From assembly GCA_003165075.1 (NCBI GenBank), contig PLSM01000188.1, positions 15,028 through 79,027 on the forward strand: 64,000 nucleotides of DNA. The letters are read 5' to 3'. Shown in pieces: positions 1 to 64,000 of this stretch. The first letter of the stretch is position 1; every line of letters starts with the position of its first letter. Under the pieces are notes generated by a model. That model saw nothing but the letters and a program-made list of their open reading frames with translations. It searched no databases and was not told the origin of the DNA. Both the position numbers and the translations under genes were made by a program. The DNA comes from Acidobacteriaceae bacterium (GTDB lineage: Bacteria; Acidobacteriota; Terriglobia; Terriglobales; Acidobacteriaceae).

Positions 1-1817
1 GCTTGCCGGTCCAACATCGCCCGTAGGATCTCGTCACCCTTTTCTGGCTCACCCACAATATGGTGGGCCATGATAAAGTGCAGCGTGTGGCCCGCTGATA
101 TTCCGCCATTCATATAGTCTTGAAAGGTGTCCGTTCCATCTTCGCGATGGGGCACGCCAAGACCGCTGGGCTGGAGATAGTCGGCTCTGCGCACAGGAAC
201 CAGCGTGCAAGGCAGTCCAAGGTCGAGGCGAGTAAATCTCACCTGTTGCATTTTCTTCCATAGGCGCGCCAGTATCCTGCGCCCTTCGTCTGGTTCCACC
301 AAGCCGTACTCGATAGCCAATCCATTCACTATTGGCGTGGCGTAGTCGTGCAACTGTCCGTCGGCGCTCTTCCACCAGGCGAGCCAGCCGGTAGTCGGAT
401 TGTAGAGCGTCTTGAAGTAGACGGCCTTTAACCGGTCAGCCAGTTCAGTGACGTGTGCCTGCTGCTGTACCCGGCCTAGCAGTCCTTCGAGCTCCGCCAG
501 GCATCGCCAGGCACGGTAGATCAACGCGTTGGTATAACCATCCTTATGGCCGCAGTTCAATGCGTCCCACCAGCAGCATGATCGTGCAGGCTCGATAAGA
601 GCGTTATCGTTGCCACTTTGCGTGGCCTCGACCATTCCGTCGTTGTCCACATCCCGCCGCTCCAGAAAGGCAGAAAGCAGCTCCAATCGATCGATTCGTT
701 CCTTTAGCCAAGCACGATCCCCTGTCGCTTCCACATAGTCCCACGAAGCTATAAGAATTCCCGGGTTCGCATCCAGGAAATGCCGATAATCCCAATACCC
801 GATCACCTCTCCGGAGGGATCCATGCGATGGTCGAGCCACCAGTTGATTGATCGCCGAACTTGATCCATCACCGAGATTCCGGGCGCGATTTCTGGTGTC
901 CACAGAGCCTGGTCTGCATAAAACTGCAATGCAAAACTTACAGGGTCGCTGATGACATTGTTGGCCAGGATACCTTCGGGCGCACTAAATGGCCTTCCTT
1001 GATCACCCCACTGCGAGCTAGGTTGCCAGGTGTTAAACCATCCCCGACGGACCTCCTGCCAAAGACCTTCCTCGGTCATCCCCTCCGGAGGAGCCAAACG
1101 CACTGGTGTGCAGGTGAGCTTGTACACGTCGCCGGCGCCGACTCCGGGAAGCTCCAGGATCAAGTCAACTGTGTGCTTTTCGCGGTTGCCTTCCAGTCTG
1201 GCCTTGACACCTGGATGGGACTGATCGTCAAGTAAGATCTGCCCGAAATCCGGGCTTGATAGGACGGCAGGCAGACTTCCCGATCCATCTTCACGCCAGG
1301 TTTGGGGAAGAATAGTCGTCGGTGTGACCAGGGGATCAAATGGAAAATGCATCTCTACTGCTTCGATGTCACGTACGCTGCTGCCTTGCCCCGACACGGT
1401 CATGATGAGGCTGCCCGAAGACGGGCGAAGAGACCAATGGAGCTCGGCATCAGTTGAGACACTCAGTGCGTATGATGTTTCACCGTCCCCGGTCTTTCCC
1501 AAGTGTGTTTGAAGGTCGCTGCTCACGCGCCACTCTCCTCCAACACGAACACGAAGCACAAGAGGCGAATCCGCGCGTAGCAGGTTTGTCTGCGCCTTAT
1601 TTCCCCCTTCTGTGTCCCAACTCAACACCGCAACGCATGCGCGCTTGGGGTCTGCTTCAATGCGAAGAACCGGCTCCTTAGGAGTGACTGCTTTGAGCCC
1701 TATTAATTCTTCCCCGGGAAGTGTGGTTGAGGTCGCGCCGAAGGCCGCAGCTCCCAGGCCTGCGCCAGCAAGTCGTAAGAATGCACGCCGATCAATCTCG
1801 CTTATGAATGCTTGCAT
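1..1817 (-). CDS. Tat-exported six-hairpin glycosidase-like protein (3' end cut by window edge)
   Basis: The reading frame runs open from an ATG at 1817 to the window edge (about 605 codons, no stop), so the C-terminus lies outside. The N-terminus carries a Tat-type signal (DRRAFLRLAG followed by an Ala/Gly-rich hydrophobic stretch). The first about 240 residues look beta-rich. The rest has Trp-rich helical-toroid features: NWWLDHRMDPSGEVIGYWDY, CCWWDALNCGHKDGYTNAL, GWLAWWKSADGQLHDYATP and FQDYMNGGISAGHTLHF. These resemble (alpha/alpha)6 six-hairpin glycosidases. I cannot assign a GH family or substrate. It is transcribed divergently from a Tat-exported sugar isomerase-like gene, so an extracytoplasmic role in polysaccharide breakdown fits. 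Identity as a six-hairpin enzyme is inferred from motifs. Confidence 0.7.
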   Translation of the reverse strand, partial: MQAFISEIDRRAFLRLAGAGLGAAAFGATSTTLPGEELIGLKAVTPKEPVLRIEADPKRACVAVLSWDTEGGNKAQTNLLRADSPLVLRVRVGGEWRVSSDLQTHLGKTGDGETSYALSVSTDAELHWSLRPSSGSLIMTVSGQGSSVRDIEAVEMHFPFDPLVTPTTILPQTWREDGSGSLPAVLSSPDFGQILLDDQSHPGVKARLEGNREKHTVDLILELPGVGAGDVYKLTCTPVRLAPPEGMTEEGLWQEVRRGWFNTWQPSSQWGDQGRPFSAPEGILANNVISDPVSFALQFYADQALWTPEIAPGISVMDQVRRSINWWLDHRMDPSGEVIGYWDYRHFLDANPGILIASWDYVEATGDRAWLKERIDRLELLSAFLERRDVDNDGMVEATQSGNDNALIEPARSCCWWDALNCGHKDGYTNALIYRAWRCLAELEGLLGRVQQQAHVTELADRLKAVYFKTLYNPTTGWLAWWKSADGQLHDYATPIVNGLAIEYGLVEPDEGRRILARLWKKMQQVRFTRLDLGLPCTLVPVRRADYLQPSGLGVPHREDGTDTFQDYMNGGISAGHTLHFIMAHHIVGEPEKGDEILRAMLDRQ

Positions 1818-2250
1818 CAAGTGTTTTTCCTCTCATGGAATGCGCAAAACACGAGTATAGCCGTCGAAGGTCTAACAGGGTCCTCCTCCTCGTGCATTCT
1901 TGGCTCTTGGCAAAGTACCAGCCCTCTGCTTGCCCTGTTCTGGCCAGGTCTTGCAAGGTTCCGGCGGAGCAATTTCGTCGGCAAATACTCCAAGGATCTT
2001 GCAATTTTCCCAAAGCACAATCTTTAATCCGCGCCGCCGAACTCGTTGTTGGTGATGCTGCTTTCCGGAGGGGAAGCTATGCCGGCCGAGCAAATTCGAT
2101 TCCGATCTCCCTGCCGCTCCTGCTCTCTAACTTACCTTTGACGGCAGCAACTACGGATGCTACCTTGGTTCGTTCGTGGGGTAAGAGTTGCGATTGTTGC
2201 GAACGGCACACCCCAGAGACATTTGCAACCCGGGAGAAAGGATGCGTTCC
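1818..2250. promoter_or_regulatory. Divergent intergenic region
   Basis: This 433-bp gap separates two divergently transcribed Tat-exported proteins, so it must hold both promoters. Short frames exist on both strands but none has a convincing ribosome site or recognisable protein. A direct repeat TTGCGATTGTTGCGA lies near 2188-2202. It contains the half-site of the operator seen at 15194 and 16545, but in direct rather than inverted orientation. Confidence 0.4.
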
Positions 2251-3183
2251 ATGATAGATCGTCGTCAGTTTGTGAGAGCCGTTGGACTTGGCGCTTTGGC
2301 AGCCGCAGATATGGGAGTGGTTGGGAAACAAGCCGCCGCCGCAGCACGACCGGAGGTCAAGGCAGACAAGTCCAAGTTGACACGGTTATTTCCGGGATGC
2401 TGTGCCTATTCCTACGATAAGGACCTGAGGCACGGCCCGATGACGCTGGAAGAATTTATACGCAAAGCTGTAGACCTGCGGCTAGTTGGGATTGATATGA
2501 CTGTGTATTATCTCAAGTCTACAGATCCAGAGTATCTCTATAGCCTTCGCCACCTGGCATACAAGCATTCCTTGGCCTTCTCGGGTGCTGCATGCGGAGT
2601 CAGCATGGTCCAGCCCGACGCTGCAAAGCGCGCCGACAGTCTGAATCAGATCAAGGCATGGGTTGATGTCACAGACCAGCTCGGAGCTTCTCATCTCAGG
2701 ATTTTTGCCGGAACACTACCGCAAGGCTCCAGCCTGCAGGAAGCCGTAGATTGGGTGGTCGAATCCATGAAGGCCGCATGCGACTATTCCGGCAAGAAGG
2801 GCATTACGCTTGGGGTTGAAGACCACGAAGGCGTGACGCAAAGCGCGGACCTATGTGTTGAGATCATGCAACGCGTGAATTCGCCTTATGCCGGCGTCAA
2901 TCTCGACATTACAAACTTCATCCCCACGCCAACTCAAGACGCCTACGCGCAGATTGCCAAATGTATACCCTACGCCACCAATATTCACATCCGCGACCAC
3001 TTTTATGATCACACTCTTGTGGATATGGAACGCGTCTGGAAGATCTTCGCGGAAGCTGGGCATCAAGGTTTTGTATCGGCCGAATACGAGGCCAGCTACC
3101 CTGGCAGTCTACCTCCCGCTTCGGGTGTGCCCAAGTTGATTGATGAAATCCAGTCGCTCTGCAAGAAGTATTCAAGCGTTTAA
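2251..3183 (+). CDS. Tat-exported sugar phosphate isomerase/epimerase family TIM-barrel protein
   Basis: A 310-residue protein of the xylose-isomerase-like TIM-barrel superfamily (AP_endonuc_2 type). The start at 2251 is chosen because GAAAGG lies about 9 bases upstream; an ATG at 2242 is too close to it. The N-terminus (MIDRRQFVRAVGLGALAAAD) is a twin-arginine signal, so the enzyme acts outside the cytoplasm, unusual for a phosphosugar enzyme. Barrel features include GVEDHEGV with a metal-ligand-like Glu, GVNLDITNF, NIHIRDHF and the closing GFVSAEYEAS strand, in the order expected for divalent-metal sites. It is divergent from the six-hairpin protein. Exported members of this family in sugar loci are often ketose epimerases or isomerases; the actual substrate is unknown. 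Confidence 0.82.
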   Translation: MIDRRQFVRAVGLGALAAADMGVVGKQAAAAARPEVKADKSKLTRLFPGCCAYSYDKDLRHGPMTLEEFIRKAVDLRLVGIDMTVYYLKSTDPEYLYSLRHLAYKHSLAFSGAACGVSMVQPDAAKRADSLNQIKAWVDVTDQLGASHLRIFAGTLPQGSSLQEAVDWVVESMKAACDYSGKKGITLGVEDHEGVTQSADLCVEIMQRVNSPYAGVNLDITNFIPTPTQDAYAQIAKCIPYATNIHIRDHFYDHTLVDMERVWKIFAEAGHQGFVSAEYEASYPGSLPPASGVPKLIDEIQSLCKKYSSV

Positions 3184-3272
3184 TTGATTCATCGCGATCG
3201 TCTGTTTGACTCAACAACAGATCGTAATTTTAGCGAGGCGCAGCACAGACCGTCGACAGTGACTCAAGAGTT

Positions 3273-3869
3273 TCAGTCGCAGCAGTTCTCTTGCAGTGGA
3301 CTCGCAAGGGAACTGCTCTTGACGGATGTCTTGATATGACTCACCAGCGTCAGCGAGAGAAGAAATGCCGCCGTGAAGCACACGTCGCTGACAAGTGAGT
3401 TACGAAAGAACAACCAAGTTGGCGGATAGGCTGGCAGGCCAATGGTGAGAGCTTGGCCCCAGCCCGCAAGAGTTTTGGCATACGCAGGGCTGGTCAACCA
3501 TGAAGCCGTATTGGTAATGAGATAGAAAGCCGAGGACCCGGCCACGCTCGCAAATAGAAACGCTCCCGCTCTGCGGCTCTTTCTGAGCCGCAGTCCGAGC
3601 ATGGCGATCAATCCAAGCGCCGCGTAACGCGGCAGCATTTCGCCGGGAACGAACACTGCACCAAAATGAACATTTAGCACGACGTCCGAAATCATTAAGA
3701 TCGACAGCGGTAACAGAAAAGCCACTCTACGTGGGAAAATCGCGGGGCCGCACAATGCGAGAGCGGCCAACGGCGAAAAATCCAAGAGCCACAAATGTTG
3801 TGCGCCAAAGTCAGCGGCAATGATGCGATAAAGAACAACAGCAACAAACAAAGGGCATGCGAATTTCAT
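3273..3869 (-). CDS. DUF6580 family integral membrane protein
   Basis: A 198-residue polytopic membrane protein. ATG 3869 is chosen because a strong GAGGTGG sits about 6 bases upstream; the frame extends to 4001 but that extension is hydrophilic and overlaps the preceding stop. Features typical of the DUF6580 family, distantly like ECF-transporter substrate-binding components, are LPLSILMISDVVLN, EMLPRYAALG, FYLITNTASWLTSPAYAKT, GLPAYPPTWLFFRNSLVSD and several hydrophobic helices. It is the last gene of the minus-strand run mtaC-mtaB-URO-D-DUF6580, about 130 bp after the methyltransferase. A role in uptake of a cofactor or substrate for the methyltransferase system is possible but only inferred from position. 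Confidence 0.75.
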   Translation of the reverse strand: MKFACPLFVAVVLYRIIAADFGAQHLWLLDFSPLAALALCGPAIFPRRVAFLLPLSILMISDVVLNVHFGAVFVPGEMLPRYAALGLIAMLGLRLRKSRRAGAFLFASVAGSSAFYLITNTASWLTSPAYAKTLAGWGQALTIGLPAYPPTWLFFRNSLVSDVCFTAAFLLSLTLVSHIKTSVKSSSLASPLQENCCD

Positions 3870-3997
3870 GATTTCCACCTCTATCGGGAATCGTTGCGCC
3901 TTCAAAGCGCGTTCTTCGTCGGAGAGTAGCGGCAGACAGCCTGCACGAGTTGAAGCGAGCAGTGGTTTTGGTTTCTGAACTGTTGCCTTGCCGAACG

Positions 3998-5083
3998 TCA
4001 CTGGAGAGGTTCGCGCTGAACGGTCTCGATCATGGCAAGGATGTTCTCCAGCGGGGTACCAGCCTGGACGTTATGACATGAGCAACAGATGAAGCCCTGC
4101 CGGTCATCGCCCAAAGTGTCGAGGCAATACCGGGTTTCGCGGCAAACGTCCTCGGGTGTGCCGCGAGGCAGCGCGAACTGATTGTCCACACCGCCGTGAA
4201 ATATGACGCGATCACCAAACTCATGTTTGAGTTCTTTCAAATCCATTCCCGGACAGGCGTGTTGAATCGGGTTGAGTACGTCCACGCCACTGTCGAGAAT
4301 GGCTCCCAGCAGAGGGCGTGCAGCGCCATCCGTGTGGTAAAACGCTCGCAAGCCATGGGAATGTATCAGTTCGCACCAGCGCTTCAGGCGCGGCTGCAAG
4401 TACCGTTTCCATTGAGCGGGCGCCATCAGGAGCGAAGTCTGGCCGGCAATGTCGTCGCTGATAAAGACCAGGTCGAGCGACTTGCCGGCACGCGCGAAGA
4501 AGCGGCGCATCATTTCAGTTTGAATGAACTCCACACGATCGAGAATCGCGTCCACCAGTTCCGGGGCTTCAATCAGGTCCATCATCGATTGTTCCATCCC
4601 GCGCAACTGGCAGTAAATCTCAAAGAACGAAACCCACGGCCCTATAACCGCAAAATCCTTCGCCGCCTCGCGTACGTTTGCTACCGCACTGTCATAATCG
4701 AAGCCTTCTACACTGGGCCACCAGGGGTAATCGTTCAGCGATTCCGGGGTCTCGTAATCTGCCAGCGGCGCGGATCCGAACTCCGAGTAATGGGCGGCGC
4801 CGGCTTGAACGTCCTTGAGTGGCACGCCCCACATGGTACGGCTGCCGCCTTCGGCGCCGGCGCCAGACTGGCCTCCCGCGCGTTCCCCAGCATCGGTCCG
4901 GTAGTCCATGAACGCCCAGACAATCTTGTCCAAACCGAGAGCGCGATACATCGCAAGGTCGTCCGCCACGCCGCAATACTGCCGCAGAAGCTCGCCGATC
5001 TCCGGTGTGTGCCAGAGATCTACCGGCAGTCGGTCCACCGGTTCACGGTTCAAGATAGCCAGGATGCGCTCACGGGGAGTCAT
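3998..5083 (-). CDS. Uroporphyrinogen decarboxylase family methyltransferase (MtaA/CmuA-like)
   Basis: A 361-residue protein of the URO-D fold, placed 5 bp after mtaB and so almost certainly co-translated with it. In methanol methyltransferase systems this family moves the methyl group from the corrinoid protein to a thiol or folate acceptor. Visible features are the N-terminal PRERILAILNREPVDRLPVD, FISDDIAGQ, the HTDG motif (His250, Asp252), FHGGVDNQ and a Cys-rich segment FICCSCHNVQAGTP (Cys333, 334, 336). Canonical MtaA uses His-x-Cys plus a distal Cys for zinc; here the middle ligand position reads Asp, so acceptor or metal chemistry may differ. True haem-pathway HemE is unlikely because of the operon context and these motifs. 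Confidence 0.85.
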   Translation of the reverse strand: MTPRERILAILNREPVDRLPVDLWHTPEIGELLRQYCGVADDLAMYRALGLDKIVWAFMDYRTDAGERAGGQSGAGAEGGSRTMWGVPLKDVQAGAAHYSEFGSAPLADYETPESLNDYPWWPSVEGFDYDSAVANVREAAKDFAVIGPWVSFFEIYCQLRGMEQSMMDLIEAPELVDAILDRVEFIQTEMMRRFFARAGKSLDLVFISDDIAGQTSLLMAPAQWKRYLQPRLKRWCELIHSHGLRAFYHTDGAARPLLGAILDSGVDVLNPIQHACPGMDLKELKHEFGDRVIFHGGVDNQFALPRGTPEDVCRETRYCLDTLGDDRQGFICCSCHNVQAGTPLENILAMIETVQREPLQ

Positions 5084-5087
5084 GATA

Positions 5088-6470
5088 TCAGCCTTTCAAC
5101 TCGTATTCTTGGGGCAGGAATCGCGAGCGATCGGCGAGGGCTAGTTGCCGACCGATGAATTCGGATTCACTTTCGGGCAGTTCATCCAGGTCGTCCTGCA
5201 TCGTATCGAACCAAGCCACTTCTTTGGGCTCGATGTGCAGTTTCCCCTGGCCATATGCTTCACGCAGCAACTCGACCGCCTTGCGCGCCACGGCCACGCC
5301 GGCGTGATAATACGAGTCGCTGTTCACGATAACCCGCGCCAGAGCCACAGAAGATTCAGGCGAGAGGATGAATGCCTGCGGGTCGAGCGCCGCATCGGAC
5401 TCCACGAACCAGCGCTGGAGCTGCCGTGCAGATTCTTTTCCGTGACCGCGGGCGGTGTTCATCAAGCGGCAATCGTAGATCAGCTGTTCCATGTAGCAAG
5501 TCGGCGCCATGCCGCCAAGGAGCTTGATATTCTGCACCGATTCGTTGGACCAGGTATCGCAGCACGCTGCGGCAAGATTGCCCATGGGGCTCAGGTGCGC
5601 ACAGGCCGAGGTCTTGCCTTCCATCGCCATCGGATAGCCGGTAATGGCCTTGAGTATTGGATTCTCATAGCCGCAGTCCTTGCCCGGCCCCACCGCGCCG
5701 CATTCGTAGGCCACCAGCGACCGCACTGCCGTAATCGCCCGCACCACGGCCGCGAACACGCGCGGAATCATCTTCTGCTCGGCCAGTACCATGGCGGTGT
5801 TTCCGAAGCCGCACGCGGTATCGCCGGCGCACTTCACACCATGCTTATCGGCGATCGTCTGCAGATTGGTCCACAAAAAGCGCATGTCGCGCTCGCCCAG
5901 AATGCAAAGAGAAAATAGGCTGCCTGCCAGGTCACCGTTGACCAGCGCCTCATCGTGCAGTTCTTTACCGCCCACCGATTCGATGCTGAGCAACTCAGCT
6001 CCCGCCGCAGCCGAGCCTTCAAACAATTCCAGCATTGCGTCCCAGTACCGTCCCCGGCGCATCAGCGGAGGCCGCTCGAACTCGCGGTTGTCGTTGGGTG
6101 TCATGCGCAGCACACTCTTCAAGCCGCTGCGGCATGCTTCCTGCTGCATGCCTTCGAGCAGAATCTTGGCAATCTCCAATCCCCAGGCCGGATGTTCGGT
6201 CATCGGCGGCAGCGTTTCAAATTCAATCACCACGCCGGGAGCATCCAGTTCCGCCGCGCGCCCCAACGCACCCGCAATGATCTGCTCGTAATTGTGGCGC
6301 ACCTCCGGCATGGTGCCGGCGTCAATCTTCATCGGAGGCAGCGTGAAATTCAGTTCCGGATAGACCGTGCCGCCGCCAATGACCATCCCGCTGCGCGTGA
6401 GGACAGGCTTCGGCGAGATGCCAAAAATAAGCTCAGAAGGATCTTCAATTGCCAAAGACTTATAGTGCAT
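5088..6470 (-). CDS. mtaB: Methanol:corrinoid methyltransferase, MtaB family
   Basis: A 460-residue protein of the MtaB family, which binds methanol at a zinc site and methylates Co(I) of the partner corrinoid protein. The zinc ligands known from Methanosarcina MtaB (Glu164, Cys220, Cys269) are present at nearly identical positions: Glu164 in LSIESVGGKE, Cys220 in CAGDTACGFGNT and Cys266 in GAVGPGKDCGYENP. Length matches the family. It is the second gene of the mtaC-mtaB-URO-D operon, 24 bp downstream of mtaC. This is not a generic URO-D or radical enzyme. The only doubt is substrate: methanol is expected from the family, but another small methoxy compound cannot be excluded in a polysaccharide locus. 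Confidence 0.92.
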   Translation of the reverse strand: MHYKSLAIEDPSELIFGISPKPVLTRSGMVIGGGTVYPELNFTLPPMKIDAGTMPEVRHNYEQIIAGALGRAAELDAPGVVIEFETLPPMTEHPAWGLEIAKILLEGMQQEACRSGLKSVLRMTPNDNREFERPPLMRRGRYWDAMLELFEGSAAAGAELLSIESVGGKELHDEALVNGDLAGSLFSLCILGERDMRFLWTNLQTIADKHGVKCAGDTACGFGNTAMVLAEQKMIPRVFAAVVRAITAVRSLVAYECGAVGPGKDCGYENPILKAITGYPMAMEGKTSACAHLSPMGNLAAACCDTWSNESVQNIKLLGGMAPTCYMEQLIYDCRLMNTARGHGKESARQLQRWFVESDAALDPQAFILSPESSVALARVIVNSDSYYHAGVAVARKAVELLREAYGQGKLHIEPKEVAWFDTMQDDLDELPESESEFIGRQLALADRSRFLPQEYELKG

Positions 6471-6494
6471 GGATATTTTCTTTCTTGAATCGGC

Positions 6495-7130
6495 TCAGGC
6501 AGTGGCCCGCAGCAGCTCGATCGCCGTATCCACTGCAGAGCCGGCATCCGGCGAGTAACCGTCGGCTCCAATCTCGCGCGCAAACTCGCGCGTAATCGGC
6601 GCTCCGCCGATCACAATCTTGACGGCCAGGCCCTCGTCGCGAATTGCCTTCACTGTGTCGCGCATGGCCGGCATGGTCGTTGTGAGCAGCGCCGACAAAC
6701 CCACAAGCTGCGGCTTGTGCTGCTTGACCGACTCGACGAATTTGGCCGCGGGCACATTTACACCCAGGTCGATCACCTCGATGTTCGCGCCCTTCCACAT
6801 CATCGCCACCAGATTCTTGCCGATGTCGTGCAGATCTCCTTCCACAGTGCCGATCACGGCGGTGTGTTCCGGCTTGACACCGGCCACCAGAAGCAAAGGC
6901 TCAAGCACCTTGAGTGCTTCCTTCATGGCTCGCGCGGCGATCAACATCTCCGGCACAAAAATTTCGTTTTGTTTGAAGCGCTCTCCGACAATCATCATGC
7001 CGGGAACCAGGCGGTTCTCAAGAATCGAACCCGCACTTTCCCCGGCTTCAAGACACTGCGTTACGAGCGCGCCGACTTCTTTGCGCCGCCCATCAACCAC
7101 GGCCTGCGTAAGCGGATGTTGTTCATTCAT
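6495..7130 (-). CDS. mtaC: Methanol methyltransferase corrinoid protein, MtaC family
   Basis: A 211-residue cobalamin-binding protein: an N-terminal four-helix cap domain (residues 1-85, with NRLVPGMMIVGERFKQNEIF) and a C-terminal Rossmann-like B12 domain. The base-off/His-on signature DxHxxG is present as GDLHDIGKNLV, with His101 the expected lower cobalt ligand. Further B12-domain features are GLSALLTTTMPAM and IGGAPIT near the C-terminus. It is the first gene of the methyltransferase operon, directly before mtaB. It would carry the methyl group between MtaB and the URO-D family enzyme. No reductive activator (RamA/RACo-like) gene was seen in the window, so reactivation of oxidised cobalt must be done by a protein encoded elsewhere. 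Confidence 0.92.
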   Translation of the reverse strand: MNEQHPLTQAVVDGRRKEVGALVTQCLEAGESAGSILENRLVPGMMIVGERFKQNEIFVPEMLIAARAMKEALKVLEPLLLVAGVKPEHTAVIGTVEGDLHDIGKNLVAMMWKGANIEVIDLGVNVPAAKFVESVKQHKPQLVGLSALLTTTMPAMRDTVKAIRDEGLAVKIVIGGAPITREFAREIGADGYSPDAGSAVDTAIELLRATA

Positions 7131-7497
7131 CTCTGCTCCATCCTAGAAAAAATCCTTCCTGTAGTTCTGTGTTGCAAGACACATTATCTTCACTATTCGC
7201 CTCACGACTGATGCCGTGGAGGGTCATACCAGCACAGCGTCTGCCTGGATGGGTTACGACGCGATTTTCTCTATGGCAAATGCATTGCCGTCATCACGCT
7301 GTGGCCCGAAGCCGAAAATCAAAGTCTCCAACCTGGTGTCGCCCATTAATCGACGTTTTCCGTTGTTCGCTCCTGATTCCTTGAGCCCGAACAAGCCAGT
7401 GCCCGCCGCTGTTGTCCCTTGGAGGGAACAGGCCCCGGCACTAAGGAGCCTGTTCGGGTTGATTGTGGGTTGGAGAGACATTTGACTCTTTCTGTGC
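7131..7497. other. Intergenic region between GH106-type gene and mtaC
   Basis: This 367-bp gap lies downstream of the GH106-type gene and upstream of mtaC, both on the minus strand. It should contain the mtaC operon promoter. I see no convincing coding frame and no recognisable cobalamin-riboswitch B12 box. Its main feature is the nested hairpin at 7386-7458. Confidence 0.45.
7386..7458. terminator. Long nested hairpin, likely terminator or structured leader
   Basis: Three nested complementary stems are visible. The outer stem pairs CCCGAACA (7386-7393) with TGTTCGGG (7451-7458), 8 bp. The middle stem pairs AGTGCC (7398-7403) with GGCACT (7437-7442), 6 bp. The inner stem pairs TGTT and CCC around 7410-7418 with GGG and AACA around 7424-7430. 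It lies 40-110 bp after the stop of the minus-strand GH106-type gene and about 260 bp before mtaC. No clear T-tract follows, so a factor-independent terminator is uncertain; a structured RNA or mobile-element relic is also possible. Confidence 0.5.
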
Positions 7498-10400
7498 TCA
7501 CTTCTTCTGTGCCTCTTGTCCTTTGCTATCGTCCTGGGTCACATGCAGTGTCAATACGCGATCGACAAATGGAATCACTTGTACTGGGCCTTCCATTCCG
7601 CAGATGTCGATCGCCGCCAATATGTGATGCGACGTCCCCACCGCGCGTTGATTTGCCTCAGTGTTTGTAACTAGGACCTTAATCTCGTTCTCGCCAGGCT
7701 TGATCAGCTTCGAGATATCAAGCTGATAAGGCCTCCACACCAGCGTGCCCGCATGCTGGCCATTTACAAACACATCCGCCACGGAACTTACGCGTCCGAG
7801 GTCGATCATGACTCGCTTGTCGCGGAAGTTGTCAGGAAGAACGAATGTCTTGGTATAGACAGCAGTTCCAGAAAAATTGGCAAGACCGGTTTGCGTCCAC
7901 GATTTGAGCAAGAAAGGCGTCTCACCGGTCACAAACTGAACTGGAGCGACCAGCGAATCGTCCTTGCGGGCGATGATGACGAGGGTGTTCTTTTCGCCTT
8001 GGGGACTACCATGTATATCGACGGGCGCGTTGCCTTTTGGACTCAACTCCTTGCCGTTGATCAACATTCGATAAGGACCGTGAAAGACAGGCGGCACAAC
8101 AGCCACACAGCCGGGCGGTACCTGTATACGGTACCAGCGCATATCGGCGTCTGTCGTGCCAGAACCATGCAATTCTTCGGGAGAAGTACTGGCCGCCACA
8201 TCAGAAAGAGTGACGCCATTATCATCTGCGACACGGAATGAGAACCCATAGAAGCCGCTGGCTGCACCTCTGCCCTTTCCTACTTTCACCAAGACTTCGT
8301 TCCAGCCTTTGTGAAGGTCCACCGGAACACGATCAGCCCAGTTGTCGTTGATCTCGTACCAGAATGGAGTTCGTAGTTGTGCAAATACCTGCTTGTGGTT
8401 CAGCCAGATACCAGTCCAGTTATCGGCAGCCACGATGAACTGTGCATGTTGATCGCTGGGAGAATATAGATAGGTGTGTCCATAACTCACAACCCAACTC
8501 TTCCCTTCTGTCGACAACTCTGAGCTGAAGTTCACGATATATCCAGAGTCCGATGAACTGCCTCCCTCGGTTTTCATCCAGATGTCCCAGCCACCAAGTG
8601 CCAAGCGAGGTTCGTTGCCGTTGTAATCTTCCCAGCCCACTTGCCCGTCGAGACCATCGTATTTTTTGCGGAGATCGAATTCCTGCTCCGGTGGATAGAT
8701 CTTGGCAAAGCCATCGTTGTCCGTATTTGGAAAGGGTCCGATCAATTGCCAGTGGCGAACCGTATTCTGCTCTTCGTTCAACCACATTTCAGGCCAGTCT
8801 GTATCGTCGAAGTCAGATGCTGCCCAGCCACGCTTGCCGCCTGTCACCTCAGGCGCATCACTTACCCTGGCGTAGGGAACGGACACGCGATCCGGCTGTG
8901 GTCGAAACTGCCACTTGCCACCTAATGTGAGAGGCTGTGCGCCGCCGTTCGATGCCGAGCCCTTGTAGATTTCTGCGCCGTTACGCAGTTCGACAAATGT
9001 GTCAGAAGTACTCACCGGTCCTAACACATGCACGTTCACTGTCTTACCTTGGCGAGTTACGCTATCCAGACTCTCTGCATTGGTCGCTTCAAGAACCGCA
9101 TCCTGCAAGGATCCTGTAAGAGGATGGAAAACCACGTAGAAAGCGTCCCACGGATCCAGATTGAGACGTACATCCGTTCCCGTAGGGCCATTCACATAGA
9201 AGAGCGGTTCCTTCGCCCCAGTTAGGGCATTCCATTTCTCCGGGATTCCCTTTGCAGCAAAGTGGACCTCGTTCACGCGTTTCCGATCGGTGTCGTTAAC
9301 GACCCAATAATAGTCTTCCTGCAACTTGCGGCGATGCTCGACAAAGAGGTGCTGCGCGGGGCCGGACGTGAGTTGGATGTCCTTGGGTACATGTGCGTCA
9401 AGAGTGGCGATCAAGGCGTCGACAGAGTCGTCTATATAAAAGGAGCCCCCAGTGTTCGCGCCACTGTTCTCGCCGCCCGAAGCCTGCGCGCCTGCGACGC
9501 CGGAGCCAAAGATCGACGCGATTCCCGCCTTGATCACTGCGTCGTTATCACCCGTTTCCGGCGAAGCTGTGGGAAGGAGGCGTATGCCGAGAATGATTCC
9601 GCCGGCCTGGTGAAACTCCTGTAGCTTCTTCAGTGTGGTTCGACTGAGCGTTGTTATGGGAGGAAGAATGATTGCGCGGAATCTCTGCGGCCCTATGACT
9701 AACTCATTGCCTTCGACGCGCGCATTTTCAATATACTGGTCGTCCGCAATATTGTAGTCCCAATGATGGTTGGTTAACTCAAGGATGATTCGCGTGTAGT
9801 AATCATTGACCAGAACTGTCTGATTCTTCCAGGCTGCGGGCTGACCAATCTGCTGATAGTCGGTCTCTCCTGAGAACAAGGGACGGGTTTCGGCCCACAT
9901 CGTGGTGATGGGATAGTAAAGCAGCACATTCGTTGCATGTTGGCTGTCCGCGTTCATATAGCTTATGCGTCGCGTATAGTCCGCATAGGTGTGGAAATAG
10001 GACCAGTAGGGTTGGTGCATCCAGTCGGGCGGATAATTGGCGCGGCCCCGATCATAGTTGAAGGCATGCGGAATGAATAGGTTCACACCTGAGACGCCAA
10101 TGCCATTGGTGCCCTTGCGAATCCCTTCAAGATCGAGATAAGAGTCTGTCCCTTGTACCCCTTGGTTTTCGCAGGCAAAGCGGCGGCCTTCAAAGTCCGC
10201 CACCGATTGTGCCACCTTGAAGTTCAACGGCTGACGACCAAAGTCCACGAGCGAATCTACGCCTACAGGATTGAGCCCCCGCTCCACCGTGAAGAGACTT
10301 CCTTCAAGCGCGGCGGCCCACTGCAGGCTCTCTTCCCACGCGTGACCGGTGCGATGGATACCGAACCCTTCGGCAGATTTGGTGATTCCCTTCCAGAACG

Positions 10401-11376
10401 AATTCCCATACAACTCTGTCACGGTTGAGAGATAGTCGGCTCGAACCTTCGTGGTCTGATCGCCACCGCTATAGATGAGCAGCGGCAGGACCTTGTGCAG
10501 ATCGTATCCTGTCCGCTCCTTGAATGCGGTGAACAGTTGCGGCGTCCAGGCGATGCGATAGCCGTAATCTCCTTCATGATCGGCGAAGGAATAGTGGATG
10601 GTGCTTCCGAAATAGGAAGCAAATCGACGATGGTACTCTCCATACACGAGATCGAAGAATAGGTTGGTGGTGTCGGGATTCATGAGGTCAACGAAGCCGC
10701 CGTCGAAGCCCATCGCGGGCTTCAGGCTAAACTGCACCATGACCCATTGACCCGCAGGTGCGGTCCACTGGATATGTCCGTCCTTTCCATCTGAGTCGAG
10801 CAGAGCAAGGCTCGCAGCGTCGATCTGGTTTTTTCCCAGCCAGCGCGCGACGACGACCGCTTGCAAATCCGGACTTGCGGGCAGATCGACCGCCTGCGGC
10901 CCATCGATGACCTTCGCTTCATAGGCCAATGTCTTCATGCGAAGGTCGGGACGCTTCGCCAATACCTCGCTTTGATGATTGCCGGCCATCCATACGTTTC
11001 GCACTTCGCCGCTGGGCCAGTCGTATTCATCTACAAAATTGAATTCGAAACCCGATTTCCGGGACTGTTCGAGGCCGGCGCCTATTGCCTTGAACCATTC
11101 TTCTGATAAATACGGCGTTTGAAGACCGTCGCGCCCATGAAGAAAAGCTCCATAGACATGCTGGTCTACCATGGCTCGGATCTGCTGCTGGATGATCGGG
11201 CCTTCCATCTTTCCGTTCCAGAACCAGAACGGCATGGGAGAAAAGTCATGAGGAGGATCGAGGAAGCTGCGATAAAGTGAATCGGCGTCGGCACCGATGC
11301 TCTGCGAAGAGCACTTGACGCTGGATACAAAAAGTATGGCAATCAGTGAAAACAAAAACACACACCGCTTCATCAT
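7498..11376 (-). CDS. Exported GH106-type (alpha-L-rhamnosidase-like) glycoside hydrolase
   Basis: A 1292-residue secreted enzyme with a Sec signal peptide (MMKRCVFLFSLIAILFVSS, probable cleavage near residue 25). The N-terminal catalytic-barrel region carries PMPFWFWNGKMEGP (48-61), GAFLHGRDGLQTPYLSEEWF (76-95) and DEYDWPSG (116-123). This pattern is typical of the large GH106 alpha-L-rhamnosidase-like group. The middle contains a beta-galactosidase-like trimer segment (ILPPITTLS..., LLYYPITTMWAE). The C-terminus has a beta-sandwich sugar-binding-type domain (RVMIDLGRVSSVADVFVNGQ). Rhamnose release fits the rhamnonate-dehydratase-like gene 5 kb away. It lies downstream of the TonB receptor on the same strand with a hairpin between them. 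Substrate is inferred; other uncharacterised GH families share the N-terminal motif. Confidence 0.8.
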   Translation of the reverse strand: MMKRCVFLFSLIAILFVSSVKCSSQSIGADADSLYRSFLDPPHDFSPMPFWFWNGKMEGPIIQQQIRAMVDQHVYGAFLHGRDGLQTPYLSEEWFKAIGAGLEQSRKSGFEFNFVDEYDWPSGEVRNVWMAGNHQSEVLAKRPDLRMKTLAYEAKVIDGPQAVDLPASPDLQAVVVARWLGKNQIDAASLALLDSDGKDGHIQWTAPAGQWVMVQFSLKPAMGFDGGFVDLMNPDTTNLFFDLVYGEYHRRFASYFGSTIHYSFADHEGDYGYRIAWTPQLFTAFKERTGYDLHKVLPLLIYSGGDQTTKVRADYLSTVTELYGNSFWKGITKSAEGFGIHRTGHAWEESLQWAAALEGSLFTVERGLNPVGVDSLVDFGRQPLNFKVAQSVADFEGRRFACENQGVQGTDSYLDLEGIRKGTNGIGVSGVNLFIPHAFNYDRGRANYPPDWMHQPYWSYFHTYADYTRRISYMNADSQHATNVLLYYPITTMWAETRPLFSGETDYQQIGQPAAWKNQTVLVNDYYTRIILELTNHHWDYNIADDQYIENARVEGNELVIGPQRFRAIILPPITTLSRTTLKKLQEFHQAGGIILGIRLLPTASPETGDNDAVIKAGIASIFGSGVAGAQASGGENSGANTGGSFYIDDSVDALIATLDAHVPKDIQLTSGPAQHLFVEHRRKLQEDYYWVVNDTDRKRVNEVHFAAKGIPEKWNALTGAKEPLFYVNGPTGTDVRLNLDPWDAFYVVFHPLTGSLQDAVLEATNAESLDSVTRQGKTVNVHVLGPVSTSDTFVELRNGAEIYKGSASNGGAQPLTLGGKWQFRPQPDRVSVPYARVSDAPEVTGGKRGWAASDFDDTDWPEMWLNEEQNTVRHWQLIGPFPNTDNDGFAKIYPPEQEFDLRKKYDGLDGQVGWEDYNGNEPRLALGGWDIWMKTEGGSSSDSGYIVNFSSELSTEGKSWVVSYGHTYLYSPSDQHAQFIVAADNWTGIWLNHKQVFAQLRTPFWYEINDNWADRVPVDLHKGWNEVLVKVGKGRGAASGFYGFSFRVADDNGVTLSDVAASTSPEELHGSGTTDADMRWYRIQVPPGCVAVVPPVFHGPYRMLINGKELSPKGNAPVDIHGSPQGEKNTLVIIARKDDSLVAPVQFVTGETPFLLKSWTQTGLANFSGTAVYTKTFVLPDNFRDKRVMIDLGRVSSVADVFVNGQHAGTLVWRPYQLDISKLIKPGENEIKVLVTNTEANQRAVGTSHHILAAIDICGMEGPVQVIPFVDRVLTLHVTQDDSKGQEAQKK

Positions 11377-11465
11377 TGGCCTCTCTTACGGCTTGATTGT
11401 GGACGCTAGCCGATTCATCGTCTGGGACTTCCACAGCCCAAACCTCGACTCTTCATTCAGCACAA

Positions 11466-11492
11466 GGGGGCAGCTAAGATATAGCTGCCCCC
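11466..11492 (-). terminator. Hairpin between TonB receptor and GH106-type gene
   Basis: GGGGGCAGCTA (11466-11476) pairs perfectly with TAGCTGCCCCC (11482-11492), an 11-bp stem with a 5-base loop. It lies about 140 bp after the receptor stop codon in the direction of transcription. The T-tract on the minus strand is weak, so it may attenuate rather than fully end transcription. A short hydrophilic frame at 11386-11622 on the same strand spans it and is not considered a gene. Confidence 0.6.
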
Positions 11493-11628
11493 CTCCACTG
11501 ACACCCATATGACCCGCCAAACGAATTTGCTGAGCACTACGCGAGCCCGTTCGCATTTCTCCCTCTGCCGGGCGATTGTGCAGAACTCGCAGGTCCTGCA
11601 CCTCGCCAAGCAGACCATTCACACTGCT

Positions 11629-14600
11629 TTAGAAGAACATCTTCATCGCAAATTCCATAATCCTGGGATCGCCGGAATTGGTGATTTGACCAAAATTCCC
11701 GCTGCCTAGCCCAGTACTAACGCTATTGAAGTTCGGATGGTTCAGCACGTTGAACGCCTCAACCCGGAGCTGCAGATTGAGACGGTCGTAAAGCGGAAAA
11801 GACTTATAAAGAGATACATTCGCAGACGTATAACCTGGTCCGCGAATCGTTCCATTCCTCGCATTTCCATAGAAGCCGTAACCGGGAGCCGCGAAGGCAG
11901 CAGTGTCGAACCACTCTTTTATGGTACCCACTTTACTGACTTTTGCCACCTGATTTGGGCGACTAGTCAAGCCATTGGCGTTAGTCGACATGCCCGGACT
12001 TAAGGCAAACCCGCTCTGGTGCAGGACCAGCCCTTGGAAACTCCAGTGTCCCAAGGCGGACTCTAGAGCCTTGTCACTGTGGCTGAAAAACGGAATAGCA
12101 TACACCCACGTTCCACTGATGTCATTCTTGAAGTCATAGGAAGGCGGACCGTACTCCGCCGCCCAATCGCGCGGATTCTGTGGCCCCGAACCTTGAGAAG
12201 TGTTAGCACCTGAACCGTGTCCGGCCACAGTAGCCAAAGCCTTTCCAAATGTGTAAGCTACGCTGAATTGCGATGGGCCGACGTTATACCGACCCGAAGT
12301 CTCGAACGCATTGTAGTTGCCGGTACCCTCGTCGTACTCGTAGTCGATTCCGGCGTATCCCTGGTAGGGACGCGTGTACTGGGATGAGGCAGCTCCGGTA
12401 CTGATGCAGGGATCATAGTCATAGGCAGCTGATGGCGACTGAGTAGCCGCTAGGCAGGTCGTGCCCCCGACGCTTGGAGCAGTTACGGCCGTGGGCCAAT
12501 TGATATCGTTGCCACCGCCCACTCCGCTGACCATGTGACGCGTTTGGCTTCCAACGTAAGCCGCGTTTGCAACCAAATTGCTCTTGAATTGATGCTCCAA
12601 TGTCAAGCTGTAGGACTGGACCTGAGCCGCCTTGAAGCTCGTCGGGTTGTCATCTAGTCCCTGGGGACTGGGCGCTACGGCCGACCCTCCCGCGGTTCCA
12701 TTGTCGAGCAGACTGTTGGTGATATTTGCCGATGCGTTATACGGTGGGTTGGCTCCAAAGGCATAGTAGATTTGCGCAACCGGAATTCTCGAGTAGCCTA
12801 TCCCGTATCCACCGCGTACAGAGGTCGTCCCATGTCCGCTCAGATCGTAGGCAAAGCCGACGCGGGGACCGAAGTTTGTTTTAACTGGGATAAAGAACCC
12901 GGAAGGAACGCCATTTTGCCCCGCGAAAACGAGTCCGTTGAGCAGATTTGCAACAGTTCCGCCGGTTGTCAAGGGTTGATTCGAGGCATTGACTGTAAAT
13001 TGTCCGGCTATATTCACAGCGGGAGCCTGCGATGCATCGTAACTTGCTGGATTGAAGTTGCTGACCTGATCTCCACTTGCAGAGTCGCTGGAGAAATATA
13101 CGTAGCGCAAACCAAGGTTAAGGGTCAAACGAGGATTTAACTTCCAGTCATCCTGGAAATAGGCTTCGCCTTGCCGATAGTGGAAGGCCCCTTCTCTTTC
13201 CGTGGCGTCTTGCTGGTAGCTGGAATCCAGTCCCAGCATTAAATCCGCAGCCGTATCTCCGGTGTGCGTACCGTTGAACCCAAAGGTGCCTTGCGGGGAT
13301 GTGAAAACCGTCTGCCGCTTGATCCCAAACATATACAGCGCGCCGGCTTGCAGAACATGTCTGCCTTTTACCCAGCTCAGGTCGTCCATGATCGAGCCTT
13401 CGCCATCCGAAGCTGAAATAGGTTGAGAACTGACGCCCAGGCCAGAATACCCTTGGGCCATGTTGATGTTCGGAATCCGGTTTTCGATCGGCGCATTGGG
13501 GAATGCCTCAACGATCGACAGTCCGGTTGGCATCGTGCCATTATGCGTCGTAAGAAGGATATGCGGCCGGTCATCCGCTTCCGCCACGCCCGCAATATTC
13601 AGCAGGTTGGGCGTAATCTGCGACTGAACACGGAGGACGCCGTTGAAGCCTGTTGTATAGAAGGCATCCCTGATCGTGCTGTAGGGCGTACCGGTCCACG
13701 AGTTATTGGGAAAATCGTTAAGTGTCGGTTCATACATGACCCGCCCGGACAATTGGTTGTTCTGATTGATCTGCTGATCCACGCGGAACTGATAATCAAG
13801 TTGAGTTGTTTTCCCCGGAGTCTGGTTAATGTAATTGTTGAAGCCATTCGCAGTGTTATTCGGCAGAGGAACATAGGCATTCAGCAACGCCACCGTAATC
13901 GGATCCAGACATGCTGGATTGATGGTCGTGGAGTTCGTAAGGCAGTCGGTCCTTCCTTCTGAAGCCAGGAGTGCCTGGCTGTGTGCATCTATCGCCAGGG
14001 AGTTGGGTTGCCCGTTGACGGGGTTTACTGCCGGCAGCGTCGGACTGGCGCTGAAATCACCATTGCGCTGCGCTTGCGTAAGTACCGCGCCGTTGATCAC
14101 GGACGAAGAAATGATGTCTTGCCATTGGTTGGATGCGAAAAAGAACGTCTTTTTGTCGCGATTCGTGTTGTAGAGTTTGGGAATGATGACCGGGCCACCC
14201 AGGGTGTATCCATAGATGTTTTGATGGAGCCCAGGGGCGCTGGTCGAGAAGTAGTTGTAGGCGTCGAAGTCGTTGTTGCGCAGGTATTCCCACGCGCTTC
14301 CATGGAACGTCTCCCCGCCACTCTTGGTCGAGACGGTGATCTGGGCGGAACCGGCAAATCCGAACTTCGCGTTGTAGCTGTCTTTCTCCACCGAGAATTC
14401 GGAAATCCCATCGGGAATCGGCGTAATGTCGATGCCAGCCATGTTGCCGGAGTTCATGTTGTAGACACCATCAATAGTGTAGGTGCTGTATTCGACAGAG
14501 TTACCATTGACGATCAGAGAGGTACCACCCTCAAGGCCGCCGCCGCCCAGGCTATCAGCGCCGTGTACATCGGACACTCCAGGAATCGAGAGCGCCAGTG

Positions 14601-15078
14601 TTTCAAAATTTCGCCCGTTCAACATCAGGTTCTCGATTTGCGAACTGGAGACGGTGCCCGCGCTTTCCGAGCTTTCCGTGTTGACTTCCAGCGCATTCGC
14701 TTCGACCGTTACCTGGGCAGTCGCGCTGCCAACTGCGAGCACGACGTTACTTGCGCGCCGCTGTCCAGGATCGAGTTGTATCCCGCTCGTGACACTTTCC
14801 TGGAAGCCGGATTTTGCAACGTCGACTGTATACAGCCCATTGGTGAGCCCCTCGACCGAATAAAAGCCGCTGCTATCAGTCGTCTTCTCATAAGGGACCG
14901 CAGTGCTCTGGTTGGTAATGGTCACCTTGGCGCCCACTATGGCAGCGCCGGTTGAGTCGGTAACAGTGCCCGAGATGGCACCGGCGTTCGCCTGCCCGTG
15001 TAGAAATGGACCTGCGATAGTCAACAAGCAGAGGAAAGCTGCAACCTGCAGCATGGTGTTGCGTAGGAGATATTTCAC
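11629..15078 (-). CDS. Oar-like TonB-dependent outer-membrane receptor with carboxypeptidase-regulatory-like domain
   Basis: A protein of about 1149 residues in the Oar-like TonB receptor family that is expanded in Acidobacteriota. GTG 15078 is preferred because GGAGG lies 8 bases upstream and it begins the signal peptide (VKYLLRNTMLQVAAFLCLL); a TTG at 15093 is the alternative. After the signal comes a beta-sandwich domain (GAISGTVTDSTGAAIVGAKV, YSVEGLTNGLYTVDV), then a plug (LMLNGRNFETLALSIPGVSD, YTIDGVYNMNSG) and a large barrel ending in a terminal Phe pair (EFAMKMFF), as outer-membrane insertion requires. It probably imports oligosaccharides produced by the neighbouring exported enzymes. 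It shares an upstream region with the divergently transcribed sugar-sensing regulator. Substrate is not readable from sequence. Confidence 0.93.
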   Translation of the reverse strand: MKYLLRNTMLQVAAFLCLLTIAGPFLHGQANAGAISGTVTDSTGAAIVGAKVTITNQSTAVPYEKTTDSSGFYSVEGLTNGLYTVDVAKSGFQESVTSGIQLDPGQRRASNVVLAVGSATAQVTVEANALEVNTESSESAGTVSSSQIENLMLNGRNFETLALSIPGVSDVHGADSLGGGGLEGGTSLIVNGNSVEYSTYTIDGVYNMNSGNMAGIDITPIPDGISEFSVEKDSYNAKFGFAGSAQITVSTKSGGETFHGSAWEYLRNNDFDAYNYFSTSAPGLHQNIYGYTLGGPVIIPKLYNTNRDKKTFFFASNQWQDIISSSVINGAVLTQAQRNGDFSASPTLPAVNPVNGQPNSLAIDAHSQALLASEGRTDCLTNSTTINPACLDPITVALLNAYVPLPNNTANGFNNYINQTPGKTTQLDYQFRVDQQINQNNQLSGRVMYEPTLNDFPNNSWTGTPYSTIRDAFYTTGFNGVLRVQSQITPNLLNIAGVAEADDRPHILLTTHNGTMPTGLSIVEAFPNAPIENRIPNINMAQGYSGLGVSSQPISASDGEGSIMDDLSWVKGRHVLQAGALYMFGIKRQTVFTSPQGTFGFNGTHTGDTAADLMLGLDSSYQQDATEREGAFHYRQGEAYFQDDWKLNPRLTLNLGLRYVYFSSDSASGDQVSNFNPASYDASQAPAVNIAGQFTVNASNQPLTTGGTVANLLNGLVFAGQNGVPSGFFIPVKTNFGPRVGFAYDLSGHGTTSVRGGYGIGYSRIPVAQIYYAFGANPPYNASANITNSLLDNGTAGGSAVAPSPQGLDDNPTSFKAAQVQSYSLTLEHQFKSNLVANAAYVGSQTRHMVSGVGGGNDINWPTAVTAPSVGGTTCLAATQSPSAAYDYDPCISTGAASSQYTRPYQGYAGIDYEYDEGTGNYNAFETSGRYNVGPSQFSVAYTFGKALATVAGHGSGANTSQGSGPQNPRDWAAEYGPPSYDFKNDISGTWVYAIPFFSHSDKALESALGHWSFQGLVLHQSGFALSPGMSTNANGLTSRPNQVAKVSKVGTIKEWFDTAAFAAPGYGFYGNARNGTIRGPGYTSANVSLYKSFPLYDRLNLQLRVEAFNVLNHPNFNSVSTGLGSGNFGQITNSGDPRIMEFAMKMFF

Positions 15079-15193
15079 CGGCCTTGCCTCCAAGTTGAAA
15101 TCACCCAGGCAGATTTCGTTCTGCCATTATTTCCACGCTATGAGTAATGTCGTAACGTTGAGCTGGCAATAATGAAAATGCACCGTATCAAAA

Positions 15194-15210
15194 ATTGCGC
15201 GTATCGCAAT
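15194..15210. promoter_or_regulatory. Probable operator 1 (ATTGCG-N5-CGCAAT)
   Basis: A perfect 6-bp inverted repeat with a 5-base spacer: ATTGCG at 15194-15199 and CGCAAT at 15205-15210. It sits between the divergent receptor and regulator genes and overlaps the candidate -35 box of the regulator promoter, a repressor-like position. A third half-site ATTGCG lies at 15227-15232. The same architecture recurs at 16545-16561. The 17-bp palindromic span suits the IclR-type helix-turn-helix of the adjacent regulator. Confidence 0.65.
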
Positions 15211-15222
15211 CAGTGCTATACT
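15195..15222 (+). promoter_or_regulatory. Candidate sigma-70 promoter for the regulator gene
   Basis: TTGCGC (15195-15200) and TATACT (15217-15222) are separated by 16 bases, giving a plausible -35/-10 pair about 60 bp before the regulator start at 15284. The -35 box lies inside operator 1, so binding there would block the promoter; autoregulation is inferred. Confidence 0.45.
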
Positions 15223-15283
15223 CCGAATTGCGAAAAACACGGCCTTCGTTGCCGACGCTGTGCTTCTGCTATTTGGGTGTGAA

Positions 15284-16447
15284 ATGCCCGCTTCCACTCA
15301 CGACAACTCGCGATACAAATTGGAGACCGTAGCGCGGGCCTGCACGATCCTGCGTCACTTCGCTGATGTTCAGCACTCGTTGAGCCTTAGCGAAGTTGTG
15401 GAACGAACTGGATTGGAGCGCACAATAGTGTTTCGAATCCTGAAGACCTTGGAACAGGAAGGCCTGCTTCGTCGTCCTGAAGGACGAAGGTATTTGTCAA
15501 ACGTCAATTTGCTTACACAAAAGCGATTCCGCATCGGCTACGCATCGGAGACCACGGATTCATTTTCGGAGGCGGTGACACAAGGAATTCGCTGGGCGGC
15601 CGGCCGTCATCAGATCGATCTAATTGAAGTAGAGAACTTGTACAGCCCGAAGGTAGCATTGCGCAATGCGCAAAGACTCGTACAGCAAAAAGTGGACCTT
15701 GCGATCGAGTTCCAGGTCTACGAACGCATGGGTTCACAACTGGCGGCCTTATATGAGCAGGCTGCTATACCCGTAATTGCCATCGAGATCCCCCAGCCCG
15801 GTGCCATCTTTTTTGGGATAGACAACTATCGTGTCGGCCAATTGGCCGGCAAGGCGCTGGTAAAGGCGGCACAGCAATATTGGCACGGGGAAATCGATGA
15901 GTTGTTATTGCTCAATCTTGAAGTCGCCGGCTCTCTTCCGCATCTTCGTATTTCGGGCGCAGAATCCGCCGTTCGCAGTTCATTGCCCGGAAGCTATCAG
16001 ATTCTCCATCTGGATTCTCGTGGCGAGATGGAGCGTTCTTTTGAATTGGTGCGGCGCCACGTGCAGTTCAGCCCGAAACGCAAGACGCTTATTTGCGGAG
16101 TCAACGATCTGGCGGTACTGGGCGCTCTGCGTGCCTTCTCTGAAGTTGGCCGAAGCAATCTCTGCCTTGCTTTAGGAGTGGGCGCGTTCCCGGAGGCTCG
16201 CCGCGAATTGCGATCTCCGCAAACACGGATGATTGGCTCTATTGCCACGTTTCCTGAACGCTACGGAGACAATGTCATCCAGATCGCGCTTGATGTGCTC
16301 CAAAAGAAGCAGGTCCCGCCCGCGGTCTATGCGCCCATTCAACTTATCACCCCACAGAACATAGACCAGTTCTACCCCAGCACTTTATTTGCCGACGCCG
16401 ATAAGGAATCGTCTCCGAGAAAGCTACCTGCCACACGTCTCGGTTAG
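15284..16447 (+). CDS. Sugar-sensing transcriptional regulator: IclR-type HTH fused to periplasmic-binding-protein-like domain
   Basis: A 387-residue regulator. Residues 10-75 form an IclR-type winged helix (LETVARACTILRHFADVQHS, LSEVVERTGLERTIVFRILK, TLEQEGLLRR). The rest is a LacI/ribose-binding-like sugar-sensing fold (DLIEVENLYSPKVALRNAQR, VDLAIEFQV, FFGIDNYRVGQLAGKAL, LICGVNDLAVLGALRA). This joins an IclR DNA-binding head to a LacI-style effector domain, so it belongs to neither classical family. ATG 15284 is preferred; an in-frame ATG at 15260 would add 8 residues and neither has a strong ribosome site. It lies between the receptor and the catabolic operon, with inverted-repeat operators on both sides, so it probably senses a sugar from this pathway. 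Confidence 0.85.
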   Translation: MPASTHDNSRYKLETVARACTILRHFADVQHSLSLSEVVERTGLERTIVFRILKTLEQEGLLRRPEGRRYLSNVNLLTQKRFRIGYASETTDSFSEAVTQGIRWAAGRHQIDLIEVENLYSPKVALRNAQRLVQQKVDLAIEFQVYERMGSQLAALYEQAAIPVIAIEIPQPGAIFFGIDNYRVGQLAGKALVKAAQQYWHGEIDELLLLNLEVAGSLPHLRISGAESAVRSSLPGSYQILHLDSRGEMERSFELVRRHVQFSPKRKTLICGVNDLAVLGALRAFSEVGRSNLCLALGVGAFPEARRELRSPQTRMIGSIATFPERYGDNVIQIALDVLQKKQVPPAVYAPIQLITPQNIDQFYPSTLFADADKESSPRKLPATRLG

Positions 16448-16544
16448 GGTGCACACCACAATCTCTCTGGCGGTTCAGAGCCAAGGTGAGATTTTCTGGC
16501 TGTGGAACTAGTTTAGCGGTGCCCTATAGAGTCGAATAGTCTTA

Positions 16545-16561
16545 TTTGCGATATCCGCAAA
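16545..16561. promoter_or_regulatory. Probable operator 2 (TTTGCG-N5-CGCAAA)
   Basis: A perfect 6-bp inverted repeat with a 5-base spacer: TTTGCG at 16545-16550 and CGCAAA at 16556-16561. It lies about 97 bp upstream of the catabolic operon start at 16658. It matches operator 1 in arm sequence (TTGCG/CGCAA), spacer length and total span, implying one regulator acts at both. Confidence 0.65.
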
Positions 16562-16657
16562 ATGCATCAAGCTTCGCATTTGTCATTGATCCTGGTGGCA
16601 CACCTGCTTTCTATTCTTCCCCAGCAAACCAATCCGCTCCAACAATGAGGCCAAGGA

Positions 16658-17854
16658 ATGAAGATCACGCAAATCAAGCTGTACAGGATCCGTTCAGGGA
16701 ATCGCGGGGAAAAAGGTGCGCGCTTCGGGGAATCTCAGTACTGGGGAGGCGGTTGGCAAACAGGCTCTCATATTGCGAACCCGATGTCCGTCTATCCGAA
16801 ATATGCGCAGGTGCGCACGTTGTGGATGGGCCCTGGGCAAGATCCCTACGCCATAGAAATCCTTACTGACGAGGGAGTTACGGGCTGCGCGGTCAACTAT
16901 GGCGGCGGCTATTTCTCCTGCGCTGTGATCGAACAGCACTTTAGCAAGTTTCTCATCGGGCAAGATCCCTTCAACATTGAGATGCTCTGGGATCAGATGT
17001 ATCGCTCCACCATGCCCTACGGGCTAGGCGGGGTGACGGCGATGGCTATAAGCGGCGTAGACCTGGCACTTTGGGATCTGATGGGCAGGGCGCTGGGCCA
17101 GCCTGTGTATCGCCTGCTCGGTGGCGAAACCAAGAAGACAATCCCCTGCTACGCAACCACCCATCCAGATCAGGTTTCTCATTGGAAGAACAGTGGATTC
17201 ATCGGGGTAAAGATCGCCGCTCCCTGGGGCACTGCGGACGGCCGCATGGGCCTGATCAAGATGCAGAAATGCCTGGAAGACTGCCGTACCGCGCTTGGCG
17301 AGGAGATGGAACTGATGGTGGATTGTTACCTCTCATGGGATATTGAATTCGCTTCCCGGATGGCGGAGCGAGCGCGCGGCTGCGATGTCAAATGGTTTGA
17401 GGACCCGTTGCAGAATGGATGGGCCGAGCACATGAATGCAGAGTTACGCGCACGCATCAACCCGATTCAGGTGGCCATTGGCAATCTGGAATTTGACGTA
17501 AAGGCCTTCGCCGCAATTCTGGCTGCCCGCGCATGCGACGTTATTCAGCCGGAGATGCAGTGGTGCGGGGGTCTCACCGCTGTCCGAAGGATTGCGGCCA
17601 TGGCCAAGCCCTATGATGTTCCGGTCATTCCACACGGCTCAGGCGTATACAACTATCACTTTGTGCAATCCAACCTGAACTCGCCATTCGCCGAATATCT
17701 TTCTGTCGGGGATGGCACCGGCATACGTCCCATCTTTGAGGCAATCGTCGGCGAGCCTCTCCCCGTCAACGGACATGTCACGCTCGGCACGAAGCCTGGC
17801 TTTGGCGTCGAACTCAATCGTGACCTGCTGGACCCCATCGACCTTCAGGCATAG
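16658..17854 (+). CDS. L-rhamnonate dehydratase-like enolase superfamily enzyme
   Basis: A 398-residue member of the mandelate racemase/muconate lactonizing group. It resembles L-rhamnonate dehydratase RhmD, with matching HIANPMS (His38), WCGGLTAVRRIAAMAK, PHGSGVY (His326) and a C-terminal VNGHV...KPGFGVELNRD block. Metal-ligand positions read Asp222, Glu248 and Asn276. RhmD has Glu at the third position, while glucarate dehydratases use Asn. The residue expected to form the His-Asp dyad is Glu299 (IQPEMQWCGG). Acid-sugar dehydration is therefore likely, but exact substrate is open: rhamnonate fits the GH106-type neighbour. A purine-rich AGGCCAAGGA lies just before the ATG. It is the first gene of a tight four-gene operon preceded by operator 2. 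Confidence 0.85.
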   Translation: MKITQIKLYRIRSGNRGEKGARFGESQYWGGGWQTGSHIANPMSVYPKYAQVRTLWMGPGQDPYAIEILTDEGVTGCAVNYGGGYFSCAVIEQHFSKFLIGQDPFNIEMLWDQMYRSTMPYGLGGVTAMAISGVDLALWDLMGRALGQPVYRLLGGETKKTIPCYATTHPDQVSHWKNSGFIGVKIAAPWGTADGRMGLIKMQKCLEDCRTALGEEMELMVDCYLSWDIEFASRMAERARGCDVKWFEDPLQNGWAEHMNAELRARINPIQVAIGNLEFDVKAFAAILAARACDVIQPEMQWCGGLTAVRRIAAMAKPYDVPVIPHGSGVYNYHFVQSNLNSPFAEYLSVGDGTGIRPIFEAIVGEPLPVNGHVTLGTKPGFGVELNRDLLDPIDLQA

Positions 17855-17865
17855 AGGAGCCCCTC

Positions 17866-18936
17866 GTGCACGACAAGATCAAATGCGGAGTTATCGGCGC
17901 CGGTTGGTGGGCGACGTTCGCACACATTCCAGCATTGCTAGAACATCCAAACGCGGAATTGGTGGCAATTCAAAACGACAACCAGCAGGAGGTGCAGAAG
18001 ATCGCTCGGGATTTTCGCATTCCCGTTGCCTGTACTACCGCCAGTGAACTGCTTGCTATCGAAGGTATTTCGGCGGTCGTAGTCAGCAGCAGCCCTCATC
18101 TGCATTACGAAGATGCTCTTGCGGCCCTTGAGCTGGGCAAGCATGTGCTGATCGAGAAGCCGATGACGCTAACTGTCACCGAAGCCATGGAACTGGTGAA
18201 GACAGCGGATGAGCACAACGTCCAGTTTCTCATCAGCTGCCCCTGGCATCACACCGCTCATGGCACCGAAGCGCAGCGCCTGATACGCGATGGGGCTCTT
18301 GGCCAAGTACGCATGATCAGCGTCTTGATGACCAATCCAATCGGCGACCTTCTCCGCGGCGCCGATACCCGGCCCACGCATGGGACACCGTATATGCTTC
18401 CGCGCGCGGGAACCTACAGCGACCCAAGGGTGGCTGGGGGTGGGCAAATCTATGCCCAGGTTTCTCACGCAGCGGCTTATCTGACCTTTCTGACAGGTGC
18501 GTATCCCAGTGAGGTTTTTGCGCGATTCCATAACGATGGCGCGGCGCTCGACATCTACGATGCCCTCGATCTGCGCATGGACGACAGCTCGATTGTCACG
18601 ATTGCCAGCACGGGTGCGACGAGCCGTGGGCGCAGGGACTTCGAGGTGCGGGTATTCGGCACCAACGGGATGTTATTCCTTGATCTCTGGCGTGGAAGAC
18701 TGGAATTTGTGCCACTTGTTGGAGGGCCACGTACTTATCCCGATCTTGACGAGGATGCAATCTATCCCCATAAGGCTCCGGCACAGAATTTGATCGATTC
18801 CATCCAGGATCCACGCCGTAATCAGTCGCCTGCAACATTTGGATTGGCGGCAATGGAAGTGATTGAGGGGGCAACCCTCTCCGCAAAGACAGGCAACAAC
18901 CTTCTTGTCTCCTCTCTCGCGGAGCAGCCCGCATGA
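17866..18936 (+). CDS. Gfo/Idh/MocA family oxidoreductase
   Basis: A 356-residue NAD(P)-dependent sugar dehydrogenase-type protein. The GTG start at 17866 has GAGGAG about 8 bases upstream and lies 11 bp after the dehydratase stop. The N-terminal Rossmann fold shows CGVIGAGWWATFAHIPALL (dinucleotide loop) and the family signature HVLIEKPMTL with the Lys of the EKP motif. The C-terminal half has the family's open beta-sheet (GGGQIYAQVSHAAAYLTFL with the catalytic-type His; DFEVRVFGTNGMLFLD). Members oxidise or epimerise sugars and sugar acids, so it is expected to act on an intermediate in the same pathway as its neighbours. Its last four bases overlap the start of the next gene (ATGA). Confidence 0.88.
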   Translation: MHDKIKCGVIGAGWWATFAHIPALLEHPNAELVAIQNDNQQEVQKIARDFRIPVACTTASELLAIEGISAVVVSSSPHLHYEDALAALELGKHVLIEKPMTLTVTEAMELVKTADEHNVQFLISCPWHHTAHGTEAQRLIRDGALGQVRMISVLMTNPIGDLLRGADTRPTHGTPYMLPRAGTYSDPRVAGGGQIYAQVSHAAAYLTFLTGAYPSEVFARFHNDGAALDIYDALDLRMDDSSIVTIASTGATSRGRRDFEVRVFGTNGMLFLDLWRGRLEFVPLVGGPRTYPDLDEDAIYPHKAPAQNLIDSIQDPRRNQSPATFGLAAMEVIEGATLSAKTGNNLLVSSLAEQPA

Positions 18937-20096
18937 AGCCGGGATCGCTGCGTGGCATCACCTGGAACCACAGCAGGGCGTTCCCGCCGCTGGTGGCGAC
19001 TGCACAGCGTTTTGAGGAAACGCATCCAGGGGTGAGGATTCAGTGGGAGAAGCGGAGTCTACACGAATTTGGGCACGCAGACATCACCACTCTCGCTCAC
19101 AATTTCGACCTGCTCGTCATCGATCATCCGATGGCAGGCGACGCAGAGGCAACGGGTGTGTTGATCGATCTTCGCTCACTGCTCTCATCTGAAGAAATTG
19201 AAGATCTTCGTGACGACTCGATCGGTCCTTCCTTCTCAAGCTATATCTACCAGGACAAGCTTTATGCACTGCCGATCGACGCCGCCGCTCCCGCAGCAAG
19301 CTTCCGCCCGGACTTGTTTGAGCAACACGACCTTAAAGAACCGGAACTCTGGGAAGAGGTGACGGCGCTGGCGCGATCCGGTTGGGTACGAATGCCAGCG
19401 TTCTCGGCAGATCTTTTCCTGAACTTTATGGGGTTATGCGTTTCGCGAGCCAGCACCGTGGCCGAAGATTCTGAACGGCTCGTCGACCATGAAGCCGGCG
19501 CTCACTGCCTGGATCAGCTTTGTGAACTTGCAAGTCTGATGCCGGACGAGATCTACGGCATGAATCCAATTGCCGTGTTCGAGCAAATGGCAGAGGAAGA
19601 TTCTGTCGCCTATTGCCCATTCGCATATACCTACAGTAACTACTCACGCAGTGGTTTTGGGAGAAATCACATCCGATTCTCCAGTCCGGTCGCGCTGGAG
19701 AACAGCATGCCGATGCGCACGGTGCTTGGTGGCACTGGAATCGCAATCTCCGCCGGCTCTGAGAACGTCGCCCTGGCCCTTGAGTACAGCCTGTTTGTCG
19801 CCGGTCGAACCTGCCAGCGAACACTTTACGGAATGTGCGGCGGCCAACCGGCACGACGCAGCGCCTGGCACGATCCACTGCTCAACCAGATCACCGACAA
19901 CTTCTTCTGCCGCACCGCTGCCACTATAGAAACAGCCTACGTGAGACCTCGCTACCGCGGCTATGTTGGCCTGCAGGAGAGCGCTGGAAAAGCCATCGTC
20001 GACTACTGCAAGCGCCGTGGCAATGCAAAGCAGGCGCTCGAACAGATGGACGCCCTCTATCGCGCAAGTTTGAAAGGAAAAGTACAGAATGCCTAA
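18933..20096 (+). CDS. Extracellular-solute-binding-protein-like protein lacking a signal peptide
   Basis: A 387-residue protein with the fold features of family 1 ABC-transporter solute-binding proteins: LVATAQRFEETHPGVRIQWE, FDLLVIDHPMAGDAEATGVL, YIYQDKLYALPIDAAAPAAS and LGGTGIAISAGSENVALALE. It starts directly with the mature-type domain: no hydrophobic signal, lipobox or Tat motif, and no earlier in-frame start is compatible with the ATGA overlap with the upstream gene. No ABC permease or ATPase accompanies it. It therefore seems to be cytoplasmic, perhaps an intracellular sugar-binding or enzyme-accessory protein. It overlaps the next gene by 8 bp. Family membership is motif-based; function is unknown. 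Confidence 0.75.
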   Translation: MKPGSLRGITWNHSRAFPPLVATAQRFEETHPGVRIQWEKRSLHEFGHADITTLAHNFDLLVIDHPMAGDAEATGVLIDLRSLLSSEEIEDLRDDSIGPSFSSYIYQDKLYALPIDAAAPAASFRPDLFEQHDLKEPELWEEVTALARSGWVRMPAFSADLFLNFMGLCVSRASTVAEDSERLVDHEAGAHCLDQLCELASLMPDEIYGMNPIAVFEQMAEEDSVAYCPFAYTYSNYSRSGFGRNHIRFSSPVALENSMPMRTVLGGTGIAISAGSENVALALEYSLFVAGRTCQRTLYGMCGGQPARRSAWHDPLLNQITDNFFCRTAATIETAYVRPRYRGYVGLQESAGKAIVDYCKRRGNAKQALEQMDALYRASLKGKVQNA

Positions 20097-20952
20097 GTTC
20101 TCATGTGCAGACTTCACCTTCCCAGTGCCGGACCGGCCTGCGGCGTTGCGACTGGTAAAGCTGCTCGGCTTCGACTATGTAGATATAGGGATGCTAGCGC
20201 GCAGTTCTCATTTTTCACCGCTTGAACTGCAGACGTCTCCGCAAGCCTATACCGCGCAGGTCCTGCGTGACTTGAATGCGGCGGAATTGAGCGTCTCTGA
20301 TGTTTTTGTTCAGATCGGAGTCGATCCATCCGAATGCGCAACAAACGACCCCAGTCCCGAGGTGAGGAGTAAAAGTCGTGATGTGTTTAAGCATGCACTC
20401 GATTTCTGCGTCGAGCTAGGCTGTAGCCATCTAACAGGCCTGCCGGGAGTGTTCCATCCGACAGCCTCGCGAGACCGGAATTTGGAGCTTGCAGCGGAAG
20501 AGACATCTCGGCGCGTGGCTGAATGTGCCAGCGCAGGCGTCCGCTACGCGATCGAGGCTCATGTCGGCTCAATCTGCGCAGAGGTTGGAAGTACCCTCGC
20601 ATTTCTGGATGCCGTTGAGGGCTTGACACTAACGCTCGATTATGGACACTTCGTTATGGCCGGCGAGACCTCTGCGAAGGTGCATGATCTGTTGCCCTTC
20701 GCTTCGCATGTTCATGTACGCGGAGGCGCTCTCGGAAGGCTGCAAACCCCGGTTGAAGAAAACACGATTGATTTTCCTGGCATGCTGGCCGGATTGACAC
20801 GGCTCGGCTACGATGGCTTTCTTGCCCTGGAATATGTGTGGGTGAATTGGATGGATTGCAACCGCACGGACAACGTTTCGGAGACCCTTCTCTTACGGCA
20901 GGCGTTGGAGTCGAATATTTCCGTGATGACGAAGACAATTCACTGCGATTGA
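20089..20952 (+). CDS. Sugar phosphate isomerase/epimerase family protein (cytoplasmic)
   Basis: A 287-residue xylose-isomerase-like TIM-barrel protein and the last gene of the four-gene catabolic operon; its ATG lies within the preceding gene's last codons. Unlike the copy at 2251 it has no signal peptide, so it should work in the cytoplasm. Barrel strands and metal-site features are visible: LLGFDYVDIGML, AIEAHVGSICAEV (Glu ligand type), LTLDYGHFVMAG (Asp/His), HVHVRGGALG and FLALEYVWVNW (closing Glu). Likely an epimerase or isomerase for a ketose or keto-acid of the same pathway. Substrate unknown. Confidence 0.82.
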   Translation: MPKFSCADFTFPVPDRPAALRLVKLLGFDYVDIGMLARSSHFSPLELQTSPQAYTAQVLRDLNAAELSVSDVFVQIGVDPSECATNDPSPEVRSKSRDVFKHALDFCVELGCSHLTGLPGVFHPTASRDRNLELAAEETSRRVAECASAGVRYAIEAHVGSICAEVGSTLAFLDAVEGLTLTLDYGHFVMAGETSAKVHDLLPFASHVHVRGGALGRLQTPVEENTIDFPGMLAGLTRLGYDGFLALEYVWVNWMDCNRTDNVSETLLLRQALESNISVMTKTIHCD

Positions 20953-21109
20953 GCGGAGAAACCAGGACCGATTATGGCACAGTCGAGCGTCTGCGGCTCC
21001 GTTCTTGCCAGCCAACCTCCAGGGACGCGGCGGATTGGGTCCTCCGATCAGTTCCCTGAGTGGAATGGCTATGCTCCTCCTGTCGACATCGGGCGTTTCC
21101 CAGTAATAA

Positions 21110-21271
21110 TCAGCTCCCCTGCTGACCGCTGCCACATTCTGGATGTTCTGCGCCTCGTTCACGCTTTTGCGCAGTGATCGGATAGTTCATCGCCGCTTGG
21201 GCGTGCTTCGCGACAAGATTGCGCAAAAGATCATTCGACGTGGGACCTGAGTCATATGGTGGGGTGCTCAT
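21110..21271 (-). CDS. Small hypothetical protein translationally coupled to the zinc-ribbon-like gene
   Basis: A 53-codon frame whose ATG (21271-21269) overlaps the TGA of the upstream small zinc-ribbon-like gene in the classic ATGA arrangement. It encodes a hydrophilic protein (MSTPPYDSGPTSNDLLRNLV...). I do not recognise a family. From about 21162 downward another minus frame continues with protein-like sequence (NEAQNIQNVAAVS, DYYWETPDVDRRS), so the gene may have been longer and suffered a frameshift. The remaining gap down to 20952 holds nothing else recognisable. Confidence 0.4.
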   Translation of the reverse strand: MSTPPYDSGPTSNDLLRNLVAKHAQAAMNYPITAQKRERGAEHPECGSGQQGS

Positions 21272-21474
21272 TCTACGCCTCGTATAGAAAACCAGTAGTA
21301 CCGCCGCCAGCAAAACATGCAGCGAACCGGGCGGAGAGCAAACATCCCCAAGAGGCCGTCGAACGAATGCAACTCGCCTGGCTTAAATTTAACCGAGTTG
21401 CAACGAGGGCACACTCGTCGAATCCACAATACCCGAGGCAGCCAATTCGGCCAGGTCATCGTTGCAACGTTCAT
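21268..21474 (-). CDS. Small CPxCNS zinc-ribbon-like protein (copy 1)
   Basis: A 68-residue protein with two paired-cysteine knuckles, CPRC and CMFC, about 30 residues apart, in a distinctive frame: CPRCNSVKFK, ELHSFDGLLG, RPVRCMFCWRRYYWF. The ATG at 21474 is chosen for the GGAAGGA just upstream. It lies 34 bp after the GH130 gene on the same strand and is followed by an overlapping small gene. A clear paralogue occurs at 60151-60318, where the last cysteine is Tyr. The cysteine spacing suggests structural zinc binding; the many aromatic and basic residues after the last knuckle could favour nucleic-acid or membrane-surface contact. Function unknown. Confidence 0.7.
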   Translation of the reverse strand: MNVATMTWPNWLPRVLWIRRVCPRCNSVKFKPGELHSFDGLLGMFALRPVRCMFCWRRYYWFSIRGVE

Positions 21475-21508
21475 GGGGTCCTTCCTTTCACTCGGATGAG
21501 GATAAGCA

Positions 21509-22537
21509 TTACAAGTCAACTCCATTGCCCACGCTGGAATGATCGTCCAGCCATGCGAGAAGATTGCGGATGCTGCCGGTAGCCATCGCTACGCAGGAAT
21601 CTGCCGCGCCGTAATACAGGTGAATGGTGTCTCCGTCGTTGCCGATGGTTTGTCCGCAAGGGAACACAACACCGTTGACGTCTCCTTCCCGCTCATAGGG
21701 AGTTTCCGGGCCGAACATCCAGGAGTCGCTTCGTTTAAGGCAGATGGCAGGATCCTCAAGATCGAAGAGAGCGAGACCCAGGCGATAGATGCTGCCGGAA
21801 GCGGTCTGGCGGACACCGTGGTAGATCGCCAGCCAGCCTGCTGGAGTTTCAATGGGAGGAGAACAAAGCCCAATCTTGTTTGCATCCCACCACCCGCCTC
21901 GACGCGCTTGAAGAATGATTTTATGACTCCCCCAATGACGTAGATCCGGTGAATAGGACATCCACATGTGCGCGCCAAGTGTTGTCATTGGGCGATGGAT
22001 CAGAGCCCAGAAACCGCCAATCCTGCGCGGCAGCAGTGCAGCATCCTTGTCCTCGGGAGACATGACCACGCCATATCGCTCAAAGGCTTTGAAATCCTTG
22101 GTCAACGCAAGAGAAACGCCAGGGCCACCTTTCGCGAAGGATGTGTATGCAACTGCGTATTGCTCTAACTCCGGAACATAGGTGATGCGCGGATCTTCAA
22201 TCCCCCATATTTCCTCCGGGTACTCGTGAGGATTTGCCAGCAGCGTAGGTTCCTTGTCGACGCGCCACCCATCAATTCCATTCGCTGAACGCGCGGCGCA
22301 CAAATGCGAAAGTCCCCGCCGGTCCTCGACACGGCACAATAAGAGCGTGTCACCGTCGGACAATTGCACAGCAGCAGGGTTGAAGACACTGTTAATTGGA
22401 TACGACCAGTCTTTTCTGCTGAGGATTGGATTGGCCGCGTACCGGGTAAATAACGGAGCCTCGCCGCGCATGGCCGAATCCTGCTGTTTCTGATCGACGA
22501 TATCCGGCGATGCTACCGAAAGATTGATTGTGCTCAA
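21509..22537 (-). CDS. GH130 family glycosidase/phosphorylase
   Basis: A 342-residue five-bladed beta-propeller enzyme of the GH130 group, which acts on beta-mannosides by phosphorolysis or hydrolysis. Family motifs are FNPAAVQLSDGDTLLLCRVE, WGIEDPRITYV (the Asp used as acid in the family), KDAALLPRRIGGFWALIHRP and WLAIYHGVRQ. No signal peptide, so cytoplasmic. It overlaps the end of the glycosyltransferase gene by 4 bp, showing translational coupling. The pairing of a GT4 enzyme with a GH130 enzyme suggests making and trimming of a mannose-containing glycan or glycoside. Whether this copy is a phosphorylase or a hydrolase cannot be settled by eye. Confidence 0.87.
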   Translation of the reverse strand: MSTINLSVASPDIVDQKQQDSAMRGEAPLFTRYAANPILSRKDWSYPINSVFNPAAVQLSDGDTLLLCRVEDRRGLSHLCAARSANGIDGWRVDKEPTLLANPHEYPEEIWGIEDPRITYVPELEQYAVAYTSFAKGGPGVSLALTKDFKAFERYGVVMSPEDKDAALLPRRIGGFWALIHRPMTTLGAHMWMSYSPDLRHWGSHKIILQARRGGWWDANKIGLCSPPIETPAGWLAIYHGVRQTASGSIYRLGLALFDLEDPAICLKRSDSWMFGPETPYEREGDVNGVVFPCGQTIGNDGDTIHLYYGAADSCVAMATGSIRNLLAWLDDHSSVGNGVDL

Positions 22538-24912
22538 ATGCGGACACTCATTTCCTGGCTCTGTTCCTCTGCGTTCGCCGATTGGACCCTGCGCATTTCA
22601 AGCAGAGCCATCAAGAAAGAGAGCGTGGATTCGGCTCCCTGGTTTTCATTCACTCGGTCGGGATGAAGTCCGTCCCTGCACCCGCCCGTTACGGGATCGT
22701 ACAGGGGAATTTGAAGATCGTTCACGCCGAAGAACCAGCGAAAGGCACATCGTGCCTCTTCAAGCCAATGCTTCTCCTTCGTCAGTTCATAGGCCAGCAG
22801 GCAACCGCAAACGGTTGCGCACGCTTCAACAGGTTGCTGATCAAAGCGTGCCTTTTCGGCGCCTACTCCAAAGAAACCCATGGAGCCAATCGGTACGAAA
22901 ACCCCCGCATCGCTGCGGTGCTGCTCTTTCACCAGCCAGCGCAGCGACTCTTGAGCCACCTCGATCATCCGTTTGTTGCCGCTCTTCCAACCCGCGATAA
23001 GAAGCGCCTCAGGCAATCTGGCATTCGAGTAAGACAGGCTCCTCTCAAACCAATGCCATGTATCAGAGTGAGTGCGTTCATAAATATCCAGTAGCTTGTT
23101 GGCGAGCATATTGCGAGCGCCCTGGATCACCCGGTCTCCTGGGAACCAATCCAGATAGGCCTGCATCCCCAGGATCGAGAACGCCCACGATCGAGGACTG
23201 GTAAACTTCAAGGTTACAGGCGCCGCGGCTTCGAACAGCCTGCCTGCCGCACCCCTCAGACCGCTATCTCCTGAGCGTCCAAGAACCGTGCCCAACGCCC
23301 AGAGAGCGCGACCGTGGCTGTCTTCCGAACCGATGTTTTCAAGCCACCGGCGATCATAGCTGAGGAAGTTTCTAAACCGGCCTGTCTTCAAATCAAAGCC
23401 CAGCCACAAAAACGCCAGGTAGCGATGAGTCAGCTTCGCGTGCAACTGGGGATCGGACTGCGCATAGCCATTGAGAAGAGTTGCTACGATCAGCGCGCGT
23501 GCGTTGTCGTCGGTTGTGTAGCCCTCATCGCAGTTGGGCAGGGAGAAGATGGCGTGCTGCAGAATGCCCGTATCATCCGTCATGGCCCGCAGATGCGCCG
23601 TATTTACTGCTGGAAATCGATCCACTGCTTCGGTTTCGGAATGGTCGCGCAGTGTGGCTCGGGGCCGGGACATGCGCTCGTTACGGGCGCGTTGAAAGCT
23701 TGCCATATACGCGCGAGCAGTCTTAGGCCAGGTCGTCTCGCGTGAGTAAAGATAGGCGCGCTTCCGCATGGCGTGACGCTCGGCATCATGCTCTAGCAAT
23801 TGAATCGCAGCCTTCGCGATGGAAGTGGGATCCTCGAATGGAACGATCACGCCACGTCCGTCGGCAAGCAACTCCTTTGCGTGCCAGTAAGGCGTGGAGA
23901 TAATCGCCTTCCCCGCGCCTAACGCAATGGCCAGCGTTCCGGAGACGACCTGAGCTTCCTGCCGGTACGGAGTAATGTAGATGTCCGCGGCGCCCACGTG
24001 CTCGATCAGTTCCTCCGCACTCACGAACCGATTGTTGAAAATTACCTGTTCTGAAACGCCGAGCTGTTGTGCAATTTCCTTCAACCCTTCCCTGTAGCGC
24101 TCGCCTTCGCGCCGCAGGATATGAGGATGTGTCGCACCCGAGACGATGTACACCACGTTGGGATGCTTTGCTAAAATCGCGGGCAAAGATCGAATTACAT
24201 TTTCGATGCCCTTGTTTGGCGATAGCAACCCAAATGTCAGCAGAACCGATTTTCCTTCGGTGCCAAATTGATCTTTGAAATAATTCGGATCCATGAACGG
24301 GGTATCCGGCACGCCATGAGAAATCACATCGATCTTTTCACGCGGTACTCGATACACATCATCAAGAAGGCATGCAGCGTATTCGCTCATTACAATTAAT
24401 CGATCCGATAGCTGGGCGATTTCTTCAAGCACTGCGCGCTGACTTACATCCGGCTCACGCAGGACCGTGTGGAGCGTCGTCACCAGCGGCATCTTCAATC
24501 TGCGCAGCAAGGTGAGAATGTGGCTGCCCGCGATCCCGCCATAGATGCCATATTCATGTTGCAGGCAAACCAGATCGTTGCCGTTGAAGTTGAGAAACTC
24601 GGCCGCCCGCTCATACGAGGCACGGTCCTCCTGTTCCAACTCAAGCCGCACGCGTTCGGGATATTCGTAACTTGAGCCGGGGTCGTTAACAGGAATCGCG
24701 AAAAGGCGCTCATTGCCATATTCAGTCGCAACCGCAGTACTTAGGTCGGTGGTGAACGTGGCGATCCCGCATCGCCGCGGAAGGTAGTTTCCAATGAAAG
24801 CGATGCGCGTCGGCATCGCTATGGAACCAGCTTGTTGCATAGGCGTAGCCGATGCTTCACCAAGGGGAGATCCAGCCGGCTCTTCAGAATGAAGCATTTC
24901 TGGAATGGACAT
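22534..24912 (-). CDS. GT4-type glycosyltransferase fused to a helical glycosidase-like domain
   Basis: A 792-residue bifunctional-looking protein. Residues about 35-410 form a GT-B glycosyltransferase: IAFIGNYLPRRCGIATFTTD, LVCLQHEYGIYGG, LTFGLLSPNKGIENVI, HVGAADIYITPYRQEAQVVS and a sugar-nucleotide pocket GTLAIALGAGKAIISTPYW. Residues about 440-770 form a helical region resembling an (alpha/alpha) toroid: NCDEGYTTDDNARALIVATL, FLSYDRRWLENIGSEDSHGR, ALWALGTVLG, SDTWHWFERSLSYSNARLPE. It is first in an operon with GH130 and two small proteins. An N-terminal tail of about 30 polar residues may be unstructured; an ATG at MPTRIAF is an alternative start. Probably cytoplasmic synthesis and remodelling of a glycan; substrate unknown. 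Confidence 0.85.
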   Translation of the reverse strand: MSIPEMLHSEEPAGSPLGEASATPMQQAGSIAMPTRIAFIGNYLPRRCGIATFTTDLSTAVATEYGNERLFAIPVNDPGSSYEYPERVRLELEQEDRASYERAAEFLNFNGNDLVCLQHEYGIYGGIAGSHILTLLRRLKMPLVTTLHTVLREPDVSQRAVLEEIAQLSDRLIVMSEYAACLLDDVYRVPREKIDVISHGVPDTPFMDPNYFKDQFGTEGKSVLLTFGLLSPNKGIENVIRSLPAILAKHPNVVYIVSGATHPHILRREGERYREGLKEIAQQLGVSEQVIFNNRFVSAEELIEHVGAADIYITPYRQEAQVVSGTLAIALGAGKAIISTPYWHAKELLADGRGVIVPFEDPTSIAKAAIQLLEHDAERHAMRKRAYLYSRETTWPKTARAYMASFQRARNERMSRPRATLRDHSETEAVDRFPAVNTAHLRAMTDDTGILQHAIFSLPNCDEGYTTDDNARALIVATLLNGYAQSDPQLHAKLTHRYLAFLWLGFDLKTGRFRNFLSYDRRWLENIGSEDSHGRALWALGTVLGRSGDSGLRGAAGRLFEAAAPVTLKFTSPRSWAFSILGMQAYLDWFPGDRVIQGARNMLANKLLDIYERTHSDTWHWFERSLSYSNARLPEALLIAGWKSGNKRMIEVAQESLRWLVKEQHRSDAGVFVPIGSMGFFGVGAEKARFDQQPVEACATVCGCLLAYELTKEKHWLEEARCAFRWFFGVNDLQIPLYDPVTGGCRDGLHPDRVNENQGAESTLSFLMALLEMRRVQSANAEEQSQEMSVRI

Positions 24913-25311
24913 GATTACCTGCTTTCACATGTGAATGAAAAGCTTGCGAAATCCAGGTCACTGAATCGCATTGACGCCGGATTCCCTGCCGGTGAGAGCA
25001 GTACACGGAATGGAGGGAGGAAAATCCACCTTGGAAGACTCACTCGTTTCAGAGGTTCCGCGGCAAAATTAAACGTGGGGAAACCGCGAGCAGTGAGCCT
25101 CCTATCTACAGTGTACGCTTGCGCCGAAGTAAAGCTTCTGAATGAATAACGATTTGAATCCTTGCCAATCGGCAAATCTTCGAGGAGCATCCCCAGATGA
25201 GTTCCTGAGAAGTGATTCACACGCCTCGGCTTCGTCGATATTGCTGGTTGCAGAGCCCGGCATAAAGGCGAGTTCGATTGGAAACCTTGCAACCAATCGA
25301 GCGGGAGTTGC
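24913..25311. other. Intergenic region upstream of the GT/GH130 operon
   Basis: This 399-bp region lies between the start of the minus-strand glycosyltransferase gene and the stop of the next minus-strand gene, so it should carry the operon promoter. A 178-codon minus frame crosses it but has irregular composition, no ribosome site and no family resemblance. No RNA gene was seen. Confidence 0.4.
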
Positions 25312-25947
25312 TCACATTGAGATACTGATGGCAATTCCCGGTCGACCCGGATACCTGCGGTCATAGAGATAGTAACCATCTTCGTAGTAGTCAACATACA
25401 TATCGTCGCTCCGGTACCAGTCCGTTCCCCAATATTCCGGATAGGGATCAATCACGCTGAACCAATAGCCCTCGTATTGGAAGCGCGGATACCCACCCAC
25501 CTCCAGGAAAGGCAAGTCGTAGACGCGAAAGCTGTGGCCCGTTCCAAAGTTGCTGCTAAAGTAGGCGTCAGGAAAGCGATAGCCGCTGTAACCTCCGCGC
25601 TGTTGCCAGTTCCGGTGCTCGGAATCGAAGTTGCGAGCGCGATGCTGCTGCCAGACACCCTGTTGTTGGACCTGCTGTGCGCGCTGTTGTCCGGGTGTGC
25701 GCTCCACTTGCACATGTGCGATGCGCGCTGATTGCTGCTTGCTTTCCTGCGTCCCTGCACGTTGCTGCGGCCGCGCGTTTTGCTGAGGCTGGGCGCGCTT
25801 CTGGCCCTGTTGCTTGACAGGCTCCGCCTGCTTTCCCCGCTTATCCTTCTCCCCGCCTTTGTCTTCCTGCTGTGCGTAGCCAAAGGCATCGGTTCCGAGC
25901 AACATGCACAACACCATCGCCGTGTGAGCAATCTCATTTCTTTTCAC
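25312..25947 (-). CDS. Exported Gln-rich, Tyr-rich protein
   Basis: A 211-residue protein starting at GTG 25947 with GAGG about 8 bases upstream. A signal peptide (IAHTAMVLCMLLGTDAFGYA) is followed by a charged Gln/Arg/Lys-rich linker (residues 27-105, many QQ pairs). The C-terminal domain is rich in Tyr, Gly and Trp (GYRFPDAYFSSNFGTGHSFR, LEVGGYPRFQYEGYWFSVID, YYEDGYYLYDRRYPG). This pattern recurs in exported acidobacterial proteins related to RcnB- or YXWGXW-type envelope proteins. It is probably periplasmic or surface-associated. Function unknown. Confidence 0.65.
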   Translation of the reverse strand: MKRNEIAHTAMVLCMLLGTDAFGYAQQEDKGGEKDKRGKQAEPVKQQGQKRAQPQQNARPQQRAGTQESKQQSARIAHVQVERTPGQQRAQQVQQQGVWQQHRARNFDSEHRNWQQRGGYSGYRFPDAYFSSNFGTGHSFRVYDLPFLEVGGYPRFQYEGYWFSVIDPYPEYWGTDWYRSDDMYVDYYEDGYYLYDRRYPGRPGIAISISM

Positions 25948-26107
25948 TTGTGCTACCTCTACTCAAACTCAGCGGCAGTGACGAGTATGCGTCGTATCGC
26001 GTTGAACAACAATGCGACTTGTTAAGAGTCGGCGGTCAAATGTGCGATGAGAGATACCACTTGTGCCATCGACCGCCACTCTTAATGCGCATGGTTGAGT
26101 CGGCGTC

Positions 26108-26254
26108 CTAAACACCTCGCCGTCCAGATATCAAATTGAAGATCAGGACCGCCAGGGCCACAACCAGCAGAATGTGGATCAGAGCGCCGCCCACGTGGAA
26201 ACTGAAACCCAGAAGCCACAAGATCAAGATGACTACAAAGATTGTCCAAAGCAT
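26108..26254 (-). CDS. lmo0937/DUF5670 family small membrane protein
   Basis: A 48-residue protein with two transmembrane helices (MLWTIFVVILILWLLGFSFH, then LLVVALAVLIFNLISG) and a short basic tail. The sequence is typical of the lmo0937/DUF5670 family of tiny membrane proteins, often found among stress genes. A clear GGAGG lies 6 bases before the ATG. It sits downstream of the SYLF gene, separated from it by the hairpin at 26277-26309. Confidence 0.8.
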   Translation of the reverse strand: MLWTIFVVILILWLLGFSFHVGGALIHILLVVALAVLIFNLISGRRGV

Positions 26255-26276
26255 TTCTGCCTCCAATTTGTGTTGC

Positions 26277-26309
26277 GACACCCGGGAGCTGGTTGACTCA
26301 CCGGGTGTC
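26277..26309 (-). terminator. Hairpin after the SYLF-domain gene
   Basis: GACACCCGG (26277-26285) pairs perfectly with CCGGGTGTC (26301-26309), a 9-bp GC-rich stem with a 15-base loop. It starts 20 bp after the stop of the minus-strand SYLF gene. There is no clear T-tract, so termination may be partial. Confidence 0.5.
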
Positions 26310-26329
26310 TGGTTAAGACTCGCCGCTAA

Positions 26330-27025
26330 TTAGCGGCTGCCCTGTGCCACAGCCTGCGCCTTGGCGCCTCTGACTGCGTTCAGGAACGGTTCAGCTGAGG
26401 CTGGCGTCGTCACATCGCCGCGCAGCACTGAGCGGGTGGTGACGTCGTGGCCGTAGAAGGCATCCATTGAGTCGTTGTCGCGGCGAATTGAAGCACCTGT
26501 CAATGTGAGCCCGGCAAAGGCGCCCTTGGCCCGCGAGTAGGTCAGGATCTCGGTCTCCAACTTCCAATCGGTATCGGCAGAAGCATGACGTCCCACCGGC
26601 CCGGCCGCCGCGGAGGCATCCGCCCCAAGCTGAAATTCGCTTGACAGCAACCGCTGCATGCCGCGCTCGTTCTGGATGATCATGACCAGGTCCACACCTT
26701 CAACGCCGATCTGTAGCCCCCAGCTTCCGCCCGTGATGGCAAAGAACGCCGGCGCGCTCCACCCTGCGTCGGTCCGGCATGTGGCCACGCCTCGGCCATT
26801 TTCTCCGCCGAACACAAAGCCGCCCTTGAGCATGTGAGGCACCACCGCCACGCATCTGGCGTGTTCCAGAACTTCTTGCGGAATGCCTTTATCCGGAGCA
26901 GCCATGATCTCGGCAATTACTCTGCCTGCATGATCCAGCCGGGCGTCCGACGCTCCGCGATCCGACTCCGCCCAACCTGGACTCGACAGGCTGAGTAACG
27001 CAACGCACATGATGAGTTTCTTCAC
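26330..27025 (-). CDS. SYLF-domain (YSC84-like) lipid-binding exported protein
   Basis: A 231-residue protein. GTG 27025 is chosen because AAGGTG lies 6 bases upstream and the signal peptide begins there (VKKLIMCVALLSLSSPGWA); the frame extends to ATG 27076. The mature part is a SYLF (YSC84/Ysc84-actin-binding-like) domain, a lipid-binding fold: GIPQEVLEHARCVAVVPHML, KGGFVFGGENGRGVATCR, GSWGLQIGVEGVDLVMII, SAAAGPVGRHASADTD, LTLTGASIRRDNDSM. In bacteria these proteins are periplasmic and thought to bind phospholipid. The neighbours are small envelope and stress genes. Confidence 0.87.
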   Translation of the reverse strand: MKKLIMCVALLSLSSPGWAESDRGASDARLDHAGRVIAEIMAAPDKGIPQEVLEHARCVAVVPHMLKGGFVFGGENGRGVATCRTDAGWSAPAFFAITGGSWGLQIGVEGVDLVMIIQNERGMQRLLSSEFQLGADASAAAGPVGRHASADTDWKLETEILTYSRAKGAFAGLTLTGASIRRDNDSMDAFYGHDVTTRSVLRGDVTTPASAEPFLNAVRGAKAQAVAQGSR

Positions 27026-27522
27026 GCATTTCACCTTGTTTTCTACCCCGCACTCGGGCGCCTGCTTCGCGCGCAATCTCAGTACTCTGAGGTAATTCCG
27101 ACCTTAGCCCGACGTGAGCGTGCTGTCTGATCAATTGGGCTCATCCGTCTCGGTGGCTTTGCTTCTTGAGTAGTCGCTTGAATGTGTATGGCACTCGGCA
27201 CAAGATGGGGGAATCAAAACCGCGCTGAGCGGAATCTGCTCGAGCGAATTCATTGATAGATTTTCCGCACAATCGAGGGAGGTGAGCACTATTGACCTTC
27301 GTTGTGTCGCCACGGAGCGCTACACTTTGCCAAACCGGTGCTCGCTAAACTAAATCGGTGAGTCTTCGTCTTGAGGTTTCCAATGGCAGGCAAGCTCCGA
27401 AATGTATCGGAGGCGCGAAGCATTCCCGGCAACAGCAGCCCAAACTAACCTTCCCGTCCGGCAGCAACTCGTAAGTCGACACGCGTTTGAAGCAAGTTAA
27501 CGAATCGTCCTCGCACACCCAC
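27026..27522. other. Intergenic region before the truncated Crp/Fnr gene
   Basis: This gap of nearly 500 bp contains no recognised gene. Two short minus-strand frames are possible (27131-27253, containing SCAECHTHSS; and 27345-27524, containing ELLPDGKVSLGCCCREC), but neither has a strong ribosome site or a known family. No trace of the missing cyclic-nucleotide-binding domain of the adjacent Crp/Fnr fragment could be found here. Confidence 0.35.
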
Positions 27523-27813
27523 ATGCTCTCACGCAATATCCGTATGGAAGCCGATCCTGTCGACCATCAGTTCAACTCCAGCGAAAAGCGCCTGGCCCGG
27601 CTCCTGCTGCTGATGGCCAACTTCAGGCAGGAATCGAAGCCCATCCCCGTCATCGCCAAGATCAGTCAGAAAGCCCCCGCCCTAATCATCGGCACCACGC
27701 GCTCTCGCGTGAGCTTCTTCCTCAATCGCTTCCGCGAACTGGGCTTCATCGACTACGACCCTGGGGGCATGCTCGTAAACAGCTCACTGGTCAGTGTGGT
27801 ACTGCACGAATGA
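27523..27813 (+). CDS. Truncated Crp/Fnr-type regulator: winged-helix domain only
   Basis: This 96-codon frame (an earlier ATG at 27487 is possible) aligns with the C-terminal part of the three full-length Crp/Fnr proteins at 37-45 kb: QFNSSEKRLARLLLLMANF, IIGTTRSRVSFFLNRF, RELGFIDYD. Similarity begins at MLSRNIRMEADPVDHQF, exactly at the end of the dimerisation helix; the cyclic-nucleotide-type sensor domain is absent. The recognition helix TTRSRVSFFLNRF is intact. The turn before it (KAPALIIGTT) differs from the TLAEMIGTT of the others. It may be a decaying fragment or a stand-alone DNA-binding protein competing with its paralogues. Confidence 0.65.
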   Translation: MLSRNIRMEADPVDHQFNSSEKRLARLLLLMANFRQESKPIPVIAKISQKAPALIIGTTRSRVSFFLNRFRELGFIDYDPGGMLVNSSLVSVVLHE

Positions 27814-28121
27814 GCAGTAGCCGAAGGATCGGCCCGGTGCGGATGCTCAGACTCACATGTATCCACCGGTGAGTTGGACTCACAGGGGCGTACCCGTCAA
27901 AGCATTGCTACAGCATATGATTCCTATTGCTCAGACACGGCTGATCTAGGCAACTAAAGTCAAAAGCGTAGGGATAGATAGACTCTGGCTCCGGTGGAAT
28001 AAAGGGGACTGATAAACGGATTAGAGATCCTTATGACGCTGTTGTTGCCGGGTTCTTCCTTTCGGCTGCACCGCCGCCCACGCAACACAAGCAACCGCAG
28101 ACGCCTTGAAGGGGGTCACAC
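27814..28121. other. Intergenic leader of the Gly-rich exported protein gene
   Basis: About 308 bp with no supported gene. A plus frame beginning at 28033 is an out-of-frame shadow of the downstream gene. The only clear signal is the GAAGGGGG ribosome site before 28122. Confidence 0.4.
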
Positions 28122-28697
28122 ATGCGCGGACTTAAAGTTCTCTTCGGTACCACAACGTTGCTTGCCGGCTTGGCCCTGGCGCCAGCGGCTCCAGCGCAAC
28201 TGGTCGTCAATCTTGGCGTTCAGCCCGCTTGCGCCTACGGCTATTACGACTATCAGCCATACGCCTGCGCACCCTATGGTTATTACGGATCGGGATATTT
28301 CTACAACGGCATCTTCCTGGGCATGGGTCCGTGGGCTGGCTGGGGCTATGGCCACGGCTGGGGCGGCCATCGTTTCAGCGGAGATGGCGGAGGAAGTTAT
28401 CACGGCGGTGGTGGCTTCGCGGCGAGTCGTGGATACGGGGGAGGCAGATCGGAAGCACGCGGGGGCGGTTCCAATAGTGGCGGGGCGCGTCCCAGTGCAG
28501 GTCACGCGGCAGTTCAAAGGGGTGGCGGCGGATCGCACGGTGGTGGTGGCCAGGCCCGTGGCAGCAATGGTGGATCGCACGGTGGTGGTGGCCAGGCCCG
28601 TGGCGGCGGTGGATCTCATGGCAGCGGTGGTGGTGGTGGCCAGGCCCGTGGTGGCGGCGGTGGGGGATCTCATGGCGGCGGTGGCGGACACCGGTAG
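28122..28697 (+). CDS. Exported CPYGYY-type protein with Gly-rich repeat tail
   Basis: A 191-residue secreted protein. A strong ribosome site (AAGGGGG) lies 8 bases before ATG 28122. Signal peptide: LFGTTTLLAGLALAPAAPAQ. The mature N-terminus has a Cys/Tyr motif (CAYGYYDYQPYACAPYGYYG, then GIFLGMGPW), shared with the protein at 34000. The C-terminal half (about residues 85-191) is almost entirely Gly/Ser/His/Arg, with a GSHGGGGQARG unit repeated three times. Likely a periplasmic or surface protein; function unknown. The two cysteines 11 residues apart could form a disulfide. Reverse-strand long frames over this gene arise only from repeat composition. Confidence 0.75.
   Translation: MRGLKVLFGTTTLLAGLALAPAAPAQLVVNLGVQPACAYGYYDYQPYACAPYGYYGSGYFYNGIFLGMGPWAGWGYGHGWGGHRFSGDGGGSYHGGGGFAASRGYGGGRSEARGGGSNSGGARPSAGHAAVQRGGGGSHGGGGQARGSNGGSHGGGGQARGGGGSHGSGGGGGQARGGGGGGSHGGGGGHR
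28521..28690 (+). repeat. In-gene tandem GGTGG/CAGGCCCGTGG repeats
   Basis: Degenerate tandem copies of a roughly 48-60-base unit encode Gly-Ser-His-Gly4-Gln-Ala-Arg-Gly. GGTGGCCAGGCCCGTGG recurs exactly at three places. Such repeats change copy number by slippage, so tail length may vary between strains. Confidence 0.7.
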
Positions 28698-28782
28698 GCA
28701 TTGACGATGGTTGCGCCAGCACCCTGCGGGGGCTTGACTTCTCGAACGCCAACGCGCTCCCTGGCACAAAGAATCTAATCCC

Positions 28783-28869
28783 ATGAGCGAAATTGAACAG
28801 CAGCGTGCGCGCGCGGATGCGATTCTTTGCGCAGGGAAGATCGGCCCCCCCTATTACTCCACGAGGTGA
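28783..28869 (+). CDS. Possible 28-residue leader peptide of the response regulator gene
   Basis: The frame starts MSEIEQQRARADAILCAGKI and stops 5 bases before the response regulator ATG. It has no clear ribosome site of its own, and its last codons contain the GAGGTGA used by the downstream gene. It could be a translational-coupling leader or chance. Confidence 0.25.
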   Translation: MSEIEQQRARADAILCAGKIGPPYYSTR

Positions 28870-28874
28870 AAACC

Positions 28875-29591
28875 ATGAGCGACACGCCTAGGCCCAGGAT
28901 TCTTGTTGTTGATGACGAACCGGATATTTGCGAAACCATGGCCATGTTGCTGGATGATGAGGGCTACGACATCTCGACGGCGATTCACGGATTCGATGCG
29001 CTGCTTCAGCTCCGGGTTACAACTCCCGATCTGATCATCTCCGACCTCAACATGCCGCGGATGTCCGGATTTGAGTTCCTCTCCGTGGTGCGCTGCCGCT
29101 TCCCGTCAATTCCGGTAATCGCGATGAGCGGCGCTTTTGCCCCCGGCGATTGGCTTCCTAGCGGCGTGATTGCCGATCGCTTCTATGCCAAGGGCAGATG
29201 CCATCCGGACGAACTCTTACAGTTGGTAAGTGAGTTGATTCATGGGACGGTAACGCGGTCGACAGACAAACAGCGCCGGCCTGCCACGGTACAAACGCCA
29301 CGGCATGGAATGGATTCCAAGGGAGCGCCCTTCATCGTGCTCACCTGCACGGAATGTCTAAGATCATTTCGGATGAGCGACGAGCAGCAGGCCCAGCATG
29401 ATGTCCAGGTGGCAAATTGTCAATTCTGCGCAACCTGCTTTCTCTACATCAATACCTCTGCGCCTGCATTTGTTCCTGAACAAGTGATTACGACGCTTCA
29501 AACACCTGAGGAATCGCTCCCTGAGCCTGCAAATCACGGATATGCGCGGCAGGCGCCATCTTACTCAACCTTGAGTCCGGGCGCTGCTTGA
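28875..29591 (+). CDS. Response regulator with C-terminal Cys-rich domain
   Basis: A 238-residue protein; ATG 28875 is preferred with GAGGTGA about 6 bases upstream. Residues 7-125 are a CheY-like receiver: ILVVDDEPDICETMAMLL, phospho-acceptor Asp57 in LIISDLNMPRMSG, AMSGAF and a Lys in FYAKGRCHP. After a linker comes a region with paired cysteines, LTCTECLRSF and NCQFCATCFLY, which looks like a small zinc-ribbon. No DNA-binding or enzymatic output domain is present, so output is probably by protein-protein contact or through this Cys domain. No kinase gene is adjacent. Confidence 0.85.
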   Translation: MSDTPRPRILVVDDEPDICETMAMLLDDEGYDISTAIHGFDALLQLRVTTPDLIISDLNMPRMSGFEFLSVVRCRFPSIPVIAMSGAFAPGDWLPSGVIADRFYAKGRCHPDELLQLVSELIHGTVTRSTDKQRRPATVQTPRHGMDSKGAPFIVLTCTECLRSFRMSDEQQAQHDVQVANCQFCATCFLYINTSAPAFVPEQVITTLQTPEESLPEPANHGYARQAPSYSTLSPGAA

Positions 29592-29873
29592 ATCCCACTT
29601 CCGGATTGCCATTTAACGCGCTGTCAATCGACACGGAAGCTCTTGGGCTAGAGAGATATTGGCGCGTGCGTCCGGGACATGCCGAAGATCTGCAATTGGC
29701 AACGGCCTAACTCAAAGTGAATGCGCGAGAGTTGATGGGTGCCAAAAGGACTCTGGCCTGCGATAGCGACACCCTGCCGGCGAAGGAGAGGCGGCCACGG
29801 AAAGCAAACACAATCGTGAAGGCACACAAGTGAAGAGAGTGGTGAACCAGGCACCTGGCCCTAGCGGAGACGC

Positions 29874-29981
29874 ATGCACCGCGATTCGCGATTCTGGTTA
29901 GGCGCCGTCTCCATGGCTTCGGCTCTCGCAATCTACGTGCTCAGTGGCGACTTGGCGCGGATACCGCGCGGTTGTCCATAA
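29874..29981 (+). CDS. Candidate 35-residue membrane peptide
   Basis: GGAG lies 5 bases before ATG 29874. The product has one hydrophobic helix (FWLGAVSMASALAIYVLSGD) and a short tail (LARIPRGCP). Just after the stop, an overlapping plus frame reads like a continued tail (GPAEPPEAIGKSTQASKGY) to a stop near 30090, so this may be a frameshifted longer protein. No family recognised. The 282 bp before it contain nothing else convincing. Confidence 0.35.
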   Translation: MHRDSRFWLGAVSMASALAIYVLSGDLARIPRGCP

Positions 29982-30100
29982 ACAGCGGCCCCGCTGAACC
30001 GCCGGAAGCTATTGGCAAATCCACGCAGGCTTCAAAAGGATACGCAACGGCTGGGACTATGGCACGACAAGCCGGCACCAGCAAATAGGTAAATGACCCA

Positions 30101-30901
30101 TTGAAAGAACTCATTGTCTTCGATTTGGATGGCACCCTCGCCGAAAGTAAATCAGCGCTTGATGCGGAGATGTCGGCTCTACTCAGCGAACTCTTGGGAA
30201 TGGTGAGAGTGGCCATCATTTCCGGCGGTAACTGGCCGCAATTCGAAAAGCAATTGCTGTCCAATCTTCCCCATGACGACCGCCTCAAGAACCTATCTCT
30301 TCTTCCCACCTGTGGAACAAAATTCTTTCGCTATCAAGGAGCCTGGCAAGAACTCTATTCCGAGGACTTCACGACGGAGGAAGAGGCAAGGATCACGGGA
30401 TGTCTCAATAAGGCGCTCGTAATGGCCGGCTTTGAGGCAAAAGAAACCTGGGGGCCATTAGTTGAAGACCGGGGAAGCCAGGTCACGTTCTCGGCATTGG
30501 GGCAGCTGGCTCCCATTCAAGAAAAGATGAAATGGGACCCGGACTTTGCCAAGCGGAAGAAGATCGCGGCAATTCTGACAACTCTCATCCCCGAATTCTC
30601 CGTGCGCATGGGCGGCACCACATCCATCGATATCACCAAGCAAGGCATTGACAAGGGCTATGGCATCAGGAAGCTCCGCGACACTCTTGGCGTCGCAATC
30701 GATGACATGATTTTCGTTGGAGATGCTGTGTTTCCGGGAGGAAATGATTATCCGGCGAAAGAGGCAGGCGCATTGTCAATCCAGGTCAGAGATCCACATG
30801 AATCGAAACGGGTAATTGAAGCGATCGTGGCATGTCTGGATTCGGCCCAAAACACGAGGACCTCAATGGAGGCGAGAGCCCAAGTAGTCTTCAACTTATA
30901 A
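30101..30901 (+). CDS. HAD-superfamily (IIB) phosphatase
   Basis: A 266-residue HAD hydrolase starting at TTG 30101, where similarity to the family begins at once. Motif I is FDLDGTLAES (two catalytic Asp), motif II ISGGN, motif III Lys within the KQGIDKGYGI segment, and motif IV VGDAVFPGGNDYPAKEAG. The C2-type cap between about residues 80 and 190 matches the sucrose-phosphatase/phosphomannomutase-like IIB class. Likely a sugar-phosphate phosphatase; substrate unknown. It lies 90 bp before the PPK2 gene on the same strand. Confidence 0.85.
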   Translation: MKELIVFDLDGTLAESKSALDAEMSALLSELLGMVRVAIISGGNWPQFEKQLLSNLPHDDRLKNLSLLPTCGTKFFRYQGAWQELYSEDFTTEEEARITGCLNKALVMAGFEAKETWGPLVEDRGSQVTFSALGQLAPIQEKMKWDPDFAKRKKIAAILTTLIPEFSVRMGGTTSIDITKQGIDKGYGIRKLRDTLGVAIDDMIFVGDAVFPGGNDYPAKEAGALSIQVRDPHESKRVIEAIVACLDSAQNTRTSMEARAQVVFNL

Positions 30902-30992
30902 AGTAGAAAATGATTTGCATACTTTCGCGAAAGCCACTGTAATGGATACGAAGGCGAATTGACATGCACCGTAATAATCAGGGAAAGGGCTT

Positions 30993-31838
30993 ATGAGTTA
31001 TTACAAAGACTTTTGCATTGCGCCGGCACGCCGCGTCCGGCTTAAGGACTTCGATCCGCAGTATGCAGACAAGCATGAAACGAAGCAGCCTGCACTGACG
31101 AAGATCGAGCATCTTCGCCAGCGAATGGAAGAGATGCAGTACACGCTTTATGCTGACCAGAAGCGCTCCCTCCTCATTTGTCTTCAGGCCCTGGACGCAG
31201 GCGGCAAGGATGGCGTCGTCCGGCATGTCATCGGCTCAATGAATCCCGAGGGCTGCCGTGTCGCGTGCTTCAAGCAGCCGTCGAAAGAAGAGCTGGAGCA
31301 TGATTTTCTCTGGCGAATAGAGGCACAAACACCGAAACGCGGCGAGGTTGTGATCTTCAACCGCTCCCACTATGAGGATGTGCTCGTGACACGCGTCCAC
31401 AATCTTGTCCCCAAAAAAGTCTGGTCGAAGCGCTATGAGCAGATCAACGACTTCGAGCGGCGCCTGGTAGCGAATGGTACGCACATTTTGAAGTTCTTCC
31501 TGCACATCGGCAAAGAAGAGCAACTGGAGCGATTCAAGCAAAGGCTGGACGATCCTGCGCGGCGCTGGAAGATCAGCGAAGCAGACTATGCGGAAAGAAA
31601 GTATTGGGACGATTACAAGAGAGCGTATGAGGTCGCGCTCGGAGAATGCAGCACCAAGTACGCACCGTGGTTCATCATCCCCTCAGACCATAAGTGGTTC
31701 CGCGACCTGGCGATTTCTGAGATCATCGTGAAGACAATGGAGAAACTCGACATCTCGCTCCCCGAGCCGACAGTGAACCTCGCCGAAATCCGTAGGAAAT
31801 ATCACAAGACGGTCGCGAAGGAGACGGGCGTAAAGTAA
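30993..31838 (+). CDS. Polyphosphate kinase 2 family protein
   Basis: A 281-residue PPK2-type enzyme that moves phosphate between polyphosphate and nucleotides. Walker A is DAGGKDG in LLICLQALDAGGKDGVVRHV; the lid and Walker B-type motif is VVIFNRSHYEDVLVTRVH. Further family blocks are LKFFLHIGKEEQLERFKQRL, RRWKISEADYAERKYWDDY and PWFIIPSDHKWFRDLAISEI. A single PPK2 domain with this short N-terminus is like the AMP/ADP-phosphorylating classes rather than two-domain class II. Ribosome site GGAAAGGG precedes ATG 30993. Likely a cytosolic energy/stress enzyme. Confidence 0.93.
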   Translation: MSYYKDFCIAPARRVRLKDFDPQYADKHETKQPALTKIEHLRQRMEEMQYTLYADQKRSLLICLQALDAGGKDGVVRHVIGSMNPEGCRVACFKQPSKEELEHDFLWRIEAQTPKRGEVVIFNRSHYEDVLVTRVHNLVPKKVWSKRYEQINDFERRLVANGTHILKFFLHIGKEEQLERFKQRLDDPARRWKISEADYAERKYWDDYKRAYEVALGECSTKYAPWFIIPSDHKWFRDLAISEIIVKTMEKLDISLPEPTVNLAEIRRKYHKTVAKETGVK

Positions 31839-31972
31839 GCGGCGAGCATTGTCGCCGGTGGGACCGCTTCACGGCCAATCACCGATCTCAACTCGCCGCA
31901 CGGCCGAATCACCGAAATAGGGGGTTTGGTCAGGAACGGTCAATGGAGACGCCGGCCTGGCCAGTCTCATCT

Positions 31973-32128
31973 CTAGTTGAAGCCCCCCAACATGTAGGCA
32001 ATCAGGACGATCACCAATATGGTGCCTAGCCCGATGCCGAAACCACCGCCGTAACCCCAGCGACTATGGCCATAGTAGCCTCCGCCTCCGCCTAAGACCA
32101 AAATCAAAACGATAATCAGGATCAACAT
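31973..32128 (-). CDS. DUF3309-like small membrane protein
   Basis: A 51-residue protein too short for routine gene callers. Two hydrophobic helices (MLILIIVLILVLGGG and IGLGTILVIVLIAYMLGG) flank a Gly/Tyr-rich turn (GGGYYGHSRWGYGGGFG), the arrangement of DUF3309 proteins. AAGGAG lies about 6 bases before the ATG at 32128. It is followed 134 bp on by the PPK2 stop on the other strand (convergent). Confidence 0.75.
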   Translation of the reverse strand: MLILIIVLILVLGGGGGYYGHSRWGYGGGFGIGLGTILVIVLIAYMLGGFN

Positions 32129-32234
32129 CGAGATCTCCTTTTCTACGGTACGTCAAGACCGGTCACCGCCTGACGGGTTGAGGTTCTTGTTCTTCCGTTG
32201 CAAAACATTTGCTGGCGTTCGCGCGCTCGGTCGC

Positions 32235-32414
32235 TTATTTGTCGAGCACCTTTTCAATTTGTCCCAGTTTCTTTTGAACCTTGCCAGCGACCTTTTCGCT
32301 TTGGCCTTTGTCAACCAGCGTGGGATTGTTGGTAGCCTTACCCACCTGCTCTTTAACGGTGCCCTTGGCTTCATGCAAAGTGCCTTGTATTTGGTCTTTG
32401 CTGCTCAATGTCAT
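32235..32414 (-). CDS. CsbD family stress protein
   Basis: A 59-residue hydrophilic protein: MTLSSKDQIQGTLHEAKGTV, KEQVGKATNNPTLVDKGQSE, KVAGKVQKKLGQIEKVLDK. This is the CsbD signature (GKxKExxGkxtgd...xGkxqk). GGGAG lies 8 bases before ATG 32414. The frame stays open to 32678 but that extension is not CsbD-like. CsbD-like proteins accompany general stress responses; biochemical role unknown. Confidence 0.85.
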   Translation of the reverse strand: MTLSSKDQIQGTLHEAKGTVKEQVGKATNNPTLVDKGQSEKVAGKVQKKLGQIEKVLDK

Positions 32415-33040
32415 CTTGTTTCTCCCGGATGTCTTTGGGGTTGGGGGTCCATGAGAGGACCGCTTACACGAAATCGCCCAGCGGGAATGGGAAGCGTGAC
32501 TGACCTGAGTGCCGTTCCGCATCGGTCTAGTCCAAGCCAGAGAAACGACAAAAATCTGGCCCACTTTTCCACTCCGCGCTGGATATTCACGAAACGAACG
32601 GGCAATAAGAAATACCGTCACCCACCAGCATTTCCAAACTGGGCTCCCGATGGTTCGCATACTCCCCGGGGTTTCCAATCTGGAATCCTACAAATCAATC
32701 GTAGAGAATGCCGCGAGACTTGCCTGCTCAATACTGCTCACTGGGCGCAGTTTCAAATCGAGACCATCTCCCCCTGGTAGAGACGACTTTTCACGCAGAT
32801 CCTTCGCATTGTTACCTTTTGACGAATTGTTCGCCGCGCCAACACCGGCAATCGCCGCCCAAGGCAGTCCGCCGCGATAACCTGTATTACTTTGACCAGC
32901 CTTTGCCCGCCGTCTCCCCACAGAATTGCAAGTGACCAAGCAGCGAAGGCACACACACAATCTAGGCGCCTAAGCTACTGTCAGTGGCGACGGTTCGAAA
33001 CCAGATGGGCCGAGCCGACTGACAACAGGAGAGACACAGA
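32415..33040. other. Intergenic region, no supported gene
   Basis: About 626 bp between the divergent CsbD and holin-like genes. Several overlapping frames of 60-120 codons occur on both strands, none with a ribosome site, signal or family features. It should contain both divergent promoters. GGAGAG about 10 bases before 33041 is the ribosome site of the next gene. Confidence 0.4.
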
Positions 33041-33385
33041 ATGATCAAACTCTTGATTCACTGGGTGTTGAGTGCGCTTGCCTTGCTGATTATTGCCCAA
33101 TTTGTGCCGGGCTTCCAAGTGCAAGGCTTGGAGCCGGCGCTGATAGCGGCACTTGTCATTGGCTTATTGAATGGGACACTGGGCCTACTGTTAAAGATCA
33201 TCACATTTCCCATCAGCATCCTCACGCTCGGTCTGTTCCTTCTCGTGATCAACGCGTTGATGATTCGGTTAGCGGCGCACATCGTGACCGGCTTCCATGT
33301 GGGCGGATGGATTCCGGCCTTGTGGGGAGCCGTGGTGCTCTCGGTGCTCGGTATGGCGATCCATTTGGTTGCGAAAAGGGCCTAG
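33041..33385 (+). CDS. Phage holin family 4-type (YvlD-like) membrane protein
   Basis: A 114-residue protein with four transmembrane helices: LLIHWVLSALALLIIAQFVP, ALIAALVIGLLNGTLGLLL, FPISILTLGLFLLVINALMI and IPALWGAVVLSVLGMAIHLV. The GLLNGTLGLLLK and FPISILTLGLF blocks are typical of the YvlD/phage_holin_4_2 family of chromosomal membrane proteins. No phage genes are nearby, so it is a housekeeping or stress-type membrane protein and not a lysis gene. Confidence 0.85.
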   Translation: MIKLLIHWVLSALALLIIAQFVPGFQVQGLEPALIAALVIGLLNGTLGLLLKIITFPISILTLGLFLLVINALMIRLAAHIVTGFHVGGWIPALWGAVVLSVLGMAIHLVAKRA

Positions 33386-33503
33386 TTGAGCAACTTCATT
33401 GCGCCGCTGGTATCAACTTGAATTCAGGATTAGACTCTTGTTGAAGTGTGGCTCTGGTCCAAAATGAGCAAATTGAACACAAGTGTGAAAGCATCAGGTT
33501 GCC

Positions 33504-33854
33504 GTGACTAGCGACGCGATCATAATCTCGCAGCGTTCGCGCTTTCGAGCCGCCTTGATCCTGGCGGTCATTGCGGATGCACTCCAAATCGTCATATTCC
33601 CTCTGTTCGTCGAGGGCGCTTCGTCGCCGGCTGATGACGCACTTGATTTGGGCGTGGGAGCCATATTGATGTACTTGCTTGGCTGGCATTGGGAATTTCT
33701 CCCATCGTTTTTCGCCAAGCTCGTGCCCGGGGTCGACCTAGCTCCCTTATGGACGCTTGCGGTTGCAAATGTCTACCGAAAATCGAGACAGATCGCGGTC
33801 ACCACAAAAGAACGTCGGGAGCACACCGATATATACGGAGTTAGTAACCACTGA
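33504..33854 (+). CDS. Hypothetical membrane protein
   Basis: A 116-residue protein starting at GTG 33504. Two or three hydrophobic segments are visible (FRAALILAVIADALQIVIFP, LDLGVGAILMYLLGWHW), then an amphipathic region FFAKLVPGVDLAPLWTLAVA and a hydrophilic tail. I do not know a named family. The ribosome site is weak. It lies between two plus-strand small envelope genes. Confidence 0.55.
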   Translation: MTSDAIIISQRSRFRAALILAVIADALQIVIFPLFVEGASSPADDALDLGVGAILMYLLGWHWEFLPSFFAKLVPGVDLAPLWTLAVANVYRKSRQIAVTTKERREHTDIYGVSNH

Positions 33855-33999
33855 ACGCACGCGTTATTCCGCTCTCTGCCATGGCCCGCTGTCTCACTTA
33901 TCGCATCTGGTCCTTACTGCTCAGACTACGAGGCCTCAAGTCTCTACAGTGATTAGTCGGGGGTGTTCGTTGACATCCCAACAAAGGTGAGGAGAGCTT

Positions 34000-34401
34000 A
34001 TGAATGGATTCAAGCTTGTTGCATTAGCAGCTTTTGCCGGATGCGTTATGATGGCAACCGCCCCGAAGGCTGCGGCTCAGATTACCGTAGAGATTGGTGC
34101 TGCGCCTGACTGTCCCTACGGCTACTATGATGCCGCTCCTTATGACTGCGCCCCATACGGCTACTATGGCCCGGAATGGTTTGCGGGTGGTGCTTTCGTT
34201 GGCACTGGACCGTGGTTCCATGGCCCCGACAGCTTCCAGGGCCACGTGAATAACAGCTTTCACCCCGAGCACGGCTATAACGGGCCAAAGCCGCAACGTG
34301 GGGATAAACCCGAGGCGTCAAAGCCTCTCGATAAGATGAGCGACTTCAAAGGAAATGAAGTGCGCGATGGGCACGGACACGTAGCCGAAAACAAACGCTA
34401 A
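34000..34401 (+). CDS. Exported CPYGYY-type protein (short paralogue)
   Basis: A 133-residue secreted protein; GAGGAG precedes ATG 34000 by 6 bases. Signal peptide: LVALAAFAGCVMMATAPKAA. The mature N-terminus CPYGYYDAAPYDCAPYGYYG then GGAFVGTGPW matches the protein at 28122 almost residue for residue, including both cysteines. The Gly-rich tail of that protein is here replaced by a charged His/Asn/Lys tail. Function unknown; a disulfide-bonded periplasmic domain is plausible. Confidence 0.75.
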   Translation: MNGFKLVALAAFAGCVMMATAPKAAAQITVEIGAAPDCPYGYYDAAPYDCAPYGYYGPEWFAGGAFVGTGPWFHGPDSFQGHVNNSFHPEHGYNGPKPQRGDKPEASKPLDKMSDFKGNEVRDGHGHVAENKR

Positions 34402-34507
34402 GAGGATATCTTCGGGCGGTCCAATAACTGGTAAAAGCCTGTTATTCGTGGTTTCTAGGATACTCAGAAGCCAGACCCCTGGCCAGATTTCACACTAACC
34501 CCGACAG

Positions 34508-34541
34508 AGAAGGGCCCCCAGCCGCGGCTGGGGGCCCTTCT
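34508..34541. terminator. Perfect 17-bp palindromic terminator hairpin
   Basis: The arms 34508-34524 and 34525-34541 are exact reverse complements (AGAAGGGCCCCCAGCCG and its complement). RNA from either strand would form a very stable GC-rich hairpin. It lies 107 bp after the plus-strand CPYGYY gene and is followed by a pyrimidine-rich TTGTCTCTTT, so it likely ends that transcript; it could act in both directions. The rest of 34402-34826 holds nothing recognisable. Confidence 0.7.
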
Positions 34542-34826
34542 TGTCTCTTTGCAAACACCAGGCGTGGATCCCCAAGGAACCAGGTCCATTTCCTGTGAAG
34601 GCCGTGCCGGTACGAAGGGAGCCAACTTCGAAGTGAGGTCTTTACAGCTAGAACTCTATAGCCTGCTCCTAAATAGGAGACGGAGGAATGAACAAGAATC
34701 CGAACTCGGAGCGGAGAAGTGAGCAAGCTGCAGTAAACAGACCCCTTGAGCCTGCGCCAAGGAGATCGTAGATTTGGGAACTTCGACGGATCATCTGGAG
34801 GAGACTATTTTTGGTATGGGCCGTAG

Positions 34827-34991
34827 CTAAAACCAGCGTCGTCTCCGACGCGAGAGCGCCCAAATCGCCACAGCGGCCACCAGCAGCCCGATAAGCAGCC
34901 AGGCCAAGTCACCGTGCATGAAATGGCCGTGCATGGAACGAAGATTATGCCAACACGTCAGCACCAACGCACTGCTTATTGCGACACGCAT
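34827..34991 (-). CDS. Small single-pass membrane protein
   Basis: A 54-residue frame bounded by an in-frame stop directly upstream of ATG 34991, with GGGGGA 5 bases before the start. The product has a hydrophobic start (MRVAISSALVLTCW), a His/Met-rich patch (SMHGHFMHGD), one strong transmembrane helix (LAWLLIGLLVAAVAIWAL) and a five-Arg cytoplasmic end. The Met/His patch hints at metal contact but this is speculative. No family recognised. Confidence 0.5.
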   Translation of the reverse strand: MRVAISSALVLTCWHNLRSMHGHFMHGDLAWLLIGLLVAAVAIWALSRRRRRWF

Positions 34992-35487
34992 CTATTCCCC
35001 CTGCTCTCCGGTTTCAATGTCTACCTGAGGCCCCGGGCGCGTCGACTCCCGCCCATGGACTGCGTGACGTGGCGGCGACGCGAATAGATACCATCGCGTC
35101 CGACGCTTCTTTTCCTGTTGTAACTAAGCGGAATCCACGCATCAACACAAAACATCCAGCCGTGGATAGGAATAGGTTCCACATAAGCACTACGATCGTA
35201 AGAACGCGACGAATAAAGCAATCCATATTCGTCTGAACTTACTCCAACCGAGTTGGAATGGATGTGCATTTATGCACGCTCAGATTGACTAAATATAGAC
35301 GAGTCGTGAAGGAAATCTTAGAGGCGGCGACGGTGTAGAAGGGGTGTTGCCTTCAGGGGGGTTTGGCCGTATCTTCTGGCATCGCTGCCGCCGCTTTGGG
35401 TGTGGGCGCATCAAGATATCTTGCTTTTGTGACGCGATCGATGCTGTGCAATATTGCTCTGGAACCGAGGCGCTGATTGATATTCGT
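34992..35487. other. Intergenic region downstream of the GGDEF/EAL gene
   Basis: About 496 bp. A 70-codon minus frame at 35014-35226 (MDCFIRRVLTIVVLMWNLFL at its start) could be a small membrane protein directly upstream of the gene at 34827, but its ribosome site is poor and I leave it as a possibility. Nothing else recognisable. Confidence 0.35.
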
Positions 35488-37617
35488 TTAGATTGCCACC
35501 TCTTCCGATGAATTACTTGCGCCCAAGAACGTCGGCGCTCGGAACATTTCTCCAAACTGCCCTGAGGGTACCGGCTGGCCGAAATAGTATCCCATCGCTT
35601 CGTCACAATGGTGGGTCCAAAGAAACTCAAGATCTTTAGTAGTTTCAACACCCTCGGCAATGACCCGCAGGTTCAGGTTTTGGCCCATCTCGATAATTGT
35701 GCTCACTTTGGTCGTCTCGTCGGGATTACCGGCGATTCTGCTAATGAACCTTCGGTCGATCTTAAGGGCATCGAGGGGTAACTCCCGCAAAGTAGTTAGG
35801 CTGGAGTAGCCGGTGCCAAAGTTATCGGCCGAGACTTTCACTCCTCTGTCTCGCAGAACCTTCAGGATGGATGCCGTTTGCTGAAGGCGCTTCCGCAGAG
35901 CACTCTCGGTAATGTCCAGTTCCAGCGACCCCGGATCCAGTCCGGTTGCATTGAGGGTTTCAAACAGACCGTCCAGAAAGTGATCGTCCTGAAGCTGGAC
36001 CTCTGAGATGTTGACGGCCATCGTCCGCGCAGGCATCCCCGCATCTGCCCAGGCTCGTGCTTGTGTGCACGCCTCATGAAGGACCCAAGCGCCGATAGAT
36101 AGAATCAAGCCGGATTCCTCTGCGATGGGAATGAACTGTGCCGGAGGAACCGGTCCCCGCGTGGGATGGCTCCAGCGGGACAGCGCCTCTGCCCCTACGA
36201 TTGACCACGTCTTGAGATCGATCTTGGGCTGGTAGTGCAGTGTGAATTCTTTCCGATCAAGGGCATGCCGTAGGTCCTGCTCGATGGATTGGCACTCCAC
36301 GGCTTCCACCATCATCTCTGGCTTGAAGAACTCGTAGTTCGGCCTCCCGTTCTTCTTGGCGTGATACATCGCGGTGTCTGCATTCTTGATAAGTGTCTCC
36401 GCGTCCTTTCCGTCGCCTGGATAGACGCTCACACCAATGCTGGTCGTGACGTAGATCTTATGTTGGTCGATGGAATGAACATCCGCCACCGTCTTCAACA
36501 ACCTTTGCACCGCAGTGATTGCATCTTCCGGGCGTTTCAATTCCTGGAGAACTACGATAAATTCATCGCCTCCATGGCGGCTGACTGAGTCCGGGGAGCG
36601 TACGCACTCCAGCAGCCGTTTTGCTACAGATTGAAGAACCTTGTCTCCGATGAAATGTCCAAGGGAATCGTTGATGTGTTTGAAGCCGTCCAGGTCCAAA
36701 AACAACACTGCGGCAAGGCCTCTCTGCCGCCGCGCAAGAGAGATCGCCTGGCGAACCCGGTCAGTCAGGAGCATTCGATTGGGCAACCCGGTGAGGAAGT
36801 CGTGCTGAGCGGAATGGGTTAGCTCCTTCTCGAATGTTCGTGTGGCGCTCACGTCTCGAAACACGATGACCGCTCCAGTAACCACCCCTTCGCGGTCGTG
36901 GATGGGAGCGACTGAGTCTTCGATGAACACTTCATGTCCGTCACGGCGGATAAGGACACTGTTCAAGGGCAAGTTCCCCATCCGATTCTGTGACGCTGCC
37001 TTTGCCATCGGATCCAGGATGGCTCTACGGGTAACGATATCTACGATCCGGACACACTCGGTCATCACCTTCCCGACCGCGTCTTTCATCGACCATCCCG
37101 TCATGCTTTCCGCGACCCGATTCAGAAATGTGATCTTGCCCGATTCATCTGTGCAAACCACAGCGTCGCCAATGCATTCGAGCGTGACCTGGGCACGTTC
37201 CTTCTCAACGAACTGGAGTTCTTCGATTTTCTTTCGCTCAGCCGAATTGAGGAGAGCACGCGTCAGCACGCGCGGCTCGATCTGGCTCTTGATTAGATAG
37301 TCTTGTGCACCCTCTTTAATCGCTTGAACCGCAATTGGCTCGTCGTCGGCATTCGACAACAACACGATCGAGACCCGAGGCGCGGCTGCGCGAACCTCCC
37401 TGACCGCTTCCAACCCGTGTGGATCGGCCAATCCAAGGTCCAGCAGAGCAATGTCAACCGATTGGCTCGCGAGATACTTCTTGGCGTCCCTCATGGACTC
37501 AACGTGGGTCAACTCAAAGACCTGCGAACCTGAGCCGTTGATCATCTCGCGGATCAGGCGAGCTTCGTCGGGGTCATCTTCGATTAGAAGAATTGTCTTG
37601 GCTGGCCTCTTTTCCAT
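35488..37617 (-). CDS. REC-PAS-GGDEF-EAL cyclic-di-GMP signalling protein
   Basis: A 709-residue protein. Residues 7-125 form a receiver with phospho-acceptor Asp60 (IALLDLGLADPHG). Residues 140-260 form a PAS domain (TLECIGDAVVCTDESGKITF). Residues 270-435 form a GGDEF diguanylate cyclase with intact GGDEF at 349-353. Residues 445-690 form an EAL phosphodiesterase with Glu477-Ala-Leu. The EAL DDFGTG motif reads DNFGTG here (Asp598, Asn599), so the second metal-binding Asp is missing and phosphodiesterase activity may be weak or lost. It probably converts a phosphorelay or ligand signal into c-di-GMP change. The receiver has no partner kinase adjacent; the nearest is in the Kai operon. Confidence 0.93.
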   Translation of the reverse strand: MEKRPAKTILLIEDDPDEARLIREMINGSGSQVFELTHVESMRDAKKYLASQSVDIALLDLGLADPHGLEAVREVRAAAPRVSIVLLSNADDEPIAVQAIKEGAQDYLIKSQIEPRVLTRALLNSAERKKIEELQFVEKERAQVTLECIGDAVVCTDESGKITFLNRVAESMTGWSMKDAVGKVMTECVRIVDIVTRRAILDPMAKAASQNRMGNLPLNSVLIRRDGHEVFIEDSVAPIHDREGVVTGAVIVFRDVSATRTFEKELTHSAQHDFLTGLPNRMLLTDRVRQAISLARRQRGLAAVLFLDLDGFKHINDSLGHFIGDKVLQSVAKRLLECVRSPDSVSRHGGDEFIVVLQELKRPEDAITAVQRLLKTVADVHSIDQHKIYVTTSIGVSVYPGDGKDAETLIKNADTAMYHAKKNGRPNYEFFKPEMMVEAVECQSIEQDLRHALDRKEFTLHYQPKIDLKTWSIVGAEALSRWSHPTRGPVPPAQFIPIAEESGLILSIGAWVLHEACTQARAWADAGMPARTMAVNISEVQLQDDHFLDGLFETLNATGLDPGSLELDITESALRKRLQQTASILKVLRDRGVKVSADNFGTGYSSLTTLRELPLDALKIDRRFISRIAGNPDETTKVSTIIEMGQNLNLRVIAEGVETTKDLEFLWTHHCDEAMGYYFGQPVPSGQFGEMFRAPTFLGASNSSEEVAI

Positions 37618-37850
37618 CTGTGCACCTCTGCCCGGCCATTATTGCTCTCCGGAGTTCAGCAGCCGTGGGTGCTCGATTCTTGCATCTCACGGATACAACT
37701 CCCAGGATCATTTCAAATAATGCCGCTGCAATCTGTTCACTTCTGCACAGTATTGGAGGATCCTGGATGGGGCAGGCACCCATCAAGTCAATTCGAGAGC
37801 CGGATGGACGTACCAACTTCCCAATAATCCCCAGTTTCCCAACGGGCTGT

Positions 37851-38609
37851 TCACCGGCGCTCATGCCCGAGGTCTATGATCGGCCCATCGGGGTAAGCCT
37901 GTGCGGTTGTAACAACGGGCGGCTTCTGAGAGTTGTGCTCCGGGAATTGGTCGAGGAGAACCACATTGAGCAGTGACTTATGCACCCGGATTCGGTCGTT
38001 GTAATCAATAAATCCGAGCTTGCGAAATCGATTCATGAAGAAGCTGACGCGGGATCGGGTGGTGCCAATCATCTCCGCCAGCGTCCCCTGCGTGATCGGA
38101 GGAATGAAGGTTTCTCGTTCCCCGGGTTTGCCGAATTCTGCCATCAACAGAAGAATCCGAGCCAACCGCTTTTCGCTGGAGTTGAAAAGCTGATCCACAA
38201 GGTCTGCCTGAGTTCGCATACTACGGGTCAGCAAGAACCTCAGAAAGAGATCGGCGAACGTAGGCTCGTCATGCATTACGCGGGTCATCTCCTGTCTTGC
38301 TATCTTGAGCGCAGAGCACGCGGTGACCGCAGAGGCCGTCGCCAGACGCAGTCCAGGAATTGACGCCAGTGACTCCTCTCCAACGAAGTCGCCGGCGGAG
38401 AGAAGCGTGATTGTGGCCTCTTTGCCTTCGTGCGAAACGACAGAGAGTTTTCCCCGGCCGCTCTGAAGATAGAAGATGGAGTCAGCTTGATCCCCCTGCG
38501 TAAAGAATGTCTGCTCCGGCTTCACGTTGATAAGTCTTCGTCCAAGGCCAGCATGCGCGAGAAAAACGGCTGGGTCGAATATTGAATTGCTTTTATCATT
38601 CATCAACAT
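37851..38609 (-). CDS. Crp/Fnr-type transcriptional regulator (copy A)
   Basis: A 252-residue regulator. ATG 38609 is chosen for AAGGAGG 5 bases upstream; a longer frame to 38684 lacks one. N-terminal cyclic-nucleotide-binding-type beta-roll: FFTQGDQADSIFYLQSGRGK, LLSAGDFVGEESLASIPG. Dimer helix and winged helix follow: QLFNSSEKRLARILLLMAEF, TLAEMIGTTRSRVSFFMNRF. There is no N-terminal Cys cluster, so it is not an oxygen-sensing FNR. It is very similar to the copy at 43915, so one is a duplicate of the other. The hydrophilic C-terminal extension after LLDQFPEHN is not needed for the fold. Confidence 0.9.
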   Translation of the reverse strand: MLMNDKSNSIFDPAVFLAHAGLGRRLINVKPEQTFFTQGDQADSIFYLQSGRGKLSVVSHEGKEATITLLSAGDFVGEESLASIPGLRLATASAVTACSALKIARQEMTRVMHDEPTFADLFLRFLLTRSMRTQADLVDQLFNSSEKRLARILLLMAEFGKPGERETFIPPITQGTLAEMIGTTRSRVSFFMNRFRKLGFIDYNDRIRVHKSLLNVVLLDQFPEHNSQKPPVVTTAQAYPDGPIIDLGHERR

Positions 38610-38895
38610 AGAGCCTCCTTCGAGGCAAAGCGGCTGTGGGAGGTGGACCGCGGCTGGTTGATCAATGACCACGGAGGGGTTCACTTCAGGGACCTGAGCA
38701 AAGCATCCATTGCCATCAGGCGCCTACAGTGCACCGTGACGATACACTTTTGCAGCCTGCAGGTAGTGTTCTGCAAATGAAATAGTCCGGCTATCGGGGA
38801 TGTTACGAATAATGAGGGGCTTTGTCCTGAAAAACCCTGACAAGTGGCACATCCGCGCCATATATCGGGCAGATTAGGTGCCTGAGACAGAATCT

Positions 38896-39609
38896 CTACT
38901 TAGCTCTGCTGCCTGGCTCACTTTCCATGGATTCTGCTGTTAACAGACCTGCCTGCACTGCAAAGCGAACCACATCGCTTCGCGTCCGAAGTCCCAGCTT
39001 TTCGGCAATTCGTGAGCGATAGGTCTCGATTGTCTTCACACCGACAAATATCTGTTTAGCTATGGCTGCACTGGTGTAACCCCGCGCAACGAGCCTGAGA
39101 ACCTGCAATTCACGCTTGCTAAGAATATTTACCGGTCGCGCGGAACGAGCTTTTTCACTTTTCTTCTCAAGCACGTCCTGGACAAGGATGCTCGCCAAAC
39201 GCGGATCCACGAAGATCCCTCCCCGATGCACCGCTCGTATGGCAGCAATCAGCTCCGAATCCACCGCCCGCTTTAACAGGTAGCCGGAAGCGCCGGCAGC
39301 CAGAGCCGACCGTAAATACGCAGGGTCATCGTGCATCGTAAGGACGAGCACCCGGGTTTCGCGGCAATCTCGCGCCATCTCCTGGAGCGCCTTCAGACCC
39401 CCGACTCGAGGCATGGTGATGTCCAGTAAGGCCACATCCGGCTTGGTTTGCCGCGCGGTTTGAATCGCCTGCTCTCCATCCGGGGCTTCCGAGACGACTT
39501 CCATGTCGGCCTGGGCATCGACCAGCATTCTCAGTCCCGCTCGCAGAATTGCGTGATCGTCCGCAATCATGACTCTGATTTTTTGCCTGCGCGTCGGCAT
39601 TTCAAGCAT
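38896..39609 (-). CDS. NarL/FixJ-type response regulator of the Kai operon
   Basis: A 237-residue response regulator: receiver at residues 10-125 with phospho-acceptor Asp63 (VALLDITMPRVGG), then a LuxR-type helix-turn-helix (SKRELQVLRLVARGYTSAAI, VGVKTIETYRSRIAEKLGLR). Its start overlaps the last 8 bp of the histidine kinase gene, so the two are translated as a pair. It is the transcriptional output of the kinase and, by operon logic, of the KaiBC pair upstream. Targets unknown. Confidence 0.92.
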   Translation of the reverse strand: MLEMPTRRQKIRVMIADDHAILRAGLRMLVDAQADMEVVSEAPDGEQAIQTARQTKPDVALLDITMPRVGGLKALQEMARDCRETRVLVLTMHDDPAYLRSALAAGASGYLLKRAVDSELIAAIRAVHRGGIFVDPRLASILVQDVLEKKSEKARSARPVNILSKRELQVLRLVARGYTSAAIAKQIFVGVKTIETYRSRIAEKLGLRTRSDVVRFAVQAGLLTAESMESEPGSRAK

Positions 39610-40921
39610 TCCTCTCTACCGCTATGAGCTGGACGTCCTGATGGACAAGCGGGATTTGCACCAGAATCTTGGTACCCTTGCGGTTGGATGTGAAATTGAC
39701 GGTTCCGCCCAACATCGCCGCTCTCTCTCGCATACTCTGAATCCCAAGACGGTGCGAGGATACAGACACAGCCTTGACGTCAAAGCCACATCCGTCATCG
39801 ATGACTTCTGCCTCCACACTCCTGGCCGAACAATTGAGCCGAATGCTGACCGTCTTAGCTCCCGAATGTCTGGCTACGTTGGTCAGGGCCTCCTGCAGAA
39901 TGCGATACAACGTGATCTGGACTGCAGATGGCAGGTTGCTTGAGTCAAGTTCATGAAGTGTGAGATTCACCGTAATGTTGTGGCTCTTTGTGTACTCGGC
40001 GGAGTATCGACTCAGTGCAACCCCCAGCCCGTGGTCATCCAGAACCGTTGGGTGAAGTCCGCGGGCGAGCCGTCCAACCTCGTCGATGGCCTGGGCAGTG
40101 ATTTCCCTCAGACGCTGTCCCTGCACCTTAACCTCTGCCAGCGTCCGAGTGTCTTCCAGCGTGCGCAGGCCGACTAGAAGCGCAGTCAGCAATTGGCCAG
40201 ATTCGTCATGCAACTCGCGTGCAATACGACGCCGCTCCTCCTCTTGTGCCGAAATCGTGCGTACCAGCAGAAGCCGGCTCACCGCTTCGGCCTGCTTGAT
40301 TTCAGCGGCCTGCTTGTGCCTTTGCTCCCTCAGATCGGTTATCACCATACCCAATGCATCGCCCTTATACCCACGAAGGCGGTTAAGAGACAAATGAACC
40401 GGAATCAGGCTTCCATCTGTGCAGCGCAGGTTGAATTCGCCTTTCGCTGCCCTCTTTTGAGCATCGGAAAGAAACGTCTCAAATCTACCTCGCTCCGTTT
40501 CCGCAACCTGCAGTTTCAGAGCAGTTCCGATGATTCTCCCTGTTGGCCTGCACAAAAGATCTGCAAGACTGCGATTGCAGTAGAGCACAACACCATCTCG
40601 GGACAGAGTCGCCGCGCCTTCGCTCATGGCCTCCACCAGCATGCGATAGTTGGGTTCGCCGCCTTTGAGAGTGACCAGGTGCTCGCCTCGATGACCGGAG
40701 ACCATCAAAGCATCGACTTCTCCAGATTGTATGGCGCGAAGAGTCTCCTCCGCAGTTTTAAGCCGTGCGTGGAGCTTTGCTTGCTGATCCGAAGAAGAGG
40801 ATGAAGTCAGTTTACGTGGGGAAGATCCGGAGCCTCGTCGAGTACCTCGCGACGTGCCGACTTTACCAGACAGCCCCCCTTGGTGGGCTCGGCCATCGGC
40901 ATGTACACGCTTGTTCGGCAT
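39602..40921 (-). CDS. PAS-domain histidine kinase (HisKA_3/NarX type) of the Kai operon
   Basis: A 439-residue kinase without transmembrane helices. A disordered basic/Ser-rich N-terminus (1-45) is followed by a short helical segment (LRAIQSGEVDALMV), a PAS domain (about 88-200, EGAATLSRDGVVLYCNRSLA) and a HisKA_3 dimerisation helix with phospho-acceptor His238 (RRRIARELHDESGQLL). The ATPase domain follows (LYRILQEALTNVARHSGA, VIDDGCGFD, LGIQSMRERAAMLGG). It lies 20 bp downstream of kaiB and overlaps the response regulator. It lacks the KaiB-like sensor domain of cyanobacterial SasA, so coupling to KaiC, if real, must use another surface. Confidence 0.92.
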   Translation of the reverse strand: MPNKRVHADGRAHQGGLSGKVGTSRGTRRGSGSSPRKLTSSSSSDQQAKLHARLKTAEETLRAIQSGEVDALMVSGHRGEHLVTLKGGEPNYRMLVEAMSEGAATLSRDGVVLYCNRSLADLLCRPTGRIIGTALKLQVAETERGRFETFLSDAQKRAAKGEFNLRCTDGSLIPVHLSLNRLRGYKGDALGMVITDLREQRHKQAAEIKQAEAVSRLLLVRTISAQEEERRRIARELHDESGQLLTALLVGLRTLEDTRTLAEVKVQGQRLREITAQAIDEVGRLARGLHPTVLDDHGLGVALSRYSAEYTKSHNITVNLTLHELDSSNLPSAVQITLYRILQEALTNVARHSGAKTVSIRLNCSARSVEAEVIDDGCGFDVKAVSVSSHRLGIQSMRERAAMLGGTVNFTSNRKGTKILVQIPLVHQDVQLIAVERNA

Positions 40922-40941
40922 CTGATATTTGAGCCTTCACT

Positions 40942-41298
40942 TCAGCGTGCAGGTTGTAGATCCAACCCCACAATGACGCTCTCGGTCTTTGAAAGGTTGC
41001 CAATGATCTTTTTGACCGGTGGCGGCAGCCTTCTCACCAGGGTTGGAATGGCAATGATCTGATCGCCCTTGGCCAGTTGCGGCTTCTCAAGCAAGTCGAC
41101 AACTTCAATGCGGTACTTGCCCTGCAGCTTTTCCTCACAAATCTTCTTGAGGTTGGCGATCGCAGCAATCGAATTAGGCGTCTGGCCTGCGATATAAAGA
41201 CGCAGTCGATAAAAATCGCTTCGGCTGGCCTTGGCAGTTTGCTTCTTTGCGGCACTCTTCTTCATGTCAGCGCTCGGTTTCTTGTCCACAAGGGCCAT
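40942..41298 (-). CDS. kaiB: KaiB-like circadian clock protein
   Basis: A 118-residue protein with a Lys/Ala-rich N-terminal extension (1-27) and a thioredoxin-like KaiB core: [72 protein letters not shown]. The [16 protein letters not shown] segment is the diagnostic KaiB block. Its ATG lies 5 bp after the kaiC stop with a very short AGAAGGA spacer, indicating translational coupling. In cyanobacteria fold-switched KaiB binds the CI ring of KaiC; the same partner is adjacent here. No KaiA gene is visible. Confidence 0.94.
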
Positions 41299-41303
41299 TC
41301 CTT

Positions 41304-42791
41304 CTATTTGGCTGCAGCGGCTGTACTTGTACCTTCTACGGTAGTGGCCTGGGGGTGATCCCTTAGTACGATGCCCAATTCCAAGCCTCTCTTGCTCACA
41401 ACTAGCTCACGAGCTTCACGGGAATGTTTCATTCCGCGGGATTTCAAAACGTAAAGTTCGCGTCTCGGCCGCCCGTTGGGTTTGCTGTCCCGCAACACAA
41501 TCCACGTATCCATCAGAGAGGAAACGGCTGCCGCAGTTCTCTCCTGGGGATCTCCCGCAAACGTCAGATTCGTGAACATCGATGTGATCTGTTCCACCTT
41601 CAGGAAATCCACCAGGCGCACGAGCATCGATTTAACGTCATAACTGCCCGAGGCCGAAATCAGGTTCGTGATCGGGTCGATGACTACGACCTTTGGTCGT
41701 AACTGTATGATCTGTTTGTGAATAACAGCCAAGTGCCCTTCCAGGCCGGTGCTGGTCGGCCGCATCGCGTTGAAATGCAATAAGCCCTTCTTTATCCACT
41801 TCTCCAGGCTAAGGCCCACCGAGCGCATATTGCGAAGGATCTGGCTGGGGGACTCTTCAAAAGTGAAATACAGACAAAGCTCGCCACGGGCGCAGGCAGC
41901 GCTAACAAAGTTTGCCGCCAGGCTGGATTTCCCAGTCCCCGCCGTGCCGGTTACCAGCACACTGCTTCCACGGAAGAATCCCTTACCCTCCATCATCTCG
42001 TCCAAAGTGGCAATGCCCGTCGAAATGCGCTCCGTAAGAGCTCTGTGAGTAAGCACGAGAGAAGTGATGGGAACAACAGAAATGCCGTCTTCACCAATCA
42101 GGAACGGGTATTCATCGGTGCCGTGGGAAGTGCCGCGGTACTTGACGACTCGCAACCGCCGGGTTGAAATCTGCTCTGTCACCCGATGGTCAAGTGAGAT
42201 CACGCAGTCGGCGATGTATTCCTCCAACCCGTGACGGGTTAATGTCCGGTCTCCGGCCTCTCCGGTAACGATTGTGGTGAGCTTTTGGTCTTCCAGCCAT
42301 CGGAACAGCCGGCGGAGTTCAGACCGCAGGATCGCTGAATCTGCTATTCCGGAAAAGAGTGCCTCGACGCTATCGAGGACAACGCGCTTCGCCTTGATCG
42401 CTTTCACAGCCTGAGCCAAACGGATAAACAGGCCATCGAGGTTGTATTCCCCGGTTTCAGCGATTTGGCTTCGATCGATGGAAACGTAATCCACTACCAG
42501 CTTCTTGCGCTTGCTAAGCTCACGCAAATCAAAACCCAGCGATGCGACATTTACTGTTAACTTCTCCTCGGTTTCTTCAAAGTCCATGCATACGCCAGGC
42601 TCGCCATATCGAACAGCCCCGTGCACCAGAAATTCCATTGCGAGTAGACTCTTGCCACATCCTGCGCGGCCACACACCAGCGTGACACGGCCTTTTGGCA
42701 GACCACCGCCTGTGAGTTCATCCAGTCCCTGGATTCCTGTGGGGATCTTGGCGAGCGAAGTGCGAACAACTTTCGGCTTGACGCGGAGCAT
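41304..42791 (-). CDS. kaiC: KaiC-family two-domain ATPase/autokinase
   Basis: A 495-residue KaiC with both RecA-like domains. ATG 42791 is chosen for GGGAG 8 bases upstream; a TTG at 42821 would add 10 residues. CI: Walker A GRAGCGKS (41-48), catalytic Glu pair at 72-73 (FEETEEK). CII: Walker A GTAGTGKS (282-289), Glu pair at 312-313 (FEESPSQ). The region of the cyanobacterial phosphosites Ser431/Thr432 reads VSSLMDT, so Ser424 and Ser425 may serve, with Thr419 at the Thr426 position. First gene of kaiC-kaiB-kinase-regulator. Absence of kaiA suggests an hourglass-type or stress timer and not a full circadian oscillator; that is inference. Confidence 0.95.
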
Positions 42792-43004
42792 AACAAGACT
42801 CCCGAGAATAAAGTTCTTCAACTATTAAGGTCAAACTTCTATAGCATGTTAGCACCATGGGTTCATCCCCGACGAAAACCCACCTCATACAGTTCCGTCG
42901 CAACGCGCGAAAGGCGGCTCGGCAGCGCGTGGAATCGATTCGCAAACGTCAGGTTGTCATTCTTCGGGGTCTGGGAATTTACATACGGGTTTGGGGCGCC
43001 GAAG

Positions 43005-43676
43005 TTAGTCGTGAAGAACGATACTGAGGAGTGAATTATGAATTTCAAGCCCGTTGTTTGTAGAGACAACGAAGCCTGAATCTCTGAACTTCTTCATGAG
43101 GAAGCTGACGCCCGCCCGGGTCGTGCACGCCATGCAGGCAAGGGTCTCTTGACTGACTTTGGGGATTACAGCCTTGGGCGTGTCTTCCTTGCCGAATTGA
43201 GCAAGTAAGAGCAGAACCCGGGCTAATCTCTTCTCACTGGTATCGAAGAGTTGATCAACTAAGGCCTCGTGGTGTCGAATGTTCTGAGCCAGCAAGAATG
43301 CTACGAACATATCCGACAAAGTAGGTTCACGTTGAAGCGCAAGCATCATTGTTTCGTTGTCGATCTGTAGAAGTTCGCAGTCTATCGTTGCAGTTGCCGA
43401 CCCTATGCGCAAAGGCTGTCCGGCCAGGCCACCTTCTCCGAAGAACTCTCCCTTGTGCGATATGCCCAGGACTGCTTCCTTGCCGAACCTGGATACGACA
43501 GAGAGTTTAATCTCGCCTTTCTGGACGAAGAACACCGCGTCAGCCGGGTCTCCCTGAAAGAAAATTACTTGTTCCTTAAGAAAGGCTACGACTTTCGCGC
43601 CCTTGCCGAGGGTGGCCAGGATTGTCATTGGATCGAAGTCTTGATTGGTTCCAACCAATGTGGTTAGCGCCCTCAT
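43005..43676 (-). CDS. Crp/Fnr-type transcriptional regulator (copy B, divergent)
   Basis: A 223-residue regulator, GGAG 7 bases before ATG 43676. Beta-roll sensor: VIFFQGDPADAVFFVQKGEI, ISHKGEFFGEGGLAGQP. Winged helix: QLFDTSEKRLARVLLLLAQF, LACMACTTRAGVSFLMKKF. The recognition helix differs from copies A and C (TTRAGVSFLMKKF versus TTRSRVSFFMNRF), so it probably binds a different site. No iron-sulfur Cys cluster at the N-terminus. It lies upstream of kaiC on the same strand with a 213-bp gap, so it may or may not share its transcript. Confidence 0.9.
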   Translation of the reverse strand: MRALTTLVGTNQDFDPMTILATLGKGAKVVAFLKEQVIFFQGDPADAVFFVQKGEIKLSVVSRFGKEAVLGISHKGEFFGEGGLAGQPLRIGSATATIDCELLQIDNETMMLALQREPTLSDMFVAFLLAQNIRHHEALVDQLFDTSEKRLARVLLLLAQFGKEDTPKAVIPKVSQETLACMACTTRAGVSFLMKKFRDSGFVVSTNNGLEIHNSLLSIVLHD

Positions 43677-43914
43677 TGAGTTCTCCAGGCGTGAGGCTCT
43701 AGTTCTCGACTCTATGTCAGACTTTATCGCGAATGATGTTCAACTTTGCTCGTAATTTACTAAAGTCTGGTTCCCACGAAGTGCCGCTGTGGCCCAGAGT
43801 TCTCACAGACAATCTCGGAAATCAGTAATGGTAGCTGACCGAGTCGCATGGATCGAGTTGTGCTCTTCGACGAGTTTGGAGGAACGGATGCGCGAAGCGT
43901 CGTCCGGAAGTAAC

Positions 43915-44664
43915 CTACGGAACGGGGAGAATGGCAGGCCTTTGCGCATTGTGGTCCGGTAATTGATCGAGCAGAACTACATTAAGCAAAGACTTATGCA
44001 CTTGGATGCGGCCGTTGTAACTGATAAAACCAAGCTTACGAAAGCGATTCATGAAAAAGCTGACGCGTGACCGGGTAGTGCCAATCATGTCCGCCAATGT
44101 TTCCTGCGTAATCGGAGGTATAAAGGTTTCCGGTTGGCCCGACTCGCCGAATTCCGCCATCAACAGGAGAATCCGAGCCAGCCGCTTTTCGCTGGAGTTG
44201 AAGAGCTGATCTACAAGATCGGCCTGGGCTCGCATACTGCGGGCAAGCAGGAACTTGAGGAATATGTCGGCGAATGTGGGTTCGTCATGCATCACGCGAA
44301 TCATCTCGTTTCTGCTAATCCTGAGCGCCATGCAAGTGTTCACAGCCGTGGCGGTCGCCAGGTGCAGCCCCATGATCGAGGCGAGAGACTCTTCTCCGAC
44401 AAAATCGCAAGCTGAGAGAAGCGTGATCGTGGCTTCTTTGCCGTTCTGCGAAACGACAGTGACTCTTGCGCGACCCTTCTGAAGGTAGAAGACGGCGTCT
44501 GCTCTGTCTCCTTGGCAGAAGAATGTCTGCTTTGGTTTCAATTCAACAATTGTTCGACCGAGCCCGGCGTTTGCAAGAAAAGTAGCGGAATCGAATGTGG
44601 GGTTGGCAATGCTCGTCAAGTCTTTACCTCGTTGCAGATACTCCGTTTGTGATGGACTCTTCAT
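43915..44664 (-). CDS. Crp/Fnr-type transcriptional regulator (copy C)
   Basis: A 249-residue regulator (ATG 44664; TTG 44676 is the alternative, neither with a strong ribosome site). Nearly the same as copy A across both domains: FFCQGDRADAVFYLQKGRAR, SACDFVGEESLASIMGLHLA, QLFNSSEKRLARILLLMAEF, TLADMIGTTRSRVSFFMNRF, HKSLLNVVLLDQLPDHN. The identical recognition helix implies both act on the same operator. Cysteines in the sensor domain (Cys at SACDFVG and NTCMALR) are not in an FNR-type N-terminal cluster. Effector unknown. Confidence 0.9.
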   Translation of the reverse strand: MKSPSQTEYLQRGKDLTSIANPTFDSATFLANAGLGRTIVELKPKQTFFCQGDRADAVFYLQKGRARVTVVSQNGKEATITLLSACDFVGEESLASIMGLHLATATAVNTCMALRISRNEMIRVMHDEPTFADIFLKFLLARSMRAQADLVDQLFNSSEKRLARILLLMAEFGESGQPETFIPPITQETLADMIGTTRSRVSFFMNRFRKLGFISYNGRIQVHKSLLNVVLLDQLPDHNAQRPAILPVP

Positions 44665-45157
44665 ACCCGGGGTCAACCACCCCGGTTGCGGCTGATTGGG
44701 AATAGTTGCGAATCGGCCACAAACTCGGTGGTTGAGGGAAGAAGAGCATGTTATTCCTCACAACCTGAGGCCCTGAACACAGCCTAAACCCTCCTTGGGA
44801 AGGCGCCGCAAAGGGGCATCTGCCCCAGGATTAACCGCAATGACCATCAACCTCTGTCGATCATCACCTGGATCCAACATGAGAGTCTGGTCAATTTTGC
44901 TCTACGTCAGCAGATTGTCCAAAAATCCGCCCGAGGTGAGCACTGTGAGAGCTGAAGAATTATAAGTGTGAGCGCCCGGTTTGCGGGACGGAAAGCGCAT
45001 AAAGGCTGGTTGCAAACCTCCTCAGGCGCCTGGAAGAAGTGATCATTTCGGGTCCACGGAGCTTTCTAGAATGAGCAAAATGGAACATACAGTCGCCCAG
45101 ATTCCAGCGATTCTGCGAGGAGCGCAATAACAACTGCGCTTGGGCGCGGAGTCCTGC
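44665..45157. promoter_or_regulatory. Divergent region upstream of the Crp/Fnr gene and the RND operon
   Basis: About 493 bp between divergent genes, so both promoters should be here. A small GC hairpin (GGGGC, ATCT loop, GCCCC) lies near 44814-44827. No operator palindrome could be assigned with confidence, and no gene is supported. A 197-codon minus frame overlapping the start of the next gene is an antisense shadow. Confidence 0.4.
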
Positions 45158-46402
45158 ATGTCCGAAATCGAAGACAAATCGGATGCTCAGCACATTGGTG
45201 CAGATCACCAATTGTCTGCGCCCGTCCCCTGGTATCGAAAGCGCTGGATTTTGTGGCCGATTTTGCTTCTCCTGTTGCTTCTGGCAGTGATTGTCTTTTT
45301 TGTCATCCACGAAAGCAACGTCAAGGCAGCAGCAGCGAAGCGTGCGCTGGCTGCAATAAAGCCTTCCGTCACGTCGACGGTTGCTACGGCGACAAAAGGT
45401 GACATCGGAGTTTACCTCGATGCCATCGGGACGGTAACTCCGGTCTACACCTCCTCCATCACAGCCCAGGCAAGTGGAGTCCTTACCGCAGTGCATTATC
45501 GCGAGGGCCAACTGCTTCAAAAGGGAGATGCGCTCATTGACATCGATCCCCAACCTTACGAGGCCCAGTTGCTGCAGGCTGAGGGCGCTCTGGAGCGCGA
45601 TACAAACGTTCTGGCGCAGGCCCGGATGGACCTGGAACGCTACCGCACGGCATGGGCAGGAAACGGAATCCCAAGGCAGTTGCTGGATGACCAGGAAAAG
45701 ATTGTGCTACAGGACCAAGGCACTGTGAAGAACGATCAGGGAACCGTAAACTACGACCAGGTTCAGCTCAGTTACTGCCACATTACCGCGCCAATTGCCG
45801 GCCGTGTAGGTCTTCGACTAGTCGACCCCGGAAACGTAGCACAGGCGGGCGGATCTACCGTACTGGCGGTCATCACCCAAGAGCAGCCCACTACCGTGAT
45901 CTTCACGATGGCGGAAGACAGCCTCGGACAGGTGAAGGCGCGCATGCGGAAGGTGAAAACGCTCCCTGTTGAGGCGATGGATCGCACCCAGACCACCAAG
46001 ATAGCAACAGGGAAGCTGTTCACCATCGACAACCAGATTGACACCACGACTGGAACGATAAAGCTGCGTGCACTCTTCGACAACCACAACGGCGCTCTTT
46101 TTCCCAACCAGTTTGTCAACACAAGATTGCTGGTGAATACTCTCGAAGGCGTCACCCTGGTCCCCACCGCAGCCGTTCAGCACAATGGGCAAGTGGCCTT
46201 CCTCTACGTGATTGCCAACGGGACAGCGAGCGTTCGCAACATAACTACGGGGGTTGCGGATGGAGGCATGACCGTGGTCGAGGGAATCAACCCCGGTGAG
46301 ATTGTGGCTACCAGCAGCTTTGATAAGTTGCAAAGTGGGAGCAAAGTCCTGATGTCAAAACAGGCGCCCCCAGCCACTTCAGCTGAAGGCAATACCCCGT
46401 GA
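45158..46402 (+). CDS. RND efflux periplasmic adaptor, MdtA-like
   Basis: A 414-residue membrane-fusion protein. ATG 45158 has GGAG 6 bases upstream. A cytoplasmic N-terminus precedes one transmembrane anchor (WILWPILLLLLLLAVIVFFV, residues 28-48). Then come the barrel-sandwich/lipoyl halves (GVYLDAIGTVTPVYTSSITA, LTAVHYREGQLLQKGDALID), an alpha-hairpin (EAQLLQAEGALERDTNVLAQ) and a second lipoyl half (ITAPIAGRVGLRLVDPGNVA). It links the inner-membrane RND pumps to the outer-membrane channel. First gene of a four-gene operon; GTGA overlap with the next gene. Confidence 0.92.
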   Translation: MSEIEDKSDAQHIGADHQLSAPVPWYRKRWILWPILLLLLLLAVIVFFVIHESNVKAAAAKRALAAIKPSVTSTVATATKGDIGVYLDAIGTVTPVYTSSITAQASGVLTAVHYREGQLLQKGDALIDIDPQPYEAQLLQAEGALERDTNVLAQARMDLERYRTAWAGNGIPRQLLDDQEKIVLQDQGTVKNDQGTVNYDQVQLSYCHITAPIAGRVGLRLVDPGNVAQAGGSTVLAVITQEQPTTVIFTMAEDSLGQVKARMRKVKTLPVEAMDRTQTTKIATGKLFTIDNQIDTTTGTIKLRALFDNHNGALFPNQFVNTRLLVNTLEGVTLVPTAAVQHNGQVAFLYVIANGTASVRNITTGVADGGMTVVEGINPGEIVATSSFDKLQSGSKVLMSKQAPPATSAEGNTP

Positions 46403-49400
46403 ATCCTTCCGGGCCTTTCATTCAACGCCCTGTCGCAACTGCGCTGCTGATTGCCGCAATCCTTCTGGTGGGTATCGTTGCGTATACCCAACTACCAGTC
46501 TCCGCCTTGCCGGAAGTCGATTATCCCACCATCCAGATTCTTACCTTCTATCCAGGCGCCAGTCCAGACGTGATGGCCACTACGGTGACCGCGCCGTTGG
46601 AGCGGCAGTTTGGCCAATTGCAAGGACTAAGCCAGATGACTTCGACCAGTTCTGGCGGCTCGTCTGTCATTGTATTGCAGTTCGAACTCAGCCTGAACAT
46701 CGACATCGCCGAAGAAGAGGTTCAGTCGTCAATCAACGCCGCGCAGAGTTTTCTTCCCTCAAACCTTCCCTCGCCGCCGGTCTATAGCAAGACGAATCCA
46801 GCAGACGCTCCCGTCCTTACCCTGGCCATCACGTCCAACTCTATTCCGCTATCGCAGGTCGAGGATCTTGTGGATACGCGCCTTGCGCCCAAGCTTTCGC
46901 AGTTGAGCGGCGTCGGACTGGTGAGTATCAGCGGCGGACAGAAACCGGCGGTGCGCATACAAACCAATCCAATGGCGCTGTCGTCCTACGGATTGAACCT
47001 TGAAGATCTGCGCACGGCGCTCGTCCAGACCAGCGTCAATGCTGCGAAAGGAAGCTTTGATGGGCCTCATCAGGATTACCAGATCAATGCCAACGATCAG
47101 CTGGTAACCAGCGCCGACTATCGAAACGTTGTGGTTGCCTATCGCAATGGCGCCCCAATCCTGTTGCGAGATGTTGCGCAAGTGGTCGACAGCATCGAGA
47201 ACAACAAGCAGGCAGCATGGATGAACGAGACACCGGCGGTGATCCTCAACATTCAAAGGCAACCCGGCGCCAACACCATCAGCGTGGTAAAGGCAGTCAA
47301 AGCGATTCTGCCCCAGCTTGAAGCAAACTTGCCGGCCTCCATTCAGGTGACGCCGTTAACCGATCTCACCACGGCAATCAACGCTTCTGTCTCCGACGTC
47401 GAATTTGAGTTGATGCTGACCGTTGCTCTGGTGGTAATGGTCATCTTCCTTTTCCTGCGCAACCTTTACGCCACGATTATCCCCAGCATTGCCGTGCCGG
47501 TCTCATTAGTGGGCACATTCGGCGCAATGTATGCGCTGGGCTATAGCCTGGATAACCTCTCCCTGATGGCACTTACCATCTCCACCGGCTTTGTGGTGGA
47601 TGATGCGATTGTCATGATCGAAAACATCTCACGCTTTCTCGAAGCCGGGGACTCACCCATGCAGGCGGCTATGAAGGGCGCTGAGCAAATCGGCTTCACC
47701 ATCATCTCTCTTACCGTCTCGCTCATCGCGGTGCTGATTCCACTGCTCTTCATGGGCGATGTTGTCGGCCGTCTGTTTCGCGAATTCGCGGTTACACTGG
47801 CCGTCACCATCATCCTGTCAGCCGTAGTCTCCCTGACCCTAACGCCCATGATGTGCTCGCGAATTCTACGAAGCACTCCCAAAGATCAACAGGGCCGTTT
47901 CTTTAAGGCTTCAGAGCGCGCATTTGACAGCATGATCGCGTTCTATGGCCGGACGCTCAAATTTGTTCTTGGGTACCAGATCATCACATTACTCGTGGCC
48001 GCGGCCACCCTTGTGCTTACTGTCCTTCTCTACATCTTCATCCCCAAGGGCTTTTTCCCCACACAGGACACGGGCGTCATCCAGGGCATCTCGCAAGCAC
48101 CTGAGACCATCTCTTTCCCGGCAATGGCGCAGAAACAGCAGCAACTGGCTCATATCATTCTCCAGGATCCAGCGGTCGAGAGCATCTCCTCTTTTATTGG
48201 GGCAGACGGGACCAATACCACGCTGAATAGTGGAAGGATCTCCATCAACCTGAAACCTCTCAGCGTGCGCAAGATTAGTGCTTCCGACATAATCCGAAGG
48301 TTGCAATCGAACCTCAAGCCAGTTGAGGGCATCACGCTTTATATGCAGCCGATACAAAACATTACGGTGGACGACCGCGTCAGCCGCACTCAGTACCAGT
48401 ACACATTGGAAGATCCCGATGCGAACGAGCTGAATCTGTGGACAGGCCGGCTTGTCGAAAAGATGAAGCAGTTGCCGCAGCTCTCAGACGTCGCCACTGA
48501 TCAGCAGACCGGAGGTCTGGCGGTATCGCTGGTGATCGACCGTGCCACTGCATCGCGTCTTGGCATCGCCCCGTCCACAATCGACAGCACACTTTATGAC
48601 GCTTACGGACAGCGTCAGATCAGCACAATGTACACACAGTTGAATCAGTACCACGTGATTCTGGAAACCTCTCCCACTGCTCAACAGAGTCCCGCAAAGC
48701 TTCAGGATCTGTATATCCAGACCAATACCTCCGTAGGAGGATCTGGACCAGGAGCGTCCTCGTCCTTTGCTTCCTCGGGATCCTCCTCTGCTGGTTCGAA
48801 TGCCACGACTACCTCTGTGAAATACACGCCATCCTCCGCTGCACTCAGCGCGCCTTCGAATGCGATTGTTTCTGGCGTGGGGGCGAGCAGCACTTCTTCA
48901 ACAGCGAATGCAGTCACCATCACCGCCGCCTCCAGCGCGGTACCTCTTGCTGCATTCACACATTTTGAGAAAGGCACTGAGGCGCTCTCGATCAATCACC
49001 AGGGCCAGTTCCCTGCGGTAACTGTCTCGTTCAATCTTGCCCCGAATGCTGCTTTGGGAGGAGCGATCACGGCCATCGAGAAGGTCCAAAAGAGCCTGAA
49101 TATGCCGGCCAGCGTTCAGTTTGGCTTTCAGGGCACAGCAGCTTCATTTCAAGGGTCACTCGCCAATGAGGGGTTGTTGATTCTTGCCGCACTGGCCGCA
49201 GTCTATATCGTGCTCGGAGTCCTTTACGAAAGCTTCATTCACCCGATTACCATTCTCTCTACACTGCCCTCGGCCGGCGTGGGTGCGTTGCTGGCGCTCA
49301 TCCTTTTCAAGCAGGACCTCAGCGTCGTCGCAATCATCGGCATCATCCTGCTGATCGGAATTGTCAAAAAGAACGGCATCATGATGGTCGACTTTGCAAT

Positions 49401-49719
49401 GGAGGGAGAACGAGTCCACGGGAAGAACTCAACTGACGCAATCTATGATGCCTGCCTGTTGCGTTTCCGTCCGATCATGATGACTACCATGGCTGCGCTG
49501 CTTGCTGGCATTCCCCTGGCAGTGGGCCAGGGTATGGGCTCTGAGCTGCGGCGCCCGCTCGGCATTGCCATGGTTGGCGGACTGCTGCTTAGCCAGGTGC
49601 TCACGCTTTATACCACGCCAGTCATATACATCTTCTTCGATCGCATCGGCCAACGCTTCAGCCGTTCCCCGAAGGTTATCGAAACTGCGAACCAGGCGAA
49701 ACCGGCGGAGGCAACATGA
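46399..49719 (+). CDS. RND multidrug efflux pump subunit, MdtB-like
   Basis: A 1106-residue HAE1-type RND transporter, longer than the usual about 1040. N-terminus FIQRPVATALLIAAILLVGI; proton-relay TM4 segment LSLMALTISTGFVVDDAIVM with paired Asp; STLPSAGVGALLALILFKQD and LLIGIVKKNGIMMVDFAME in the second half. The excess length is a Ser/Thr/Ala-rich insertion of about 70 residues (roughly 780-850) in the second porter loop that the partner pump lacks. GTG start overlaps the adaptor stop. In MdtBC systems two pump subunits form a heterotrimer; the tandem arrangement here fits that. Confidence 0.93.
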   Translation: MNPSGPFIQRPVATALLIAAILLVGIVAYTQLPVSALPEVDYPTIQILTFYPGASPDVMATTVTAPLERQFGQLQGLSQMTSTSSGGSSVIVLQFELSLNIDIAEEEVQSSINAAQSFLPSNLPSPPVYSKTNPADAPVLTLAITSNSIPLSQVEDLVDTRLAPKLSQLSGVGLVSISGGQKPAVRIQTNPMALSSYGLNLEDLRTALVQTSVNAAKGSFDGPHQDYQINANDQLVTSADYRNVVVAYRNGAPILLRDVAQVVDSIENNKQAAWMNETPAVILNIQRQPGANTISVVKAVKAILPQLEANLPASIQVTPLTDLTTAINASVSDVEFELMLTVALVVMVIFLFLRNLYATIIPSIAVPVSLVGTFGAMYALGYSLDNLSLMALTISTGFVVDDAIVMIENISRFLEAGDSPMQAAMKGAEQIGFTIISLTVSLIAVLIPLLFMGDVVGRLFREFAVTLAVTIILSAVVSLTLTPMMCSRILRSTPKDQQGRFFKASERAFDSMIAFYGRTLKFVLGYQIITLLVAAATLVLTVLLYIFIPKGFFPTQDTGVIQGISQAPETISFPAMAQKQQQLAHIILQDPAVESISSFIGADGTNTTLNSGRISINLKPLSVRKISASDIIRRLQSNLKPVEGITLYMQPIQNITVDDRVSRTQYQYTLEDPDANELNLWTGRLVEKMKQLPQLSDVATDQQTGGLAVSLVIDRATASRLGIAPSTIDSTLYDAYGQRQISTMYTQLNQYHVILETSPTAQQSPAKLQDLYIQTNTSVGGSGPGASSSFASSGSSSAGSNATTTSVKYTPSSAALSAPSNAIVSGVGASSTSSTANAVTITAASSAVPLAAFTHFEKGTEALSINHQGQFPAVTVSFNLAPNAALGGAITAIEKVQKSLNMPASVQFGFQGTAASFQGSLANEGLLILAALAAVYIVLGVLYESFIHPITILSTLPSAGVGALLALILFKQDLSVVAIIGIILLIGIVKKNGIMMVDFAMEGERVHGKNSTDAIYDACLLRFRPIMMTTMAALLAGIPLAVGQGMGSELRRPLGIAMVGGLLLSQVLTLYTTPVIYIFFDRIGQRFSRSPKVIETANQAKPAEAT

Positions 49720-52700
49720 ACATCTCTGCCCCCTTTATCCGGCGGCCTGTAGCCACCACGCTGCTGACGGCAGGGATCGTCCTTGTTGGAGCCATCGCCT
49801 TCAAGGTCCTGCCTGTTTCCCCCTTGCCACAAGTCGACTTTCCCACCATCTCGGTTTCAGCCAGTTTGCCCGGCGGGAGTCCTGAGATCACTGCGTCCTC
49901 GATTGCAACTCCCTTAGAGCGCCAATTCAGCCACATCGCCGGCGTCACCGAGATGACCTCATCGAGTTCACTGGGCAGCACCTCGATCACCCTGCAATTC
50001 GATTTGAGTCGCGACATCGACGGCGCGGCACGAGACGTCGAGGCAGCGATCAACGCCGCGCGCACGTATTTGCCGGCGAACCTTCCAGGCAATCCGACTT
50101 ATCGCAAGGTGAACCCCGCCGATTCGCCAATCATCATTTTGGGACTCACCTCAGATAAGTACGACAAGCCGACTCTCTATGACGAGGCGTCTTCCGTAAT
50201 TGCGCAAAAGTTGTCGCAGATCGCCGGTGTTGGACAGGTTACGGTAGGTGGAGGCGCCGGGCCGTCTGTACGCGTGGAAGTTAATCCTACACTTCTTAAC
50301 AGCCACGGACTGACACTCCAGAATATTCAGTCCGTACTGAGCCAGCAGAATGCGCATGAGCCAGCAGGGCAGATCTCAGACGGGACCACCACCGCAGACA
50401 TCGTCACCAACGACCAGATCTCCCGCGCTGACCAATACAAGACGCTTATTGTCGGATACAACAATGGGGCCGCGATCCGGCTCGCAGATGTAGCCGACGT
50501 AACCAATGGAGCGCAGAATATTCGAACGTCAGGGTACCTGAATGGCACGCCATCGATCACCATAATGATCTTTCGCCAGCCAGGCGCTAACATTATCGAC
50601 ACTGTCGATCGTGTTCGTGCAGAACTGCCGTCGATTGAAGCGTCGATTCCACAAGGTATCAAGACCACCATTGTCCTCGACCGCACCACGACCATCCGTG
50701 CGTCCGTCAACGATGTTGAGCGGACTCTCATTCTTTCTGTCGTCCTGGTAATTCTTGTTGTCTTCGTCTTTCTGCGCAACTGGCGAGCCACACTCATTCC
50801 CACCGTCGCCGTTCCCGTCTCGTTGATCGGAACCTTTGCGGTCATGTATCTATGTGGTTTCAGTATCGACAACCTTTCGCTCATGGCATTGACGATCTCG
50901 ACGGGTTTCGTGGTCGACGACGCGATTGTGGTGATGGAGAACATCTCTCGCCTTCGTGAGGCGGGGATGACCCCCATGCAAGCCGCATTTCAAGGTTCAA
51001 AGGAGATCGGATTTACGATCTTTTCCATTAGCCTGTCGCTGATTGCAGTGTTTATTCCGATTCTCTTGATGGCCGGCATCGTTGGCCGCCTGTTTCGCGA
51101 ATTTGCGATCACGCTTTCGACGGCCATCGTTGTATCGATGGTCATCTCGCTGACAACCACCCCCATGATGTGCGCTTATCTGCTCAAGAATGAGAAAACG
51201 GTCGTACACGGCCGCGCGTATCGAGTCAGCGAGAAAGGATTTACGTGGATGCTCTCTACGTACAGTCGCTCTCTGACCTGGGTGCTAAAGCATCCAGGGC
51301 CAATCCTGACCCTCCTCCTGCTCACCATTGCTCTGAATTTCTATCTCATCGCAATCATCCCCAAGGGGTTCTTTCCCCAGCAGGATACGGGAGCCATTAC
51401 CGGCAGCGTTCGGGGACCGCAGGACGCATCGTTTCCGGTAATGAACAACTCGATTTTGCAACTGGTGAATGTCATCAAGGCAGACCCGGCTGTTGCGGAT
51501 GTTATAGCGCATACGGGAGGCGGTGGCGCATCCAACAGTGGCACCATCTATATCGCGCTGAAGCCATTGAATGTCCGCAAGGTTACGGCGCCGGTCATCA
51601 TCGATCGGCTGCGGCCCAAACTGAACCGGCTTCCCGTCGCTTCAGCCTTCCTCCAGGCGGCGCAGGACCTGCGCATTGGAGGACGATCGAGTAATGCCAT
51701 GTACCAATACACAATTCAGTCTGACAGTGTGGAGGATCTGGCACACTGGGGCCCGATTCTGTTGGCGGGCATACAGAAGATTCCCGGATTTCAGGATGTG
51801 AGCAGCGATGCGCAAAATAGTGGTCTTGAGGAACTGATAACTTATGATCGTCCCACCGCTGCGAGGCTTGGCATTACTCCTCAGTCTTTGAATCAGTCCC
51901 TCTACAGCGCCTTCGGACAGTCGGAAGTCTCCATCATTTACACGCAACTGAACCAGTATTATGTCGTACTCGAGGTGGCGCCCCCGTACTGGCAGAGTCC
52001 CGATGGTTTGAAGAACATCTACCTCAATACCTCGGGCAGCGGGATCGTTCCACTTTCCACGGTTACTTCGGCGCAAGCGAACACTACCCCGCTCATCATC
52101 AATCACACCAGCTCCTTCCCATCCGTCACGGTGTCGTTCAACCTTGCGTCGAACATGTCGTTGAGCGACGCCACCCGCTTGGTTTCCCAGATGCAGAACC
52201 GGCTGAATATGCCGGGAACTGTGCGCGGCTTCTTTGCCGGGACAGCGGCCGCCTATCAAACTTCCCTCAATAGTGAGCCTCTTCTCATAGGAACGGCGTT
52301 ACTGGCGGTCTACATCGTTCTCGGCATCTTGTACGAAAGCCTGATACATCCTCTCACCATCATTTCCACTTTGCCCTCGGCAAGCGTGGGAGCCATGCTC
52401 GCGCTAATGCTGTTCAAAATAGACCTCAACGTCATTTCAATCATCGGCATCATTCTGCTGATCGGCATCGTGAAAAAGAACGCGATCATGATGATTGACT
52501 TTGCCTTGGTAGCAGAGCGCGAACATGGCAAGACCACCACCGAGGCTATCTTTGAAGCTTGTCAGCTTCGCTTCCGTCCCATCCTGATGACGACAATGGC
52601 TGCCCTGTTTGGCGCATTGCCGCTGGCATTCGGTACGGGAACCGGCTCCGAATTGAGGCGCCCGCTCGGAATCACGATCGTCGGCGGTTTGATTGTAAGC

Positions 52701-53006
52701 CAGATGCTGACACTCTACACCACGCCAGTCGTCTACCTGTTTTTCGACCGTTTGCGGCTCCGCTTTCGCGGCAAACAGCCAGTGATTCTCTATCATGGGA
52801 CCGCAGAGGCCACAAAGCAAAAGATCTATCGGAGCGTCAGTTATGGAAAAGTCCATTGCTCAATCCAGCAGGCCGTTTTCGGCGTGGAGTATACTCTCAC
52901 TCACTCTGCCATTTGCGTTGCTGGTTGGATGCGACGTGGGGCCACGATATCTTCCGCCCACATCGACAGCTCCTCAGGTCTACAAAGAATCACCCGCGCT
53001 GTTTAA
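49716..53006 (+). CDS. RND multidrug efflux pump subunit, MdtC-like
   Basis: A 1096-residue RND transporter coupled to the previous gene by ATGA. N-terminus FIRRPVATTLLTAGIVLVGA; TM4 segment LSLMALTISTGFVVDDAIVV; LLIGIVKKNAIMMIDFALV in the second half. The normal end of the family is reached near RLRLRFRGK (about 52775). After that the frame runs on for about 75 codons of non-family sequence, overlapping the outer-membrane factor gene by 164 bp. A neighbouring frame has a stop at about 52774-52776, so a one-base indel has probably removed the original stop, or the reading here contains an error. Confidence 0.93.
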   Translation: MNISAPFIRRPVATTLLTAGIVLVGAIAFKVLPVSPLPQVDFPTISVSASLPGGSPEITASSIATPLERQFSHIAGVTEMTSSSSLGSTSITLQFDLSRDIDGAARDVEAAINAARTYLPANLPGNPTYRKVNPADSPIIILGLTSDKYDKPTLYDEASSVIAQKLSQIAGVGQVTVGGGAGPSVRVEVNPTLLNSHGLTLQNIQSVLSQQNAHEPAGQISDGTTTADIVTNDQISRADQYKTLIVGYNNGAAIRLADVADVTNGAQNIRTSGYLNGTPSITIMIFRQPGANIIDTVDRVRAELPSIEASIPQGIKTTIVLDRTTTIRASVNDVERTLILSVVLVILVVFVFLRNWRATLIPTVAVPVSLIGTFAVMYLCGFSIDNLSLMALTISTGFVVDDAIVVMENISRLREAGMTPMQAAFQGSKEIGFTIFSISLSLIAVFIPILLMAGIVGRLFREFAITLSTAIVVSMVISLTTTPMMCAYLLKNEKTVVHGRAYRVSEKGFTWMLSTYSRSLTWVLKHPGPILTLLLLTIALNFYLIAIIPKGFFPQQDTGAITGSVRGPQDASFPVMNNSILQLVNVIKADPAVADVIAHTGGGGASNSGTIYIALKPLNVRKVTAPVIIDRLRPKLNRLPVASAFLQAAQDLRIGGRSSNAMYQYTIQSDSVEDLAHWGPILLAGIQKIPGFQDVSSDAQNSGLEELITYDRPTAARLGITPQSLNQSLYSAFGQSEVSIIYTQLNQYYVVLEVAPPYWQSPDGLKNIYLNTSGSGIVPLSTVTSAQANTTPLIINHTSSFPSVTVSFNLASNMSLSDATRLVSQMQNRLNMPGTVRGFFAGTAAAYQTSLNSEPLLIGTALLAVYIVLGILYESLIHPLTIISTLPSASVGAMLALMLFKIDLNVISIIGIILLIGIVKKNAIMMIDFALVAEREHGKTTTEAIFEACQLRFRPILMTTMAALFGALPLAFGTGTGSELRRPLGITIVGGLIVSQMLTLYTTPVVYLFFDRLRLRFRGKQPVILYHGTAEATKQKIYRSVSYGKVHCSIQQAVFGVEYTLTHSAICVAGWMRRGATISSAHIDSSSGLQRITRAV

Positions 53007-54378
53007 GGAAACCGAGGGATGGACAATCGCGCACCCCCAGGATGCAACTCTTCGCGGCAAGTGGTGGGAAATCTATAGCGATCCAGACTTGAATGCTCTC
53101 GAAGATCTACTCAATATCGACAATCAGAACATTCGCGAGGCCTTTGAGAACTTCATGCAGGCCCGTGCCCTGGTGCGTGAGGCACGCTCCCAATATTTCC
53201 CCACAGTAAGCGTGGGCGGCTCGTACACTCGATCACAGACATCTTCAAACGTTGGGTCAACGGCTAACACCGGCACACTTGCCGGTAAACAGACACAGGT
53301 CTTTTCCTTTCCGGCCGATGTCTCGTGGGAGCCTGACCTGTGGGGGAGGGTCCGCAATACGGTGCACGCGAGCCAATACACTGCCCAATTGACCGCGGCT
53401 GACCTTGAAAATGAGCGGCTGACTGAACAGGCAATTCTCGCCGAATACTTCTTTGAAATTCGCGGACAGGATGCGCTGCAAAAAATTCTCAATGACACGG
53501 TCGAAGCCGACAAGAAAGCCCTTGAAATTGCGAAGGGTCGCTTTGACGACGGTGTAGACGACCAGATCTCCGTTGTCGAGGCACAGTCAACTCTTGAGAG
53601 CGCGCAATCGGATGCGATGAATATCGGGATTGCACGAGCCCAGTATGAGCATGCCATCGCCACGCTTATCGGCAAGTCGGCCTCCACATTCTCAATACCA
53701 GTCCAGCCAAGGACGTGCGCACCTCCGCCCATCCCTATCGGCCTACCATCCCAATTGCTCGAGCGGCGTCCAGACATAGCCGCTGCAGAGCGAAACATGG
53801 CCGCTTCGAATGCGCAGATCAGAATTGCTTATGCCGCCTTTTACCCTGCTCTGACCCTCTCAGCCAGCGGCGGCGTGGAGAGTTCGGCCGTAAAGCACAT
53901 CCTGGTTTGGCCCAGCCGATTCTGGTCTGTCGGTCCTTCCATCTCTGAAACTGTCTATGATGGGGGCCTGCGCAGGGCGGCCGTGAATCAGTACATCGCG
54001 GCTTATAACGCAAATCTCGCTGCCTATCGCCAATCCGTCCTTACGGCATTTCAGCAGGTCGAAGACTCGCTCGCGGCGGTCCGCATTTTTTCCCAGCAGA
54101 TTCAACGCCGGCAGGAAGCCGTCGCGTCATCTCAGACGTTTCTGCAGCTCGAGTTGGGGCGCTATGAAACCGGCATCGATCCTTACATCGACGTGGTCAC
54201 AGCACAAACCACTCTTCTCGCGAACCGGCAGTCCTTGGCGACTCTCCAAGTTCAGCAAATGACGGCATCGGTTCAACTGATCGAATCCCTGGGCGGAGGG
54301 TGGGATCGATCGCAGTTGCCTACACCTGCCCAAGTCACCGGGAAGCCGATGAGGTCAGAGACTGCGATTCAGCATTAG
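52843..54378 (+). CDS. RND outer-membrane factor lipoprotein, NodT family
   Basis: A 511-residue TolC-like outer-membrane channel. ATG 52843 has GGAG 8 bases upstream. The signal ends in a lipobox (ALLVGC, Cys as lipidated residue), followed by DVGPRYLPP typical of the NodT/OprM family. Two OEP repeats follow: ENFMQARALVREARSQYFPT ... ILAEYFFEIRGQDALQKIL, and SNAQIRIAYAAFYPALTLSA ... YETGIDPYIDVVTAQTTLLA. Last gene of the efflux operon, completing a tripartite pump. Its start lies inside the extended frame of the preceding pump gene. Confidence 0.93.
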   Translation: MEKSIAQSSRPFSAWSILSLTLPFALLVGCDVGPRYLPPTSTAPQVYKESPALFKETEGWTIAHPQDATLRGKWWEIYSDPDLNALEDLLNIDNQNIREAFENFMQARALVREARSQYFPTVSVGGSYTRSQTSSNVGSTANTGTLAGKQTQVFSFPADVSWEPDLWGRVRNTVHASQYTAQLTAADLENERLTEQAILAEYFFEIRGQDALQKILNDTVEADKKALEIAKGRFDDGVDDQISVVEAQSTLESAQSDAMNIGIARAQYEHAIATLIGKSASTFSIPVQPRTCAPPPIPIGLPSQLLERRPDIAAAERNMAASNAQIRIAYAAFYPALTLSASGGVESSAVKHILVWPSRFWSVGPSISETVYDGGLRRAAVNQYIAAYNANLAAYRQSVLTAFQQVEDSLAAVRIFSQQIQRRQEAVASSQTFLQLELGRYETGIDPYIDVVTAQTTLLANRQSLATLQVQQMTASVQLIESLGGGWDRSQLPTPAQVTGKPMRSETAIQH

Positions 54379-54436
54379 ATTGCGAAAACAACGTCACCGC
54401 TTAAAGTCAAACGTCGCTATCTATGCAGCTATGCAG

Positions 54437-54949
54437 TTACCACCATTCCGTGGAGCGCGTTGCCGCAGCCTTCACGCCGTTCTCGGATTTGGCCGAGCGA
54501 AGGAGCAAGAGCGGGCACTCCACGAGCTTGATGACCTTCGCGGCAATCGATCCGAAGACCAGCGGTTGCCAGCCTGAAATGCCATGGGTGGAGATCACGA
54601 CCAGGTCAACATGTTCACGTTCTATTACTTGCATGATGTTCCCAACTACGTCATTTCCAACTTCGACACTGGAGGTTGACTTCACTCCTCTGGATGCGAG
54701 AGCTGCATGGCACTTTGCCAGATGTTGCTCTGCGAATGTTCGTGCCTCCTCAACAAACTTATTTTCGGGAACCATGTCGGGAATTGTCGTGGCGGGGAAC
54801 ATCGGGATCACATTCACAAGATAGAGTTCCGCATGAAAGTGCTTTGCAAGGTCACTTGCCGTCTCCAAGGCCGCCTGGGATGAGGGGCTAAAGTCAATTG
54901 GCAAAAGGATCTTCGTGGGGATGGAAGAGGAAGAATGAGCTTCAGGCAT
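54437..54949 (-). CDS. Universal stress protein, UspA family
   Basis: A 170-residue protein with the Usp fold: ILLPIDFSPSSQAALETASD at the N-terminus and the nucleotide-binding signature GISGWQPLVFGSIAAKVIKL (G-x2-G-x6-GS) near the C-terminus, so it is probably of the ATP-binding type. Start ATG 54949. It is convergent with the efflux operon. General stress role is inferred from the family. Confidence 0.92.
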   Translation of the reverse strand: MPEAHSSSSIPTKILLPIDFSPSSQAALETASDLAKHFHAELYLVNVIPMFPATTIPDMVPENKFVEEARTFAEQHLAKCHAALASRGVKSTSSVEVGNDVVGNIMQVIEREHVDLVVISTHGISGWQPLVFGSIAAKVIKLVECPLLLLRSAKSENGVKAAATRSTEWW

Positions 54950-55354
54950 GACGGTCTCCTTGACGAATCATGAGCCGATTCGCAGGCTCATTCTCTTCCA
55001 TCCGCACACGCCCGGCCTGTGCTCTTTTGAACACTCTGCGCACGGGCTCGTCGTCGTTGTTTATGGACCGATGTCACCTTGACCGATTGGTGCGGTCATG
55101 CGGAGACGACAACTTATAATCCTGTGCAAGAATGACCAGCTATCGAGGCCTCCATTCTGAAAGCATTACTAAGAGCATGCTTATGCTCCGTGGTACGTCG
55201 TTGAAAGCGCCAGCCGTGTCTCTGAACGACGATGCCGATTAGAGGTGCGCAATTGAAGTCATCCACGACGATATTGGAGCCACAATCCTCGCCCGTCTAT
55301 CTCGGTAATCGGACAGACATGCGAAGCGGCAGAACGGCCACGGAGCCTCTCGGC
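54950..55354. promoter_or_regulatory. Divergent region with a perfect -10 hexamer for the MCE operon
   Basis: About 405 bp between the minus-strand stress gene and the plus-strand MCE operon. TATAAT at 55115-55120 is a consensus -10 box on the plus strand, but no good -35 lies at 16-18 bases. The frame upstream of 55355 stays open to 55232 without signal-peptide features, so it is treated as leader. No RNA gene seen. Confidence 0.4.
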
Positions 55355-56068
55355 ATGAAGGTGACACGGGCGATGTTCGTGTTGCTTGTAACTATAGTGC
55401 TGACAGCACTGCCAAGTGAGATAAGGTCGCAATCGCTGTCGTCTTCTGAAGGTCTCTCAGTAACCCAAAAAGTTACGACATCTTCGAATCTCGACTTGAC
55501 GTATGTCCGTCCGACACAGAAGACAATGGTTATTAACTACACTTTCGATGCGTTTGGTCCGTATCCAATTGCCGGCGCCGCGTTCGCAGCCGGTATCAAC
55601 CAGCTGAGTAATGCGCCACCGGAGTGGAACCAGGGAGCTGAGGGTTTTGGCAAGCGATTTGGATCCGACTTTGCAATCGCAGCTATTGGAATAACCACGC
55701 GCTATGCGCTGGCAGAAGCCTTCAAGGAAGATACCTTATATTACCGCTGTCAATGCAGCGGGATGTTTCCGCGGCTGCGCCATGCCACGATTTCCACATT
55801 GACAGCTCGTCGCGGCGAAGACGGCCATCGTGCTTTCTCTTTCTCTGCGCTGGTTGCGCCTTACGCGGGTTCAATGACTGCTATCTATGGTTGGTACCCG
55901 GATCGTTTTGGAGCAAAGGACGCATTCCGGATGGGTAACTATAGTCTCTTGGGATATGTAGGGGGAAACATCGCCCTGGAGTTCCTGTATAGCGGACCCC
56001 ATTCCATGCTGACGCGCATGCACCTGAACAACGGACACGGCGCACCAGACCCAGGACCAAACCATTGA
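55355..56068 (+). CDS. Exported protein of the MCE operon, acidobacterial hypothetical
   Basis: A 237-residue protein; ATG 55355 has GGAG 9 bases upstream and starts a clear signal peptide (MKVTRAMFVLLVTIVLTALP, then SEIRSQS). The mature part is rich in Gly, Ala and aromatic residues: YTFDAFGPYPIAGAAFAAGI, GFGKRFGSDFAIAAIGITTR, YYRCQCSGMFPRLRHATIST, MGNYSLLGYVGGNIALEFLY. I do not know a named family. It overlaps the MCE permease gene, so it is probably the outer-membrane-side or periplasmic partner of the lipid transporter, a role inferred only from position. Confidence 0.7.
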   Translation: MKVTRAMFVLLVTIVLTALPSEIRSQSLSSSEGLSVTQKVTTSSNLDLTYVRPTQKTMVINYTFDAFGPYPIAGAAFAAGINQLSNAPPEWNQGAEGFGKRFGSDFAIAAIGITTRYALAEAFKEDTLYYRCQCSGMFPRLRHATISTLTARRGEDGHRAFSFSALVAPYAGSMTAIYGWYPDRFGAKDAFRMGNYSLLGYVGGNIALEFLYSGPHSMLTRMHLNNGHGAPDPGPNH

Positions 56069-56916
56069 ACGACCGCGGGCAGACGGCAGCCGCGAGTTTC
56101 AGCCCTCCACTTCCGGAACGGAGGATCGTAGACATTCCCGCTGCCATCGCTTCGCCGGGGGGCTTGGTTGACGGCTTTTTCGAGTGGTTCGGCAACCTCG
56201 GAATCTTTTCCTGGCAAGTTCTCAAGGCTGCAGTGACGCCGCCCTATGAGTGGCGTGAGTTGATTCGACAACTCGACGAAGTTGGATCGAAGTCTCTACC
56301 GCTCGTCGCCTTGGCAGGAGCCGCAATCGGCGTTGTCATCTCGTTGGAGGCCCGTTACAGTCTCAGTCGGTTCGGCGCTAAATCGATGTTTCCCGCCACT
56401 CTGGTGTATTCCGTCATCCAGGTGATGGGCCCGGTCATCACAGGTCTTGTTGTGAGCGGGCGCGTGGGCGCCGGCATTGGCGCTGAGCTTGCATCGATGA
56501 AAGTAACAGAACAGATCGATGCCATCGAGGCATCTGCGATCAACCCGTACAGACTGCTCGCGGCAACACGCATTCTTGCCTGCATTCTGATGCTGCCGCT
56601 CCTGACCGTTGCCGCTGACGGTTGCGGCTTATTAACTGGCTGGTTCGCCCAGACTCTAGTGGAACCGCTCTCATTCCAGCAGTTCATTTCAAGTGGCTTC
56701 AGCGGCGCCACCTTTAACGCCTTTCTGCCACCAACTCTCAAGACCGCCGTGTATGGCCTGATCATCGGGCTCGTTTCATGTTTTCAGGGAATGCGTACAC
56801 GCGGAGGCGCCGCCGGAGTGGGACGTGCTGCCACCAACTCTGTCGTACTTGCTTCACTCTTTCTTATCCTGGCGGACGTCGTCTTGGTGAAATTCATCCT
56901 GGTTTTCTTTCCTTAG
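56065..56916 (+). CDS. MlaE-type ABC permease (MCE lipid transport)
   Basis: A 283-residue inner-membrane permease of the MlaE/YrbE family. The TTG start at 56065 overlaps the upstream stop. Family blocks: YEWRELIRQLDEVGSKSLPL, VSGRVGAGIGAELASMKVTE, QIDAIEASAINPYRLLAATR, and the C-terminal GLIIGLVSCFQGMRTRGGAA. It forms the membrane core with the ATPase and MCE proteins encoded next, moving phospholipid between inner membrane and envelope. Confidence 0.93.
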   Translation: MNDRGQTAAASFSPPLPERRIVDIPAAIASPGGLVDGFFEWFGNLGIFSWQVLKAAVTPPYEWRELIRQLDEVGSKSLPLVALAGAAIGVVISLEARYSLSRFGAKSMFPATLVYSVIQVMGPVITGLVVSGRVGAGIGAELASMKVTEQIDAIEASAINPYRLLAATRILACILMLPLLTVAADGCGLLTGWFAQTLVEPLSFQQFISSGFSGATFNAFLPPTLKTAVYGLIIGLVSCFQGMRTRGGAAGVGRAATNSVVLASLFLILADVVLVKFILVFFP

Positions 56917-56945
56917 CCCTTGCATGAACTGCTCGCGAAACAAAT

Positions 56946-57734
56946 ATGGCCACAGCCTATGACAATGCGATGAAGCAAGAAGCTGCCACGGATGATAGCG
57001 GCGTCCCGTTTGTCGCGGTTGAGAATTTGCGGAAGGTCTTTGCAGGCCGCGCGGTTCTCGACGGAGTCAACTTAAGCGTGAGCCGTGGGAAAACACTGGC
57101 CGTGCTGGGACGAAGCGGTACAGGAAAGAGCGTGCTGCTCAGACTCCTCATTGGCCTCGAGAGACCGGATTCAGGATCGGTTTGCATCCATGGCCAGGAC
57201 ATCGCAGGCCTGGCTCTCGATCAGCTTGGAGAGATCAGGAAGAGGATAGGCTTCCTGTTTCAGCATGCAGCTCTTTACGATTCGTTGACTGTCGCCGAGA
57301 ATGTGGCTTTTCCTCTGCAACACCATAGAAAGGAAATGTCGAAGTCCGAGCAGGCCGACCGGGTGAACCAGTTGCTGGCTGAAGTGGGAATGGAAGAAGA
57401 CCTCGAGAAAATGCCTTCAGACATCTCCGGTGGAATGCAAAAGCGCGTGGGCCTTGCACGGGCGCTCGCGCTCGAGCCTGAGATTCTCCTCCTCGACGAG
57501 CCCACCGCCGGACTCGACCCCATCAGTTCAGGGGAAATCGACGAGTTGATTCTCAAACTCCAGCGTGAGCGAATGATGGCATCGATCGTTGTAACCCACA
57601 ATCTGCATAGCGCTAGGACGATCGCCAACCGTCTGGCCATCTTGAATGAAGGCAAGGTGGTGATCCAAGGCTCGTTTGAAGACCTTCAACAAAGTGATAT
57701 CGGGTTTGTAAAGGAATTTCTGAAGCAGTCGTAG
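56946..57734 (+). CDS. MlaF-type ABC ATPase
   Basis: A 262-residue ABC ATP-binding protein 29 bp after the permease. Walker A GRSGTGKS, Q-loop in GFLFQHAALYDSLTVAENVA, signature SGGMQKRVGLARA, Walker B LLLDEPTAGLDP, H-loop VVTHNLHSA. The SGGMQKR signature and AALYDSLTV block are characteristic of MlaF-like MCE-system ATPases. Energises the adjacent permease. Confidence 0.94.
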   Translation: MATAYDNAMKQEAATDDSGVPFVAVENLRKVFAGRAVLDGVNLSVSRGKTLAVLGRSGTGKSVLLRLLIGLERPDSGSVCIHGQDIAGLALDQLGEIRKRIGFLFQHAALYDSLTVAENVAFPLQHHRKEMSKSEQADRVNQLLAEVGMEEDLEKMPSDISGGMQKRVGLARALALEPEILLLDEPTAGLDPISSGEIDELILKLQRERMMASIVVTHNLHSARTIANRLAILNEGKVVIQGSFEDLQQSDIGFVKEFLKQS

Positions 57735-57742
57735 GAGAAGTT

Positions 57743-58933
57743 ATGTCGAGAGTGGCGCGGCTAGGAGCATTCATCGTTATGACATTGGCGGTTCTGGGCG
57801 CCGGGGTCTTCGTTATCGGGAGCAAGGAGTACCTGTTTCGCTCCACATACCAACTGAAGGCCCAGTTCGACAATGTAGCGGGTCTGGCTGAAGGAGCCGA
57901 CGTTCAGGTGGGCGGCGTTCACAGTGGAACAGTAACTGGAATTGCCTTGCCCAGGAAGCCCGGTGATAAGATAACCGTCTTCATAAATCTCGCCAAGTCC
58001 ACGCACGAGATTATCAAGAAGGACTCCGTAGCTTCAATCCAAACCGAGGGGCTGTTGGGGAACCAATACGTGGCCATCTCTTTCGGATCTGCAGGGCAAG
58101 CCGAAGTAAAAGACGGCGAGATTATCCAGAGTGAACCGCCGCTGGTGATGGCCGACCTGCTCAAGAAGACCAGCAGCATTCTGGATGGCAGCCAAATGGC
58201 TATCCAGAATGCTGCTTTGGCGACGGCGCACCTGAACTCAGTGAGTGCGAAAATCGATTCAGGACAGGGTACCGTGGGCGCGCTCGTGAACGACAAAGAA
58301 CTCTATAGCAACCTGGAACAGACCACATCCACTCTGCATGCAACAATGCTCCAGGCGCAGACTGGAGTGACGGACTTTCAGGAGAATATGGAGGCCTTGA
58401 AACACAACTTCCTTTTGAGCGGATATTTCAAGAAGCGCGGATACGAAGACTCCGCCGACTTGGCTGCAAATAGTATTGGCGGGCTCCCGAAAGAGATGCC
58501 GGAAAAGGAGTTTACTTTTACAGCCAGGCAGCTCTTCGATGGCCGCGATTCCGCCAAGATGAAGGATCAGAAAACCCTAAAGGCCAGCGGCGATTTTCTG
58601 GCCCATAATGATTTCGGGTTTGCGGTTGTGGTGGTTTCCACTGGTATGGACGGCGATACCCAGAAGGATCTGGTGCTCACCGAAGCCAGGGCGATGGTCG
58701 TGCGCGAGTATCTGGTCGAAAACTTCGGATTTGACGACAGCCAGCTTAAGACGCTGGGATTAGGCAAGCAGGCGGGAGCGAATCCGGAGACAGATTGGGG
58801 TTCGATCCGGATCCTCATTTTCCCTGAAGGAACCCAGATCCCGACCGCCAGCCTCGCACCGGCAGGCAGTCCATCCACAACCGATGCCGACCGCCCAACC
58901 GGGGTCACCGCCGCAGCAACTCAAAAGCCATAG
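57743..58933 (+). CDS. MCE-domain protein with OmpA-like C-terminal domain
   Basis: A 396-residue MlaD-type protein 8 bp after the ATPase. One N-terminal transmembrane anchor (residues 8-27), one MCE domain (about 35-115: YQLKAQFDNVAGLAEGADVQ, GLLGNQYVAISFG), then a helical stretch (about 130-235). Residues about 255-355 resemble an OmpA/MotB fold (QLFDGRDSAKMKDQ, VLTEARAMVVREYLVENFGF, DSQLKTLGLGKQAG), although the usual NxxLSxxRA/NRRV peptidoglycan motif is only partly kept. A Pro/Thr/Ala tail ends the protein. This fusion could span inner membrane to cell wall. Substrate presumed phospholipid. Confidence 0.88.
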   Translation: MSRVARLGAFIVMTLAVLGAGVFVIGSKEYLFRSTYQLKAQFDNVAGLAEGADVQVGGVHSGTVTGIALPRKPGDKITVFINLAKSTHEIIKKDSVASIQTEGLLGNQYVAISFGSAGQAEVKDGEIIQSEPPLVMADLLKKTSSILDGSQMAIQNAALATAHLNSVSAKIDSGQGTVGALVNDKELYSNLEQTTSTLHATMLQAQTGVTDFQENMEALKHNFLLSGYFKKRGYEDSADLAANSIGGLPKEMPEKEFTFTARQLFDGRDSAKMKDQKTLKASGDFLAHNDFGFAVVVVSTGMDGDTQKDLVLTEARAMVVREYLVENFGFDDSQLKTLGLGKQAGANPETDWGSIRILIFPEGTQIPTASLAPAGSPSTTDADRPTGVTAAATQKP

Positions 58934-59476
58934 TGCATTACGCAACTATGGTGTGCAGTGAGTGTATGCGCAAAGGACGCTTTCCGCCTCGTGTACCGAA
59001 TTGCTCAGGATACTGTCTTCCGAAATAAAAGAATAACTTGGAAAGAACATCACGGTTCTTGTGTGCGATCCCACCCTCCCATTGCGATCCCACCCTCCAA
59101 TATGGATATGGCGCTTGCATGCTGACAAACCGCTTTTGCATCTGTATTGGTAGGATTCGCCGTGACCCCATCAAAAATAGCCCTCTGCATGCATCCGGCT
59201 GAGCACTTTAGCTCAGCCATTCTCCCATTTGCCTTGAGAGTATAGGCAGGAAGCGGAGTAACTTCCCTCCTCTTCCTCTTGGTCTTTGGGATTATGTAGT
59301 GACATTCCGCCAACGCCGCGTTTCAATTACTTCGCGGGGTATGCTATCGGCGCAAATGCAGTTGCCCACGGAAGGATGCACAAGGAGCATGCAGGCACTT
59401 CAACGCGAGTGCTCATAACTTCTCGGCGATACCTTGCGTGTGGATCGAGTTCGTGAAAAGGATTGGAGCACATTAA
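58934..59476. other. Intergenic region after the MCE operon
   Basis: About 543 bp. It contains a tandem direct repeat of GCGATCCCACCCTCC (near 59067-59098) and the hairpin at 59197-59218. Minus-strand frames of up to 87 codons across it lack ribosome sites and family features. The promoter of the 59477 gene should lie near its right end. Confidence 0.4.
59197..59218. terminator. Hairpin downstream of the MCE operon
   Basis: GGCTGAGC (59197-59204) pairs perfectly with GCTCAGCC (59211-59218) around a 6-base loop. It lies about 264 bp past the MCE gene stop and may end that transcript; no strong T-tract follows. Confidence 0.4.
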
Positions 59477-59665
59477 ATGCCACTCGTCACCGTTGTTATC
59501 ATACTGGCCGTCGTAGGCGTCTTGTTATGGCTGGTGAATCGCATTCCGATGCAGAGTACCATCAAGAGCATCCTGAATCTTGTAGTTGTAATCGCGGTGG
59601 TTCTGTGGCTACTGAAGGTATTTGATCTCCTCCATTACGTTTCACAATTCCGCGTCGGGCATTGA
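59477..59665 (+). CDS. Thivi_2564-like small membrane protein
   Basis: A 62-residue protein with two transmembrane helices: MPLVTVVIILAVVGVLLWLV, then ILNLVVVIAVVLWLLKVFDL. The intervening NRIPMQSTIKSIL is typical of the Thivi_2564 family of small bacterial membrane proteins. GGAG lies 10 bases before the ATG. Function unknown. Confidence 0.8.
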   Translation: MPLVTVVIILAVVGVLLWLVNRIPMQSTIKSILNLVVVIAVVLWLLKVFDLLHYVSQFRVGH

Positions 59666-59926
59666 GTAATCAAGCGAATGAAGTCGGTAGCGTTGCGCGA
59701 CAACACAGCAACAGAACGCGCGCGCTGAACGAAGCCTACGTAACAAGAAGTCGTGACGGTAACATCCATGAAAGCGACCAGAGTTGCAGGCGATGCCTTC
59801 GGCACTCGGCCTGCTTCGGTGATAGGCCGGAAAGAGCTGTTTGGAAATCCCTTCTCGCCAACAATTCTCCAGGCATCGCTCCAGACCGACGCCGCTCAAG
59901 CTCGTAATCGAACGACTGGAGTTATT
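59666..59926. other. Short gap, nothing recognised
   Basis: About 260 bp with overlapping short frames on both strands and no ribosome site or family match. It precedes two small plus-strand genes. Confidence 0.3.
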
Positions 59927-60040
59927 ATGCCCCTCATCAAGAAAAAGGACCTAAAGAGCTATTTCGCTTCCGCCGGCGCAATGCAAATCATTCGAAGTCG
60001 CCCACGGACCGACCAAATGCTATCATCTCCTCGGGATTGA
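59927..60040 (+). CDS. Candidate 37-residue basic protein
   Basis: ATG 59927 has GGAG 5 bases upstream. The product (MPLIKKKDLKSYFASAGAMQ, then IIRSRPRTDQMLSS...) is short and basic with no membrane segment. No family recognised; the good ribosome site is the main support. Confidence 0.4.
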   Translation: MPLIKKKDLKSYFASAGAMQIIRSRPRTDQMLSSPRD

Positions 60041-60150
60041 AAGCTGAATTCGCAGATCCGAATCGGGATCATGTGGCTAAGGAACAACCTAAGCAACCGT
60101 TCTCCAATGGGCCGGACATCCCCTGATCGTGATGGCGTTCCCGTCTGTTA

Positions 60151-60318
60151 ATGCATGGACACCCGTACTGTCCCTACTGCAATTCGGTCAAATTCAAGGC
60201 AGCTGAGTTGCGGTCGATCGATGGAGTGCTCTGGACGTTCGCGCAAAATCCAGTTCGGTGCATGTTTTACCTGCGCCGCTACAACTTGTTTGCATTGCAT
60301 GGCGCTAATGCAGGATGA
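60151..60318 (+). CDS. Small CPxCNS zinc-ribbon-like protein (copy 2, one Cys lost)
   Basis: A 55-residue protein homologous to the gene at 21268: CPYCNSVKFK, ELRSIDGVLW, NPVRCMFYLRRYNLF. The first CxxC pair is intact, but the second reads CMFY instead of CMFC, so a four-Cys zinc site cannot form in the same way. The stop lies 3 bp before the DedA gene start, suggesting translational coupling. Divergence at a ligand suggests loss of metal binding or a change of function. Confidence 0.65.
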   Translation: MHGHPYCPYCNSVKFKAAELRSIDGVLWTFAQNPVRCMFYLRRYNLFALHGANAG

Positions 60319-60321
60319 GTC

Positions 60322-61017
60322 ATGACCATCCTTGTCCCAAAGACGGCTCAACCTCCTGTGCTGCGGACACAGCACTCGCTCGTGCCTCACTGGCTCACAC
60401 ACCTGGGCGCTCTTGGGCTCTTTTCCGTTGCCGTCATCGATTCCTCCGTTATTCCTTTGCCCCTGCCCGGTAGCACTGACTTGCTCCTGCTTTGGCTGGT
60501 CGCTCACAACGGAGATCCCTGGCTGCTTGCGGCGATGGCCATTGCCGGCAGCCTCGTGGGAGGTTACACCACATGGCACGTTGGACGCAGAGGCGGTGAG
60601 GCAACACTGCAGCGGCACGTCCCGGCCCGCATTCTTAAGCGGGTAATCGTTTGGGTCAAGCATCATCCAGTCCTCGCTGTGTTTCTTCCCGCGATGCTGC
60701 CTCCGCCTATTCCTCTACTACCATTTGCGCTCGCCTCGGGCGCACTGGGAGTTTCGCGTAGCCGCTTTCTCGTCGTGTACGGCGCGGCTCGCACCTTGCG
60801 TTACTCCCTGATTGCTTGGCTCGGCGTGGTTTATGGACGCCGTGCGCTCCGCCTGTGGTCTGGAACGCTGCAGAAATGGTCTGCGCCGCTGCTTTGGGTG
60901 TTCGGGGGACTACTTGTTACCGGAGTTTGTCTCGGGATATGGAAGCTTCGTGGTCTGCGCAAATCTGCGGTCGCAGTAAATCGCACATCGCGTGACAAGA
61001 CGGCTCTCGCGGACTGA
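60322..61017 (+). CDS. DedA/VTT-domain membrane protein
   Basis: A 231-residue polytopic protein of the DedA/SNARE-associated (VTT) superfamily, nearer the YqaA type. Blocks: FSVAVIDSSVIPLPLPGSTD, GSLVGGYTTWHVGRRGG, LPAMLPPPIPLLPFALASGA and SRFLVVYGAARTLRYSLIAW. DedA-superfamily proteins are linked to lipid scrambling and envelope homeostasis. It directly follows the small CPxCNS gene. Confidence 0.85.
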   Translation: MTILVPKTAQPPVLRTQHSLVPHWLTHLGALGLFSVAVIDSSVIPLPLPGSTDLLLLWLVAHNGDPWLLAAMAIAGSLVGGYTTWHVGRRGGEATLQRHVPARILKRVIVWVKHHPVLAVFLPAMLPPPIPLLPFALASGALGVSRSRFLVVYGAARTLRYSLIAWLGVVYGRRALRLWSGTLQKWSAPLLWVFGGLLVTGVCLGIWKLRGLRKSAVAVNRTSRDKTALAD

Positions 61018-61251
61018 AATGCCGGAGGCCTCTCTACTGCGCTTCACTTTGGCGGTTGGGATCCCTTCCGGACCTGCGCACAGACCCAGGTCTCTGACCG
61101 CTTGATGCTGTATCAACGTCGGGTGCCCCAAGTTTCGGGGTCCCCGGCGACAGGTCTTCGTCGCTGGGGTGAGGTTTCGATTTTGAGACCTGGGAAACCA
61201 CAAATCTCAGGAGCGAATTCATACGGTCAGATATCTGGGCACCAAAAACAA

Positions 61252-61275
61252 CGGCCGGGTAGATATACCCGGCCG
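61252..61275 (-). terminator. Intrinsic terminator of the YXWGXW gene
   Basis: CGGCCGGGTA (61252-61261) pairs with TACCCGGCCG (61266-61275), a 10-bp stem with a 4-base loop. In the minus direction it is followed by TTGTTTTTGG, a T-rich tract, and starts 20 bp after the minus-strand stop at 61296. This is the best intrinsic terminator in the window. Confidence 0.78.
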
Positions 61276-61295
61276 CCAAAAGACTCCACTTACAA

Positions 61296-62432
61296 TCAAT
61301 TGCTTTTGTTAGGGCGGTTCTGCTGTTTTTGTGGCTTCGGCTGTGGCTGCCGAGACTGTAAAGCCTGTTGCTGGGTTGAGTGTCTTTCAGATAACTGCTG
61401 GGTCTGTTGCTGGTGCTTCTGCTCCACTTGTTGTGTCCTGGAATCACTCGCCTTCTGCTGACTTAGCTGCAGATGCTCAGAGTCCTGCTTTACCTGGAGG
61501 CTTTGCCGCTCCTGGTTCTGCTTCGCGATCAAGTTGTCCTGCTGCTTTTGGTACTTCTTGTCTGCCCTGTCATTTCCAGAGTTTATTGGTTGCGGGTGCT
61601 GAATAGGGGCAAGGTCGTTCGGGTGGTTGACGGGGCGCGGTGGCGTGTTCTCTGATTGCTTTGCTTGATTCTCGACGCGAGGTTCGGTTGCCGCACCGGC
61701 GCCTGAAGACCTTGAAGGTGCACCTGCCAGCGTTGGGGTTGCCGCCTGGTGTTCATTTACTGCTTCCGGCTTGGCAACGTGTGCAATAGGCGGATTGCCG
61801 TGGTTTGACGATGCCCGGAGTTCCGGGTTCGCTTGCGCCGTTTTCGCATGTTCTGTTTGAGCAGCTACCGGCGCGACATGTCTCTGTCTTGTCGCCGCTT
61901 CCTGCTGAGAGGTCGCGCGCACTTCGATGCCGCCCGCTCCGCCGTTGAAGCTGACGCGGCTTTCGTTGCGATTGCTGATTGGTTGGTCATAGACATCGTG
62001 ATTTCTCGCAACATCCACGTTGTTTGCTGAGCGATTGTAGAAGAAGTGTCCGTTGTCCCAACGGCCGCCTTCATAGCCTTCGCCAGAGTAACCAAAGCCG
62101 TAGTTAATGCCGCCATAGAAGCCAACCTCAGGGCCCCAATAGCCTTCATTGAAGCGATAGCCGCCATCTCCCCAGCCCCAATAGCCTGGGGTCCAGAGGA
62201 AACCCTCTTCCGGCGCCATTACCCACTCCCCGTCCACCCAGTAGTAGTCGGAGATGCTGTCGTCATATGCCCAGTAGCCAGGAGTCCAAAGATAGCCGTC
62301 TCCCGGGCAAACTGGCTGGTCGTAGACGGGCAGAGCAGGCGGGCCCACTGAGATGGATACGCTAACCTGCCCGAACAGGGTGACCGGTATGGCCAATGCT
62401 AGAAACGCTAATAGAATCCGGATCGTGCGCAT
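61296..62432 (-). CDS. YXWGXW-repeat exported protein with Gln-rich tail
   Basis: A 378-residue secreted protein; ATG 62432 has AAGGA 6 bases upstream. Signal peptide TIRILLAFLALAIPVTLFGQ. Then YXWGXW-type repeats: DGYLWTPGYWAYDD, GFLWTPGYWGWGDGGYRFNE and YWGPEVGFYGGINYGFGYSG, an aromatic-rich domain found in exported acidobacterial and proteobacterial proteins. The C-terminal half is low-complexity, Gln/Asn/Ser-rich (DKKYQKQQDNLIAKQNQERQ) and probably coiled or disordered. Likely envelope-associated; function unknown. Confidence 0.82.
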   Translation of the reverse strand: MRTIRILLAFLALAIPVTLFGQVSVSISVGPPALPVYDQPVCPGDGYLWTPGYWAYDDSISDYYWVDGEWVMAPEEGFLWTPGYWGWGDGGYRFNEGYWGPEVGFYGGINYGFGYSGEGYEGGRWDNGHFFYNRSANNVDVARNHDVYDQPISNRNESRVSFNGGAGGIEVRATSQQEAATRQRHVAPVAAQTEHAKTAQANPELRASSNHGNPPIAHVAKPEAVNEHQAATPTLAGAPSRSSGAGAATEPRVENQAKQSENTPPRPVNHPNDLAPIQHPQPINSGNDRADKKYQKQQDNLIAKQNQERQSLQVKQDSEHLQLSQQKASDSRTQQVEQKHQQQTQQLSERHSTQQQALQSRQPQPKPQKQQNRPNKSN

Positions 62433-62640
62433 AGGAATCCTTTTTACCAATCATCCTTCGATTACTCGCCTACGCAATACCAATTTGAGCTGCGAGGACT
62501 GAAAGGTAGCGTATTACACGCCATCGTCAAGCCTTCCACAGATCACAAGCCGAGTCTGTGTACTAATGCTCATCTCTCGTATATGTTGCGACGGAATCCA
62601 AGATTGGCCTGGAGTACTGCCTCATGCTAAAGAACCTGCT

Positions 62641-63924
62641 CTACACCACAAACATCGCAACGCCAGCAACGAACATGGCCGTTGTGGCGATAGCCACGAC
62701 AGCCCAACCCAGGCGAGAGCTCGGTTGGCCCTGCATCAATTTCTTGTCCGCCGCAACAATGAGGATTGCAACAAGAAGAAAAGGTGCCAGCAGTCCATTA
62801 ATGACAGCCGTCCAGTAGAGCGCTTTCACGGGGTTGATACCAATAAAGTCCAACCCCACGCCTACTCCCGTTGAGACCAATATCAAAGCGTAAAACCAGC
62901 GTGCCTGCCTCAATTTCTTGTTCAGGCCTTGGCGCCAGCCAAGTGTCTCGGCGAAAGCGTATGCGGCTGATCCTGCCAGTGTAGGGATAGCCAGAAATCC
63001 AACGCCGACAATACCCAAAGTGAAAAGCATCGCAGCAAAATTGCCCGCAAAGGGCCGAAGAGCCTCAGCCGCCTGCCGGGAGGTCTCGATGTTCGTGATG
63101 CCGTGCCGATTAAGGGTGATGGCTGTGGTCAGAATGATAAAGAACATGACCATGTTCGAGAAGAATGCACCAACGCCCACATCTACATTTCTAAAATCCA
63201 GCTCCTCAGATGTGGCTCCTTTCCGCAGGGCAAGCGTACTCTGCCCTGCCGATTTCTCCTCTTCCACTTCTTGGCTTGTCTGCCAGAAGAACAGATAGGG
63301 GCTAATAGTGGTGCCGAGAATCGCCACCAGTGTTGCCCATTCATTTCTCGTGTGCGGCATCGAAGGCATCAGAGTGTCGCGCAACACTTGCCCCCAGTCA
63401 GCTCCCACCACAAAAGCAGTAATGGGGTAAGCAAAGAGCACAAGGACCAGCCATTTGAGCACGTTCGCGATTTGGTTATATTGGAGCCGGACCGTTGCCC
63501 ACGAAATAAGAAGTGCGAACACCACCACAAACCAGTGAGAATTGATCCCTGACAGCATCGCAGCCGCATCTGCCATGCCCGCGAGATCTGCCGCAATGTT
63601 GATCGTATTTGCAGCCAGCAGGGCAATGACGAAGGTCAGCAAAAGCCATCTCGGAAAGCGTTGTTTGAAATTCCCGGCCAGGCCCTGTCCTGTCACCTTG
63701 CCGATGCGGGCGCACATGATTTGAACGGCAGCCATCAGCGGCCATGTAAACAGTGCGGTCCAAAGGAGCTTGCTTCCGAGCTGTGCGCCAGCGACAGAAT
63801 ATGTGGCGATGCCTGAGGGATCGTCATCTGCAGCCCCGGTAATTAACCCAGGCCCGAGCGACCTTAGCAGAGATCGAACCCATCGAGATGGTGCGAGCAT
63901 CGGCACGGATAGAAAGATGAGCAC
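62641..63924 (-). CDS. NRAMP-family divalent metal transporter, divergent
   Basis: A 427-residue membrane protein with about 11 transmembrane helices. TM1 reads GAADDDPSGIATYS where canonical NRAMP has DPGN; TM6 reads LGTTISPYLFFWQ where canonical NRAMP has the metal-binding MPH. So the Asp is kept but the Asn and the selectivity Met are absent, as in the NRAMP-related clade not specialised for Mn/Fe. Other blocks: FAYPITAFVVGADWGQVLRD, TRNEWATLVAI, GIVGVGFLAIPTLAGSAAYA. Metal specificity cannot be inferred; magnesium or a non-transition metal is possible. Confidence 0.88.
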   Translation of the reverse strand: MLIFLSVPMLAPSRWVRSLLRSLGPGLITGAADDDPSGIATYSVAGAQLGSKLLWTALFTWPLMAAVQIMCARIGKVTGQGLAGNFKQRFPRWLLLTFVIALLAANTINIAADLAGMADAAAMLSGINSHWFVVVFALLISWATVRLQYNQIANVLKWLVLVLFAYPITAFVVGADWGQVLRDTLMPSMPHTRNEWATLVAILGTTISPYLFFWQTSQEVEEEKSAGQSTLALRKGATSEELDFRNVDVGVGAFFSNMVMFFIILTTAITLNRHGITNIETSRQAAEALRPFAGNFAAMLFTLGIVGVGFLAIPTLAGSAAYAFAETLGWRQGLNKKLRQARWFYALILVSTGVGVGLDFIGINPVKALYWTAVINGLLAPFLLVAILIVAADKKLMQGQPSSRLGWAVVAIATTAMFVAGVAMFVV

Positions 63925-64000
63925 TCCGTTTGAACAAGGGTAGCGCGAAGCGCACAGACCAATGTCAGTCTTTACTCAAGAGCCGTTTCTGCCATGGACC

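Follow-up and report, generated by a model that had tools for sequence, protein, structure and literature searches.

What does a methanol-type corrinoid methyltransferase operon do among plant-sugar genes in a probable acidobacterium, and where did it come from? The window (the whole stretch of DNA analyzed, 64,000 nucleotides) belongs to a draft genome of 194 contigs that is 95% complete with a contamination estimate of 3.74%. The operon probably represents an MtaB and MtaC methanol:corrinoid methyltransferase module, accompanied by a DUF6580 protein and a UroD-fold helper, that was gained from a Limisphaerales-like verrucomicrobium.

Organization of the Locus

Three genes on the reverse strand form the tight operon that was predicted: mtaC (6495-7130), encoding a corrinoid protein of 211 aa with Pfam B12-binding and B12-binding_2 domains, mtaB (5088-6470), encoding a methanol:corrinoid methyltransferase family protein of 460 aa, and a gene (3998-5083) encoding a UroD-fold protein of 361 aa (Pfam URO-D, 95.5 bits). 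The intergenic spacing is 24 bp between mtaC and mtaB and 4 bp between mtaB and uroD. A fourth co-directional gene, beyond the three originally described, encodes a DUF6580 integral membrane protein of 198 aa (3273-3869, reverse strand; PF20221, 106 bits); its reading frame is open from 3273 to 4001 and the homologous start is at 3869.

The 367-bp gap between the stop of the preceding GH106 gene and the mtaC start (7131-7497, reverse strand) is the presumed promoter region. A consensus scan identified no promoter-like site within this gap, and the region 3100-7700 contains three promoter-like and four terminator-like sites compared with shuffle means of 1.8 and 4.8. Riboswitch control was considered and rejected (no Rfam matches in the window or in the related loci L017, L020, and L100).

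Upstream of the methyltransferase unit, and outside it, are two native neighbors on the reverse strand that were identified by Pfam and by their relatives: a GH106-type alpha-L-rhamnosidase-like protein (7498-11376) and an outer-membrane protein of the carboxypeptidase-regulatory/TonB-receptor type (11629-15093), which matches a Granulicella plasmid protein at 32.6% over 100% of its length, in keeping with a likely acidobacterial host. On the other side are a xylose-isomerase-like TIM-barrel protein (2251-3183, forward strand; Pfam AP_endonuc_2) and an MGH1-like hydrolase (3-1820; Pfam), both carrying a Tat-type DRRxF motif that was read off the sequence.

The MtaB and MtaC Proteins

MtaB matches PF12176 with 547.7 bits (cut-off 25) over residues 2-457 of 460 and Methanosarcina barkeri MtaB (2i2x_A) with 312 bits. 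In the 2i2x_A alignment, E164, C220, and C266 are matched to E164, C220, and C269 of M. barkeri, which we take to be the zinc ligands, and the E, C, and C at these places are identical in 65 out of 65 aligned rows. The predicted ligands are thus intact, and the same is true for the predicted MtaC motif: His101 sits in DLHDIG, and DxHxxG is found in 39 out of 40 MtaC-cluster proteins, the one exception being a gene cut by a contig end. The closest solved relative of MtaC is 1y80 (174 bits). MtaB scores 419.9 bits against the NCBIfam equivalog model NF040651, below the cut-off of 720, which makes the assignment one of family level and not of orthology with the genes of that model; the NCBIfam MtaC equivalog cut-offs were missed by the window MtaC, and that for MtaA was missed as well. 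The sequences support a corrinoid methyltransferase pair of the methanol type in which the catalytic residues are intact, and for which methanol would be the substrate.

A further match to MtaB elsewhere in the genome is a 91-aa frame near the end of contig C52 (25.9 bits, profile positions 391-453 of 460). Across related loci mtaB and mtaC are not always found together, as mtaC was called in only 38 of the 63 loci with a called mtaB, many of them on short contigs.

Partners Elsewhere in the Genome and the Fate of the Methyl Group

The genome encodes both the corrinoid activator and the folate C1 enzymes on which the original prediction depended. A RACo-type activator (RACo_C_ter, 193.8 bits, cut-off 27) is located on contig C93, apart from the contig of the operon. 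RACo_C_ter is present in 16 out of 16 genomes with MtaB, compared with 84 of the full set of 399 genomes (hypergeometric 4e-12, uncorrected for kinship). Contig C93 also carries DUF1638, a corrinoid protein with 65-70% identity to the MtaC of native acidobacterial mtaCB loci, and a UroD of the MtaA type (L084:13377-14393) in which the HxC...C zinc site is present as HIC...GC and which scores 130.3 bits against TIGR01463 (MtaA/CmuA), missing the cut-off of 235.4. The folate enzymes found are an HMT-MTHFR fusion and PurU, the MTHFR and PurU combination by which a cmu-like folate oxidation route was recognized. No FTHFS and no DHPS-type second methyltransferase were found in the 95%-complete draft; PF00809 gave two matches only, one DHPS/FolP (TIGR01496) and one cobalamin-dependent MetH, as judged by its domains.

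If the operon is expressed, as we infer, the activator on C93 would hold the MtaC corrinoid as Co(I), and MtaB, with zinc on E164, C220, and C266, would activate methanol and methylate the corrinoid. Transfer of the methyl group onto folate or a thiol would then fall to a UroD-fold enzyme, for which the best candidates are the MtaA-type protein on C93 and/or the UroD of the operon itself, and the HMT-MTHFR fusion and PurU could carry it on, either to methionine or through methylene- and formyl-folate to formate. A possible, if somewhat unlikely, variant is purely assimilatory, with the methyl group passing to homocysteine and on to methionine and SAM and not to formate for energy. The HMT-MTHFR fusion in the genome is consistent with this, as is the presence in at least 12 mtaB loci of a gene of the homocysteine S-methyltransferase family (cluster c6), its identity being confirmed by Pfam in four of the 12 (L016, L017, L088, and L089). 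MtaA-type zinc sites also suit thiol acceptors. However, PurU adjoins mtaC in two related loci (L016 and L017), which points to dissimilation, and the MetH makes the methionine supply independent of the operon.

The UroD-Fold Protein

The third gene was predicted to encode a URO-D family methyltransferase. The fold stands (the AlphaFold2 model has a mean pLDDT of 89.9) but the protein is not of the MtaA type, and its role as a methyltransferase is putative. Its site reads H250-T-D252 ... H337, unlike the MtaA-type HxC...C, which we take to be a zinc site and which was read off the 4ay7 alignment, and across 121 aligned rows the H-x-D...H shows a conservation of at least 98%. The protein reaches 74 bits against TIGR01463, again below 235.4.

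From its sequence, the UroD could be either a methyl acceptor enzyme or a second O-demethylase. The second would make it a further substrate methyltransferase (MTI) that shares MtaC with MtaB and demethylates a methoxylated compound, for example an O-methyl sugar. We consider this rather unlikely, although the H-x-D...H in place of HxC...C would fit, several related mtaCB loci contain more than one UroD type, and the UroD superfamily includes the MTIs MtvB, OdmB, VdmB, MtoB, and CdmB according to a published account (PMC13222342). Against it, the close relatives include no characterized MTI: the best solved relative in profile comparison is MtaA (4ay7, 45.9 bits), and CmuC matches with 28% over 45%.

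The Plant-Sugar Context

A role in sugar catabolism that goes beyond the UroD could be read from the related loci. Eight of the 74 mtaB loci that were read encode, no more than about 10 kb from mtaB, one fused protein made up of a reductase, a MocE-like Rieske domain, and a MocD-like di-iron oxygenase; four of the eight also contain a sugar transporter, four an unassigned isomerase-like protein, and three a mutarotase. The MtaCB modules of Acidobacteriota and Verrucomicrobiota might serve the catabolism of O-methyl sugars or O-methyl cyclitols and not methylotrophy on pectin. The MocDEF-like enzyme could free the O-methyl group within the cell (in the form of methanol if a ring carbon is attacked) for capture by MtaB, the UroD would act either as acceptor enzyme or as another demethylase, and the operon in the window would represent the transferable half of the system. 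This proposal is doubtful.

Less probable still, and in our view very unlikely, is the coupling that was originally proposed, in which the breakdown of rhamnogalacturonan or pectin is linked to capture of the released methanol. The operon is flanked by GH106 and sugar enzymes, and glycoside hydrolases recur in related loci: GH78 in the mtaB locus L100, GH59 next to the mtaC operon of L168 and also on contig C93, GH2 in L165, and an MGH1-like protein in L162. However, a search for PF01095, the pectinesterase family used in this check, gave no matches in the 95%-complete draft genome. Three GH106 loci were compared (L143-L145) and contain no mtaB; two are readable on both sides of GH106, whereas the contig of L143, where a 63% relative of the receptor lies upstream of GH78-GH106-GH106, ends 0.7 kb after GH106. 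Families near related loci are at most weakly enriched. Among genes outside clusters 0-9, those within 3 kb (near, 176 genes) were compared with those at 6 kb or more (far, 149 genes), of which 115 near and 130 far genes were drawn and 109 of the 130 far genes analyzed; rhamnosidase accounts for 3 out of 115 near and at most 2 out of 109 far genes, the upper limit reflecting that the 25 commonest families were listed and an unlisted one may have up to two members. Finally, the operon is of a Verrucomicrobial type and foreign to its native flanks, and its place beside plant-sugar genes looks coincidental.

Origin of the Operon

The best matches to Limisphaerales-type loci reach 88% identity for MtaB, 82% for MtaC, 86% for UroD, and 67% for DUF6580, whereas the window MtaB shares 45-54% with 13 near-complete MtaB proteins of the class of the host. 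Only 11 out of 398 genomes of the family contain MtaB and, besides that of the window, none exceeds 53%. In the MtaB tree, which omits a divergent MtaB-like gene (G169, L102) that clusters with MtaB but is unmatched by the window MtaB, the window row belongs to a set of 10 with a support of 99, made up of eight Verrucomicrobiota and two rows without an assigned group (that of the window itself and that of L061, an unclassified bin). The GC3 of mtaB, mtaC, and uroD is 0.68-0.72, whereas 31 other window genes average 0.62 (sd 0.03). Conversely, the neighboring GH106 has relatives of 69% identity in two genomes from the host's family and the receptor has a 63% relative there. On this sequence evidence the operon was most likely acquired from another phylum, with a Limisphaerales-like verrucomicrobium as donor. 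A binning or assembly artefact that placed a verrucomicrobial piece in an acidobacterial genome is highly improbable, since despite the 194 contigs, the contamination estimate of 3.74%, and nearest named loci in Verrucomicrobiota, the operon is embedded in a 223-kb contig with native genes on the GH106 side and the MtaB cluster comprises 22 members across 39 contigs. Carriage on a plasmid was considered and rejected, with no MtaB match in the plasmid collection.

The exact order mtaC-mtaB-UroD-DUF6580 is absent from all related loci that were read. One locus (L017) contains mtaC-mtaB-UroD without DUF6580, its UroD being 86% identical to that of the window, and four (L020, L021, L022, and L025) contain mtaC-mtaB-DUF6580, the UroD there being missing, placed elsewhere, or of a different type. 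Genes in these loci were called with our own codon-score caller, which missed the DUF6580 gene of the window and mtaB in L024, L059, and L101, and cluster counts are lower bounds. DUF6580 is a recurrent neighbor of mtaCB: it follows mtaB in the four loci above and in others, and it precedes mtaC in the native acidobacterial loci L097, L162, L163, and L168. Its GC3 of 0.59 is host-like, and the gene may have a history separate from the rest of the operon. A profile search of solved structures gave no match for DUF6580 up to E = 10; the AlphaFold2 model is helical (mean pLDDT 81.9). One candidate role for the protein is as a part of an ECF-type transporter.

Comparison with Known Systems

Like M. 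barkeri MtaCB (2i2x), the window pair combines a near full-length MtaB with equivalents of E164, C220, and C269 and a separate DxHxxG corrinoid protein. It differs in its bacterial host, in an operon without a CoM-type MtaA, and in its 312-bit match, with scores far under the methanogen equivalog cut-offs. In acetogens (Moorella, Acetobacterium, and Eubacterium), MtaB and MtaC are likewise encoded in one operon and a corrinoid activator is needed, and MtaA is a 29.7-kDa protein that delivers to THF (PMC13391211). This MtaA appears to be of the DHPS type, going by its listing with CdmA homologues (PMC13222342) and by general knowledge; in contrast, neither a DHPS-type MtaA gene nor FTHFS was found in the genome analyzed here. 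A parallel in an aerobe is the chloromethane (cmu) pathway of Methylobacterium extorquens CM4, which also has a corrinoid methyltransferase, UroD-fold proteins, and a MetF and PurU route, metF and purU being required for growth by this pathway (PMC3621897). There, the two-domain CmuA combines methyltransferase and corrinoid functions and CmuB delivers to folate, whereas here these functions would be divided between MtaB and MtaC and no DHPS-type acceptor was found.

The view that such systems belong to methanogens and acetogens is outdated. Expression of mtaB by Acidobacteriota in peat, bog, and fen is already published (PMC10805028), and mtaB was reported in 1.6% of floodplain MAGs (PMC11264602). 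Two other accounts, of mtaBCA in methanogens (PMC12203004) and of mttB in one acidobacterial bin (PMC9455692), are not decisive here. The window MtaB resembles the published acidobacterial genes in occurring in a probable acidobacterium but differs from other MtaB of its host's class, the 45-54% identity being a figure from the genomes analyzed here and not from published genes. The novelty that remains is that of a variant for which the searches revealed no canonical second methyltransferase, and which has a UroD of the H-x-D...H type, the recurrent DUF6580, and, in the eight loci described above, the MocDEF-like O-demethylase. If the reading is correct, corrinoid-dependent methanol use moves by gene transfer between soil bacteria of different phyla, although it is usually taught as a trait of methanogens and acetogens, and it operates with an acceptor step for which no match was found among described bacterial systems. 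DUF6580 and the H-x-D...H UroD family would each gain a testable job, and the MocDEF-like linkage in relatives would be a lead on the demethylation of methylated plant and microbial sugars in soil.

The mta Operon and Its Proteins

As originally predicted, the mtaC (6495-7130), mtaB (5088-6470) and UroD-fold (3998-5083) genes form a tight group on the minus strand, separated by 24 and 4 bp. A co-directional gene encoding a DUF6580 membrane protein (homologous start 3869, stop 3273) follows after 128 bp, and we infer that all four genes share a single transcript. The upstream gene is GH106, whose stop lies 367 bp from mtaC.

The window MtaB matches PF12176 with 547.7 bits (Pfam) and aligns with MtaB of M. 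barkeri (2i2x_A) with 312 bits. Its residues E164, C220 and C266 correspond to M. barkeri residues 164, 220 and 269, which we take to be zinc ligands, and are invariant in 65 out of 65 aligned rows, including M. barkeri and an archaeal bin. MtaC contains two B12-binding domains (Pfam), its His101 lies within DLHDIG, and its best solved relative is 1y80, presumably a Moorella corrinoid protein; the MtaB ligands and the MtaC DxHxxG motif are thus intact, as had been claimed. The window MtaB, MtaC and MtaA candidates all fall short of the NCBIfam equivalog cut-offs, and the claim is therefore one of family membership, without orthology to the methanogen genes. At this level, sequence evidence indicates a real methanol-type corrinoid methyltransferase operon that is probably working.

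The third gene had been described as a URO-D family methyltransferase. Its AlphaFold2 model is confident (mean pLDDT 89.9) and has strands alternating with helices. Each of H250, D252, C333, C336 and H337 is conserved in at least 98% of 121 aligned rows, but the MtaA-type HxC...C site is absent from the window protein in this alignment. UroD relatives in mtaB loci fall into three main types, HxC...C (most of cluster c8), HxC...EC (c9) and HxC or HxD...H (most of c5), with exceptions within c5 and c8; the window protein is of the c5 type. As the UroD superfamily includes first methyltransferases acting on methoxy compounds and on chloromethane (excerpts of PMC13222342) and the best solved relative is an acceptor enzyme, MtaA (4ay7), both roles are candidates for the window protein. 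Of the 11 PF01208 matches in the host genome, one is probably HemE, judged by its score of 401.6 bits; the remaining ten suggest an expanded family of mostly unassigned function.

Origin of the Operon

Among 51 named loci, the closest MtaB relatives are Verrucomicrobia subdivision 3/Limisphaerales bins, with best identities of 88% for MtaB (L016, L017, L018), 82% for MtaC, 86% for UroD (L017) and 67% for DUF6580 (L022). PF12176 matches were found in 16 out of 399 sampled genomes of the host's class. The 13 other near-complete MtaB proteins of the class are 45-54% identical to the window MtaB over at least 427 residues, a further fragment (L101) is 43% identical over 104 residues, and the divergent MtaB-like gene of genome G169 (L102) gave no match in the window MtaB search. 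Within the host's family, MtaB occurs in 11 out of 398 genomes, all except the window's at most 53% identical to it. In an MtaB tree of 65 rows (a quick search with SH-aLRT support only and some long branches), the window MtaB groups with eight Verrucomicrobiota and one unclassified bin (ten rows in all, support 99), apart from the 13 rows of the class. GC3 is 0.72 for mtaB, 0.71 for mtaC, 0.68 for uroD and 0.59 for the DUF6580 gene; the 31 other window genes of >200 aa have a mean of 0.62 (sd 0.03), with values of 0.70-0.71 in two of these. The operon is foreign to the host and to the neighboring sugar genes, and transfer from the Verrucomicrobiota is the simplest reading.

The exact order mtaC-mtaB-UroD-DUF6580 was found in none of the loci read, which counts against transfer as one four-gene block: L017 has mtaC-mtaB-UroD without DUF6580, and L020, L021, L022 and L025 have mtaC-mtaB-DUF6580; L020 also has an 80% identical UroD elsewhere. 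A UroD search returned one 83% relative, a protein named Terracidiphilus sp., and the window UroD type may therefore occur in further acidobacteria.

Sugar Genes and the Pectin Question

The sugar genes of the window locus include GH106, MGH1-like, GH130 and enolase-superfamily genes. GH106 matches better than E = 1e-100 occur in four out of 200 family genomes, the host included. In one of these relatives (G364), GH78, GH106 and a further, 69% identical GH106 come after a 63% receptor, and the contig ends within 0.7 kb of the last of them; this is a native rhamnoside locus. The receptor-type protein of the window (11629-15093) matches a plasmid protein of Granulicella tundricola at 32.6% identity (100% coverage) and an Acidisarcina protein at 26.9% (98% coverage); the host is probably a member of the Acidobacteriota. 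The proposed coupling of rhamnogalacturonan or pectin breakdown with methyl capture is not supported: no mtaB lies near GH106 in G420 (69%) or G215 (35%), where both sides are readable, sugar enzymes are only weakly enriched close to mtaB in a near/far test, and the operon is foreign to its sugar neighbors.

Two further window genes were recorded. One (15260-16447, plus strand) encodes a regulator with a seemingly unusual pairing of an IclR-type HTH and a periplasmic-binding-protein domain; the other (18933-20096, plus strand), flanked by an oxidoreductase gene and an isomerase-like one, encodes a solute-binding-protein family member with no signal peptide evident by eye.

Activator and Folate Partners

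The original prediction proposed a search of the genome for corrinoid activators and folate C1 enzymes, and both were found. A single RACo_C_ter protein lies above cut-off (contig C93, 506 aa), its nearest NCBIfam models, AcsV and RamA, each being below cut-off. Its neighbors on the contig encode DUF1638, UroD (428-aa frame), a corrinoid protein and GH59; 2.4 kb upstream lies an MtaA-type UroD with HIC...GC (cluster at L084:13377-19998 and L085:1-3517, without mtaB). Among the loci compared, native acidobacterial mtaCB loci contain the closest relatives of the C93 proteins, with identities of 57-66% for RACo, 65-70% for the corrinoid protein and 63% for the MtaA-type UroD (to L165). As MtaB matches in the whole host genome are confined to contig C159 and, weakly, C52, the C93 cluster appears to be a native group lacking mtaB. 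The C52 match is a short stretch resembling the MtaB C-terminus (L087, about 869-1048; 25.9 bits, 91-aa frame). GH59 also adjoins a DUF6580-mtaC-mtaB operon in L168.

In the class sample, RACo_C_ter is present in 16 out of 16 genomes with an MtaB match and in 84 out of 399 overall (hypergeometric 4e-12, inflated by shared ancestry), or in 14 out of 14 (1e-10, likewise inflated) when the weak-MtaB genomes G169 and G308 are left out.

The folate enzymes are an HMT-MTHFR fusion (717 bits, cut-off 453) and PurU (C66, 376 bits, cut-off 286); no FTHFS was found in the genome search. PF00809 matches are dihydropteroate synthase and MetH alone, so a DHPS-type second methyltransferase was not found in the host genome.

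Neighborhoods of Related mtaB Loci

The commonest genes around mtaB in 66 loci are mtaC, RACo, DUF1638, AraC regulators, UroDs, homocysteine S-methyltransferase and DUF6580. Leaving out the window, 38 of the 63 loci in which mtaB was called also have a called mtaC; homocysteine S-methyltransferase (cluster c6) occurs in 12 loci (Pfam check on four), and PurU adjoins mtaC in L016 and L017. In L088 (8318-9961), a homocysteine S-methyltransferase domain fused to DUF1638 immediately follows mtaB. The order in native acidobacterial loci is DUF6580-mtaC-UroD-mtaB-DUF1638-RACo in L097 and L168, and L162 differs by the lack of the inner UroD, with DUF6580 confirmed by Pfam in L097, L162, L163 and L168. 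CobW-type GTPases, whose archaeal genes cluster with mtaA, mtaB and mtaC (excerpts of PMC2770081), account for six out of 115 genes near mtaB (<3 kb); the list of 25 families for the 109 far genes (≥6 kb) does not include them.

One shared protein, a fusion of a desaturase-type (MocD-like) oxygenase with a MocE-like Rieske domain and an NqrF-like reductase, was found in eight out of 74 mtaB loci at up to about 10 kb from mtaB (L020:2994-5252, L100:12270-14531, L162:724-3006, and L026, L028, L032, L034 and L046; the locus edge truncates the copy in L032, and that in L028 is split over two frames). The hosts are Verrucomicrobiota and members of the host's family. The reductase part of the L020 protein is above the NqrF cut-off, and MocE is the nearest model for its Rieske part (117.7 of 136.15 bits). 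On Rhizobium and Acidiphilium plasmids, a desaturase, a MocE-family ferredoxin and an FAD oxidoreductase adjoin as separate genes. The mocDEF system strips the O-methyl group from a rhizopine. This compound, 3-O-methyl-scyllo-inosamine, is catabolized through mocDEF (excerpts of PMC10107442 and PMC3538637). The fusion loci also contain a sugar transporter (four out of eight; L034, L046, L100, L162), a mutarotase (three; L028, L100, L162) and an unassigned protein, isomerase-like by eye (four; L020, L026, L100, L162). No fusion gene was found in the host-genome parts read (the window, C93:1-40000, C159:1-15100 and C52:1-12000).

The protein following the fusion (L100:14544-15485, L020:5255-6151) has no match in NCBIfam or, for the L020 copy, Pfam; 37-38% relatives lie directly upstream of GH106 in loci without mtaB (L144:7485-8303, L145:12069-12923).

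Expression of mtaB and methoxy-compound genes by Acidobacteriota in bog and fen (PMC10805028) and carriage of mtaB by 1.6% of MAGs (PMC11264602) are described in excerpts of the respective reports. In the open-licence literature, a weak test with most subscription journals outside it, no paper matched Acidobacteri methanol corrinoid methyltransferase, Limisphaerales corrinoid methyltransferase, corrinoid O-demethylation of methylated sugar or Verrucomicrobi UroD-corrinoid-glycoside hydrolase. Judged by its genes, the window operon appears to be a bacterial variant of the methanol-type corrinoid methyltransferase system, and the fusion-bearing loci suggest O-methyl sugars or cyclitols as the C1 source in these relatives.
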